Shown here: positions 1-36,561 of the stretch, one piece after another | Position numbering within the stretch: position 1 is the stretch's first letter | Layout: the number at the start of each line of letters is the position of its first letter | Origin: a virus | Length of the DNA: 36,561 nt | Virus record (IMG/VR): IMGVR_UViG_3300042356_001680 | Location: 1 to 36,561 of that record | Reading direction: 5' to 3' (one strand) | Made by a program: the position numbers and the translations under genes | The notes under the pieces: generated by a model | Told to the model about the DNA's origin: nothing | What the model saw: the letters and a program-made list of their open reading frames with translations, nothing else | Databases searched by the model: none

Positions 1-38
1 ACGAACGCAAATTGTCACTCGTGCGTAACGAAGGCTAA
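1..38 (+). CDS. 3' end of an upstream gene (cut by window edge)
   Basis: Only the last codons are in the window. The frame beginning at base 3 reads ...KLSLVRNEG and stops at TAA 36-38. That stop is part of the -10 hexamer of the next promoter. The ParA-like gene at 4508 ends in the same way (...NLSVVRNGN, stop inside the -10 of the following promoter), which is the main reason to think this fragment is a real gene end. Its function cannot be judged from so few residues. Confidence 0.4.
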   Translation, partial: ERKLSLVRNEG

Positions 39-41
39 GGT
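12..41 (+). promoter_or_regulatory. Family promoter 1 (leaderless)
   Basis: First of 21 copies of a 30-bp element on the + strand: a TTGTTA-like -35, an 18-bp spacer with an invariant CGTAA at spacer positions 7-11, and a TAAGGT-like -10. Here TTGTCA is at 12-17 and TAAGGT at 36-41. The ATG at 48 lies 6 nt after the -10, where transcription should begin, so the mRNA is predicted to be leaderless. Confidence 0.85.
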
Positions 42-47
42 AAAGAC

Positions 48-227
48 ATGGAAACAGCAAAAGCATTTATTATCGTCACTTGGTTCTTGGTCAAGTGCGC
101 AGGCGTGGGAATATTCACAGTCGGCGCATACACCACCATTCAATGGGCTAGGAGAAATATCGCCTTCTTCACTTACGAAGAAGAAGATACAAATTCACCC
201 GAATGGATTAGCAAGCACTACGGATAA
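48..227 (+). CDS. Small single-TM protein, unknown function
   Basis: A 59-aa protein. Residues of about 6-32 are hydrophobic and would form one membrane helix, followed by an Arg pair (WARRN) and an acidic tail (YEEED), so a short cytoplasmic C-terminus is likely. The start is fixed by promoter 1: ATG 6 nt past the -10, with no Shine-Dalgarno sequence. A structured untranslated stretch ending in a terminator follows the stop. I do not recognise the family. Similar tiny membrane proteins are common in phage early regions. Confidence 0.75.
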   Translation: METAKAFIIVTWFLVKCAGVGIFTVGAYTTIQWARRNIAFFTYEEEDTNSPEWISKHYG

Positions 228-235
228 AGTGAACC

Positions 236-390
236 ACTAGGCTCGCAATGATACCCGAGTAAGAGTGTCGTAGTCGGCATCGCCTAGTCACTCACAACAC
301 AGCGACAGCGCAATAGTTCTCGCTCCCAGTTTGTCGCTGTACTGGTAGAGCAGAAAAAGAAAGAGTCATCTTCGGGTGGCTTTTTCTTTT
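236..390 (+). ncRNA. Candidate structured RNA ending in a terminator
   Basis: No ORF of useful size lies here, but three hairpins follow one another. ACTAGGC (236-242) pairs with GCCTAGT (282-288). ACAGCGACA (299-307) pairs perfectly with TGTCGCTGT (332-340). A long UUCG-tetraloop terminator occupies 354-390. It could be a small RNA processed from the mRNA of the upstream gene, or a structured 3' UTR. No promoter of the family directly precedes it. Confidence 0.4.
354..390 (+). terminator. Intrinsic terminator with UUCG loop
   Basis: A-rich arm (354-372) pairing with a T-rich arm (377-390), with two or three G-T wobbles and a C-TTCG-G tetraloop; the 3' arm itself is the T tract. It is A/T-symmetric, so it could stop transcription from both sides. 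Confidence 0.8.
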
Positions 391-419
391 GCCCCATGCG
401 GGGCTACGACTGGTGTCAA

Positions 420-435
420 TGTTTCACGTGAAACA
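420..435. promoter_or_regulatory. parS: parS site 1 (canonical 16-bp ParB-binding palindrome)
   Basis: TGTTTCACGTGAAACA, an exact match to the consensus chromosomal parS bound by ParB/Spo0J-family proteins. Flanking bases extend the perfect palindrome to 20 bp (418-437). Its right edge touches the -35 of promoter 2 (437-442), so ParB loading or spreading from here would cover that promoter. Confidence 0.85.
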
Positions 436-436
436 T

Positions 437-466
437 TTGTTACTCGCCCGTAACGGCTAGTAAGGT
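437..466 (+). promoter_or_regulatory. Family promoter 2 (leaderless, abuts parS)
   Basis: TTGTTA at 437-442, spacer core CTCGCCCGTAACG, TAAGGT at 461-466. The ATG at 473 is 6 nt downstream. A TTG at 467 is in frame but would precede the predicted transcription start. Confidence 0.87.
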
Positions 467-472
467 TTGGGT

Positions 473-769
473 ATGACATCAACAGCAACATTCCCACACA
501 AATCACACAACCCACTCCCTTCGGGGATTGGAACATTCAGCGTTCTAGAAAACGGCTCAATGATTATCTACCCATCAAACTCGTCAGCCATTGAGAGCGT
601 TCACTGGATTTCCCAAACTGGTTCACTCGCTGTCAGGTACGCCAACAACAGCACCCACTACTACTACCAAGATGTCCCAGCCACCGTGGTGTTCCACCTA
701 CTGGTCGCTGACAGTTTCGGGAAGTTCATCAACACCCACATCAAGCCGAACTACAAGGTTCTCTCCTAA
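473..769 (+). CDS. KTSC-domain protein 1
   Basis: A 98-aa protein. About residues 33-95 match the KTSC domain pattern: SSAIESV, a short strand pair (LAVRYANN..HYYYQDVP), then VVFHLLVADSFGKFINTHIKPNY. The domain is small, is named after a C-terminal domain of some lysyl-tRNA synthetases, and occurs alone in many phage and bacterial proteins without a proven role. It is a paralogue of the gene at 1614, sharing the SFGKF.N.HIKPNY end. Start chosen from the leaderless promoter. It is preceded by parS site 1 and followed by two GC-rich hairpins. Confidence 0.8.
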   Translation: MTSTATFPHKSHNPLPSGIGTFSVLENGSMIIYPSNSSAIESVHWISQTGSLAVRYANNSTHYYYQDVPATVVFHLLVADSFGKFINTHIKPNYKVLS

Positions 770-784
770 GACCCCCCACAGAGA

Positions 785-819
785 CCCCACCAACCCTCGG
801 ACACGACAGGTTGGTGGGG
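785..819 (+). terminator. Hairpin with conserved 13-nt loop, copy 1
   Basis: CCCCACCAACC (785-795) pairs perfectly with GGTTGGTGGGG (809-819) around the loop CTCGGACACGACA. The stem after the other KTSC gene (1930-1964) has the same loop but a different, still perfectly paired, stem. It is followed by CTTTGG only, so termination may be weak. Confidence 0.6.
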
Positions 820-839
820 CTTTGGGCTGTCCAGCCCCA

Positions 840-869
840 CCCCTTCGGGAGCCCCGGCTCCCGAAGGGG
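840..869. terminator. Perfect 14-bp GC-rich hairpin
   Basis: The 14-base arm at 840-853 pairs with 856-869 around a 2-nt loop. The hairpin contains the recurring GAGCCCCG octamer (849-856). No T tract follows, so it may be an RNA-stabilising or rho-type barrier rather than an intrinsic terminator. Confidence 0.5.
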
Positions 870-884
870 TGTTGAGTTCGTAAC

Positions 885-914
885 TTGTTAGTCGGTCGTA
901 ACGCGTGATAAGTT
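885..914 (+). promoter_or_regulatory. Family promoter 3 (leaderless)
   Basis: TTGTTA 885-890, spacer core GTCGGTCGTAACG, TAAGTT 909-914; ATG at 921 after 6 nt. Confidence 0.87.
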
Positions 915-920
915 ATTTAT

Positions 921-1169
921 ATGAACAGCGAAACAAACACCGACCACCTCCCTCATTTCTGTGGAGATAACTGTATGTTGGAAGCCGAGTCTGTCGGTTT
1001 CTTTACTGGTGATGATTGGGTAAATACCGAGCAAGAGTTCACCCACGAAAACCCACATTGCGATTGGTGTGGCGAGTCAGATGATGACAATGAGCCATAC
1101 GAAGATGATGCGTGGGCAGACCACCAAACCCTTGTCGGTATCGGTCACGGTGATGATGAGGATTACTAA
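921..1169 (+). CDS. Acidic Cys-containing small protein
   Basis: An 82-aa, strongly acidic protein. It carries CGDNC at about residues 15-19 and HCDWC at about 48-52, then a run rich in Asp and Glu (ESDDDNEPYEDD). Two CxxC-like pairs could bind zinc, but spacing is not that of a family I know. It is a single-gene cassette bounded by promoter 3 and the terminator at 1182. The leaderless ATG has no Shine-Dalgarno sequence. Acidic small phage proteins are often DNA mimics or host-protein binders; nothing here decides between these. Confidence 0.7.
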   Translation: MNSETNTDHLPHFCGDNCMLEAESVGFFTGDDWVNTEQEFTHENPHCDWCGESDDDNEPYEDDAWADHQTLVGIGHGDDEDY

Positions 1170-1181
1170 CCTCTGATAGGG

Positions 1182-1207
1182 GAGGGGAAACCTTCCCCTC
1201 TTTCTTT
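1182..1207 (+). terminator. Intrinsic terminator
   Basis: GAGGGGAA (1182-1189), loop ACC, TTCCCCTC (1193-1200), then TTTCTTT. A perfect 8-bp stem. Confidence 0.8.
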
Positions 1208-1283
1208 GCCTGAGCCCCGTCTCCGGTATTAGCTAGTATCAATAAGCAACTGTACGAACGTACGTACGGGGCTACAAACCAAC

Positions 1284-1313
1284 TTGTTACTCGGCCGTAA
1301 CCCCAGGTAAGAT
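1284..1313 (+). promoter_or_regulatory. Family promoter 4 (leaderless)
   Basis: TTGTTA 1284-1289, spacer core CTCGGCCGTAACC, TAAGAT 1308-1313; ATG at 1320 after 6 nt. An in-frame GTG at 1314 would lie upstream of the predicted transcription start. Confidence 0.85.
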
Positions 1314-1319
1314 GTGGGT

Positions 1320-1496
1320 ATGGAAAAAACAGCGACCATCCCATACGCCCTTCTATTGGAGGCCTACCAGGCAGCCACATACAGGGCGTACGAAGACCCC
1401 CAGACTTTTTACACTGGGGAACGACCACACTCAGAGAAACTGGTTGCCCAGTTGGAAGAGTTCATTGACCAAGACGACAAGTACAACCAGGAGTAA
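1320..1496 (+). CDS. Small hypothetical protein
   Basis: A 58-aa hydrophilic protein (MEKTATIPYALLLEAYQAA...), mostly predicted helical with several Tyr and Glu residues. It has no signal, membrane segment or motif I recognise. It is a one-gene cassette between promoter 4 and the strong hairpin terminator at 1529. The start follows the leaderless rule. Confidence 0.65.
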   Translation: MEKTATIPYALLLEAYQAATYRAYEDPQTFYTGERPHSEKLVAQLEEFIDQDDKYNQE

Positions 1497-1528
1497 TTAC
1501 CGGGGTCACTGGCAGCAATGCTGGTGGC

Positions 1529-1570
1529 CCTACTTACTCGGGAGCCCCGACTCCCGAGTAAGTAGGTTTT
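1529..1570 (+). terminator. 16-bp stem terminator
   Basis: Arm 1529-1544 pairs perfectly with 1551-1566; the loop CCCCGA is part of a GAGCCCCG octamer. It is followed by TTTT, and promoter 5 begins only 8 nt later, so it insulates the two cassettes. Confidence 0.85.
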
Positions 1571-1577
1571 CCCCAAC

Positions 1578-1607
1578 TTGTTAGTCGTGCGTAACTGGTG
1601 ATAAGTT
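1578..1607 (+). promoter_or_regulatory. Family promoter 5 (leaderless)
   Basis: TTGTTA 1578-1583, spacer core GTCGTGCGTAACT, TAAGTT 1602-1607; ATG at 1614 after 6 nt. Confidence 0.87.
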
Positions 1608-1613
1608 GAATGT

Positions 1614-1913
1614 ATGAACACAGCGACATTTGAAACAACACTCAATAACCAACTTCCTTCGGGCAATGGGGTATTCCACATCACCAAGTATGCGATTACC
1701 TTCTTACCGAAAGAATCATCAGCCATCACCGAGGCTATGTACTTCCCCGAAGACAACACGCTCTCCATCACCTACAAGGGTGGGGCAAGTTACTTCTACA
1801 AAGAAGTTCCTGCCTTCGTGGTGTTCAACCTGATGGTTGCCGAAAGTTTCGGCAAGTTCGTGAATGAACACATCAAGCCAAATTACAGATTCCTCAAAAA
1901 CATCTACCTATAA
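1614..1913 (+). CDS. KTSC-domain protein 2
   Basis: A 99-aa protein with the KTSC pattern over about residues 35-95: SSAITEAMYFPEDNTLSITYKGG, YFYKEVPAFVVFNLMVAESFGKFVNEHIKPNY. It shares both the N-terminal LPSG.G.F segment and the C-terminal block with the gene at 473, so the two are duplicates that have diverged at many positions. The 3' hairpin was duplicated too, with the loop conserved. Function unknown; KTSC proteins are small and probably bind another protein or a nucleic acid. Leaderless start. Confidence 0.8.
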   Translation: MNTATFETTLNNQLPSGNGVFHITKYAITFLPKESSAITEAMYFPEDNTLSITYKGGASYFYKEVPAFVVFNLMVAESFGKFVNEHIKPNYRFLKNIYL

Positions 1914-1929
1914 GACCCCCAACGGATTA

Positions 1930-1969
1930 CCCCACTCGCCCTCGGACACGACAGGCGAGTGGGGTTTTT
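1930..1969 (+). terminator. Terminator with conserved 13-nt loop, copy 2
   Basis: CCCCACTCGCC (1930-1940), loop CTCGGACACGACA, GGCGAGTGGGG (1954-1964), TTTTT (1965-1969). Compared with copy 1 at 785, the inner stem differs on both sides yet stays fully paired. Confidence 0.85.
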
Positions 1970-2003
1970 CGTCCCTGAGCCCCGGGTCGTACTTGAGACA
2001 CAA

Positions 2004-2019
2004 TGTTTCACGTGAAACA
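2004..2019. promoter_or_regulatory. parS: parS site 2
   Basis: An exact TGTTTCACGTGAAACA; flanking bases make a 24-bp perfect palindrome (2000-2023), the longest of the three. It lies 13 nt upstream of the -35 of promoter 6. Confidence 0.87.
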
Positions 2020-2032
2020 TTGTTTGTGTAAG

Positions 2033-2062
2033 TTGTTACTCGCCCGTAACAGACGGTAGGGT
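2033..2062 (+). promoter_or_regulatory. Family promoter 6 (leaderless, between two parS sites)
   Basis: TTGTTA 2033-2038, spacer core CTCGCCCGTAACA, TAGGGT 2057-2062; ATG at 2069 after 6 nt. parS sites 2 and 3 flank it, 88 bp apart start to start. Confidence 0.85.
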
Positions 2063-2068
2063 GTGTGT

Positions 2069-2368
2069 ATGAAAACAAACAGCGAGCAGAATGTTTCACG
2101 TGAAACATTTGAGCGAATCAGTGAAGCGGCCGAAGAATTGCGTAACGCACTCAAAGCCTTGAACCCAGAGACAGGGCAACTACCCTCCTACTCAAACCCA
2201 TACCCACGAGGTTGGGAATCATCGTGGGACGTGGCTCGACCATGGGACGACACGACAATTAGCAATGCCATCCACTACGCATCTTCTCTCGTTCTCGACT
2301 ACGGATGGGAACAAGAGATAGAAGAAAAGCAAGCAAAACTTGACGAGTTCAACAAGGAAGAGGAGTGA
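2069..2368 (+). CDS. Hypothetical protein with parS inside its 5' end
   Basis: A 99-aa soluble protein. Its first 15 codons contain parS site 3, read as NVSRETF. A helical stretch follows (about residues 12-30, ISEAAEELRNALKAL), then a Pro/Trp-rich middle (YPRGWESSWDVARPWDD) and a charged C-terminal helix (EQEIEEKQAKLDEFNKEEE). I do not recognise the family. Because a ParB site lies on each side of its promoter, it is a good candidate for ParB-dependent control. It overlaps the next gene as TGATG. Confidence 0.75.
   Translation: MKTNSEQNVSRETFERISEAAEELRNALKALNPETGQLPSYSNPYPRGWESSWDVARPWDDTTISNAIHYASSLVLDYGWEQEIEEKQAKLDEFNKEEE
2092..2107. promoter_or_regulatory. parS: parS site 3 (inside a coding sequence)
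   Basis: A third exact TGTTTCACGTGAAACA, with a 20-bp perfect palindrome (2090-2109). It starts 23 nt after the start codon of the gene at 2069 and is in frame within it. Confidence 0.85.
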
Positions 2369-2652
2369 TGGAATACATCGACGAACCAAAAGTCATCAAG
2401 CGAGCCAAGACCGAGAAGCCAAAGCAGAAAACCAAGTACAAGGTCAGGGCGTGGGTCGAGGACTTGATGGAGACCCCAAACAAATGGGCCGTCTATGCCC
2501 ATCAGCCTCTCACCCGACAGGGCATGATGAACGCCTACAGTTACATGGACGGATACAAGAGACGCTACTCCCACATTGAGTGGGCAATCTCGAAAGAAGA
2601 GAACTCCTATGCAATCTGCGGCCGATACACACCGACCGAGGAATCACAATGA
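2368..2652 (+). CDS. Basic hypothetical protein
   Basis: A 94-aa protein that starts at the ATG overlapping the upstream stop (TGATG), with AGGAG just before it, so translation is probably coupled. The N-terminal third is Lys-rich (VIKRAKTEKPKQKTKYKVR); the rest is compact with Trp, Tyr and Met (NKWAVYAHQPL, MNAYSYMDGYKRRY, YAICGRYTP). It could bind nucleic acid, judging only by charge. No named domain recognised. Confidence 0.7.
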   Translation: MEYIDEPKVIKRAKTEKPKQKTKYKVRAWVEDLMETPNKWAVYAHQPLTRQGMMNAYSYMDGYKRRYSHIEWAISKEENSYAICGRYTPTEESQ

Positions 2653-2684
2653 AGAAGAGGAACGGGGCTTCCCCTTTTCGGAAA

Positions 2685-2714
2685 TTGTTAGTCATGCGTA
2701 AGAAGAAGTATTAT
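2685..2714 (+). promoter_or_regulatory. Family promoter 7 (leaderless, most diverged)
   Basis: TTGTTA 2685-2690, spacer GTCATGCGTAAG..., -10 TATTAT 2709-2714, ATG 2721 after 6 nt. The spacing is exact and CGTAA is kept although the -10 is unusual for the family. It helps decide the start of the gene at 2721. Confidence 0.75.
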
Positions 2715-2720
2715 GGGATT

Positions 2721-3146
2721 ATGAAATCAGCAGAACTCCTCGCCCATGACCAACTCCAATTCTCACTTGACAACGACCCAGACTGCTTTGACAAAGCAAA
2801 AGCAGAACTCTATGGGATTACAGAACAAGAGCAATTCGTAAGGCTCGCTTGGGCACTTGATGTGTACGACCTGCTTGAGTCCTCATACAACTTTGAGAAC
2901 TTTGTGGGCATCTCGGTTTACACGACAGGTTGGGCTTCTCCACTCAATGAAGACGGTGAGGTGGATTGCGCACCGTCTGAACACCCAGAGCGTAAGCGTG
3001 TCTCGGTCATCACGACCATTACTGCCGAGGGTCGTGGCTCTGCTCTCGCCTTCGCAGACGAGGAAGAAATCATGACCGACCCCGGCACTGCTTCTGGACA
3101 ACTCGCAGACGCTATCGCAGACTGCTGGATTAGGTCTAAGGCATGA
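2721..3146 (+). CDS. Paralogue of the 5535 protein, GWASPLNEDG family
   Basis: A 141-aa soluble protein. Its central block TGWASPLNEDGEVD.APSEHPERKRV corresponds to SGWAAPLNDDGSIDGAPSQHAQRRRV in the gene at 5535. Both also share an N-terminal E.L.HD helix and a C-terminal TASGQLADA / ATGSLAEA end. The biochemical role is unknown. The start is taken at 2721 because promoter 7 ends 6 nt before it. An in-frame ATG at 2649 overlaps the previous stop (ATGA) and could give a longer, translationally coupled form with a basic N-terminus (KKRN...RKKKYYG). Confidence 0.72.
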   Translation: MKSAELLAHDQLQFSLDNDPDCFDKAKAELYGITEQEQFVRLAWALDVYDLLESSYNFENFVGISVYTTGWASPLNEDGEVDCAPSEHPERKRVSVITTITAEGRGSALAFADEEEIMTDPGTASGQLADAIADCWIRSKA

Positions 3147-3244
3147 AACGCAACGCCTTGGAGCTTCTCATACTCTCCCTTATTACCATCAGCGCAGTCA
3201 CTGTCTTTTGGTATCTCCTAGACCTGCTGTTCAGAATTATCTGA
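3143..3244 (+). CDS. 33-aa single-TM peptide
   Basis: ATG overlaps the previous stop (ATGA), then MKRNALELLILS... and a continuous hydrophobic stretch to the stop at 3242. One membrane helix is expected, with positive charges only at the N-terminus. Its size and coupling suggest a genuine small membrane peptide made with the upstream protein. The role is unknown. Confidence 0.55.
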   Translation: MKRNALELLILSLITISAVTVFWYLLDLLFRII

Positions 3245-3262
3245 CCTGAGCCCCGATGGGGT

Positions 3263-3345
3263 GACAGGGGACGGGGCTACCCCTGTCCACTTGGTTGCGC
3301 TCGCAACTACTTCCCTCGCAATAGTTGCGCGCTCAACTACTTATC
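3263..3345. repeat. Intergenic hairpins and TTGCG/CAACTACTT repeats
   Basis: GACAGGGG (3263-3270) pairs with CCCCTGTC (3280-3287), enclosing CGGGGCT. Next come two related stretches, CGCAACTACTTCCC and GCTCAACTACTTATC, each near a TTGCG inverted repeat. They separate the 2069-3244 cassette from repeat copy 1 and promoter 8. Termination is likely but there is no clean T tract. Confidence 0.4.
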
Positions 3346-3390
3346 TAATGGTGGGGGGCAGAGGGCTATTGAGGGGGTTGCTTTTTATTT

Positions 3391-3405
3391 GACGGTGGTG
3401 GATGA
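3391..3405 (+). repeat. GACGGTGGTGGAWGA repeat, copy 1
   Basis: Nine copies of this 15-bp sequence lie between 3391 and 18794, all in the + orientation. This copy (W = T) sits in an intergenic space 8 bp upstream of the -35 of promoter 8. Confidence 0.85.
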
Positions 3406-3412
3406 GTTGAAC

Positions 3413-3442
3413 TTGTTACCAGCCCGTAACGGTGGCTAAGTT
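3413..3442 (+). promoter_or_regulatory. Family promoter 8 (leaderless)
   Basis: TTGTTA 3413-3418, spacer core CCAGCCCGTAACG, TAAGTT 3437-3442; ATG at 3449 after 6 nt. Confidence 0.86.
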
Positions 3443-3448
3443 GGTGGC

Positions 3449-3898
3449 ATGACGAAAGCACTTTTCATTCCAGCGACAGGCGAACCACGCACCATTACTC
3501 TCCCAAAGGAGAACGCTCACACGGTCATTCATGACCTAATCGGTGGGTGGTTTGATTGTGTCTCATTGGCACAGGGAGCAGTCGCCATGTATGTCCATGA
3601 CGAAGGCTTGCTTATTGGGCTTGAACCCAATGTCACGGCTACCGTTCTCTACGGCAACCCCATCGCAGGAGATGTGTTGCTTGTCGGCACACTCAACGAC
3701 AAGGGCGAGCGTGACGGATACGACTACGACCTACCTGACTTGTTCTTCTCTGCCGACTTATTCGCACGAGTAATGATTGTGAATAACGAAGAAGCGAACC
3801 GAGAAATGCTTGCCGAGGAGATTAGCAAAATGGACTTCACTCCAAAGGTCATGTCATTGACTGACGATGAGTTCAACGCATGGATTGGGAGCAAATAA
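3449..3898 (+). CDS. DUF3846-like protein
   Basis: A 149-aa protein. The first about 100 residues follow the DUF3846 pattern seen in many phages: an N-terminal strand with a PATGEPRTITLP loop, HDLIGGWFDCVSL, then AVAMYVHDEGLLIGLEPNVTAT and a DVLLVGTLND strand. The remaining 45 residues are helical and acidic. DUF3846 has no established function. It is first in a three-gene cassette (3449-4442) held together by TAATG overlaps and read from promoter 8. Confidence 0.68.
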   Translation: MTKALFIPATGEPRTITLPKENAHTVIHDLIGGWFDCVSLAQGAVAMYVHDEGLLIGLEPNVTATVLYGNPIAGDVLLVGTLNDKGERDGYDYDLPDLFFSADLFARVMIVNNEEANREMLAEEISKMDFTPKVMSLTDDEFNAWIGSK

Positions 3899-4242
3899 TG
3901 TTTGAGGACATTCAGCCCCTTGCCCAACTTGAACGAGACTTCACCAAGTTAGAACTGTCCGTAATCATTGAAGCGTTGATACTGTTCCGTAGCAGTGGAG
4001 TACGACCCGACTTTGATTCCATTGACCCTGACACGGTGACTCTTGAAACGCTTGACGAAATTGACATTCCAGTCAAGACAATGACCGAGGAAGATGAAGA
4101 AGCAATAAACGAAATGACAATGCTGTTCATGGCAGGGTTTGCTCAGATTATTAGCATTGAACACGAACTTCTTGAAGAAGCGTACGACAAAGGAGCGAAC
4201 GCTCTTGTGTCGGAAATCTCAGACTTCTTGAAGGAGCAGTAA
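3898..4242 (+). CDS. Acidic helical hypothetical protein
   Basis: A 114-aa protein whose ATG overlaps the upstream TAA (TAATG), so translation is probably coupled. It is rich in Glu, Asp and Ile and looks mainly alpha-helical (LERDFTKLELSVIIEALILF; EDEEAINEMTMLFMAGFAQII). The hydrophobic patches are short and amphipathic, so I expect a soluble protein rather than a membrane one. No family recognised. Confidence 0.7.
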   Translation: MFEDIQPLAQLERDFTKLELSVIIEALILFRSSGVRPDFDSIDPDTVTLETLDEIDIPVKTMTEEDEEAINEMTMLFMAGFAQIISIEHELLEEAYDKGANALVSEISDFLKEQ

Positions 4243-4442
4243 TGAAACACTATGTAGATGACATTGTCGGAAAGACCATCGCAAAGGTCACGAGCCTCAC
4301 TGCCGATGAAATCAAAGAGTTCATGTGGTATTGCGACCCAGTAGAAACGACAGTGATTGAGTTCACCGATGGTTCTACTATTGTTGTAATGGCAGGCCCC
4401 GAAGGCAATGGCCCGGGTTTTCTCGACTATGTATGTATGTAG
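4242..4442 (+). CDS. Small conserved-type phage protein
   Basis: A 66-aa protein coupled to the upstream gene by TAATG. The pattern GKTIAKVTSLTADEIKEFMW...TTVIEFTDGSTIVVMAGPEGNGPGFL resembles a family of short phage and bacterial proteins of unknown role that have GK.I..V..LT.EE and FTDG....EGN.PG motifs. It would form a small beta-rich fold. The cassette ends after it, with an inverted repeat TCGGG..CCCGA near 4453-4469. Confidence 0.68.
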   Translation: MKHYVDDIVGKTIAKVTSLTADEIKEFMWYCDPVETTVIEFTDGSTIVVMAGPEGNGPGFLDYVCM

Positions 4443-4471
4443 AAAAAGAGAGTCGGGGCTCAGCTCCCGAT

Positions 4472-4501
4472 TTGTTAGTCGTGCGTAACGCACAGTAAGG
4501 T
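4472..4501 (+). promoter_or_regulatory. Family promoter 9 (leaderless)
   Basis: TTGTTA 4472-4477, spacer core GTCGTGCGTAACG, TAAGGT 4496-4501; ATG at 4508 after 6 nt. Confidence 0.88.
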
Positions 4502-4507
4502 GGAGAC

Positions 4508-5080
4508 ATGAACAAGATACAAGTATCAGCACGCAAGGGTGGACTAGGAACAACTACGGTTGCCTGCTCTATCGCACTTACCTATTCACGCCTTCACCCA
4601 ACACTCAAAATTGGGTTAGTCGATAAGTCACGATTCAACGACTGCCTATCGGTCATGGGGCTCAACCCTCAATCACCGAGCCTTCATGGCGTTACCATTA
4701 TCAACAAAGAGACAGACGGCTACGATGTTCTCATCGTAGATGCTGGAGTTACTGACGAACTAGACCCTGACGCAATCATTGTCAATGTCGTTCGCAACGA
4801 ATACCTGTCAATGAGAGCAGAGACGCTGGTGAACCTCAGCAATGATTACACGGTGGCCCTAATCAACACAGAGAACGCTCTCAATGCGAAAGATGTTTCC
4901 CATGTTGTGAGGTCAGAGGTTTCAGTATTCCCACTCACGGCACAGATGAGCAGAGCCATTGACGCTGGAATGTTCACTTCACGATTTGAGCAACTAGGTA
5001 ACGAATGGGCAGACAAATTGGTCGAGAGCCTTGCGTTCAGGAATGGTCACAACTTGTCAGTCGTGCGTAACGGAAACTAA
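4508..5080 (+). CDS. ParA/MinD-superfamily-like protein with altered P-loop
   Basis: A 190-aa protein. Residues 10-17 are KGGLGTTT, the deviant Walker A of the ParA/MinD/TadZ group. The signature Lys10 is present, but the usual second lysine (GKTT) is Thr15. Residues 34-39 give KIGLVD and 72-80 YDVLIVDAG, the Walker B strand with Asp78. A missing P-loop lysine is known in TadZ/CpaE-type proteins, so ATP turnover may be weak while nucleotide or DNA binding remains possible. At 190 aa it is shorter than a typical ParA. It lies 2.4 kb from the nearest parS site; no ParB gene is visible. The last codons and stop lie inside promoter 10. Confidence 0.75.
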   Translation: MNKIQVSARKGGLGTTTVACSIALTYSRLHPTLKIGLVDKSRFNDCLSVMGLNPQSPSLHGVTIINKETDGYDVLIVDAGVTDELDPDAIIVNVVRNEYLSMRAETLVNLSNDYTVALINTENALNAKDVSHVVRSEVSVFPLTAQMSRAIDAGMFTSRFEQLGNEWADKLVESLAFRNGHNLSVVRNGN

Positions 5081-5083
5081 GGT
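5054..5083 (+). promoter_or_regulatory. Family promoter 10 (leaderless, overlaps upstream gene)
   Basis: TTGTCA 5054-5059, spacer core GTCGTGCGTAACG, TAAGGT 5078-5083; ATG at 5090 after 6 nt. The whole element up to the TAA lies in the ParA-like reading frame. Confidence 0.86.
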
Positions 5084-5089
5084 AGAGAC

Positions 5090-5374
5090 ATGGAAACAGA
5101 CACAAACACACTCAACGAATACAACGAACTCCGTATTGGCGACATAGTTGGCGATACAGGGCGAATGGTAATCGCCTACACAAAGCGTCATGACCGTGTT
5201 GTCGGTGACTGCTACGCCACTTGGGTAGCGATTTGCGTAGACGAAACAGCGTTCCACCCTTACGCTGTTTGGACTGTCGTGGCTCGCCCTAATGGGTGGC
5301 TCGCCGAGTCGGGCGATTACTGCTCAACACTTGAGAAAGCATTAGTCGCCTACAAAGAACGTGGGGGCGAGTAG
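5090..5374 (+). CDS. Hypothetical protein
   Basis: A 94-aa protein with alternating strands: LRIGDIVGDTGRMVIAYTKR, YATWVAICVDETAF, YAVWTVVARPNGWLAESGDY. It is rich in aromatic residues and probably a small beta fold, ending in a short helix (LEKALVAYKERGG). No membrane segment or known catalytic motif. The start is set by the leaderless promoter 10. It is a single-gene cassette followed by a terminator-like hairpin at 5375. Confidence 0.68.
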   Translation: METDTNTLNEYNELRIGDIVGDTGRMVIAYTKRHDRVVGDCYATWVAICVDETAFHPYAVWTVVARPNGWLAESGDYCSTLEKALVAYKERGGE

Positions 5375-5400
5375 AGAGAAAGGGCTCTAGCTCTTTTTCT
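5375..5400 (+). terminator. Probable intrinsic terminator
   Basis: GAGAAAGGGCT...AGCTCTTTTTCTC with a CTAG-containing loop and a T-rich 3' arm; the pairing is imperfect in the middle. Confidence 0.5.
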
Positions 5401-5444
5401 CCCACTGAGCCCCGGCACTCTTCCTGCCTGCACCGGATAGCGGG

Positions 5445-5464
5445 GCCCCACACGACAATGGGGC
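5445..5464. terminator. Short hairpin with ACACGACA loop
   Basis: GCCCC (5445-5449) pairs with GGGGC (5460-5464); the loop is ACACGACAAT. The ACACGACA loop is shared with the two KTSC-gene hairpins. It lies 5 nt upstream of promoter 11. Confidence 0.4.
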
Positions 5465-5468
5465 AGAC

Positions 5469-5498
5469 TTGTTAGTCGTGCGTAACGCAAACTAAGTT
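5469..5498 (+). promoter_or_regulatory. Family promoter 11 (leadered)
   Basis: TTGTTA 5469-5474, spacer core GTCGTGCGTAACG, TAAGTT 5493-5498. No start codon lies 6-7 nt downstream; the ATG is at 5535, behind GAAAGGGAAA, so a leader of about 30 nt with a Shine-Dalgarno sequence is predicted. Confidence 0.85.
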
Positions 5499-5534
5499 GG
5501 TTCTTGTAACAACGACCCCACGAAAGGGAAACCA

Positions 5535-6005
5535 ATGACAACACTCACCGAAATAGCAACCGAGGCTGAACTCTTTGTTCACGACTTCTTGGGTGCGTTC
5601 ACCAATGAACAAGACAGCCTGTGGATGAGCGAGGCTCACCTGCTTGTTGTTCGTACCGAGAATGACGGAGTGACAGTTGAGCCTGTATCCTCTCACCCTG
5701 ATGTTTACGAACTGATTGACGAAACGATTGCCGAGACACCGTTCTCTGTTCGTTCCTCTGACATTCTTGCCGTAGTCACTTCGGGTTGGGCTGCGCCCCT
5801 CAATGATGACGGTTCTATTGACGGTGCGCCTTCACAACACGCCCAGCGTCGCCGTGTGCGCCTCTGTGCCTTCGTTCGCCGTAGTGACCTTACTATGGCA
5901 AGCATTATCCGTTTCGGTGATACTGACGAAGTGAACATTGACGCAGGTAGCGCAACTGGCTCACTTGCCGAGGCAATGCTCTCGCTTGGTGACGCAGGAA
6001 AGTGA
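5535..6005 (+). CDS. Paralogue of the 2721 protein, GWAAPLNDDG family
   Basis: A 156-aa soluble protein. Residues of about 75-115 carry VTSGWAAPLNDDGSIDGAPSQ and QRRRVRLCAFVRR, matching the gene at 2721. The N-terminal half is helical (ATEAELFVHDFLGAF) and the C-terminus ends ATGSLAEAMLSL. The role is unknown. The duplicate differs in expression design: this copy has a leader and a Shine-Dalgarno sequence (GAAAGGG), the 2721 copy is leaderless. Coupled to the next gene by GTGA. Confidence 0.72.
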   Translation: MTTLTEIATEAELFVHDFLGAFTNEQDSLWMSEAHLLVVRTENDGVTVEPVSSHPDVYELIDETIAETPFSVRSSDILAVVTSGWAAPLNDDGSIDGAPSQHAQRRRVRLCAFVRRSDLTMASIIRFGDTDEVNIDAGSATGSLAEAMLSLGDAGK

Positions 6006-6226
6006 TAAATAATCACTACCGTTTCTACAAGTCGGTATGGTTGGGGAGGGTTGTCGCCCTCCCCACTACCGACCTGTACAAGGCAGTCACCGGAATGTTC
6101 TACGAGACTGATGACCTTGACCTATCCAATGCCATTACCGACCTTGCTTATGCTGAACTAACCAAGCGTGGCGAAATGAGACCTCGGGGCTCAGCCACGC
6201 TTGCGAGACTTGTTAGTCGTCCGTAA
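6002..6226 (+). CDS. Hypothetical protein, GTG start
   Basis: A 74-aa protein. It starts at GTG overlapping the upstream TGA (GTGA). The sequence is basic at the N-terminus (INNHYRFYKSVWLGRVV), then LPTTDLYKAVTGMFYETDDLDLSNAITDLAYAEL, probably helical. The last 17 bases, including the stop, run into promoter 12, and the stop TAA is the one inside the promoter's CGTAA. Not recognised; a moderately secure call resting on the overlap and codon pattern. Confidence 0.58.
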   Translation: MINNHYRFYKSVWLGRVVALPTTDLYKAVTGMFYETDDLDLSNAITDLAYAELTKRGEMRPRGSATLARLVSRP

Positions 6227-6239
6227 TAGAAACTAAGGT
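6210..6239 (+). promoter_or_regulatory. Family promoter 12 (leaderless, overlaps upstream gene)
   Basis: TTGTTA 6210-6215, spacer GTCGTCCGTAAT..., TAAGGT 6234-6239; ATG at 6246 after 6 nt. Confidence 0.85.
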
Positions 6240-6245
6240 AATCCC

Positions 6246-6671
6246 ATGGAAACAAACACACCTATCGCCACTGGCGAACTTACCAATTCATGCACCTGCC
6301 TCACCTATGAGGAAGACGGCGAAACAATGTCAATTGACACCGAGTACGGTTCTACCTGCTACGGAGACTGTTGGGACTTCGCTGTTGAAGACTTTGCAAT
6401 GATTACCGAGGAACTTCGTAACTCTAACGAAACTGACTGGTGGAAGGTTGAAGACTTACGCCTATGGAGTGACAATGTCTCAGGGTACTTCCACGCCAAT
6501 ACAGTCGCTGACCTGATTGAAGGCATGACAGTCCGTAGCGACTGGCGTATGACTTACAAGGTATTTGGTGACCGTATTGAGTATTCTCTCAGTCACCACG
6601 ATGCGATGGGTAGCGCAAGCACCCTGCGCACCGTCTCAGACGATGAGCGTGAAGACTTGGGGCTCTACTAA
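6246..6671 (+). CDS. Acidic hypothetical protein upstream of WhiB
   Basis: A 141-aa acidic protein. It has a Cys cluster near the N-terminus (NSCTCLTY at about residues 15-22, then STCYGDCWDF at about 36-45) followed by a Trp-rich helical part (ETDWWKVEDLRLW) and a C-terminal strand region (MTYKVFGDRIEYSLSHHD). The four or five cysteines could bind metal. It is coupled to the WhiB gene by TAATG, so the two are made together and may act together. Family not recognised. Confidence 0.7.
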   Translation: METNTPIATGELTNSCTCLTYEEDGETMSIDTEYGSTCYGDCWDFAVEDFAMITEELRNSNETDWWKVEDLRLWSDNVSGYFHANTVADLIEGMTVRSDWRMTYKVFGDRIEYSLSHHDAMGSASTLRTVSDDEREDLGLY

Positions 6672-6919
6672 TGAGCATGGCACTGTACGAACGGAATTGG
6701 GCTGAGCAAGCAAACTGTAAAGACATGGATAAGGCTCTCTTCTTTCCTGCCTCAGTAAGGGAACTGAAACAAGCCAAGCAAGTTTGCTCAACCTGCCCTG
6801 TCTCTGCCGACTGCCTGCAGTATGCAACCGACAACACACTTGAGTACGGAGTGTGGGGAGGACTAGGGGAGAGTGACCGTCTCAGGTTGGCGAGAGACGC
6901 CAGGCGTGCAGGGCTCTAA
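6671..6919 (+). CDS. WhiB-family Fe-S transcription factor 1
   Basis: An 82-aa protein, normal for phage WhiB-like proteins. The four cluster ligands are C16, C39, C42 and C48 (NCKDMD...VCSTCPVSADC), followed by GVWGG at 60-64 and a basic C-terminal tail (RLRLARDARRAG). WhiB proteins carry a [4Fe-4S] cluster, bind region 4 of the primary sigma factor and change promoter choice. Known mycobacteriophage members (for example WhiBTM4) alter host division or superinfection. The family is essentially confined to actinobacteria and their phages. It overlaps the upstream gene (TAATG). Confidence 0.93.
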   Translation: MSMALYERNWAEQANCKDMDKALFFPASVRELKQAKQVCSTCPVSADCLQYATDNTLEYGVWGGLGESDRLRLARDARRAGL

Positions 6920-7027
6920 CTACCCCCTGGAGCCCCGGCCCGACTCTGAGCCGGGAAAGTGGCGAGACGAAACGGATAAATCTATCCACGTGCGCGTGAC
7001 AGCCGGCCACGGAGCTTCCCTTTATAT

Positions 7028-7042
7028 GACGGTGGTGGATGA
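7028..7042 (+). repeat. GACGGTGGTGGAWGA repeat, copy 2
   Basis: W = T, intergenic, 4 bp upstream of the -35 of promoter 13. With the next bases the core reads GGTGGATGACAAC. Confidence 0.85.
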
Positions 7043-7046
7043 CAAC

Positions 7047-7076
7047 TTGTTAGCCGTCCGTAACGACTAGTAAGGT
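7047..7076 (+). promoter_or_regulatory. Family promoter 13 (leaderless)
   Basis: TTGTTA 7047-7052, spacer core GCCGTCCGTAACG, TAAGGT 7071-7076; ATG at 7084 after 7 nt. An in-frame GTG at 7075 overlaps the -10 and is excluded. Confidence 0.85.
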
Positions 7077-7083
7077 GGCAGAC

Positions 7084-7551
7084 ATGGGATTAGACCAATA
7101 CTTATACGCAAAAAACTACCTTTCTCCTATGGAATGGAGAGGGCAGGAAATGACCGACACTTTCAACGCTGTTGCTGACGCAATTGGCGTGAGGGACTTC
7201 ATGGACAAGGACTTACCTTCCATCCAATGCCAAGTCAAAATTGGCTACTGGCGAAAGGCGAACGCCATTCATGACTGGTTCGTACAGAACTGTCAAGACG
7301 GTAACGACGACTGCCGTGAGGCTTATGTACCTATCGAGAAACTGGAAGAACTTCGCACAGTTTGTAAAATGGTTCTAGGTAACCACGCCCTCGCTAGCGA
7401 ACACCTTCCAACTACATCGGGCTTCTTCTTTGGTAGCACCGACTATGACGAGTGGTATTACAAAGACCTTGAATTGACCGTGGACATTATTGACAATGCT
7501 CTCTCTAAGGTCTCTGACGCTTGGACTTTCGCCTATCAGAGTTCGTGGTAA
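7084..7551 (+). CDS. Conserved phage protein (GLDQYLYAK family)
   Basis: A 155-aa protein. It has the layout of a phage family of unknown function that starts MGLD.YLYAK and contains IGYWRKANAIHDWFVQN, DCREAYVPIEKLEEL, LPTTSGFFFGSTDYDEWYYKDLELT. The strongly conserved YWRKAN.IH.WF and FFFGS..YDEWY blocks suggest an enzyme or binding pocket, but no role is established. Start from the leaderless promoter. A 2-nt gap separates it from the next gene, so they share a transcript. Confidence 0.78.
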   Translation: MGLDQYLYAKNYLSPMEWRGQEMTDTFNAVADAIGVRDFMDKDLPSIQCQVKIGYWRKANAIHDWFVQNCQDGNDDCREAYVPIEKLEELRTVCKMVLGNHALASEHLPTTSGFFFGSTDYDEWYYKDLELTVDIIDNALSKVSDAWTFAYQSSW

Positions 7552-7553
7552 TC

Positions 7554-7757
7554 ATGGCTCTGAACTTGAAAGAAAGTACCTTTGACTGGTTCGTCTGTGA
7601 TTGTGGAAATAATCCACACCTGGACGGTTTCGAGACGTGCTTGAAAGACGGAACAATTGTCTATCCGACGCCCGACGAATGGGATGGAATTCACTACATC
7701 TGTGAACGCTGTAATTCTGTTTACAACTCCGACACGATGGAAGAGGTGGCCGGGTAG
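7554..7757 (+). CDS. Putative zinc-ribbon small protein
   Basis: A 67-aa protein. FVCDCGNNPHLDGF in the first third and YICERCNSVYN in the last third give a CxC plus CxxC arrangement with one more Cys (ETC) between them, as in treble-clef or zinc-ribbon proteins. It starts 2 nt after the previous stop and has no strong Shine-Dalgarno sequence, so coupling is likely. Function unknown; probably protein or nucleic-acid binding. Confidence 0.65.
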   Translation: MALNLKESTFDWFVCDCGNNPHLDGFETCLKDGTIVYPTPDEWDGIHYICERCNSVYNSDTMEEVAG

Positions 7758-7794
7758 CTCCCGGTGCGGGGCTCGCCCAAGCCCCTACGCAAAC

Positions 7795-7824
7795 TTGTTA
7801 CTCGTCCGTAACGCAAACTAAGGT
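7795..7824 (+). promoter_or_regulatory. Family promoter 14 (leadered)
   Basis: TTGTTA 7795-7800, spacer core CTCGTCCGTAACG, TAAGGT 7819-7824. The ATG is at 7863, so a leader of about 32 nt is predicted; it contains CTACTAGAAAGAAATAGGG just before the start. Confidence 0.86.
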
Positions 7825-7862
7825 GTTCTTATCCACCCCAACTACTAGAAAGAAATAGGGAA

Positions 7863-8285
7863 ATGGCACAAAAACCAATCAGCGTAAAGGTCAGCACTAA
7901 GAAAGTGATTGACGCATTAGAAAAGGCTCTCGCAGAGCGTAAGAAAGAAGTTGCCGAAAACGAAAAGGCTCGGAAAGACCACGAAAAGGCTGTCAAGGAC
8001 TTCCAAGACACTCTTGCCGAGATGTTTCGTTCAGGGAAAGGCAAAGTAACTAGCGTCAGCAAGTCTCACGCCTATCGCTACAACGAGGAAAACAACAAGT
8101 ACGAAATCACCGTTGAGTTCCCTGCTTCTGTAAAAGCACCGAAAGAGCCTGAAATCAACTCTGCCGACTGGTCACTCAAATCAGACATTGAGGAACTGGA
8201 AAACGCTGTCGCAGTCCTGAAAATGACTGACGAGGAAACCATCAACACCAGCACCTACAAGGGTGTGGCTCGCTTCATCAAATAA
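7863..8285 (+). CDS. Coiled-coil hypothetical protein
   Basis: A 140-aa soluble protein. Residues of about 10-60 are a charged helix with heptad character (IDALEKALAERKKEVAENEKARKDHEKAVKDF), expected to form a coiled coil. A beta-rich middle (YRYNEENNKYEITVEFPASV) and another helix (DIEELENAVAVLKM) follow. Its leader carries the CTACTAGAAA box and AGGG, so it belongs to the leadered class and may be strongly expressed. No family recognised. A GNRA-loop hairpin follows at 8292. Confidence 0.75.
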   Translation: MAQKPISVKVSTKKVIDALEKALAERKKEVAENEKARKDHEKAVKDFQDTLAEMFRSGKGKVTSVSKSHAYRYNEENNKYEITVEFPASVKAPKEPEINSADWSLKSDIEELENAVAVLKMTDEETINTSTYKGVARFIK

Positions 8286-8291
8286 GGTTGA

Positions 8292-8307
8292 GGGGGCGCA
8301 AGCCCCC
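8292..8307 (+). terminator. GGGGGC-GCAA-GCCCCC hairpin
   Basis: Six G-C pairs with a GCAA (GNRA) tetraloop directly between two genes of one transcript. No T tract; more likely an mRNA stability element or attenuator than a full terminator. Confidence 0.45.
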
Positions 8308-8337
8308 AATACCCCCACCCCACCGAGGAGGTGAATA

Positions 8338-8508
8338 ATGGGACAGTATGAAATGGCAAATGCCATAATCAAAGAACTTCTGTCGGGAGACATAGAAGAA
8401 CTTGAGGAACTTACTGCAGACTTTCTTCTAGACATGATGGGAGTTTGTGGAGTTGAGTTAGCAGTTGGAGACAAAGCCTCTCACGCATTTATCAACCAAA
8501 AGGGTTAG
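8338..8508 (+). CDS. Small acidic helical protein
   Basis: A 56-aa protein preceded by a strong Shine-Dalgarno sequence (GAGGAGGTG, 7 nt before the ATG), one of the best in this arm. The sequence is acidic and helical (MANAIIKELLSGDIEELEELTADFLLDMMG), ending VGDKASHAFINQKG. It probably shares the transcript of promoter 14. Not recognised. Confidence 0.66.
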   Translation: MGQYEMANAIIKELLSGDIEELEELTADFLLDMMGVCGVELAVGDKASHAFINQKG

Positions 8509-8528
8509 TTCGTTTCCATCAACGAAAG

Positions 8529-8554
8529 AAAGGGTAGGAGAAATCCTGCCCTTT
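8529..8554 (+). terminator. 11-bp stem with GAAA tetraloop
   Basis: Arm 8529-8539 (AAAGGGTAGGA) pairs with 8544-8554 (TCCTGCCCTTT), one T-G wobble, GAAA loop. Only a short T/C run is in the 3' arm. It probably ends the 7863-8508 transcript. Confidence 0.55.
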
Positions 8555-8595
8555 CCCTATGCCGAGCCCCGGTCCGGAGGCTGCATATTTCGAAC

Positions 8596-8625
8596 TTGTT
8601 ACCCGCCCGTAACGCAGAATAAGAT
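8596..8625 (+). promoter_or_regulatory. Family promoter 15 (leaderless)
   Basis: TTGTTA 8596-8601, spacer core CCCGCCCGTAACG, TAAGAT 8620-8625; ATG at 8633 after 7 nt. Confidence 0.86.
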
Positions 8626-8632
8626 TGTCCAC

Positions 8633-8944
8633 ATGAGCACAGATTATCAACTCCACTGGGACGCCTTAGCAAACTTTGGCGAATCCACACCAATAGAAAT
8701 TCGCTTTCATGCGAATACCACCCAAAAACATTTCCAACTGCTAGCAACTGCTGGGACCAATGGTCAAATTTACTACACACTCCACTACAACCCTCGTAGC
8801 AACTACTCAATGGCACTTTCGTACATTGTTGGTCACGATAAAAGTGACGTTACATTGCCCATGAAGAACTACTCAGGATGGCAAAATGACGTGCTTTCTT
8901 GGGTTATCAGTATGAAGCATTACACAGTGGACCAAGTCTTCTAA
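8633..8944 (+). CDS. Hypothetical protein
   Basis: A 103-aa protein (MSTDYQLHWDALANF...). It is beta-rich with many Tyr, His and Asn (IEIRFHANTTQKHF, GQIYYTLHYNPRSNYSMALSYIVGHDKSD) and ends with a Trp-containing helix. No motif recognised. The start is set by the leaderless promoter; longer upstream in-frame starts would precede transcription. Coupled to the next gene by TAATG. Confidence 0.68.
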   Translation: MSTDYQLHWDALANFGESTPIEIRFHANTTQKHFQLLATAGTNGQIYYTLHYNPRSNYSMALSYIVGHDKSDVTLPMKNYSGWQNDVLSWVISMKHYTVDQVF

Positions 8945-9204
8945 TGAAGGCAAAAGACATTGCCAGACACATGTCTGCCTTGGACCCCGACGAAGAGCTC
9001 GTCTGTGTGTGGTTCACAAAAGACGACTTTCCCCTAGGTATAAAGGACGATGGTGACTACGAGACACTTGCTCCGATGGAGTGGGATGATGTAGTCTCTA
9101 CATTTGAGAACGAAAAGTGGGCCAACCCTCTCAATAGTTCGTGGGCAGATGTCCATCAAGACATTTATAAACTAGTAGGAGAAAAACTCGGTGCCTTGGT
9201 CTGA
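8944..9204 (+). CDS. PDEEL-type small protein 1
   Basis: An 86-aa acidic protein. It begins MKAKDIARHMSALDPDEELVCVWFTKDDFPL, which matches the start of the gene at 10762 (IIKQIIEMLSRYSPDEELCILWWDKPQF). This helix, PDEEL turn and W-containing strand recur in small phage proteins of unknown function. It is followed in both places by another small gene in overlapping frame, so the two-gene unit may have been duplicated. Coupled through TAATG. Confidence 0.7.
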   Translation: MKAKDIARHMSALDPDEELVCVWFTKDDFPLGIKDDGDYETLAPMEWDDVVSTFENEKWANPLNSSWADVHQDIYKLVGEKLGALV

Positions 9205-9463
9205 AGAGGAAACAAAGAAAGCGTTCATGAAAAACGCGGTCTCGTTCGTACTGTCTGAATATCCCCGGGATGTTGACATCATGGATATCCCAACACTGGT
9301 TGAGTATGTAGACAAACGCATCCTGGTATGGGAACCATTCGTCCGGCGTTCCGGGATTGAACTGGCCGACATAATTGACCAGTTATTTGAAATGAACTAC
9401 TCGACTTACCTGCAGTCAACCGGGGGCGGGGCTCCCGAGTCCTCTGACCACACCGAGTGGTGA
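9191..9463 (+). CDS. Hypothetical protein, GTG start
   Basis: A 90-aa protein. GTG at 9191 has AGGAG about 9 nt upstream and overlaps the previous gene by 14 bp. It is helical (EEETKKAFMKNAVSFVLSEYP; MDIPTLVEYVDKRILVW; GIELADIIDQLFEMNYSTYL) and ends in a Gly-rich tail. It contains a CGGGGCTC octamer near its 3' end. A weak resemblance to the gene at 10997 (both have a helix ending in a hydrophobic DIIDQLF / KIINEMF block) fits duplication of the unit. Confidence 0.6.
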   Translation: MPWSEEETKKAFMKNAVSFVLSEYPRDVDIMDIPTLVEYVDKRILVWEPFVRRSGIELADIIDQLFEMNYSTYLQSTGGGAPESSDHTEW

Positions 9464-9530
9464 CGACCACGCTGCGCGTTTATTCAGAAATCTAAGATTT
9501 CAAGAGACTCACCCCAGACAATTATTACCT

Positions 9531-9545
9531 GACGGTGGTGGATGA
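9531..9545 (+). repeat. GACGGTGGTGGAWGA repeat, copy 3
   Basis: W = T, intergenic; its end is 4 bp from the -35 of promoter 16, the same geometry as copy 2 with promoter 13. Confidence 0.85.
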
Positions 9546-9549
9546 GAAC

Positions 9550-9579
9550 TTGTTAGTCGTCCGTAACGAGAAGTAAGTT
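9550..9579 (+). promoter_or_regulatory. Family promoter 16 (leaderless)
   Basis: TTGTTA 9550-9555, spacer core GTCGTCCGTAACG, TAAGTT 9574-9579; ATG at 9586 after 6 nt. All 30 bases are identical to promoter 17, 220 bp away. Confidence 0.88.
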
Positions 9580-9585
9580 GGAGAC

Positions 9586-9768
9586 ATGAAGAAATTTACA
9601 CTCCGAGTAACAGAATCCATCAACCACGACTACGAAATTGAAGCAGAGACCGAAGAAGAGGCTCTCTCTATCTACTACTCGTACGACAATGACCAACTCA
9701 AGTCACTTGACCTTGACGGTCAATCAGAATGGGACACGCACCCATGGGAAATCACGGAATCGGACTGA
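9586..9768 (+). CDS. Small acidic protein
   Basis: A 60-aa protein: MKKFTLRVTES, then DYEIEAETEEEALSIYYSYD, a beta strand followed by a helix with EAETEEEAL, ending DTHPWEITESD. This strand-helix layout with an E.E.EEEAL motif recurs in tiny phage proteins of unknown role. Single-gene cassette; the next promoter's -35 begins 2 nt after the stop codon. Confidence 0.7.
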   Translation: MKKFTLRVTESINHDYEIEAETEEEALSIYYSYDNDQLKSLDLDGQSEWDTHPWEITESD

Positions 9769-9769
9769 C

Positions 9770-9799
9770 TTGTTAGTCGTCCGTAACGAGAAGTAAGTT
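9770..9799 (+). promoter_or_regulatory. Family promoter 17 (leaderless)
   Basis: TTGTTA 9770-9775, spacer core GTCGTCCGTAACG, TAAGTT 9794-9799; ATG at 9806 after 6 nt. An exact 30-bp duplicate of promoter 16. Confidence 0.88.
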
Positions 9800-9805
9800 G
9801 TTCTT

Positions 9806-10081
9806 ATGACACAGCACTACATCCGAATCCTTACCGAAGTCTCCTACCCCGAAGGTCCGACCTACGCCAAGTGGGATTACTTCTCTATCTCTGATGAGAA
9901 GTTGCCTGTGGAGTTCCGAGAGTTGCCCGACCCCGAGAAGTTCTACGACTTCCTGAATAACAACGGTTTCTGGGATAAGGGCTGGCAGGAAATCACCCCA
10001 GAGATTGACGCTTGGATTGACTTCCACCCCGACCAATGTGGGTTGCAAGACGAAATCGCCATAGAAGTCACTTATGTCTGA
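9806..10081 (+). CDS. Hypothetical protein
   Basis: A 91-aa acidic protein. The N-terminal half is a strand with aromatic residues (HYIRILTEVSYPEGPTYAKWDYFSI), followed by FYDFLNNNGFWDKGWQEITPEIDAWIDFHPDQCG and a final strand (EIAIEVTYV). A compact alpha/beta fold seems likely. Not recognised. Single-gene cassette between promoters 17 and 18, with no visible terminator. Confidence 0.68.
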   Translation: MTQHYIRILTEVSYPEGPTYAKWDYFSISDEKLPVEFRELPDPEKFYDFLNNNGFWDKGWQEITPEIDAWIDFHPDQCGLQDEIAIEVTYV

Positions 10082-10083
10082 AC

Positions 10084-10113
10084 TTGTTAGTCGTCCGTAA
10101 CGCCGACTAATCT
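10084..10113 (+). promoter_or_regulatory. Family promoter 18 (leadered)
   Basis: TTGTTA 10084-10089, spacer core GTCGTCCGTAACG, TAATCT 10108-10113. The ATG is at 10148 behind CTACTAAAAAGGAAC, giving a leader of about 28 nt. Confidence 0.84.
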
Positions 10114-10147
10114 AAACATTGTCCCCCCTACTAAAAAGGAACAAAAA

Positions 10148-10765
10148 ATGCCAAATTGGGTATCAACAACACTGAGCGTAAAAGGCTCGCCAACAGAAGT
10201 ACAGCGATTCATTGACGGAATCAAGGATTCCAAGATTCTTGAGTCGTATGTCCCTTGCCCTACGGAACTGCACGAGACAGTCGCTGGCTCTGTCGGCACC
10301 GATAAAGCAGAAGAGCATCGCAAACAACAAGAGTCCAACATTGCCAAGTACGGTCACAAGGACTGGTACGACTGGGCATACGACACTTGGGGTACCAAGT
10401 GGGGCGATTGTGATACCAGCATCGGACACCCGATGCAACTCGCTAACGGCTCATGGGAAGTCGTTGTGCATTACCAAACTGCATGGGGTCCAGCCGATGC
10501 AGGCTTCCTAAAGGTCTCTACGCTCTTCCCTGAACTGCTCTTCACCTTTGACTATGACGAAGAGGCTGGCTTCTTTGCAGGCACCGAGGCGTACCTCAAT
10601 GGCGACACAGTCTTTCAGTCCATGTATGAGCCATGCGCATACGAGGGCGAAGTAGATTACGACGACTACGAGTCCATTGACAAGTACGAAGCATGGAAAG
10701 AAGCGCAAGGCGATGCAATTTTTACCCAATACTGTGAATTCCTGAAAGAAGCGTCGTTGTTGTGA
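10148..10765 (+). CDS. Api92-like ferredoxin-fold domain protein
   Basis: A 205-aa protein. It opens with MPNWVSTTLSVKGSPTEVQRFIDGI, the hallmark of Api92/YubB-type phage and plasmid proteins (a MPNW...L.V.G....V..F start). Later blocks fit as well: WYDWAYDTWGTKWGDCD, SWEVVVHYQTAWGPADAGFLKVSTLFPELLFTFDYDEEAGFFAGTEAY. The family has a ferredoxin-like domain and no established function. The leader contains the CTACTAAAAAGGAA box, so start and Shine-Dalgarno agree. Coupled to the next gene through GTGA. Confidence 0.82.
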   Translation: MPNWVSTTLSVKGSPTEVQRFIDGIKDSKILESYVPCPTELHETVAGSVGTDKAEEHRKQQESNIAKYGHKDWYDWAYDTWGTKWGDCDTSIGHPMQLANGSWEVVVHYQTAWGPADAGFLKVSTLFPELLFTFDYDEEAGFFAGTEAYLNGDTVFQSMYEPCAYEGEVDYDDYESIDKYEAWKEAQGDAIFTQYCEFLKEASLL

Positions 10766-11004
10766 TTATCAAACAAATCATCGAGATGCTAAGTCGCTAT
10801 TCCCCCGATGAAGAACTGTGTATTCTGTGGTGGGATAAACCACAGTTCGAAAACTTGGATGGGCTGGAACTTACCGACGAAGGATGGGCTCAAATCTGTA
10901 AAGAGTTTGACGAGTGGGAAAATGCTGGTAACGATGTCAACCAGTGGATTATGGATTCTGCTCTAGAATATGCAGAACTAGTGAAAGAAGAGCCAGATGC
11001 TTGA
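10762..11004 (+). CDS. PDEEL-type small protein 2, GTG start
   Basis: An 80-aa acidic protein, GTG start overlapping the upstream TGA. The beginning (IIKQIIEMLSRYSPDEELCILWWDK) is paralogous to the gene at 8944. The rest is helical and acidic (EEGWAQICKEFDEWENAGND-like composition). It overlaps the next gene by 8 bp. Function unknown. Confidence 0.7.
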   Translation: MIIKQIIEMLSRYSPDEELCILWWDKPQFENLDGLELTDEGWAQICKEFDEWENAGNDVNQWIMDSALEYAELVKEEPDA

Positions 11005-11281
11005 AAAGAAAATCAAGAAAAAAGAACTTATGGAATTACTCGAAGAGAATTACTACACCTTGGCAACTACAGGAGCTGAGGCAATGGCAGTGATATTCGA
11101 TGACTACTCCAGTGGAAGGTTCACAGAGAACCTTGCTGAGTGGGGAATATCTTCAGAGAGATTGCTCAAGATAATCAACGAGATGTTCGACGCCTGGTTG
11201 GAAGATGGAAAAATGGATATTCAGGCAATGGATTACCACAAGAAAAATGCCCGGGCAACAAAAATTCGCAGCAAGAGGTGA
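10997..11281 (+). CDS. Helical hypothetical protein
   Basis: A 94-aa protein with a basic N-terminus (EKKIKKKELMELLEEN), a helical middle (AEAMAVIFDDYSSGRF, LLKIINEMFDAWLED) and a basic tail (HKKNARATKIRSKR). It is charged at both ends and could bind nucleic acid. Overlaps the previous gene (ATGCTTGA). Last gene of the promoter 18 cassette. Confidence 0.66.
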   Translation: MLEKKIKKKELMELLEENYYTLATTGAEAMAVIFDDYSSGRFTENLAEWGISSERLLKIINEMFDAWLEDGKMDIQAMDYHKKNARATKIRSKR

Positions 11282-11464
11282 CCGTCAATCTTTTTTCTCC
11301 TGAGCCCCGGTTCCCGGGTGGAGAGCGGGGCTCGAACCGGGGTAATCATCTAGACGGTGAAGAAAGTTCACTACGTGCAAAGCTGCCACCCCTCAGAAAA
11401 GTCAATTTCCTGAATTAATTTTTACCGATGTTTTTCAGATTTGTTAGTTTTTGGAATTTAACCC

Positions 11465-11479
11465 GACGGTGGTGGATGA
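11465..11479 (+). repeat. GACGGTGGTGGAWGA repeat, copy 4
   Basis: W = T, intergenic, 54 bp upstream of the -35 of promoter 19, so farther from its promoter than copies 1-3. Confidence 0.84.
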
Positions 11480-11533
11480 CCACCCCAGAAACTATGACAC
11501 ACCCCTGGGGATTCTGTAATATTCGAATAAACC

Positions 11534-11563
11534 CTGTTACTCGCCCGTAACGCCCGTTAGAAT
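11534..11563 (+). promoter_or_regulatory. Family promoter 19 (leadered)
   Basis: CTGTTA 11534-11539, spacer core CTCGCCCGTAACG, TAGAAT 11558-11563. The ATG is at 11595, after CTATTAGAAAGAAG; leader about 25 nt. Confidence 0.8.
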
Positions 11564-11594
11564 CCGAACAACACCTATTAGAAAGAAGTAACAC

Positions 11595-12098
11595 ATGACC
11601 ACACCATTTATCACAGATGAGTTGATTAAAACTAATCACAAAGAGATGTGGGATAAAGCTTTGGCTGAACATGGCAATCCATTCAGCGTTCCACAAGAAA
11701 CAAGTTCTCGCATCAATGAGACGCTTCGTGCTTTGTACACGCTTCAAGTGTGGCAACGCTCAGGCAGTGCCGGCAACCCGGCCAAGTTCCTATCGTCCTA
11801 CTCCATTTACCCTGATGTTTTGATGGAAGTGGTGCGGGACTACTGCTCAATAGAAATTGATTCTATGGAAGAAGTCGTAGTAAAGGCAGAAAAGCGTTCT
11901 GATAAATACGATGCCTTCATTGACTGGTCTAAGGCTCACCTGTTTGAGCAATACACCACTGAACAATTGGTAGAAATCTCGGGATTCTCCTATCCCACTA
12001 CCCTGAAGTTCATTCAGGACTCCCCGGTATTCCGGAAGATAAAGAAGGGTCTATGGGAAATCCGTGACCCCAAGGCCGATAGACAGGCTGAACAGTAG
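11595..12098 (+). CDS. Putative winged-helix DNA-binding protein
   Basis: A 167-aa soluble protein. The C-terminal third has a helix-turn-helix look: YTTEQLVEISGFSYPTTLKFI (about residues 118-138), followed by VFRKIKKGLWEIRDP, where the last strand would be the wing. The N-terminal part is helical with no known domain. Possible regulator of the neighbouring MoxR-VWA operon or of the promoter family. A leader with the TAGAAAG box sets the start. Confidence 0.62.
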   Translation: MTTPFITDELIKTNHKEMWDKALAEHGNPFSVPQETSSRINETLRALYTLQVWQRSGSAGNPAKFLSSYSIYPDVLMEVVRDYCSIEIDSMEEVVVKAEKRSDKYDAFIDWSKAHLFEQYTTEQLVEISGFSYPTTLKFIQDSPVFRKIKKGLWEIRDPKADRQAEQ

Positions 12099-12101
12099 AA
12101 C

Positions 12102-12131
12102 TTGTTACTCGCCCGTAACGACAACTAATCT
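12102..12131 (+). promoter_or_regulatory. Family promoter 20 (no gene directly behind it)
   Basis: TTGTTA 12102-12107, spacer core CTCGCCCGTAACG, TAATCT 12126-12131. It starts 3 nt after the previous stop. No ORF follows before promoter 21, 44 bp later, so it either adds a longer leader to the MoxR gene or makes a short RNA. Confidence 0.8.
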
Positions 12132-12175
12132 TCTACCTGTCAGCCAGTGACCGTTTGGACAGCAAACAAGGCAAC

Positions 12176-12205
12176 TTGTTACTCGTCCGTAACGGATACT
12201 AAGTT
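12176..12205 (+). promoter_or_regulatory. Family promoter 21 (leadered)
   Basis: TTGTTA 12176-12181, spacer core CTCGTCCGTAACG, TAAGTT 12200-12205. A leaderless start at ATG 12211 is only 5 nt away; the ATG at 12241 with CTACTAGAAAAGGAAC before it matches the leadered class and is preferred. Confidence 0.85.
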
Positions 12206-12240
12206 GATGAATGTCACCACTACTAGAAAAGGAACTAGAC

Positions 12241-12972
12241 ATGACAACAACACCCGATTCAACAACCACACTCCCTGAGTGCTGGCAGATGTTTGAGGAC
12301 GCAATCACTAACGGCATTGACCGTGTAGTGCTTTACGGACCGTCAGGCATCGGCAAGACCTTTGCAGGTCTCACAATGGGCGACACCACTGGTGGAGCCT
12401 TCCGTCTCGTTTGCACCGAGGACATGACCAATATGGATGTGACTGGTGCATTCATGCCGAGCGCAGACAAGGGCTTCCAATGGATGAACGGCTCGGCTAT
12501 CAAGGCTTGGGAAGGCAACGGCATCGTTGGTGGTCGTCTCATCGTGGATGAAGTTGACAAGGCATCGGGCGATGTGTTCGCAACACTGCTCGCAATGCTT
12601 GACTCACCGGAATCTGCAACTTGGGAACACCCTGAGACTGGTCGCATCGTTCGTCCTCGTGAAGGCTTTACTGCAATCATGACCACCAATGTTGAGAACA
12701 TGGAAGAATTACCAACAGCGTTGGCTGACCGATTCCCTGTTCGCATTCGCATCAACACCCCACACCCAACTGCATTGCTCGCACTGTCTCATGACCTTCG
12801 CAACTTCGCAGTCCGTATGGCTGATGCTGGTGACCGTAGAATCTCGCTTCGTGCATTCGCATCGTTTGACAAGTTGCGCAAAGGTCTCGGTGACGCTCGT
12901 GCATCGCAGATTGTCTTTGGCTCACGCTCAGAATCAATCCTTGACGCAATCGCAATTGACAAGGTTTCCTGA
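12241..12972 (+). CDS. MoxR-type AAA+ ATPase
   Basis: A 243-aa protein. Walker A GPSGIGKT at residues 33-40, Walker B RLIVDE at 99-104, sensor-1 TTN at 148-150 and a candidate arginine finger in ADRF (R164), in the order of MoxR/CobS-like AAA+ ATPases. Such ATPases work as chaperones with a VWA-domain partner, usually inserting a metal or activating a target complex. The partner is the next gene, 1 nt downstream. The family is widespread in phages, where its target is unknown. An in-frame ATG at 12211 is an alternative start (plus 10 aa). Confidence 0.9.
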   Translation: MTTTPDSTTTLPECWQMFEDAITNGIDRVVLYGPSGIGKTFAGLTMGDTTGGAFRLVCTEDMTNMDVTGAFMPSADKGFQWMNGSAIKAWEGNGIVGGRLIVDEVDKASGDVFATLLAMLDSPESATWEHPETGRIVRPREGFTAIMTTNVENMEELPTALADRFPVRIRINTPHPTALLALSHDLRNFAVRMADAGDRRISLRAFASFDKLRKGLGDARASQIVFGSRSESILDAIAIDKVS

Positions 12973-12973
12973 G

Positions 12974-14470
12974 ATGAACAAGCAAGCGACAATGTACGCC
13001 GAGCCTGAATGGCTTGGACGCAACGATGCCGATAACGGAAGGTGGGTTGTATCGGAGTGCAATCCACGCCGAGGCGAACCAATGACTGCAATCGCAGAAC
13101 GCATCATGCGTGTGCCGGTGATGAACACTGAACTTGCTCGTGTGATTCGTGCGCACGAGATGATGCATGCGAAAGTATCACCACTTGGTGATTCGTTTCA
13201 GCAGTGGATTCAGCGTGGCATTGCAACCGAAAAAGCAATGACCGTTGTTGAAGAATTGCGTGTCAACTTTCTGATTCAACAACAAGGCTTTGATGCAAAG
13301 AATCACCTTGCTGACGGTGGCGAAACTGCTGACGGTGAGCGCATTGCAAACACCAACGATTGGCAGAGTGCCGTTCATACGGCAATCGCAACTGCTGGCA
13401 CTGCGAGCAGTAAATTATTCCTGAATGGCATACGCCGACACAATCGCATGTGGGGTGAATCGCTTGCCGATATCTCCAAGCGAGCAGTGAAGGAAATGCA
13501 GAAGGCATACAAGTACGGAACGCTCGCTTCAACAAAGGTTGATGCGAACACTGGACTCTTCCCATACGGATTCTCCCACACTGAGCGCATCGCTGAATGG
13601 GTTGACCGTCTCGCATCAATCTCTCCCGAGGAACTACACGAGGAAGAAGAAGGCGAGTCTCAGGAAGGCGCAGAAGGCGAATCAGAGGAAGGCAAGGAAG
13701 GCGAGTCTGTCAAGATTGCTCACTCCAACAAAGGTCGTGGTCGCCCCAAGAAAGGCACTGGCAAGCGATTGACAACAATCACACCCGGTGAGATTACTAG
13801 TCGTATCCCAACTTGGGCTGAATTGAAAATCGGCAAACTTGCAATGCCACTGGCAACGAAAGGCAACATTGGAAAGAAGCGTACTGCTTCTAACATTGGT
13901 CGCTCTCCACGCCGTATGCATCGTCTCATCACTGACCCACAGATGCGAGTCTTTGACAAGGTGACACGAGGCAGTGGTGGCGTTGTTGTGATTGATGCAT
14001 CAGGCTCAATGAACTTCACGCACGAGCAGATTCGCAAGATTGTTGAGAACGCCCCCGGTGCAACTGTCCTGTCTTATTCAGAGATGAACGGCAAAGACAC
14101 TCCCAACGCTTATGTGCTGGCTGACAAGGGTCGCATGGTCAAAGACCTACCGACTCAGGGTTCAGGCAACGGCGTTGACTTCCCTGCACTTGAATGGGCA
14201 GTGAAGAATCGCCAACGCTCTAACTCTCCGATTATTTGGGTGACAGACGGTGGAGTGTGTGGAACCAACAGTGGATTCCACAACTCGCTTGCGATGCAGT
14301 GCATCAACTTCTGCAAGAAGCACAACATTGTTGTCGTGCCATTCGTTGAAGAGGCAATCTCTGAACTTCGCAAGATGAAGAACGGTGGAAAGCCTGAATC
14401 ACAATATCCTGCAATGCTTCGCATCGCTTGGCAAGAATCAATCGGAACCGAACTTCCTCTCCGAGGATAA
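12974..14470 (+). CDS. VWA-domain protein with N-terminal HExxH motif
   Basis: A 498-aa protein. HEMMH at 61-65 followed by VVEELRV (E93/E94) looks like a zinc site with a downstream Glu ligand, as in the N-terminal part of CobT-like and other VWA proteins with metallopeptidase ancestry. An acidic Glu/Gly linker lies at about 218-245. The VWA domain has the MIDAS motif DASGS at 341-345 and a late TDGG loop. It begins 1 nt after the MoxR stop. MoxR plus VWA pairs act together; whether the HExxH site cuts protein is untested. A 12-bp hairpin follows at 14477. Confidence 0.87.
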   Translation: MNKQATMYAEPEWLGRNDADNGRWVVSECNPRRGEPMTAIAERIMRVPVMNTELARVIRAHEMMHAKVSPLGDSFQQWIQRGIATEKAMTVVEELRVNFLIQQQGFDAKNHLADGGETADGERIANTNDWQSAVHTAIATAGTASSKLFLNGIRRHNRMWGESLADISKRAVKEMQKAYKYGTLASTKVDANTGLFPYGFSHTERIAEWVDRLASISPEELHEEEEGESQEGAEGESEEGKEGESVKIAHSNKGRGRPKKGTGKRLTTITPGEITSRIPTWAELKIGKLAMPLATKGNIGKKRTASNIGRSPRRMHRLITDPQMRVFDKVTRGSGGVVVIDASGSMNFTHEQIRKIVENAPGATVLSYSEMNGKDTPNAYVLADKGRMVKDLPTQGSGNGVDFPALEWAVKNRQRSNSPIIWVTDGGVCGTNSGFHNSLAMQCINFCKKHNIVVVPFVEEAISELRKMKNGGKPESQYPAMLRIAWQESIGTELPLRG

Positions 14471-14476
14471 AGGATT

Positions 14477-14513
14477 CGTACCCGGTGGGGCTTCTTTCTC
14501 TCCACCGGGTACG
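14477..14513 (+). terminator. 12-bp hairpin after the MoxR-VWA operon
   Basis: CGTACCCGGTGG (14477-14488) pairs perfectly with CCACCGGGTACG (14502-14513). It has a pyrimidine-rich loop but no T tract, so it is a probable operon end but not a textbook intrinsic terminator. Confidence 0.55.
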
Positions 14514-14632
14514 GCCACTCGCATTGTGATGGGTCGCTCGGCCCTTATGGGTTCTAGTTCCTTCCCCCCAAGGTTGGCGACTCATCATGATGTCGATATC
14601 ATTACTACTTACTTACTAGAAAAGAGAAACAC

Positions 14633-14899
14633 ATGGAAAAGCTTCATGCTTTTATCGGAGACGCAACTCATCAGGACTCTCCTGACGGTCTCACTCAATT
14701 CATCGTTATCGCTGAGGACGCCCCAGTGGAGATTGTTGAAGAGGCAATGGAAGACAGTGAGGACGCAATCGTGCGCACTGTAGACCGAGCCACAATGGAC
14801 TCAATCGCCAAGAGCATTGAGATGAGCGTGGACACCCATGGCATGGGTGACGGATACCTTCTTGACCTGACAGACGATTACGTCTGCATCAACGAGTGA
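14633..14899 (+). CDS. Acidic hypothetical protein
   Basis: An 88-aa acidic protein: strand-rich start (KLHAFIGDATHQDSPDGLTQFIVIAED), a helix (VEIVEEAMEDSEDAIVR), then GMGDGYLLDLTDDYVCI. Its leader ends in CTTACTAGAAAAGAGAAACAC, the same box as the other leadered genes, but no TTGTTA/CGTAA promoter precedes it, so it may use another promoter or read-through. Its last 11 bp overlap the convergent gene on the other strand. Confidence 0.68.
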   Translation: MEKLHAFIGDATHQDSPDGLTQFIVIAEDAPVEIVEEAMEDSEDAIVRTVDRATMDSIAKSIEMSVDTHGMGDGYLLDLTDDYVCINE

Positions 14900-15209
14900 G
14901 CGAGCCTGCAGGCTTCTTCCGAGACACCCTACCCAGAGCCCTAACGAACACTGCGATACCGGCAACGGCAAAGCAGTTGACCAGGGGCACGTTATTCTCG
15001 AGCAGTCTTATAACCACCCAGAGCATCAGGCCATATGCAGCCGATGTCACAATAAACCCGAGCACGCCGGCGATGGCCACTCCCAGTAAAAAACCAGTTA
15101 TTTGCTTTTCTTCTAATTCTTCATCAGAAGCTGGGATAACTCGATGCTTATTAATCGACGGTGGTGGAAGAAACAATTCCGACCTTCTCAACCGGTCATC
15201 CTTGCGCAT
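14889..15209 (-). CDS. Two-TM membrane protein
   Basis: A 106-aa protein. The basic start (MRKDDRLRRSELF) is followed by LPPPS, then two hydrophobic segments at about residues 36-62 (ITGFLLGVAIAGVLGF...) and 74-92, with a basic C-terminus (RVSRKKPAG). It overlaps the end of the upstream HTH gene by 14 bp, so the two are co-translated. Repeat copy 5 of GACGGTGGTGGAWGA lies inside it in antisense orientation, encoding PPPS here. Role unknown; pairing with a regulator suggests an immunity, exclusion or signalling function. Confidence 0.68.
   Translation of the reverse strand: MRKDDRLRRSELFLPPPSINKHRVIPASDEELEEKQITGFLLGVAIAGVLGFIVTSAAYGLMLWVVIRLLENNVPLVNCFAVAGIAVFVRALGRVSRKKPAGSLTR
15157..15171 (+). 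repeat. GACGGTGGTGGAWGA repeat, copy 5
   Basis: W = A. The only copy that lies within a leftward gene (14889-15209) and therefore opposes its transcription. Confidence 0.82.
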
Positions 15210-15573
15210 CGATATCTCGCACAATCTGATGAACACGCTGACGGCTCAAGTCAAACTCGTCCGCAATCTGGCGGAGGGATTTTCCGGCCGCACGCATCTC
15301 AAGAATCTGTTTATTCCGATTAATGTCAGTGGCCGGTCCTGGACGAAGAGGTCCCCATACCCATCCCGCGACGCTCGAGAGCTCTCGCGCTCTTTCTTCA
15401 GAAAGTTGATTTTTACGGAAACGTTGCCTGGTGTAGCCAACCCAAGCTCCCAGATTAATTCCGGAATCTTCGAATTTTTCGATGTGAGCTGCCGGCACGT
15501 GGGTGTGTCCCTCTCGAATAGCAAATTGTCGAAGGGCCCCAATGTATGTTTTGAAACGAGTGGTGTTGTCCAT
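15196..15573 (-). CDS. Helicase-associated-domain / HTH DNA-binding protein
   Basis: A 125-aa protein. Residues of about 3-72 follow the helicase-associated (HA) domain pattern (Y...L..FA...GH..VP........LG.WV...R......L...RA..L....GWVW), a small DNA-binding helical domain often repeated in actinobacterial proteins. Residues of about 85-122 are a sigma-region-4-like helix-turn-helix: KSLRQIADEFDLSRQRVHQIV. It reads away from the rightward genes at the boundary of the two arms, the place where a phage repressor or switch protein is often found. Start taken at 15573; longer in-frame starts reach 15648. A TTGACA on the minus strand near 15670 may be its -35. Confidence 0.8.
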   Translation of the reverse strand: MDNTTRFKTYIGALRQFAIREGHTHVPAAHIEKFEDSGINLGAWVGYTRQRFRKNQLSEERARELSSVAGWVWGPLRPGPATDINRNKQILEMRAAGKSLRQIADEFDLSRQRVHQIVRDIDAQG

Positions 15574-15694
15574 AGTCGAGACACTAATACACAAATAAGC
15601 CATTACGTGGGAGCACGCTTTCATAATGAATAGTGAATACAGATACAATCCAATAAATAGATATTGTCAATTTGGCAGGAAGACCGAGGTCCCC

Positions 15695-16147
15695 GTGGGT
15701 GACGACGATTACAGTAAAAACTTTGGTTTCGAACAAGGCGAAGAGCTCATGAACGAATTAAACGATTTTGAAGGAATTTCCCCAGAGCTAGCCAGAAACA
15801 TGCAGGCCGAGCTAACCCAGGCCCTCCGTGGTTCGGAGAATATTCTAATTGTTGGGACTGAAGGCCAGAGAACAATAACGATTGTTATTGCTCCCCGTGC
15901 AGTTGTCGGGAAAAGGGGCCCAGTACTTATTCCAACTGCAGACGAAAGCCGGGTTGTAGCTATGGTGGCAAAAGAGTTTATTGAAAAATGTGCTCTTGTT
16001 TGCCAAGACATGGAAGACCAGGACGGGGCTCAGGAGAAATGGGAGCAGCTCCTCGAGTTCTTTTTTGAAAAAACGCTAGAATTAGCTGAAGACGGCGGCG
16101 GCGGAACTCTGGAAATTCCAGACTTTATCCCTGAGGAGGGTTTTTAA
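15695..16147 (+). CDS. Hypothetical protein, probable GTG start
   Basis: A 150-aa acidic protein. The GTG at 15695 has GAGGT 4 nt upstream. The in-frame ATG at 15626 would add 23 residues (YRYNPINRYCQF...) that overlap the divergent promoter region and look non-coding. The middle holds two strands (ENILIVGTEGQRTITIVIAPR); the C-terminal half is helical and acidic, ending in a Gly run and EIPDFIPEEGF. No family recognised. Directly followed by the DUF1599-like gene with no gap. Confidence 0.66.
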   Translation: MGDDDYSKNFGFEQGEELMNELNDFEGISPELARNMQAELTQALRGSENILIVGTEGQRTITIVIAPRAVVGKRGPVLIPTADESRVVAMVAKEFIEKCALVCQDMEDQDGAQEKWEQLLEFFFEKTLELAEDGGGGTLEIPDFIPEEGF

Positions 16148-16714
16148 ATGACGGTGGTGGAAGAGACTTATTACGAAGAGCCGATTACCTGGGATGAAGC
16201 TGCGGCCGCGGTTGTTTTTACGATTTTCTCATTTAATCTCCTAGCTATGAATAAGCTGGAAGATATGCGCACGCAGCTGGATTACATGATTTCCAGAAAT
16301 GTAGGAATTTCCCCAGACGCCTGGATGGCCCCCGAAGAAATTTCGGATTTTTGGAAAATACTCGCAGCGGTTACACGTGCTGCGGCCGGCGACTCAGGAA
16401 TTGAATTTTTCGGAATTAATCCAGAACGTGCACTCGACGGGGAAAATTTGGAAAAAATGGTTAATAACATCGCCGGCCTCGTAACGCGTAAGCAAAGAGA
16501 TTACGGAAGTGACAATATTATGCGATTTGGAAGACTGGGACTCCTAGTCCGAGTACATGACAAAATTGCAAGATTAGAGAATTTAGCAGCGCGCGGCACA
16601 GCTCCCAACAATGAATCGGTTTCTGATAATTACATGGATGTAATTGGTTACTGCGTAGTCGCGATAATGTTCGAACGCGGATGGTTTACGCTGCCGCTGC
16701 AGGAAATCAAATAA
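16148..16714 (+). CDS. DUF1599 / Nmad1-like protein
   Basis: A 188-aa protein. The C-terminal half has the pattern of DUF1599 (nucleotide modification associated domain 1): RKQRDYGSDNIMRFGRLGLLVRVHDKIARLENL, then ESVSDNYMDVIGYCVVAIMF. The family is helical, related in layout to MazG-like pyrophosphatases, and common in phages with nucleotide metabolism or modified DNA. The N-terminal 90 residues are helical without a name. Its first codons are repeat copy 6 (MTVVEE), so start codon and repeat overlap. Confidence 0.75.
   Translation: MTVVEETYYEEPITWDEAAAAVVFTIFSFNLLAMNKLEDMRTQLDYMISRNVGISPDAWMAPEEISDFWKILAAVTRAAAGDSGIEFFGINPERALDGENLEKMVNNIAGLVTRKQRDYGSDNIMRFGRLGLLVRVHDKIARLENLAARGTAPNNESVSDNYMDVIGYCVVAIMFERGWFTLPLQEIK
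16150..16164 (+). repeat. GACGGTGGTGGAWGA repeat, copy 6
   Basis: W = A. It begins at the third base of the start codon of the DUF1599-like gene, so a protein bound here would sit on the translation start. Confidence 0.84.
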
Positions 16715-16882
16715 ATGAGAAAAAGCAAAGGTCCCCAGGGGAGTGATAAGAGTCCGCCACCTACAAACCCGTTACAGAAAGCAACTTCACTCAACCCCAG
16801 GGAACCCCGCGACACTGCACGCAAAGGAAAGGGTCTCGCTATGCAGCAGAGAAACAATACCACATCCACAGCCTGTGGATAA
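16715..16882 (+). CDS. Small basic Pro-rich protein
   Basis: A 55-aa protein that starts directly after the upstream stop (TAAATG). It is basic and low-complexity: RKSKGPQGSDKSPPPTNPLQKAT, then RKGKGLAMQQRNN. It is probably disordered. Its start region (AAAAAGCAAAGGT...CCCC) is repeated in the following non-coding stretch at about 17054. Coding status is plausible but not certain. Confidence 0.45.
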   Translation: MRKSKGPQGSDKSPPPTNPLQKATSLNPREPRDTARKGKGLAMQQRNNTTSTACG

Positions 16883-16912
16883 GAAACTTTAAAAAACTTG
16901 CCCGTGCGAGTT

Positions 16913-16927
16913 GACGGTGGTGGATGA
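16913..16927 (+). repeat. GACGGTGGTGGAWGA repeat, copy 7
   Basis: W = T, intergenic, 269 bp upstream of the sigma-70 promoter of the 17217 operon. Confidence 0.84.
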
Positions 16928-17077
16928 AGCTGCTACAGTTCTCCTCGCTCGGTCCTTCGACCAACATAAGAGTGACGTCACATCTACAGCCACCTGATTC
17001 AAGTTCGCGGAAAATTCCGAGGGCCTACTTTGAGTTTGCCAAAAATGGTTTAACAAAAAGCAAAGGTTCCCCCGGAC

Positions 17078-17095
17078 CCCCTCCAAAGGGGTTTT
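17078..17095 (+). terminator. Weak terminator-like hairpin
   Basis: CCCC (17078-17081) can pair with GGGG (17088-17091), followed by TTTT and a C run. The stem is short; it may end transcription from the 15695-16882 genes. Confidence 0.35.
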
Positions 17096-17138
17096 CCCCT
17101 CTATTTGTTTCAGGTTAACTAAATTGACATTGCTTACT

Positions 17139-17153
17139 AACTTGTATCAAGTT
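17139..17153. promoter_or_regulatory. Operator-like palindrome
   Basis: AACTTGTATCAAGTT is a perfect 6-bp inverted repeat with a 3-bp centre, directly followed by another AACTTG half-site (17154-17159). It lies 29 bp upstream of the -35 of the 17182 promoter and just downstream of a second TTGACA (17124-17129), where a repressor or activator would act. Confidence 0.5.
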
Positions 17154-17181
17154 AACTTGAAAATTAAATTCTCAATGAGAC

Positions 17182-17210
17182 TTGACAAAACCTTTCACGG
17201 GGATTAGAAT
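17182..17210 (+). promoter_or_regulatory. Consensus sigma-70 promoter (leaderless)
   Basis: TTGACA 17182-17187, 17-bp spacer, TAGAAT 17205-17210; the ATG at 17217 follows after 6 nt. It has no CGTAA spacer, so it is a different class from the 21-copy family, but it obeys the same leaderless spacing. Confidence 0.82.
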
Positions 17211-17216
17211 AATAAG

Positions 17217-17591
17217 ATGCTAGAAAAACCAAAAAAATCTCGAGGTCCAGCTAAAAAAACGCTTGAGAAAAATGCTGCAGCTAAAAAGGTTTCAGAAGAA
17301 CAAATTCTCGAAGTATTTGAATTCTGGCAGCTAACGTTTAAAAGGCGCAGCTTGGCAGTTCTGGACCATGCCAGAAAGGTATTAATCGGCAGCGCTATCT
17401 ACCACTATGGAGTAGACGTCGCGAAAGATGCAATTACTGGGTGCACAAAGTCTGACTTCCACATGGGCCGCAATAAACAAAATAAGAAGTACACAGGTAT
17501 AGAGCACATCTTCAGAGACAATGCACGTATTGAGGCAATGTTAGACAAGCTCCCTCGAGACGAGTCACCAGACGAAGAGCCAAATTGGTAA
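17217..17591 (+). CDS. Conserved phage-type protein near replication genes
   Basis: A 124-aa protein. Lys/Ala-rich start, then FEFWQLTFKRRSLAVLDHARKVLIGSAIYHYGVDVAKDAITGCTKSDFHMGRNKQNKKYTGIEHIFRDNARIEAML. The blocks R..LD..R...I..AI..YG...A..AI.G...S.FH.G.N and the final I..I.RD...IE resemble a C-terminal region found in phage replication-linked proteins, but no activity is established. First gene of the operon read from the consensus promoter; leaderless ATG. Confidence 0.66.
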   Translation: MLEKPKKSRGPAKKTLEKNAAAKKVSEEQILEVFEFWQLTFKRRSLAVLDHARKVLIGSAIYHYGVDVAKDAITGCTKSDFHMGRNKQNKKYTGIEHIFRDNARIEAMLDKLPRDESPDEEPNW

Positions 17592-17644
17592 ATATTAAAA
17601 AAATACGGGTAGCTTCGGCCGCACGTTCAAACGAAAACAGGAAT

Positions 17645-18073
17645 ATGAGCAAAAACAAGAATAACAAGAAAACGTTTACCGCGCAGCCGTACCCGCTGTA
17701 CGCCTGGGGCATGTGGGTTGAATCTGTCTTCGACGATGACTTTACGAAGATTATCGATTATGACTTCAACGTCGACCGGTTAACTATCGTGGGATGGATG
17801 CAGGAGGGGGACGATGTCACGCCCATGGTCTCGAGTCTCATCTGCGGCATTATTCCACTTTATGCATTTACTGGGAACCCAGAGCTCACACGTGTCGACT
17901 ACACGGGCCCCTGGGCAGACGTCCACGAAGAGTTCGTCTTGGTTGAGATTTCAATGGCCGAGCCAGCACCCGAAGTATTCGAGGCAACAAAAGATTATTA
18001 CGGGATAACCCAGAGGGCCAGTAGGGTCAATAAGAAACTGACGGTGGTGGAAGACAGTGCAGCAAAACAATAA
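17645..18073 (+). CDS. Hypothetical protein
   Basis: A 142-aa protein. Basic start (SKNKNNKKTF), then aromatic-rich strands (YPLYAWGMWVESVFDDDFTKIIDYDFN) and a middle with PMVSSLICGIIPLYAF; it ends LTVVEDSAAKQ, encoded by repeat copy 8. AGGA precedes the ATG by about 3-4 nt. An in-frame TTG at 17585 would overlap the previous gene and is less likely. Function not recognised. Confidence 0.62.
   Translation: MSKNKNNKKTFTAQPYPLYAWGMWVESVFDDDFTKIIDYDFNVDRLTIVGWMQEGDDVTPMVSSLICGIIPLYAFTGNPELTRVDYTGPWADVHEEFVLVEISMAEPAPEVFEATKDYYGITQRASRVNKKLTVVEDSAAKQ
18040..18054 (+). repeat. GACGGTGGTGGAWGA repeat, copy 8
   Basis: W = A, inside the last codons of the gene at 17645 (read as TVVED) and just before the next gene's start. 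Confidence 0.84.
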
Positions 18074-18089
18074 GGAACAATATATCGCG

Positions 18090-18323
18090 ATGTCTAAATA
18101 CGGAAAAGAAGATTATCCAGGGCAGGTTCAGATAAATCTAGCCAAAAGTTTAGAGGAGGTTGCCATCCTTTTGTTGGTGGCATTACAAGCGGCCGCGAAA
18201 TACCCAGAAAGGGTCAGCGAGACTGAAGTGAACGAACAGATTCAAGAACTGCTCCATAAGGGAGACTATGATGCTCTCGCTTACCAGGGACTAAAGTGGA
18301 TTCAAAAGGTAGACAGTGAATAA
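18090..18323 (+). CDS. Small helical protein
   Basis: A 77-aa protein: MSKYGKEDYPGQVQINLAKSLEEVAILLLVALQAAAKYPERV, then NEQIQELLHKGDYDALAYQGLKWIQK. Mostly helical and soluble. An in-frame GTG at 18057, overlapping the previous gene, could add 11 residues. It overlaps the next gene (GTGAATAA). Not recognised; the operon context suggests a replication accessory role. Confidence 0.6.
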   Translation: MSKYGKEDYPGQVQINLAKSLEEVAILLLVALQAAAKYPERVSETEVNEQIQELLHKGDYDALAYQGLKWIQKVDSE

Positions 18324-18804
18324 GTTCGAATGCGAAGAGCTAACCAGAATTGCTTACGCGATGTACAACCTCCAGATTCTCATTTCGGACGAGAAACATA
18401 TCTTCCGTTCTTGGTTCGCCATGCTCAGCGATATCGACTACGACGTAGCTAGCGAAGCTTTTAACGATTTAGCGATTTATGCTAATTTCCTGCCGCGGCC
18501 TGGGGAAGTACGCCGCAAGGCCATCGACAACATAACGGGCGGCGAAAGTCATCCAGATGCTGCAACAGCATGGGGCATACTCCAGGCTATGCGTAAAGCC
18601 ACAGAGGGAGGACAGTTCTACCAGGGGGAGAGACCAGAAGCGATGATTGAGACCATGTCCCTCTTGGGAGGTTCGGCTAACGACTTGCATACCAACGGAG
18701 ATAGGGAAACTTTTGTACGGGTATATAATAAGGTGGTAGAAAAGTTGGAACAAAAGAAGTACAAGAAGACTAGTAACCTGACGGTGGTGGATGAAGATGC
18801 CTAA
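18316..18804 (+). CDS. Possible G39P-like helicase loader
   Basis: A 162-aa protein, GTG start overlapping the upstream stop. The N-terminal 75 residues fit the pattern of phage helicase loader/inhibitor proteins of the G39P type: a helix, then SWFAMLSDIDYDVASEAFNDLAIYANFLPRPGEVRRKAI (W..ML.DIDY..A..A...L......FLPRPGEVR). Such proteins bring the replicative helicase to the phage origin. The rest (about 80-155) is helical and charged. It ends in repeat copy 9 (LTVVDEDA). The loader call rests on pattern and context only. Confidence 0.6.
   Translation: MNKFECEELTRIAYAMYNLQILISDEKHIFRSWFAMLSDIDYDVASEAFNDLAIYANFLPRPGEVRRKAIDNITGGESHPDAATAWGILQAMRKATEGGQFYQGERPEAMIETMSLLGGSANDLHTNGDRETFVRVYNKVVEKLEQKKYKKTSNLTVVDEDA
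18780..18794 (+). repeat. GACGGTGGTGGAWGA repeat, copy 9
   Basis: W = T, inside the last codons of the gene at 18316 (read as TVVDE). The last copy in the window. Confidence 0.84.
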
Positions 18805-18837
18805 ACCAGAATACCCAAACAAAAAGAGGTAAACAAA

Positions 18838-18957
18838 ATGAAGTATCTTATTGGTACCCTACTTATATTCTGGACATTTAAATCCAGAGCTATTGACCCT
18901 CTTAGTAAAGTAACGCTCTACACATTGATTGCCGGTATCGTGTACTATCTTCCTTGA
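18838..18957 (+). CDS. 39-aa membrane peptide
   Basis: MKYLIGTLLIFWTF, a short polar stretch, then LYTLIAGIVYYLP: one long or two short hydrophobic segments. GAGG lies about 8 nt before the ATG. Its TGA overlaps the ATG of the next gene (TGATG), so it is translated as part of the operon. Function unknown. Confidence 0.58.
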   Translation: MKYLIGTLLIFWTFKSRAIDPLSKVTLYTLIAGIVYYLP

Positions 18958-19124
18958 TGAAGCGCAATCCAGGACGACCAACCGTAATACCAACCACACC
19001 CTTTACTACCGTAACAATCAGGGTAAGTAAAGAATTCAAAGAAAAATTAATTCAGCAAGCTGATGCTGTTGATTTAACTCTTACTGATTATTTAATTGCT
19101 CTCGTAGAGAGAGACAGTGCGTAA
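18957..19124 (+). CDS. Ribbon-helix-helix protein 1
   Basis: A 55-aa protein. After a basic start (MKRNPGRPTVIP) the sequence TTVTIRVSKEFKEKLIQQADAVDLTLTDYLIALV has the strand-helix-helix layout of Arc/CopG-type DNA-binding proteins, in which the strand (VTIRV) contacts DNA in a dimer. It overlaps the next gene, also RHH-like, by 8 bp. Likely a small operon or phage regulator. Confidence 0.72.
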   Translation: MKRNPGRPTVIPTTPFTTVTIRVSKEFKEKLIQQADAVDLTLTDYLIALVERDSA

Positions 19125-19458
19125 GCCTCAGAAGTCCCGTCAGCCCGACAAGTGGTCCGAGATACATGTACGCCTGAAGGGTTCGCTAAAGAACGAGCTG
19201 ATTGACTATGCTCGCCGGCATGACCTATCCGTCGGCCAGATAGTTAATTACGCGATATTCCTATTACTCCAGGAAGACAAGGGAATCCCTGCTCCCGGTT
19301 CCCCGCAGTTCTCCCTCCCCACGATGGAGGAGTCTATTGTTGCCTATATGAAGGGCGAGACCTTGCTGCAGCCCTGTGGACAAGTGAGTTGCGAAAGACA
19401 ACTAACCGAATTAGATGGCATGAGTTTTTGCACCACCTGCAATATTCGCATTTTGTAA
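19117..19458 (+). CDS. Ribbon-helix-helix protein 2 with Cys-rich tail
   Basis: A 113-aa protein, GTG start. Residues of about 14-52 (WSEIHVRLKGSLKNELIDYARRHDLSVGQIVNYAIFLLL) are an RHH segment like that of the upstream gene. The tail has CGQVSCERQ and FCTTCNIRIL, a C...C...CxxC set that may bind zinc. Two overlapping RHH genes could form heterodimers. Followed by a good terminator at 19491. Confidence 0.72.
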   Translation: MRKPQKSRQPDKWSEIHVRLKGSLKNELIDYARRHDLSVGQIVNYAIFLLLQEDKGIPAPGSPQFSLPTMEESIVAYMKGETLLQPCGQVSCERQLTELDGMSFCTTCNIRIL

Positions 19459-19490
19459 TTTGTATTTGTATTTTTGGAATCTGAAAATGT

Positions 19491-19520
19491 GCCGCGAAAA
19501 GAAGTTTTCCGGCCCTTTTT
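19491..19520 (+). terminator. Terminator of the 17.2-19.5 kb operon
   Basis: GCCG(C)GAAAA (19491-19500), loop GAAG, TTTTCCGGC (19505-19513) with one bulged C, then CCTTTTT. Confidence 0.75.
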
Positions 19521-19689
19521 CAAGAACGTTCAGGGCTAGAAACCCCAGAGCTCTGAAACAATAAATCGGAATTCTGAAAATCTCGCACCCCTATCCAGTC
19601 CCAAATAATCCTCACCTGCAAGTTGCCAGTCAGGAAACCTCTCCCTATACTTCTACTCGCCCATCCAGTAGATTCTAATTCACCACACA

Positions 19690-19725
19690 AAAAGGCTGAA
19701 TTGCTAACGGTTGTCTATTGGGTGG
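19690..19725 (-). terminator. Probable terminator of the WhiB 2 transcript
   Basis: On the minus strand AAAGGC pairs with GCCTTT, followed by TTGTG. The loop is long; an alternative stem uses CTGAATTGC and GCATTCAG next to it. Confidence 0.4.
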
Positions 19726-19735
19726 GCCTTTGCAT

Positions 19736-19807
19736 TCAGTAGCCCGTAATAACAAACAAGAACACGATTAACAAAGCGACTACTGCGACCATTATCTTGT
19801 CAACCAT
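19736..19807 (-). CDS. 23-aa hydrophobic peptide coupled to WhiB
   Basis: MVDKIMVAVVALLIVFLFV..., nearly all hydrophobic, a single membrane helix. The ATG overlaps the stop of the WhiB gene (TAATG). Very short, so the call depends on that overlap and on the uniformly hydrophobic reading. Confidence 0.4.
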   Translation of the reverse strand: MVDKIMVAVVALLIVFLFVITGY

Positions 19808-20139
19808 TAGTGCCCCCACATCTGTGCAAGAGTCGGTCTAGTAGGTTTAACCCCTCTTCGCCTCTGCTCTGCAGCCAACTGTCTACTAGTCAATCCTGCC
19901 CATACTCCATGCATATCTGCTGCCGGGAACTCAAGTGCATACTCTAGGCACTGAGGCTTAACAGGGCAATTACTACATATCCTTCTAGCTTCCGCTATGT
20001 AGGTAATGTCCTTATGTTCTTTGGGGAACATTAGGTTGGTTAATCCTTTGCAAGCAGCATAGGGAAACCAGTCTTTTCTGCCAATATACAATCCCTCTAA
20101 CGGTTGACTATTATTATTGCTAGATTTTTCTTTGGCCAC
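19807..20139 (-). CDS. WhiB-family Fe-S transcription factor 2
   Basis: A 110-aa protein from the GTG at 20139, which has AAAGGA 9 nt upstream. Ligands C30, C55, C58 and C64 (AACKGLTNLMF...ICSNCPVKPQC), GVWAG at 78-82 and a basic tail (EQRRRGVKPTRP). The WFPYAACKG start is typical of WhiB proteins. It is not a close copy of the WhiB at 6671 (different spacing C1-C2: 24 versus 22 residues), so the two were probably acquired separately. Role: Fe-S protein acting on sigma-factor region 4. The leftward gene stands alone with a short membrane peptide. Confidence 0.92.
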   Translation of the reverse strand: MAKEKSSNNNSQPLEGLYIGRKDWFPYAACKGLTNLMFPKEHKDITYIAEARRICSNCPVKPQCLEYALEFPAADMHGVWAGLTSRQLAAEQRRRGVKPTRPTLAQMWGH

Positions 20140-20238
20140 TATTGTGTATCCTTTAAATAGATTTGTATTAATTACAGCACACTTAAATACACAACCTTGA
20201 TACGGTATTAGTAAACTCATTTGTGTAATACTTGAGTT

Positions 20239-20484
20239 ATGCCAGTTATCTACGGACACCCACAAGAACCAATAACCAGTTCCTCTAATGACATAAACCA
20301 ATACACAAAGTGGTTTCAGTTAATGAACATGGACTTTGAGTTACTACATATCGGTAATAGCTGGATGTGTAACGCATGGTCACGAGAGAAGAACTCAGTA
20401 TTAGTATCTGGTTCGGGAACGAAAGAAACCGTTGCTGAGGCTCTACACGCTTGTTACTCAGACATACGGTCTCTAGCTAAGTAG
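20239..20484 (+). CDS. Hypothetical protein divergent from WhiB 2
   Basis: An 81-aa protein (MPVIYGHPQEPITSSSND...), with FELLHIGNSWMCNAWSREKNSVLVSGSGTKETVAEALHACYSDI, a small strand-strand-helix fold as in many short phage proteins. A TAATAC -10 at 20226-20231 lies 7 nt before the ATG, so it may also be leaderless. Followed by a clear terminator at 20531. Confidence 0.65.
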   Translation: MPVIYGHPQEPITSSSNDINQYTKWFQLMNMDFELLHIGNSWMCNAWSREKNSVLVSGSGTKETVAEALHACYSDIRSLAK

Positions 20485-20530
20485 GTTGTTTCTCCCCTAT
20501 GGGGATTCCTAGGGTTTTCGAAACTACATA

Positions 20531-20560
20531 GCCCCTTGAAGAAGGGGCCGTTTGTTATTC
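20531..20560 (+). terminator. Terminator between convergent genes
   Basis: GCCCCTT (20531-20537), loop GAAG, AAGGGGC (20542-20548), then CGTTTGTTATT. It stops rightward transcription and lies at the very end of the leftward proteasome-like gene. Confidence 0.75.
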
Positions 20561-21196
20561 AGGGTCTTTATTTGAAGACTTCCGGTTGGGGGCTTCTTGG
20601 ACGAAAGTCTGTAAAGGAGCACCCGTATAAGGGTCAAACTTGGAAGCCACGGTCAAAGCCTTTGTGCAAGCAGACCTAGCCTGAGTTGGGGTTGGGCGTT
20701 TGTTCCCTAGTAGGGAATGTAAAGAACCCAGAGCATAAGAAGAACCTGTCCCTACGGAGTAAAGGTAATTAGCCTCTGCTGTCCAACTATAGTCTGACTC
20801 AATAATGTAGATTGCGCCGTTTATCACAACAACAATCGAAGAACCTTGTTCTGCTCTGTGCTCTTTGGAGTCACCGGAATCAGGAGGGGAATACCCTTGG
20901 GAATCAAAGCAAGCTCGTAAACTTGGGATAAATTTACCCGTAATAAAGGCATCAAGCTTCTTTCCCCTTAGTCCTGGGGTAACAGGAGGAGGTTGGAATA
21001 CATGGTGCAATATGTTAATTGCTCGCATTTCGCCAGCTGCACCAAGCAAATATTTGCCATTTGCGGCGATTTTGCTTGAGCCATTGCCTAGAGTAGATAT
21101 CTGGTACGCATCTCCGGAGTCGCCAAAGGAGGAGATGCGGGTATCGCATCCCACTACGGCAAAGCCGTCACCCTGGATTCCGACGATAGTAGTCAT
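20555..21196 (-). CDS. Proteasome/HslV-like Ntn hydrolase
   Basis: A 213-aa protein. It begins MTTIVGIQGDGFAVVGCDTRIS, as in HslV and 20S beta subunits. After removal of Met1, Thr1 would be the nucleophile and the Asp of CDTR falls exactly at position 17, the usual catalytic Asp. A later SKIA (Lys about 41) is the best Lys33 equivalent, shifted by a small insertion. LLGAAGE and SVGTGSSYALGSL are the other typical blocks. No HslU or Mpa ATPase is in the window. The start is chosen at the ATG overlapping the upstream stop (TAATG). Could process virion proteins or act on host proteins; untested. Confidence 0.8.
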   Translation of the reverse strand: MTTIVGIQGDGFAVVGCDTRISSFGDSGDAYQISTLGNGSSKIAANGKYLLGAAGEMRAINILHHVFQPPPVTPGLRGKKLDAFITGKFIPSLRACFDSQGYSPPDSGDSKEHRAEQGSSIVVVINGAIYIIESDYSWTAEANYLYSVGTGSSYALGSLHSLLGNKRPTPTQARSACTKALTVASKFDPYTGAPLQTFVQEAPNRKSSNKDPE

Positions 21197-22386
21197 TATT
21201 CCGCGATGTACTCTACTCCACGGAACATACACCAGCCGTTGTATATCGGTGCCACTTCATAGGAGAACTTGTGCTTGCCGGTGTCTTCGTATGTGACTAC
21301 TCCAACGCCTTGTTGCCAGTTTTCATGCCTTGTGAGAGGGCGACCATCAAGGTCTACGCCTCCACGAGTGGACGGAATCGCCCCATCTGTACGGCAAAGG
21401 CATCCAGGTGAAGCAGCCATGATGGTACGGGCACCGTCAAAGTCTTCTCTGGTCTTGAAAGCGGTCTCAATACGGTGGATATGGCCGTAAATGACAGAAT
21501 GTTTCTCATTGTTTAGATATACATGGGCAGTTGAGCCGGAAGACTTAACACGGTCTCCATGAATAATTCGTAATTTCTTGTTTATCCACAGGTCGGCTGC
21601 CGGATATCCAGGCTTGTACTCAACTCCGTAGTCTTCCATTCGGCAAAGATAGGGGACTGAAAGTACTGGCCAGGATTCTGGGGTATTTCCTTTTCTTAAT
21701 CCATAGGCTGCTCCAGCATTTTGGACTAGATACTTGGGCATTCTTTCTTCATGATTACCAGCCAGCCAGACAATTCTGGCATTTGGGGCTGCGGCTCGCA
21801 TTTGAGCGCAAAACATTGCGGCCCTATCTATCGAAGCTTGGGTGGTTTGGGCGTATGCAGGATAAGTGACATACTTGCCCATCTCTGGAAGGTCCAAGTT
21901 ATCCCCAACACAGGCAATTAATTCCGGCTGAAGCTTCTTTATCATTGCCAAAACGATGTCAATAGCCTTGTCGTCATGTGATGGCTCTAGTTCTCCGTCC
22001 TTATTTCGGAAGAAACCTATCTGTATATCAGGGACCACAACACACGTTTTGAACCCAGTTGATGCTTTGGGTTTTGTCGTTGTCTTTTGTAGTTGTATGG
22101 GCTTACTTTGTTGGACTATTGGCCACTCTGGGCCGTTGTCCCATTTGGGTGAAAACTGGATTGCCACACGAGCCGATTCCCTTGTTTCAGAAGGGTTTTC
22201 TGGGTTTTGGGTAGAAGACTGGTTAATTGTTATCTTCTTGATATCACCAACATCGTCGAGACTGATGTCTTTAAGTCGGAGCATTTCTGCAATTGACTCC
22301 AGGACCTTCTTGTTTTCTTCAGATTTCTTCTTTTCCTTAGCCATGGACCCCAAGGCTGAAGAGAGAGTTTCTTTCTTTGCGGACAT
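21196..22386 (-). CDS. Calcineurin-like metallophosphoesterase
   Basis: A 396-aa protein. Motifs in order: VVPDIQ (D120, Q122 in place of the common DxH), GDNLD 161-165, GNHE 210-213, HGD 276-278 and GHIH 301-304. These are the five metal-binding blocks of the calcineurin-like phosphoesterases. The first 110 residues are a charged, poorly conserved extension (KKETLSSALGSMAKEKKKSEENKK). Phages use such enzymes as phosphatases or nucleases (for example SbcD or Mre11 relatives), but the substrate here is open. Coupled on both sides by TAATG. Confidence 0.88.
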   Translation of the reverse strand: MSAKKETLSSALGSMAKEKKKSEENKKVLESIAEMLRLKDISLDDVGDIKKITINQSSTQNPENPSETRESARVAIQFSPKWDNGPEWPIVQQSKPIQLQKTTTKPKASTGFKTCVVVPDIQIGFFRNKDGELEPSHDDKAIDIVLAMIKKLQPELIACVGDNLDLPEMGKYVTYPAYAQTTQASIDRAAMFCAQMRAAAPNARIVWLAGNHEERMPKYLVQNAGAAYGLRKGNTPESWPVLSVPYLCRMEDYGVEYKPGYPAADLWINKKLRIIHGDRVKSSGSTAHVYLNNEKHSVIYGHIHRIETAFKTREDFDGARTIMAASPGCLCRTDGAIPSTRGGVDLDGRPLTRHENWQQGVGVVTYEDTGKHKFSYEVAPIYNGWCMFRGVEYIAE

Positions 22387-22670
22387 TATTTACCTTCGTT
22401 CTTTGCTATACAGCTATCGATAGTTTCACGGATACAGCAGTTGAAGGACGGGTCCTTGAAACATGCCCTTTTTACGCCAACAACATCTCTCCCTATGGAG
22501 TGACCGTCAGAACAAAGTGCTCTTGTAATATCCATAGTGGACGCTTCGCTTGCCATAGCAAGAATAAGTGCCTCTCTGGTTTCGTTATCCAGCGAAGTGG
22601 TTATGGAACCAAACTTGCATGTCTTTTTGCTTTCGCCCTGGGCTACAGCTCTTAGTGCATCTTTAAGCAC
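22386..22670 (-). CDS. Small HTH-like protein
   Basis: A 94-aa protein, GTG start with GGAGG 4-5 nt upstream. Residues of about 30-70 (NETREALILAMASEASTMDITRALCSDGHSIGRDVVGVKRACF) look like a helix-turn-helix that recurs next to phosphoesterase genes in actinophages, followed by a Cys pair (NCCI). First gene of the leftward operon. Possibly DNA-binding; function not established. Confidence 0.65.
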   Translation of the reverse strand: MLKDALRAVAQGESKKTCKFGSITTSLDNETREALILAMASEASTMDITRALCSDGHSIGRDVVGVKRACFKDPSFNCCIRETIDSCIAKNEGK

Positions 22671-22720
22671 ATTTCCTCCAACGCGGTTACGACACCAAAG
22701 GCATCATCTATGTCAACAGG

Positions 22721-22755
22721 AATACTACACTATGTCCACAGGTTGATGTAGTATT
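22721..22755. promoter_or_regulatory. Divergent control region with 9-bp inverted repeat
   Basis: AATACTACA (22721-22729) and TGTAGTATT (22747-22755) are a perfect inverted repeat. The right arm contains TAGTAT (22749-22754), a -10 placed 6 nt before the ATG at 22761. A TTGACA on the minus strand lies just to the left (about 22714). A protein bound here could control both directions. Confidence 0.55.
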
Positions 22756-22760
22756 ACCTC

Positions 22761-23213
22761 ATGAAGGTCGACAAGTCAGTAGAAGTAAAGAGAGCGCTAG
22801 AAGAAGCCCTTAATTCTTCTGAGTCAAAAGACGCTGATTTCCTGGTGGAGGCAGTTCTTAAAACGCTCGATAAGCAGAAGGTATTCCGCTACCACAACGA
22901 GAATGCAATAAACCTAATATCTACAGCTGGGAGGGTTTTGATTGCTTTAATGGAGGACCCAACCATGACGCAACGGGCTTTATCGGTTTATCTAGATTTA
23001 AGTGAAACAATGATTGATAAAACGGTCAAATTGTTGATACAAAATGGCTTTATTACAAAGACAAAAACACAACGACAAAATATTTACAAAGTGAATATCG
23101 AAGAGGTAAAAAAACACCCTGATATACAGCACCTAAAAGAGGCTATATCTGGCCTCTTTGGTGTGACTAGTGTCAAATCTGGGGGCAAAAACGTGGAAGA
23201 ATCCGTTTTCTAG
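22761..23213 (+). CDS. Winged-helix (MarR-like) protein
   Basis: A 150-aa protein. A helical N-terminus is followed by LISTAGRVLIALMEDPTMTQRALSVYLDLSETMIDKTVKLLIQNGFITKTKTQRQNIYKVN (about residues 50-112), the helix-turn-helix plus wing of MarR-like proteins. The C-terminal part is variable. The ATG follows a -10 by 6 nt, so the mRNA is probably leaderless. Divergent from the metallophosphoesterase operon and likely to control it or itself through the inverted repeat. Confidence 0.78.
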   Translation: MKVDKSVEVKRALEEALNSSESKDADFLVEAVLKTLDKQKVFRYHNENAINLISTAGRVLIALMEDPTMTQRALSVYLDLSETMIDKTVKLLIQNGFITKTKTQRQNIYKVNIEEVKKHPDIQHLKEAISGLFGVTSVKSGGKNVEESVF

Positions 23214-23226
23214 ATAGAATTTTGGG

Positions 23227-23520
23227 ATGAAACTAGATAGCAACATCTCTGTTAGCTTCAAAGAGAATTCCAGAACCCACTATGTACTTAAGTACATCAA
23301 GTTTAAGGGTGGCTCAGCTGACGTAACAATGGCTTCAAGCCTGTTTAAGGGAAAAATTCAGGATAAGAATAAAGCCCGTAAATCAGCTGAACTACTAGAG
23401 CGAGATGGGTGCGTGGTTCATTCTTCTGGTGATGTGTACAAACTAACCAAAAAGGGCTTAGAAGTTATTATGTCAATTGGTCGAAAGAATCAGGTGGGGA
23501 AGCCTGAACTCCGAGACTAA
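23227..23520 (+). CDS. Small winged-helix protein
   Basis: A 97-aa protein. YVLKYIKFKGGSADVTMASSLFKGKIQDKNKARKSAELLERDGCVVHSSGDVYKLTKKGLEVI reads as helix, turn, helix and wing (GDVYKLTKKG), the layout of small winged-helix regulators. It lies 13 bp after the MarR-like gene, so they are co-transcribed. Its 3' end overlaps the convergent gene by about 50 bp. Confidence 0.7.
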   Translation: MKLDSNISVSFKENSRTHYVLKYIKFKGGSADVTMASSLFKGKIQDKNKARKSAELLERDGCVVHSSGDVYKLTKKGLEVIMSIGRKNQVGKPELRD

Positions 23521-23827
23521 CTAGCCAGGCACTGAATACATCGTCAGCCAACGGCATAAACCAGACCTGACATGATTCAATGTCTCTAGGGCTACCTACC
23601 AGTGTCCAACAGATATCAAACGACTTGTCTGCGTAACATGTACCGACATTGCACTCCATACCAAAACGGTCTGCAAACCAGCGCACCGCACAGCCGTAAT
23701 CCTGAATAAAGCATTCCCCGTCATTCCCATGGGGACAATAAACGGACTCTATTTCAATCTCCGATTTAACAATCTTGAGAATTAGTTTGTGGCCATCGTT
23801 GTGCCACATCATTTCGTCAAGTGCCAT
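23468..23827 (-). CDS. Conserved Cys-rich phage protein
   Basis: A 119-aa protein. IESVYCPHGNDGECFIQDYGCAVRWFADRFGMECNVGTCYA carries six cysteines, then WTLVGSPRDIESCQVWFMPLADDVFSAWL. The CPHG.DGEC and WF..RFGME.N.G.C blocks resemble a small family seen near actinophage lysis genes; role unknown. Metal binding is possible. It is the last gene of the leftward block that begins with the endolysin. Confidence 0.68.
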   Translation of the reverse strand: MALDEMMWHNDGHKLILKIVKSEIEIESVYCPHGNDGECFIQDYGCAVRWFADRFGMECNVGTCYADKSFDICWTLVGSPRDIESCQVWFMPLADDVFSAWLVSLGVQASPPDSFDQLT

Positions 23828-23858
23828 GAATACTCTCGTTTGGATAAATTTGAAATTT

Positions 23859-23891
23859 TTAGCTCAGCTCTTAACATCAGTCATGAGCTAA
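23859..23891. terminator. Hairpin between holin and Cys-rich gene
   Basis: TTAGCTCA (23859-23866) pairs perfectly with TGAGCTAA (23884-23891). It lacks a T tract on the minus strand, so it may be only a partial terminator. Confidence 0.4.
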
Positions 23892-23917
23892 CTACAAAAT
23901 AGCACTAATACGTGTTT

Positions 23918-24232
23918 TTAGGCGTTAGGTGTTGTTGTAGTTTTTGCAGCCCTACGAGTTGTGGTTTTGGCTACTTCTGAATCCGCTACTGCGCTTTTTT
24001 TGTCAAAGCGAGTGAATACGGAGTTAATCTCGTTTAATGTCAACTTGCCGTCGTCAAGGAATGCACGAGACAGTCCCTCGATGACGGTAGCAACCCCGGC
24101 GATGCCAGCCATAAGTATGGCTTTGGTCATGCTTACGCCAGCGATTGCGCCAGCGCCTACAACCCCGAGACCGGAGGCTGCAAATGTTGCAAATATACGA
24201 AGAAGAACGTTAAGAAACAGTTCTTTCTTCAT
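23918..24232 (-). CDS. Holin (phage r1t type)
   Basis: A 104-aa protein. Two membrane segments (about 7-31 and 35-55) followed by VIEGLSRAFLDDGKLTLNEINSVF, the pattern of r1t-type holins, in which the motif after TM2 contains a FLDDGK.T..EIN block. The C-terminus is charged and Thr-rich (TTTRRAAKTTTTPNA). Holins open the membrane for the endolysin at lysis. It ends the translationally packed lysis block with the endolysin 1 kb upstream. Confidence 0.8.
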   Translation of the reverse strand: MKKELFLNVLLRIFATFAASGLGVVGAGAIAGVSMTKAILMAGIAGVATVIEGLSRAFLDDGKLTLNEINSVFTRFDKKSAVADSEVAKTTTRRAAKTTTTPNA

Positions 24233-24450
24233 TACGACTCAGGAGTCTCTTCAGCTTTCTCTGCTTCAGGCTCTACGGCAGCTTCTGCTTCTGCAGGTGC
24301 TTCCTCAACCTTAGGCTCTTCAGCGACTGGCTCTTCTTCCTGCTTCTTCTTCTTTGCAGACTTTTCTTTGATTTCAACAGGCTGAGAAACAGGTGCGGCT
24401 GCCTCGGCTGCCTTCTTTGCTGCTCTTTCTTCTGGGCTTAGCTTTCTCAC
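24232..24450 (-). CDS. Lys/Glu/Ala-rich protein
   Basis: A 72-aa low-complexity protein, GTG start overlapping the upstream stop (GTGA). It is highly charged (SPEERAAKKAAEAAAPVS; EKSAKKKKQEEEPVAEEPKVEEAPAE) and likely disordered or helical. It resembles the C-terminal half of the upstream protein in composition. Position next to the holin is its only clue. Confidence 0.62.
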   Translation of the reverse strand: MRKLSPEERAAKKAAEAAAPVSQPVEIKEKSAKKKKQEEEPVAEEPKVEEAPAEAEAAVEPEAEKAEETPES

Positions 24451-24740
24451 AGCATTTCCTCATCTTCCTTGATTTCTTCTTTTACTTCCTCAGGCTGGAT
24501 TGCTTTGTTCTCTAGCACTGGAGGAAAAACTTCTTTTGGAGCCTCAACAACTGGTTCTGGCTTCTTTTTTGTCTTCTTCGCTTCTTCTTGTTCGGCTTTT
24601 ATCTTGGCTTGAATAGCTTCTTCTTCTGCGGCAGCAAAAGATGCTTGTTCTTCTACGCTTAGGCTTACGTGTTTTACGGCAGTAGCGCCACGCTTCGCCA
24701 ACTCTGCTTGACGTGCTTTAAATAGTGGACTTTCGCTCAT
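24447..24740 (-). CDS. Charged helical protein
   Basis: A 97-aa protein: FKARQAELAKRGATAVKHVSLSVEEQASFAAAEEEAIQAKIK, then an acidic/basic helix (EQEEAKKTKKKPEP) and an acidic tail. The LS.EE..... start of its middle part is echoed in the next gene (LSPEERAAKKA), so the two may be duplicates. No known domain. GTGA and ATGA overlaps link it to both neighbours. Confidence 0.65.
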   Translation of the reverse strand: MSESPLFKARQAELAKRGATAVKHVSLSVEEQASFAAAEEEAIQAKIKAEQEEAKKTKKKPEPVVEAPKEVFPPVLENKAIQPEEVKEEIKEDEEML

Positions 24741-24985
24741 TGTGCTTCATCTCCTGAATCTTCTTTACCAATTTTAGATGATTGTTCGGCACATCTCAGT
24801 GAACAAAGCATTTCTTCTCCACGAACCCTAACCATTCCTCTTACGGCAGTTCTTTTGCAGTTTGGGCAAATCATCGGCGAGTTTTTTGTGCCAAAATACT
24901 TGACAGAGATTCCGTATATTGCTGGGTCCAGAACGACCTGTTTTGTCGTGCCGGCCATTACCTTTGCTGGTTTCTTGCCGGCCAT
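24737..24985 (-). CDS. Zinc-ribbon protein
   Basis: An 82-aa protein. MICPNCKRTAVRGMVRVRGEEMLCSLRCAEQ has the CPxC...CxxxC arrangement of a small zinc ribbon at about residues 38-66. Basic N-terminus (AGKKPAKVMAGTTKQ), polar tail. It overlaps the next gene. Possible virion or lysis accessory protein; function unknown. Confidence 0.68.
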   Translation of the reverse strand: MAGKKPAKVMAGTTKQVVLDPAIYGISVKYFGTKNSPMICPNCKRTAVRGMVRVRGEEMLCSLRCAEQSSKIGKEDSGDEAQ

Positions 24986-25212
24986 CAGGCGTCTCCCTTT
25001 ACATGGTCACGAATATGTTGGTCAAGCTTTACTTCGTTACGAATAACTGTTTCCTCAACACGGTCAATTGACCGGCCAAGACTTTTGCCAATAATGTCAA
25101 GCTTGTCTGATACGACTCCGTGGTCAGACTTGTTTTCACGCCGTCCTTTTTCAACAAGGGCAACTAGTACGGCACCGACTACCGTGATGAGAGCAACTGT
25201 GATTGCTTCCAT
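24985..25212 (-). CDS. Membrane plus coiled-coil protein (DUF2746-like)
   Basis: A 75-aa protein: one N-terminal TM segment (about 4-20, ITVALITVVGAVLVALV), then a charged helix (HGVVSDKLDIIGKSLGRSIDRVEETVIRNEVKLDQHIRDHV). This layout matches DUF2746-type proteins that accompany actinophage lysis genes and may serve as a second holin-like or spanin-like component. It lies 6 bp after the endolysin. Confidence 0.7.
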   Translation of the reverse strand: MEAITVALITVVGAVLVALVEKGRRENKSDHGVVSDKLDIIGKSLGRSIDRVEETVIRNEVKLDQHIRDHVKGDA

Positions 25213-25218
25213 TCGGAA

Positions 25219-25749
25219 TCATGCACCAGGCTTAGGAAGGGCGCGCCATGCTGCTTCAAACTTTGCTGCGTCTTTTGCCATTTCTGGAGAAAGTTCTAAA
25301 TGCAACCACTTGCCCCCGAAACTTCCAGCGTTATCTTTTTCGGTGAAAATTTTTACCCCAGCCTCGTTCTCACCTCTTGAGCACCTGAAGCCTCTTCCAT
25401 AGCCAACATTCTTGTCTGATTTATCGGCATCGTATGCATAGTCGTGAATTTCTTCAATGCCGAGTTCTTTGGTGTATTTAATAAACCAGTTCCACATTTC
25501 AACACCAACCTTGCGGTCTGTGTAACCAACGTCACATGCGGCTCCAGTGGCGTGAACGCTGAGGTACTTCTCCATGCCAGGGTCGCCAATCTTCTTACCA
25601 GCAGTGTGAGAGTTCCTCATCAATCTGGCGGAATACACGCCCATATTTGTTGCTTTCCATCTTTTTCCACAAAGTTCAACAAGCTTTAGTGTGCCCTCTT
25701 GGGCTTTTTTTCCGTCAAAACTTGGGTAATAGCTATACTTTCTTGGCAT
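25219..25749 (-). CDS. Endolysin, M15-type peptidase
   Basis: A 176-aa protein. SVHATGAACD (64-73) gives the HxxxxxxD zinc ligands H66 and D73, and WLHLEL (148-153) gives H150 with E152, as in M15 (VanY/L-Ala-D-Glu type) peptidases that cut the peptide stem of peptidoglycan. It has no signal peptide, so release depends on the holin. GGAG lies 6-7 nt before the chosen ATG. In-frame starts at 25761 and upstream are weaker. First gene of the leftward lysis block. Confidence 0.85.
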   Translation of the reverse strand: MPRKYSYYPSFDGKKAQEGTLKLVELCGKRWKATNMGVYSARLMRNSHTAGKKIGDPGMEKYLSVHATGAACDVGYTDRKVGVEMWNWFIKYTKELGIEEIHDYAYDADKSDKNVGYGRGFRCSRGENEAGVKIFTEKDNAGSFGGKWLHLELSPEMAKDAAKFEAAWRALPKPGA

Positions 25750-25858
25750 ACATGTCTCCATCTGGGTAGTTGCGCGGCCGTTTATGCATAGCAAAAACGC
25801 TTTTACATTGTACCTCATTAAAATGTGCCCTTAAATAAAGGAACACAAATAGGAGAAA

Positions 25859-27313
25859 CTATTTATCCTGTGATTCTCTACGCCTTATATATATAAGAGT
25901 AAACATTCCAAAAAGTATTGACGACAAACCGAGAAGCAGGCTCCGGGTAAACGCTCCACCTGTTTTAGGCAAATCATGACTATGTGTGCTGTGGTCGTGA
26001 ACTGTTGTTGTCGTAACTTCCATCACTACCGGAACTGTTGTTTCCACAACAGAAGTAGTTGGGGCTATGGTGTCAGCAACGGTTGTACTGGGCGCAACTT
26101 TTATTGTGGTGCTTGGAGCAATACTGGTAGTAGTGCTCGGGGCAAGAGTGCTAGTTGTTGTACTAGTGGTACTAGTGGTGCTGGTAGTAGTAGGAGCAGC
26201 AGTTGTTGTGGTTGGAGGATTCCAGGAAACTGTTGCTGAAACCGTTTTGGCTACGCCGTTGACTGTAGCCGTAGCTGTGTAGACAGCTGTTCCAGTTGAA
26301 TTTGTCCTAACCGTTAGTGTTGCTACGCCACTTGCGTTAGTGGTGGCAGTTAGTGTTTGCCCGGCATCTGGGCCACTGCTGACAGTAACCGTAACCGTGA
26401 CTCCAGACTGTGGAACTCCAGCAAGTGTCTGAGCAGTAGCAGTAATAGTTAGGTCTTCTCCAGCATTTGGAGTAGCTGGGCTGATTGCAAGAGTGAAAGA
26501 ACTAGGTAAAGACACGGACCCGCCACCAATAGAAACTGCTTTTCTAGTGCTTGAAGCAGTTGGGTATGGATAATCAACAAGAGTCTTTAGTGTCCCTACG
26601 TTTCCGGTAAAATATCCATGCCAACAGGCTGCAACTATTGAGTTGCTTAATGCAAAGTCTGAAATACCATCAGCCGTTGCGTCAGGGCCGCCGTTACAGC
26701 CTCCGTTATTGTAGGTAGCGCTTGGGAGTAGGGCACTAAGCCAACCGTATGAGCCCATGTTGGCAAACAAACCACCACCGGAGTTAACAAAGTCGGCAAT
26801 TTTTTCAGCGTTTGTTGTGAATGTTGATTCTATTACTGAAGAGCGAGACCAGTTGTCTGGAATCCAGATTAATGCTGGCTGTGCGGAAGTAATTGTTGAA
26901 GCAAAAAATGCCTCTATTTGAGTATTTGTTGTATAAAAATCAACACCAGGGGCTGTTGTAAACTCTGATACGTATTGGGTAATTTTTGTCGCCCATGATG
27001 AACCACATGAGTTATTTGCTCCGTTAGAACCAAGGATTGCAATGCGGCCATTATTTGGGTTTGTTGCACCATCGTGAACTTTCTTTAGTACACGAGCAAT
27101 ATATAAGCCGGTATTTTCTCCGCCAGAGTGGCAAACGGGGTCCATACCATCAAGAACGATTGGCCCGCCGCCAGTTGTTGCACGAGCTGCGCTTCCTGAA
27201 ATCAAAACCCCACTGTCGGAAGAATAATTAATAGGTAACGCGCTTACGCCAACAGCAATTAAGAAAAATGCTACTCCTTGGGTAAGTTTTTTTATAAACT
27301 TATCTGTAATCAT
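25859..27313 (-). CDS. LPKTG cell-wall-anchored surface protein
   Basis: A 484-aa protein. Signal peptide at the N-terminus (cleavage perhaps after about residue 45, ARA). A globular part of about 220 residues follows, with a flavodoxin- or glutamine-amidotransferase-like feel (PALIWIPDNWS, GGGLFANMGSYGWL). An Ig-like (Big_1) domain is at about 275-365 (SGVTVTVTVSSGPDAGQTLTA), then a Thr-rich stalk at about 370-440, LPKTG at 448-452, a TM helix and an RRR tail. This is the full sortase signal of Gram-positive surface proteins. In a phage this suggests display on the infected or lysogenic host. Coupled to the upstream gene by TAATG. Confidence 0.85.
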   Translation of the reverse strand: MITDKFIKKLTQGVAFFLIAVGVSALPINYSSDSGVLISGSAARATTGGGPIVLDGMDPVCHSGGENTGLYIARVLKKVHDGATNPNNGRIAILGSNGANNSCGSSWATKITQYVSEFTTAPGVDFYTTNTQIEAFFASTITSAQPALIWIPDNWSRSSVIESTFTTNAEKIADFVNSGGGLFANMGSYGWLSALLPSATYNNGGCNGGPDATADGISDFALSNSIVAACWHGYFTGNVGTLKTLVDYPYPTASSTRKAVSIGGGSVSLPSSFTLAISPATPNAGEDLTITATAQTLAGVPQSGVTVTVTVSSGPDAGQTLTATTNASGVATLTVRTNSTGTAVYTATATVNGVAKTVSATVSWNPPTTTTAAPTTTSTTSTTSTTTSTLAPSTTTSIAPSTTIKVAPSTTVADTIAPTTSVVETTVPVVMEVTTTTVHDHSTHSHDLPKTGGAFTRSLLLGLSSILFGMFTLIYIRRRESQDK

Positions 27314-27486
27314 TAATCTTCCTTTTTAAATACAATTCCAAGCAAGTGAACAGTTAAGGCAATGCCTGAAATCCATACACCCATTGTTCTTGTATCGCCG
27401 GAAAGGGTTATTAAAACCGTTACCGCACCTGCGAGCGTCCATGCAAGTGAATGGAACTCTTTTGCTATTTTTTTTAAAGCTTTCAC
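27313..27486 (-). CDS. 57-aa two-TM protein
   Basis: GTG start at 27486 with AGGAGG upstream (the start overlaps the stop of the 1009-aa gene as GTGA). Basic helix (KALKKIAKEFHSL), TM1 (AWTLAGAVTVLITL), a short loop (GDTRTMG), TM2 (VWISGIALTVHLLGIVF) and KKED. Its size and topology are like a small holin or export helper. It is made between the two large secreted proteins, so a role in their surface placement is possible. Confidence 0.68.
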   Translation of the reverse strand: MKALKKIAKEFHSLAWTLAGAVTVLITLSGDTRTMGVWISGIALTVHLLGIVFKKED

Positions 27487-30400
27487 TTTATTCTCCTCCT
27501 ATTAGAAGTTTTTTTGTTTTCAGATGGTCCGCCGCCGCCTTCGCCGCCGCCTCCACCACTACCGTTTGGCCCGCTTGGTGCAGACGGCGCAGATGGGGCT
27601 CCGCCTGCCATGGTCATACCCATTGCAGCAGTCGCTGCTGCTACAACAACTCTTCGTGTTCCAACGTCGACAGCAGAACCAAGTGGCACATACGTGTCGA
27701 TGGCCCCATCGAATACGTTAATTTCAGACTCCATTGATTCTCTAACTTCGGTTGGTGCCTCCTGAACAGCTTCAACTAAAGCCGCAGCCTCTTCTGGTGT
27801 TACATTTGAGATATCCACAGCATCAAAGATTTCTGCTGCCTGTTCGCCGTCGATACTCTCCAAAACCTTTTCGCTGGTAGCAAGTTCTGTAGCTTGGTCT
27901 TCTGTAACGCCGCCTTCAATAACTGAGTCAACTGCGGCAGCTACTTGTTCTTCTGTAACTGCGTCTGATTCCAGGACGCCAACAAGTTCTTCAAACTGTT
28001 CGTCAGAAAGTGGTTCATCTAAAACGGCATCAATAATGGCATCGAACTTTTCATCAGAAATCGGTTCGTCAAAAACTGCTTCAAGAGCATCGCCAAACTG
28101 TTCGGTTGACAAAGGCCCATCAAACACTGCTTGCACTGCAGTGTCAAACTGTTCGTCGCTTAATGCAGAAGTATCTGTAAAGACAGCATCAACTGCAGCA
28201 GAAAAGTTTTCGTCAGACATGGGTCCATCAAATACCGAATCAATAACTGTAGAAAACTGCGTGTCCGTTAGTTCTTGGTCAAGAAGCGAATTAACTACAG
28301 CAGTTAACTGTTCTGGTGTTCCGGCATCTGCAACCAAATCGTCAACTGCATTTGCAAGTCCTGCATCAGACATGGGTCCGTCAAAAATATCCGCAACTGC
28401 AGCATCAGCTGCATCTTGGGTATCTGCTGGAACAACTATCGCCGGTTCATCCGTTTGTGTTGTTGTCTCTTGTTCTGGGGCATATTGTGGTACCGAGGCG
28501 GCGGGTCCATCACCTTCGGAGTTACCTTCGCTCGCGGGTGTCTCAACTGGGGTTACCTCCACTGGGTCAAATATTGTTTGAATAACGGTTGTTGTGGTTG
28601 GGGAAATTGGTGTTTCTAGTTCAGGAATCGAAACAGTGGTGTTGTCTGTTGGGGGGGTTTCAATAGGCGGAGGAACGACCGTCGGTTCCGTAGTTGTAGT
28701 AGTGCTGCTGGTAGTCGTAGTAGCAGGTGGAACTGGTTCAAGAACAATTGCATCCGCACTAGTGCTTGGGCCGTACATGCAGGAACCACTACCAACACCT
28801 GCGCATGGACCATTCATTGCGTAAACCTTGAAGCGGACAGGGCCATACCCAGTAGTAACTGAAGCACTTCCATTAAACATGGAATCACTAAGTAAATAAG
28901 AGGTATTTGCGGCAGTTGTCCAAACACCCCACCCACCACGCTCTACGCCATCGTCGTAGTCCACAAAGTTGATTGAGTATCCGTATATTTCTGTATTGCT
29001 TGCTTCTGGTGCATCCCAGTTGAGAGTTACGCTTCCGTCATTGTTTGCCGTCGCAGTTAAATTTTGTACCGCATTGAAGTAACTAACAGAAAGACTTTCC
29101 CATGATTGCCCATCAGCGGAGGTCATTACTCTGTTTCCTGTTCCAGAGTTTGCTACAGCAACGTATTTCCCCGCCCCATAAGCAACACCTTGCCATGAGT
29201 TATTAGGGACACCGGAACCAAGCGTCCAGTTTGCGCCATCGGCTGAATAAGCAGAGCGTGAATTAACTCCACCTTCCGCTACGGCAATAAACTTGTTTCC
29301 ACCGTATGTAATATATTTCCACTGGTTGGCTGGGGCGCTAGCCGTGTTTGTCCAGTTGACTCCGTTTGTGGAGTACGCACCGTATCTATTTCCTGAATTT
29401 GTGCTGTATTCAAGCCACGAGAAACGACCAGCACCAAACGCAATTGTTCGGATGTCAACTATTGCGCCTGGGTTTTGTGTAGACCAACCAGTAGTACCAT
29501 TGGCAGAAGACCAGCCTCTACCAAACATTGATACAGAAACAAACCGTGGAACTTCTGCGCTACAAGCAACTGCATCGTGTGACCATGCCGTAGACGGTGT
29601 GCGAACGGTCCATTCAATTCCGTCCGTGGAGGACATAATATAATTACTGCCCCAAGTTGCAGTAGCAACATAAAGGCCACCGCAGTTTGTGATTGCTTGC
29701 CATTCTCCGTTTGGTACGGTTCGTGAAGTCCATGTAATTCCGTCAGGAGATGTCATTACTGCATTTGAGCCAACTGCAACAAACTGGTTGTCCGCATAAG
29801 TTATTCCTTGCCAGTTACTGTCGGAAGCAGACGTTCTTGAGGTCCAATAATCACCGTTTGTTGAAGTCATGACACGGTTGCCGTCACCAGAAGAAGCAAC
29901 AGCCACAAACTTTCCAGCGCCGTAAGTAACAGCTTCCCACTGCTGGTCTGATGGGTATCCTGTTGCAACAAAGGGGGCCGGCGTTATGTTGGCCGAAACG
30001 CTGTCGACTATTGGTCCGTAGACCCCTGACCAGAACCCATTATCCATTCCACTGAAGTTCAAGGTCGCAGAAGACACTCCGGTTGGGACACTTAGTGACA
30101 ATGTGAAAGTTTCTTGGTTGTGAGCCGTCGACCTTCCCACGCTGTCAACGGTCGCACCAGCAGTAATTGAGGCATTCCATGTATCGGCAATCGCCCCCTG
30201 ACCAACACTATTGGTGGTTGAGTTGTCAACAGTAAACGAGATTTCTACAGTTTCGTTTGGGCTTACTGTGAAAGACTGACTGACTTCTCCCGTTGCATAA
30301 GAAAACCTAAGGGCTCCATTGAAGACCATCCCGCTTCCGCCATTCTGAACTATCGTCCAGCCGTCAGAACCGTCGAATCCGCCATTCGTAATAACTGTTG

Positions 30401-30512
30401 ACGCAGAAGCTCCAACACTAAAAACAGAAGTGAATAAAGATAGAAGTATCACCGGCATGTTTATCCAAGCCGATTTTCTAATTCTTATTCTAGTGTTCCC
30501 CAAAAATGACAC
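27483..30512 (-). CDS. Large secreted beta-propeller / FN3 protein
   Basis: A 1009-aa protein. A basic start (RIRIRKSAWIN) and hydrophobic core form a signal peptide (about 1-38). A lectin-like beta domain follows, then about six repeats of W..I.YG.GKF.AVA.SG...VM.S.DG..WT at about 165-470, a beta-propeller of the BNR type. FN3-like domain at about 478-590, Thr/Pro linker at about 595-625, about twelve acidic helical repeats of 16-18 residues (LSDEQFDTAVQAVFDGP type) at about 714-917, a hydrophobic stretch (RRVVVAAATAAMGM) and a Gly-rich basic tail. No LPXTG. It may bind sugars or host surface; GTG start with weak upstream signals. Confidence 0.8.
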   Translation of the reverse strand: MSFLGNTRIRIRKSAWINMPVILLSLFTSVFSVGASASTVITNGGFDGSDGWTIVQNGGSGMVFNGALRFSYATGEVSQSFTVSPNETVEISFTVDNSTTNSVGQGAIADTWNASITAGATVDSVGRSTAHNQETFTLSLSVPTGVSSATLNFSGMDNGFWSGVYGPIVDSVSANITPAPFVATGYPSDQQWEAVTYGAGKFVAVASSGDGNRVMTSTNGDYWTSRTSASDSNWQGITYADNQFVAVGSNAVMTSPDGITWTSRTVPNGEWQAITNCGGLYVATATWGSNYIMSSTDGIEWTVRTPSTAWSHDAVACSAEVPRFVSVSMFGRGWSSANGTTGWSTQNPGAIVDIRTIAFGAGRFSWLEYSTNSGNRYGAYSTNGVNWTNTASAPANQWKYITYGGNKFIAVAEGGVNSRSAYSADGANWTLGSGVPNNSWQGVAYGAGKYVAVANSGTGNRVMTSADGQSWESLSVSYFNAVQNLTATANNDGSVTLNWDAPEASNTEIYGYSINFVDYDDGVERGGWGVWTTAANTSYLLSDSMFNGSASVTTGYGPVRFKVYAMNGPCAGVGSGSCMYGPSTSADAIVLEPVPPATTTTSSTTTTTEPTVVPPPIETPPTDNTTVSIPELETPISPTTTTVIQTIFDPVEVTPVETPASEGNSEGDGPAASVPQYAPEQETTTQTDEPAIVVPADTQDAADAAVADIFDGPMSDAGLANAVDDLVADAGTPEQLTAVVNSLLDQELTDTQFSTVIDSVFDGPMSDENFSAAVDAVFTDTSALSDEQFDTAVQAVFDGPLSTEQFGDALEAVFDEPISDEKFDAIIDAVLDEPLSDEQFEELVGVLESDAVTEEQVAAAVDSVIEGGVTEDQATELATSEKVLESIDGEQAAEIFDAVDISNVTPEEAAALVEAVQEAPTEVRESMESEINVFDGAIDTYVPLGSAVDVGTRRVVVAAATAAMGMTMAGGAPSAPSAPSGPNGSGGGGGEGGGGPSENKKTSNRRRIK

Positions 30513-30695
30513 CTATTTCCCCAAATGCGATAGTCGTTGCCCCAAAGACAAAACAATTTTACCATTTTGACAAACAGCAAAAATCATAGACTTTGAATTC
30601 TTTGTGCTAGTTTGGGGTCAAGACCATTATTTACTTACTATTGAAGGGTTTTCTCTCAACTACAATGAATACTGAAGAATCTCTAGGAGTTGGCC

Positions 30696-31061
30696 ATGAT
30701 TGCAGGCGTATACAACATATTTTGTCAACAAGGGGCGACCTTCTCTAGAATTATCGACCTTCAGTACCCCGACCCTGTAGACCCAACCATTTTTCATCCA
30801 TATGACCTCGAGGGCTTCACTGCAAGAATGCAAGTCAGAAGAACTGTCACTTCAACTACGACAATCGTAGAACTGACTACAGCAAACGGCCGTATAGAAA
30901 TAGTTGCAGAAGATGGAAGAATTATTTTGCTTATGGACGCATCGGTGACCGCGGCAATAACCAGCAGCGGAGTTTATGACTTAGAAATAGTAAGTCTTGA
31001 AGGCGTGGTGTCTAGGGTTGTACAAGGAAGCTTTACTCTGTCCGAGGAAGTTACTAGATGA
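30696..31061 (+). CDS. Tail-tip-associated structural protein
   Basis: A 121-aa beta-rich protein: GVYNIFCQQGATFSRIIDLQYPDP, YDLEGFTARMQVRRTVTSTTTIVELTTANGRIEIVAEDGRIILLMDASVTAAI, SGVYDLEIVSLEGVVSRVVQGSFTLSEEVT. This layout recurs in phage proteins encoded just before tail fibres (a dtF-type start, R...T...GRI middle and a final G.F.L..EVT). AGGAG lies 6 nt before the ATG. First gene of the rightward tail module; coupled to the next by ATGA. Confidence 0.7.
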   Translation: MIAGVYNIFCQQGATFSRIIDLQYPDPVDPTIFHPYDLEGFTARMQVRRTVTSTTTIVELTTANGRIEIVAEDGRIILLMDASVTAAITSSGVYDLEIVSLEGVVSRVVQGSFTLSEEVTR

Positions 31062-31375
31062 GTAACGTCCCAAACCAAGTCAACATCAACGAGGATACGC
31101 CAAACCAGGTTTTAATTAATCAAGACTCCCCAAACCAAGTATTGGTTCGAGGCGGTGGAATCGGTGGAACTTCTGCAAATACTAGAAGACATGAGTTCGT
31201 TCAAGGTTCGGCATCAGCAACTTGGGTCATAACTCACACTCTTGGTGGCAGGCCGTCTGTAACCATTGTGGACTCTGCAGATACGCATGTATTTGGTGAG
31301 GTACAATACAATAGTAATACTCAGATTACGGTGACGTTTTCTGCGGCGTTTTCTGGTAAAGCATATCTCACGTAA
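31058..31375 (+). CDS. Tail-fibre-associated protein
   Basis: A 105-aa protein. N-terminus with three PNQV.IN.D.-type repeats (VPNQVNINEDTPNQVLINQDSPNQVLV). The remainder is beta-rich: FVQGSASATWVITHTLGGRPSVTIVDSADTHVFGEVQYNSNTQITVTFSAAFSGKAYL, a domain common in tail fibres and appendages (W.I.H.LG..PSVT...). Coupled to the upstream gene. Probably virion-associated. Confidence 0.72.
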   Translation: MSNVPNQVNINEDTPNQVLINQDSPNQVLVRGGGIGGTSANTRRHEFVQGSASATWVITHTLGGRPSVTIVDSADTHVFGEVQYNSNTQITVTFSAAFSGKAYLT

Positions 31376-31387
31376 GGTAGAGTAAAA

Positions 31388-32686
31388 ATGGCACAAAAAT
31401 TTCTCACAAATATTGACCTTAATCAAAACGAGCTGATTAACGCAACCTTTCAAGTTGTTGCAACCAACCCTACTGAAGGCAACTTTGAAGGCCGGATGGT
31501 CTTTAATAGCACCACAGATTCAATCGTGGTCTACGGCAATGGTGCATGGCGTAAGGTTGTTAATAACATTGCAAAGGGTGGCTCTCACACCAACGCCATT
31601 ACTCTTGATGAGTCAAACGGCACTGTTACCATCACTCTCAACCTTGCGGACACCTCAAACGCGGGTCTCTTGTCTTCCGACTTCTGGAATGCCATCAACG
31701 ACGCTACCGATGCTGCCACTAACGGCAAGATAGCCAAGCGCGACGGAAACGGAAACATTAGTGTTGCTGACCCAACTGCTGATAGCCATGCTGCTAATAA
31801 GGGTTACGTAGACGCCGCTCGTCAAGGTCTTGATGTTAAGGCTTCCGTTAGGGTTGCCACAACCGGTGCAGTTTTATTGGCTTCAGGTCTTGAGGCCGGC
31901 GATGCAATTGACGGAGTAACGCTTGCTGAAGGCGACCGTGTTCTTGTTAAAAACCAGGCCACAGCATCCGAGAACGGTATTTATGTAGCTGTTGCTTCTG
32001 GGGCAGGTGCGGCTTCTCGCGCAACTGACGCCAATACCTCAGCAAAAATTACAACAGGAATGTTCACCTTTGTTTCTGAAGGTGATGTAAACGCTGATAA
32101 CGGTTTTGTTCTTACGACAAACGACGCAATTACTCTTGGAACAACTGACCTTACATTTGTTCAATTCTCTGGTGCAGGCCAAGTAGTTGCTGGTGACGGT
32201 CTTACAAAAGACGGAAACACCATCAATGCTGTTGGAACAGCAAGCCGTATTGATGTAACTGCAAACGCCATTGATATTCACGCCAGTTATATCGGTCAGT
32301 CTTCGATTACAACGGTTGGAACAATAACTTCTGGTACGTGGAATGGTACAGATATTGCTGTTGCGGACGGTGGTACCGGCTCCTCAACAGCAGCCGATGC
32401 TCGTGCAGCCCTTGGTATCAAGACAACCGCTGGTGCTGTAACGACTGGTACTTCAGTGCTTGCTCGTGTTGCTGACCAAGCATGTGCCGCTTCTTCTGGC
32501 ACCACTTCAACCACGACAGTTACGCACAAATTCAATACAAAGAATGTTCTCGTTCAGGTTTATCAAGTATCTACTGGAGAAACGGTCAACTGTGATGTTG
32601 TTCGTTCAAGCGTGGACGCAGTCGTAGTAACAATTAACGGTTCAACAATCGGTGCCGACGATTTCCACATCGTCGTAACTGGATAG
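31388..32686 (+). CDS. Tail fibre or appendage protein
   Basis: A 432-aa protein. It begins MAQKFLTNIDLNQNELINATFQ, as do tail appendage proteins and the giant fibre downstream ([14 protein letters not shown]). FEGRMVFNSTTDSIVVYGNGAW and ADSHAANKGYVD are typical fibre modules. AVADGGTGSSTAADARAALGI near residue 320 is a widespread fibre motif. The C-terminal 90 residues are a beta domain with a HKFNTKNVLVQVYQVSTGE strand, possibly the receptor or trimerisation part. Confidence 0.8.
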   Translation: MAQKFLTNIDLNQNELINATFQVVATNPTEGNFEGRMVFNSTTDSIVVYGNGAWRKVVNNIAKGGSHTNAITLDESNGTVTITLNLADTSNAGLLSSDFWNAINDATDAATNGKIAKRDGNGNISVADPTADSHAANKGYVDAARQGLDVKASVRVATTGAVLLASGLEAGDAIDGVTLAEGDRVLVKNQATASENGIYVAVASGAGAASRATDANTSAKITTGMFTFVSEGDVNADNGFVLTTNDAITLGTTDLTFVQFSGAGQVVAGDGLTKDGNTINAVGTASRIDVTANAIDIHASYIGQSSITTVGTITSGTWNGTDIAVADGGTGSSTAADARAALGIKTTAGAVTTGTSVLARVADQACAASSGTTSTTTVTHKFNTKNVLVQVYQVSTGETVNCDVVRSSVDAVVVTINGSTIGADDFHIVVTG

Positions 32687-32694
32687 GAAACAAC

Positions 32695-32883
32695 ATGAAA
32701 ATTACAGCAGAACAAAAAGCAATGGCAGCATCGTATGCAAGAAGCGTCCTTGGTGCAGCAGTCGCGGTTTACGCTTCAACAGGAGACATCAAGATGGCAG
32801 CAAATGCTCTCTGGGCAGCTGGCCTTCCTGTTATTATGCGTTACCTAAATCCAAACGATAAAGCATTCGGCAAGAAAGCTTAA
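32695..32883 (+). CDS. Small membrane-associated protein in the tail module
   Basis: A 62-aa protein: ASYARSVLGAAVAVYASTGDIKMAANALWAAGLPVIMRYLNPNDKAFGKKA. Two moderately hydrophobic helices and a basic tail resemble small holin-like or internal phage proteins that occur between fibre genes. It starts 8 bp after the previous stop and probably shares its transcript. Function unknown. Confidence 0.65.
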   Translation: MKITAEQKAMAASYARSVLGAAVAVYASTGDIKMAANALWAAGLPVIMRYLNPNDKAFGKKA

Positions 32884-32926
32884 TGCTTGGCCCTGAGGGG
32901 CATTAACAAGAGAAACGACTGAGGTC

Positions 32927-36561
<3,635 letters not shown>

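Follow-up and report, generated by a model that had tools for sequence, protein, structure and literature searches.

ParB and its binding site parS are usually regarded as a segregation system of chromosomes and plasmids. Extrachromosomal prophages, those of mycobacteriophages for example, encode their own ParA and ParB. The parS site of mycobacteria (M. tuberculosis) and B. subtilis is the 16-mer TGTTTCACGTGAAACA, and one of the mycobacterial sites overlaps a promoter (PMC2346475). In P. aeruginosa, host ParB represses promoters next to parS3 and parS4 (PMC5521831), and the parS mimics of SGI1 bind IncC ParB, stabilizing SGI1 and destabilizing the IncC plasmid (PMC10954446). The locus described here bears the identical 16-mer on a phage genome.

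The window, that is, the whole 36,561-bp stretch of DNA analyzed, is a virus record representing a fragment of a myovirus genome of approximately 148 kb. Megablast against isolate phages gave no match. The presence of two WhiB genes (Table 1) makes an actinobacterial host probable; no parS was found in an Actinomycetota MAG possessing a capsid homologue (73%). Syntenic relatives are G001 (27.7 kb; >99.9% identical to the window for most of the length they share), G002 (118 kb), and G003 (148,355 bp), the last of which carries a 127-bp end repeat, implying a closed map of approximately 148.2 kb. The genes of G003 specify a tail sheath, a terminase (~42% identical to those of Gordonia phages), a major head protein, RNR, ThyX (thymidylate synthase), SSB, and helicases. 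Neither an integrase, a repressor, nor a full ParB was found among its scanned proteins (roughly one in two of its 216 predicted ORFs, chiefly large ones other than the two largest), and the matches to replication-initiation proteins in the same set were weak and unconvincing. The searches for the ParB family were made in six frames and covered whole records. From this gene content we surmise that the virus is probably lytic. The earlier note on this DNA had suggested a plasmid-like prophage and a search of related phages for integrase genes; the former is not supported by the genes found in G003, and the latter yielded none among the proteins scanned.

Table 1. Position of parS sites, predicted promoters, and genes in the window.
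Feature	Position	Strand	Remarks
parS site A	420..435	.	Exact 16-mer in a 20-bp palindrome; ends 1 bp short of the -35 of the promoter that follows
Predicted leaderless-type promoter	437..466	+	TTGTTACTCGCCCGTAAC element (-35 TTGTTA), -10 TAAGGT, 6 bp before ATG at 473; sequence read directly, activity inferred
KTSC-domain small protein gene	473..769	+	Pfam PF13619, E 1.1e-13; downstream of site A
Gene preceding site B	1614..1913
parS site B	2004..2019	.	Exact 16-mer in a 24-bp palindrome; ends 13 bp before the -35
Predicted leaderless-type promoter	2033..2062	+	TTGTTACTCGCCCGTAAC, -10 TAGGGT; lies between sites B and C
Small gene without family match, function not assigned	2069..2368	+	Site C in 5′ coding region; 84% identical to G003 130430-130738
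parS site C	2092..2107	.	Exact 16-mer in a 20-bp palindrome; within CDS, codes for part of NVSRETF
ParA/MinD-superfamily-like gene	4508..5080	+	Weak Pfam matches; Walker A reads KGGLGTTT, without the GKT lysine
WhiB gene	6671..6919
WhiB gene	19807..20220

parS sites and their conservation

A chromosomal-type parS is the 16-bp palindrome TGTTTCACGTGAAACA or a sequence within one or two bases of it. Scanning the window for the 16-mer reveals three copies, all with 0 mismatches, and no further match at up to three mismatches; shuffled sequences yield 0.32 matches at this looser threshold. The sites had been described before as three perfect copies of the canonical chromosomal ParB/Spo0J consensus, extended by flanking palindromic bases and far too numerous for chance. 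Their coordinates and palindrome lengths were reproduced exactly, the shuffles bear out the excess, and the 16-mer is indeed that of M. tuberculosis and B. subtilis. The copies exceed chance, as judged by shuffles and control palindromes, and are kept between lineages; the three are most likely genuine chromosomal-type parS maintained by selection.

A search of related phages for the 16-mer had also been proposed. All five IMG/VR relatives that were found via an arm gene, without parS as the query (contigs G001, G002, G003, L032, and L059), carry parS in the homologous arm, and each window site is kept at the homologous position in a diverged lineage, so that three such positions recur. Site A at 420 corresponds to G003 127910, upstream of the KTSC-domain gene in both genomes; all 16 bases are identical, whereas the 40 bases to the left and the 20 bases to the right show only 25% and 20% identity, respectively, leaving the site as an island of conservation. 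Site B at 2004 corresponds to L032 7759 and is retained in the L032/L059 lineage despite a different promoter motif and a different downstream gene. Site C at 2092 is identical to G003 130456; its conservation is weaker evidence because it sits within a longer identical coding block at the 5′-end of the CDS. The sites also turn over: site A differs at one base in each of G001 and G002, the third lineage (L032/L059) has a single site, B, and site A of G003 has a paralogous duplicate, the two traveling with a duplicated KTSC gene cassette. The capsid gene is shared by 50 wider relatives (4.35 Mb, summed by hand), which have no exact parS and only two sites with one mismatch, 101 bp apart in one genome; some of these records are so short that the arm falls outside them, and the absence is firm only for the near-complete ones (~145 kb or more).

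Adjacent promoters and candidate partition proteins

The arm genes are preceded by predicted leaderless-type promoters consisting of a -35-like TTG, a lineage-specific spacer, and a TAAGGT-type -10 with the ATG 6 bp farther on. The motif reads TTGTTASTCGNNCGTAAC in the window; G003 has TTGTCGGYYAGGGGTGGG and L032 has TTGTAAGYCNTYCGTAGG. Six sites from the three lineages are intergenic: A and B of the window, L032 B, and three of G003, namely A, the duplicate of A, and the minus-strand site D at 114843. Each of them ends 0-13 bp upstream of the -35 TTG, in upstream gaps of 83-713 bp, that of window site B being approximately 120 bp. Under uniform placement, finding the five window and G003 sites this close to a -35 has a probability of ~1e-6, a hand estimate that ignores terminators and is optimistic: window A and G003 A are homologues and the latter also has a paralogue, so that the effective number of sites is smaller. 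The six are likewise not all independent, L032 B being the counterpart of window B. Only a minority of arm promoters possess parS (2 of 19 in the window and 3 of 28 in G003). This adjacency fits the option that ParB acts at adjacent promoters, and could partly reflect a scarcity of free intergenic space.

The earlier note had reported no ParB gene in the window, which, as the window is a fragment, said little before the relatives were searched. No ParB above the full-family cut-off was found with ParB_N (PF02195) in the window, G001, G002, or G003, or with TIGR00180 in 32 records including other parS-bearing phages; these models do detect ParB in the majority of named control genomes. One ParB_N protein of 268 amino acid residues occurs in G002 and G003. 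It was rejected as a phage ParB, since it has no HTH and no GERR- or ENLQR-type motifs, and reads AGNHQLEAA where CTP-binding ParBs read GERR. Thus neither the window nor its relatives were found to contain a parB of the kind that defines a ParABS locus (ParB_N/CTPase plus HTH on the same element), and the reader of the sites would be either host ParB or an unrecognized protein.

The ParA-like gene lies, as had been noted, 2.4 kb from the last site. A parA of a ParABS locus carries the deviant Walker A motif KGGxGKT[ST], in place of which this gene has a sequence lacking the lysine, and that residue is replaced in all of the family members read in an alignment. AlphaFold modeling of the protein gave a pLDDT of 36, too low to be of use, and a PDB profile search with it revealed no significant match. 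Four relatives that yielded no parS carry the gene as well. Given its weak similarity to ParA, the missing Walker-A lysine, and its occurrence without parS, it was discarded as a partner of the sites and is probably unrelated to them.

parS in other phages

Single sites are uninformative: in IMG/VR they number at least 120 for parS and at least 120 for a control palindrome of the same composition, and the single-site count was therefore dropped as a measure of enrichment. A second site nearby was present in 25 of 120 parS contigs vs none of 120 control contigs among the matches listed. Of 50,697 isolate phage records, 212 were matched by extended parS and none by the matched control palindrome; the 212 include Listeria “LM” contigs that may be host DNA and are not relied upon. 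Twenty-five shuffled palindromes likewise matched no phage record. As this mixed query was at the E-value limit, parS was run inside it as a positive control and retrieved 49 records.

The same 16-mer is found in phages of Bacillus, Lactobacillus, Butyrivibrio, Ruegeria, and actinobacteria, and in inoviruses. Allowing up to one mismatch, there are four sites in Bacillus phage vB_BcoS-136, three each in Butyrivibrio phage Arian and Roseobacter phage DSS3P8, six and five in Arthrobacter phages Emotion and JasmineDragon, and six and five in two bajarodino inoviruses, in 5.9 kb. In a clade related to pelagiphages HTVC027P and HTVC023P (54-62% TerL identity), an exact parS lies 77-152 bp upstream of terL in 53 of 76 contigs; the pattern was first seen in contigs selected for parS, a biased sample, and was then repeated on these 76, which were chosen by TerL. 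In the 116-kb G004, a true ParA gene neighbors 24 TGTTTCACGTGRAACA sites, which are parS variants; no ParB was found there. Gene clustering for a general parS-linked gene returned a terminase clade and no common partner. In these other phages the sites occupy intercistronic gaps or precede terL, and the function they have in common may therefore be something other than promoter control.

The recurrence of parS in unrelated phages suggests that phages often borrow the segregation machinery of their hosts. It is, in our opinion, an evenly balanced question whether loading of host ParB via exact chromosomal parS is a widespread and repeatedly evolved strategy of ParB-less phages (myoviruses, pelagiphage relatives, other tailed phages, and inoviruses), in which a CTP-dependent clamp would govern promoters, the DNA of the packaging region, or where the genome lies in the course of infection. 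Were lytic phages of many bacterial phyla to carry exact chromosomal parS and use host ParB, the protein would be a virus-exploited host factor, and ParB loading, SMC recruitment, and ParB-dependent transcription could be studied in the new context of phage infection. The phage sites also caution against reading a parS match in a metagenomic contig as the mark of a chromosome origin.

Possible roles and relation to known systems

The sites are very probably selected host-ParB sites of some kind. That they load host ParB beside early promoters during lytic infection, and thereby set the activity or timing of those promoters, is a composite proposal to which we give an even chance, being less sure of promoter control specifically than of their status as selected host-ParB sites. 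Host ParB would load at parS as CTP-dependent sliding clamps onto the presumed early arm of the phage, and the complex would determine the activity or timing of the few adjoining promoters; ParA or SMC may in turn be drawn to the phage DNA. An effect on promoters is the likeliest direct one because each of the intergenic sites abuts a -35 and one promoter has a site on either side of it. The gain, loss, and decay of sites, the small number of arm promoters with parS, and the location of site C inside a coding region count against this proposal. The earlier interpretation is thus supported in part, by the canonical chromosomal-type parS, the failure to find a cognate phage ParB, the conservation in close relatives, and the adjacency to promoters; its plasmid-like prophage is not supported.

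With hundreds of replicating phage genomes bearing three or four parS each, ParB might instead be pulled from the host origin, disturbing segregation, SMC loading, or cell-cycle control, with the nearby promoters incidental. Strong sites on a replicating genome would be expected to compete with the chromosome, parS is also situated away from promoters in other phages, and extra parS copies destabilize the helper plasmid in the SGI1/IncC pair (PMC10954446); the abutment of sites on -35 elements and their retention at homologous positions are, however, not predicted by such titration, which we hold to be unlikely. Somewhat more doubtful is the notion that host ParB, ParA, or SMC positions, condenses, or segregates the phage genome (localization, a replication focus, or a carrier state), much as a plasmid may borrow the chromosomal system. 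A single chromosomal parS stabilized an unstable plasmid in B. subtilis, according to work cited in PMC2346475, SGI1 is stabilized by its stolen parS (PMC10954446), and G004 joins a true ParA to its many parS variants with no ParB found. This notion has to contend with the failure to find an integrase, full ParB, or repressor among the scanned proteins of the ~148-kb G003, and with a ParA-like gene which has no Walker-A lysine and is unlinked to parS.

It is improbable that the palindrome is the operator of some other regulator, phage- or host-encoded, which happens to recognize the parS sequence. The promoter-proximal positions would suit an operator and the sequence leaves room for a parS-binding phage protein outside the ParB family, but the match to a widely conserved host parS is exact, and a private operator is not expected to converge on one 16-mer across diverse phages. 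Least credible, and very improbable, is that the sites lack a function and arose by chance or hitchhiking, brought in when the phage recombined with DNA of a host or plasmid. The duplicated KTSC gene cassette does carry site A and its copy along, and sites turn over between lineages; yet 16 identical bases persist amid unalignable flanks, sites are kept in three lineages, and the matched control palindromes stand at zero.

The proposed loading of host ParB beside promoters has partial counterparts among the described systems. Like the chromosomal ParB/Spo0J sites of B. subtilis, Mycobacterium, and Streptomyces, those of the window are copies of an identical 16-bp palindrome, several within a few kb; unlike them, they belong to a phage, in whose genome no parB was found and the parA-like gene is not canonical. 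With the extrachromosomal mycobacteriophage prophages the window shares an actinophage genome carrying partition-related DNA sites, and it differs in that no ParB and no lysogeny genes were found. The P. aeruginosa parS3 and parS4 also lie beside promoters; those are promoters of host genes and the ParB-dependent transcription is a feature of P. aeruginosa, whereas here the promoters are predicted and belong to a phage.

No report of a phage-borne chromosomal parS read by host ParB was found in the literature, as judged mostly by titles and abstracts and with subscription papers and preprints largely outside its scope. The likeness to SGI1, which exploits the IncC ParABS, is that a mobile element without a matching ParB bears the parS of another replicon: as in hijacking of the SGI1 type, foreign parS is present and the matching parB absent. 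SGI1 draws on a plasmid as donor, and experiments have demonstrated binding, stability, and incompatibility for it, whereas the present case concerns predicted use of a chromosomal-type parS by a probably lytic phage. With this precedent, and no prior report found, we rate phage parS as a variant of partition hijacking by stolen parS, a kind already known, of which the phage version appears to be new.

ParA-like proteins and parS sites in other records

In a clade related to pelagiphages (L379-L458), 53 of the 76 contigs carry an exact copy of the chromosomal-type ParB site parS, located 77-152 bp upstream of terL, which encodes the large terminase. Five to six parS sites are found within <6 kb in the filamentous phages (inoviruses) L260 (PQ006135.1) and L264 (PQ006098.1). 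In the separate 116-kb record G004, a chromosomal-type ParA of 270 amino acid residues adjoins 24 sites of the parS variant TGTTTCACGTGRAACA, which lie mostly between genes; the 23 asymmetric sites share one orientation. A search of G004 for ParB found none. This record may represent a plasmid or phage-plasmid. The ParA/MinD-like phage family, comprising the window protein (4508-5080) and its homologues L369-L372, possesses the Walker A motif KGGxG[TV][TS]T, without the canonical lysine, and is TadZ/CpaE-like.

Locations of repeats, promoter motifs and partition-related features
Feature	Record	Positions	Strand	Remark
GACGGTGGTGGAWGA copies	window	3391, 7028, 9531, 11465, 15157, 16150, 16913, 18040, 18780	+	shuffle comparison
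Promoter motif copies	window	437-12193		19 copies, loose pattern
Promoter motif copies	G003 (syntenic relative)	mostly 112-141 kb		28 copies
Promoter motif copies	L032 (third lineage)	6590-8160
ParB_N-domain protein without HTH	G003	46486-47292		near terminase/tail genes
ParA and TGTTTCACGTGRAACA array	G004 (IMGVR_UViG_3300037518_000322); L279	90681-112396

Other features of the window

All nine copies of GACGGTGGTGGAWGA occupy the same strand and are mostly intergenic; shuffled sequences are expected to contain none. At 12241-14470, an AAA (MoxR-like) ATPase gene is followed by that of a 498-residue protein, which looks like a VWA-type partner, with no Pfam match; identity to G003 here is 90%. 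The phage also carries a proteasome/HslV-like peptidase gene (20555-21196) and a tail-fiber region with a long collagen-like Gly-X-Y repeat (33480-35340).

Promoter motifs of the arm

The promoter spacer motif is entirely different in each of the three related lineages (window, G003 and L032) and precedes homologous genes. The pattern looks as though the specificity of the cognate regulator had been exchanged over the entire arm, in a heteroimmunity-like manner.

Follow-up and report, generated by a model that had tools for sequence, protein, structure and literature searches.

Chromosomal-type parS sites beside predicted leaderless promoters in a family of actinobacteriophages

The 36,561-nt stretch of viral DNA analysed here (the window; IMG/VR record IMGVR_UViG_3300042356_001680) opens with a promoter-rich region that holds three copies of TGTTTCACGTGAAACA, the 16-bp palindrome of chromosomal parS (Table 1). 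All three are exact and share the 20-mer AATGTTTCACGTGAAACATT, and no further parS was found in the window with up to 3 mismatches allowed. The symmetry of parS 2 extends outward to a perfect palindrome of 24 bp, ACAATGTTTCACGTGAAACATTGT. The initial annotation had read these palindromes as parS sites that bracket or abut promoters, and the exact 16-mers and their geometry confirm this. Its distances were also right for parS 2, which is separated by 13 nt from the -35 at 2033, and for parS 3, which begins 23 nt past the A of the ATG at 2069; parS 1, which it described as touching the -35 at 437, very nearly does so, ending 1 nt before that element.

Table 1. Coordinates of the parS sites, predicted promoters and genes in the window, and of parS sites elsewhere that are discussed in the text.
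Feature	Position	Strand	Remarks
parS 1 (site A)	420..435	.	exact 16-bp palindrome; -53 to -38 of KTSC gene start
Predicted leaderless promoter	437..466	+	TTGTTA-18-TAAGGT, operator GTTAC-N6-GTAAC; 1 nt after parS 1
KTSC-domain gene, parS 1 promoter upstream	473..769	+	Pfam PF13619, E 1.1e-13
Second KTSC-domain gene	1614..1913	+	Pfam E 6.2e-15
parS 2 (site B)	2004..2019	.	exact; -65 to -50 of downstream gene start
Predicted leaderless promoter	2033..2062	+	TTGTTA-18-TAGGGT, operator GTTAC-N6-GTAAC; between parS 2 and parS 3
99-aa gene, unknown function	2069..2368	+	parS 3 in codons 8-13; homologues in L005/L006
parS 3 (site C)	2092..2107	.	exact; +24 to +39 of leaderless 99-aa gene
Small ParA/MinD-like protein, 190 aa	4508..5080	+	profile matches, weak
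WhiB transcription factor	6671..6919	+	Pfam Whib, E 2.5e-22
Longer-palindrome parS, Gordonia phage Luker	L266 988-1036, 1409-1457
Longer-palindrome parS, PatrickStar	L265 1961-1996
TGTTCCACGTGGAACA sites in Actinomycetota MAGs	L305 13086, 13156; L306 13481, 13552; L307 6820, 6869

Thirteen promoters of one design occupy the first 12.4 kb of the window (12-12215). Each combines TTGTTA, an 18-bp spacer carrying an operator that reads GTTAC-N6-GTAAC or comes close to it, and TAAGGT, and the start codon follows after another 5-7 nt; judged by their predicted transcription starts, the mRNAs from these promoters should be leaderless. At the promoter between parS 2 and parS 3, TAGGGT is followed by 6 bp and then by the ATG at 2069. 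The second KTSC-domain gene has a promoter at 1578 that lacks parS, and its downstream terminator precedes parS 2. The same promoter design recurs in relatives of the window, with 25 copies in G003 (operator dialect TTGTCGG..aGGGGTGGG) and 15 in G005 (operator dialect TTGTAAGtCGTcCGTAGG). Compared across window positions 12-12215, L065, and L261 together with L260 (G003 114-141 kb), the three operator dialects, GTTAgTCGtcCGTAAC, GTCGGttagGGGTGGG and GTAAGtCGTcCGTAGG, align position by position, with one shared operator per phage. The specificity of the regulator therefore appears to have shifted between close relatives. Alongside the two KTSC-domain genes of the window, up to three homologous stretches lie at 127968-130240 of G003, and across both genomes some KTSC promoters carry parS while others do not.

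The window, taken from IMG/VR, represents part of an actinobacteriophage genome of ~148 kb. In protein comparison its products map in order onto G003, a relative of 148,355 bp, and continue across the ends of that record, which is taken to be near complete because it has an exact terminal repeat of 127 bp. It encodes a terminase, a portal, an HK97-type capsid protein, a primase/helicase and a ribonucleotide reductase, and its primase is ~30% identical to those of Arthrobacter phages. The WhiB transcription factor of the window and a transglycosylase-like protein encoded in G003 indicate an actinobacterial host. G000-G005 (L038 and L065 being G004 and G005) were the only members of the family found in IMG/VR, and searches with two window proteins (593 aa and 99 aa) gave no significant cultured relatives. 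Rfam and tRNA searches of the window returned nothing. An HslV/proteasome-type peptidase is encoded at window positions 20555-21232 on the minus strand (phrog_1040, E 3e-22), with a metallophosphoesterase gene as its neighbour. We also considered whether the parS region lies near a replication origin and rejected the idea, as the cumulative GC-skew minimum of G003, at 52.6 kb, lies well away from the parS region (115-130 kb).

The parS sites of the window are not a product of chance. About 36561/4^16 = 8.5e-6 exact sites would be expected per window. As a control we searched all viral contigs of IMG/VR for a scrambled palindrome, TTGTTCACGTGAACAA, which has the same composition and core as parS, and found it in 5 stretches, against at least 120 for TGTTTCACGTGAAACA and at least 120 for the natural variant TGTTCCACGTGGAACA. 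In viral contigs each of the two natural parS types thus outnumbers the scrambled palindrome by a factor of at least 24, which is rough because some short contigs may be bacterial. Such sites also occur in cultured phages of Gordonia, Arthrobacter, Microbacterium, Listeria and Bacillus, among them phi29 (L289), which has four identical one-mismatch copies, TGTTTCACGTGGAACA, at 10445, 15903, 17243 and 18760. The Arthrobacter phage Oxynfrius and the Gordonia phage Luker are cultured actinophages in which parS is exact. In the Gordonia phage Luker and in PatrickStar, parS is centred in longer palindromes (~32-36 nt) that could form hairpins.

Within the family, parS is present in the same promoter-rich region in all six records. 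Site A, before the KTSC gene, is exact in the window and in G003 (127910) and has 1 mismatch in L004 and G002; G003 also has a duplicate with 1 mismatch (A2), upstream of a second gene of the KTSC type. Site B, which follows the second KTSC gene, is exact in the window, L004, L038 and L065, and in the latter two it has kept its place despite a different promoter dialect and a different downstream gene. Site C, within the 99-aa gene, is exact in the window, L004, G002 and G003, as it is in L005 and L006, while a further site, D, is exact in G002 and G003. In pairwise alignments the noncoding sites A and B stand out as islands of identity amid diverged flanks, and in the relatives parS still lies just upstream of the -35 although the operator sequence has changed. 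Since A and A2 are duplicates and the B sites of L038 and L065 are near copies, these placements amount to about three independent ones. This small number of independent lineages is all that speaks for chance or for neutral carry-over of host DNA; with so few sites expected at random, and parS kept in three lineages as its flanks diverged, we regard that origin as very improbable.

If the sites are read by ParB, the protein is likely to be that of the host. None of the six family records encodes an HTH_ParB protein, an AAA_31 ParA, a tyrosine integrase or a resolvase, and no repressor was identified in the phage. The only ParB_N protein, in G003, matches no Pfam parS-binding domain, and the PAPS-reductase gene nearby suggests that a role in DNA modification would fit it. 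The family thus lacks a detectable ParB with the parS-binding domain that would mark a cassette of the RedRock type and instead has parS without its own ParB, as in hitchhikers of the phi29 and SGI1 kind. A near-complete genome devoid of a parS-binding ParB, a canonical ParA and an integrase, together with an exact and conserved parS word and no detected phage ParB, makes binding by host ParB likely. One phage protein is a possible partner of the sites, namely the 190-aa ParA/MinD-like protein, which matches NCBIfam MinD_arch (E 3.7e-4), Pfam ParA (E 0.009) and phrog_164 (E 0.08) and aligns with actinobacterial ParA in hhalign (Prob 82). Its P-loop reads KGGLGTTT in place of KGGxGKT, with the lysine replaced; it is encoded in four of the six records (G000-G003; G003:132729-133295) and missing in G004 and G005, and its AlphaFold model (pLDDT 37.5) is too poor to interpret.

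Freshwater Actinomycetota MAGs contain relatives of one phage gene, and five of five such MAGs lack the phage 16-mer, whether exact or with one mismatch. In three of them, two copies of the symmetric variant TGTTCCACGTGGAACA precede parA (Table 1). This group is thus probably not that of the host; otherwise its ParB would have to tolerate two changes.

Site C differs from the others in lying within codons, and the palindrome is indeed encoded within those for NVSRETF (2090-2110), as the initial annotation had stated. The 99-aa gene is real, given homologues in L005 and L006 that are 84-85% identical at the amino acid level and a pattern of 20 synonymous and 15 nonsynonymous codon changes relative to L006. 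At the codon usage of the phage, the chance of encoding NVSRET exactly as parS is ~0.0018, and the DNA word therefore probably matters or came first. The further proposal of selection on the DNA within these codons was not supported, as conservation at synonymous sites is not limited to the palindrome: between the window and G003, 19 consecutive codons (7-25) are all identical, and the palindrome covers just codons 8-13. The synonymous-site test therefore does not decide for or against selection on the palindrome, because the identical block exceeds it, because six codons would stay unchanged ~18% of the time at the 25% synonymous rate of the rest of the gene, and because only two independent lineages exist. 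In-gene parS sites of other actinophages are apparently read as DVSRET-type peptides in annotated genes (L267 3002, Arthrobacter Emotion; L269 1002, Microbacterium Antares; L270 1002, OneinaGillian).

The noncoding sites lie directly beside predicted promoters. Across the family their centres fall at -45.5, -57.5, -50.5, -50.5, -50.5 and -74.5 relative to the start codon, so that they span -38 to -82 of the leaderless promoters, and they are always upstream of the -35, 1-30 nt away, across three promoter dialects. They have no common helical phase, and we therefore rejected the positions of a classical activator; sites that are always upstream of the -35 and unphased are more in keeping with blocking, with a clamp effect or with plain tethering. 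The looping that had been suggested was not borne out either, as helical phase differs between sites and the intragenic parS sites of Pseudomonas aeruginosa do not affect their neighbours. How far the placement departs from chance depends on the intergenic space. Only 2.05% of promoter-region positions have a -35 within 13 nt downstream, as both noncoding sites of the window do, whereas given the intergenic gaps (209 nt and 119 nt) a hand calculation yields p ~0.010 and ~0.135, combining to ~0.01 by Fisher's method and weakened further by terminators that occupy part of the gaps. Placement beside promoters is thus only moderately significant once intergenic space is considered.

Nor is it a property of viral parS at large. 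Among the 120 viral loci listed, sigma70-like promoters were found in 3.8% of the flanks of parS, compared with 3.1% of random positions, and we rejected a general link between viral parS and promoters; adjacency is therefore best seen as a trait of this phage family. A scan for the parS-promoter pattern gave mostly AT-rich coincidences and no family member beyond L038 and L065. The position beside promoters, in a phage that encodes a WhiB protein, might also suggest that a protein other than ParB, from phage or host (a WhiB or helix-turn-helix regulator, for example), reads the palindrome as an upstream operator. We consider this improbable, as all 16 bases are those of the bacterial centromere, viruses overall are enriched in natural parS variants and not in their scrambled neighbour, and one site lies inside a gene.

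Our preferred explanation, to which we assign a probability of roughly 0.55, is that the family keeps parS as a small borrowed centromere and that the same sites locally dampen the adjoining promoters. In this view the actinobacterial host's chromosomal ParB would bind the three palindromes, load there as a CTP clamp and spread across the promoter-rich early region. The phage genome would thereby be coupled to the ParA/SMC machinery that segregates the host chromosome, which would help to position or retain it. From the sequence we infer ParB binding, a segregation benefit and promoter repression alike. ParB bound at the noncoding sites would also dampen the adjacent leaderless promoters, a proposal prompted by the span of these sites at -38 to -82. 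Partitioning as such would bring little gain to a lytic phage, and the lack of an identified integrase or repressor in this one counts against that half of the explanation.

The regulatory half is plausible by analogy. In P. aeruginosa, ParB represses promoters beside the intergenic sites parS3 and parS4, while the intragenic parS1 and parS2 have no such effect (PMC5521831). The former resemble the noncoding phage sites in being intergenic and beside promoters, differing in that they are chromosomal, and they lend credibility to a regulatory role; the latter speak against one for site C. Plasmid RK2 offers a second model, in which KorB acting from OB and KorA acting at OA repress over long range, KorB sliding from OB and being locked at core promoters by KorA (PMC11790492). 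Like the phage, it combines sites for a ParB-family clamp with a core-promoter operator. Both RK2 proteins are plasmid-encoded, however, whereas the phage would depend on host ParB and on a putative operator-binding protein.

These two precedents raise the possibility that the sites are mainly regulatory, with host ParB as a KorA/KorB-like clamp co-repressor on phage promoters. ParB loaded at parS would be stalled at the promoter by a phage factor on the shared operator, and the promoters would thereby sense the host segregation complex. The noncoding sites 1-30 nt upstream of the -35 in all three dialects, and the family-wide operator in every promoter, speak for such a mechanism. On the other hand, parS adjoins just 2 of the 13 promoters in the window and 3 of the 25 in G003, spacing and helical phase vary, and site C lies within a gene. 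We place this account second to the borrowed centromere with local dampening and hold it only tentatively. The specific idea that the host segregation clamp is a transcription co-regulator, stalled at leaderless promoters by an operator-bound phage factor, seems to us doubtful.

Parallels for a borrowed centromere come from other mobile elements. Meijer and colleagues are said to have described, in 2005, parS-like sites in phi29 and Spo0J-dependent spore entrapment. Like the phage studied here, phi29 has several chromosomal-type parS sites without ParA or ParB, one of them within a gene (gene 15, endolysin). It differs in its sporulating Bacillus host and in its one-mismatch sites, which are not described as linked to promoters, whereas the present phage is an actinophage whose exact sites lie close against early promoters. 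The integrative element SGI1 hijacks the parABS system of IncC plasmids, and its parS mimics stabilise it (PMC10954446). As a mobile element lacking its own ParB, it likewise uses the ParABS of another replicon through parS mimics, but there the ParB is a plasmid protein and the effect was shown by experiment. Several sites per genome, multiplied by replication, might also titrate host ParB, disturbing host segregation rather than aiding the phage genome, and SGI1 displaces its helper in such a manner (PMC10954446). Such a decoy is quite improbable here, as the sites per genome are few and titration needs neither clustering nor conserved position. Among actinophages, the cluster A parABS mycobacteriophages such as RedRock also carry parS, but there ParA and ParB are phage-encoded and parS is built from eight direct repeats of 8 bp each (PMC7157519). 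In the literature searched, we found no description of host-type parS in actinophages.

Together, these data suggest that bacterial centromere sites are carried by many viruses, not by phi29 alone. If host ParB binds them, viruses would dock on the segregation machinery of the host without partition genes of their own, and parS type could help to predict the hosts of uncultured phages. Should the co-regulator reading prove true, early phage genes would be set by the ParB/CTP state of the host. The sites adjacent to promoters make ParB regulation of viral genes directly testable.
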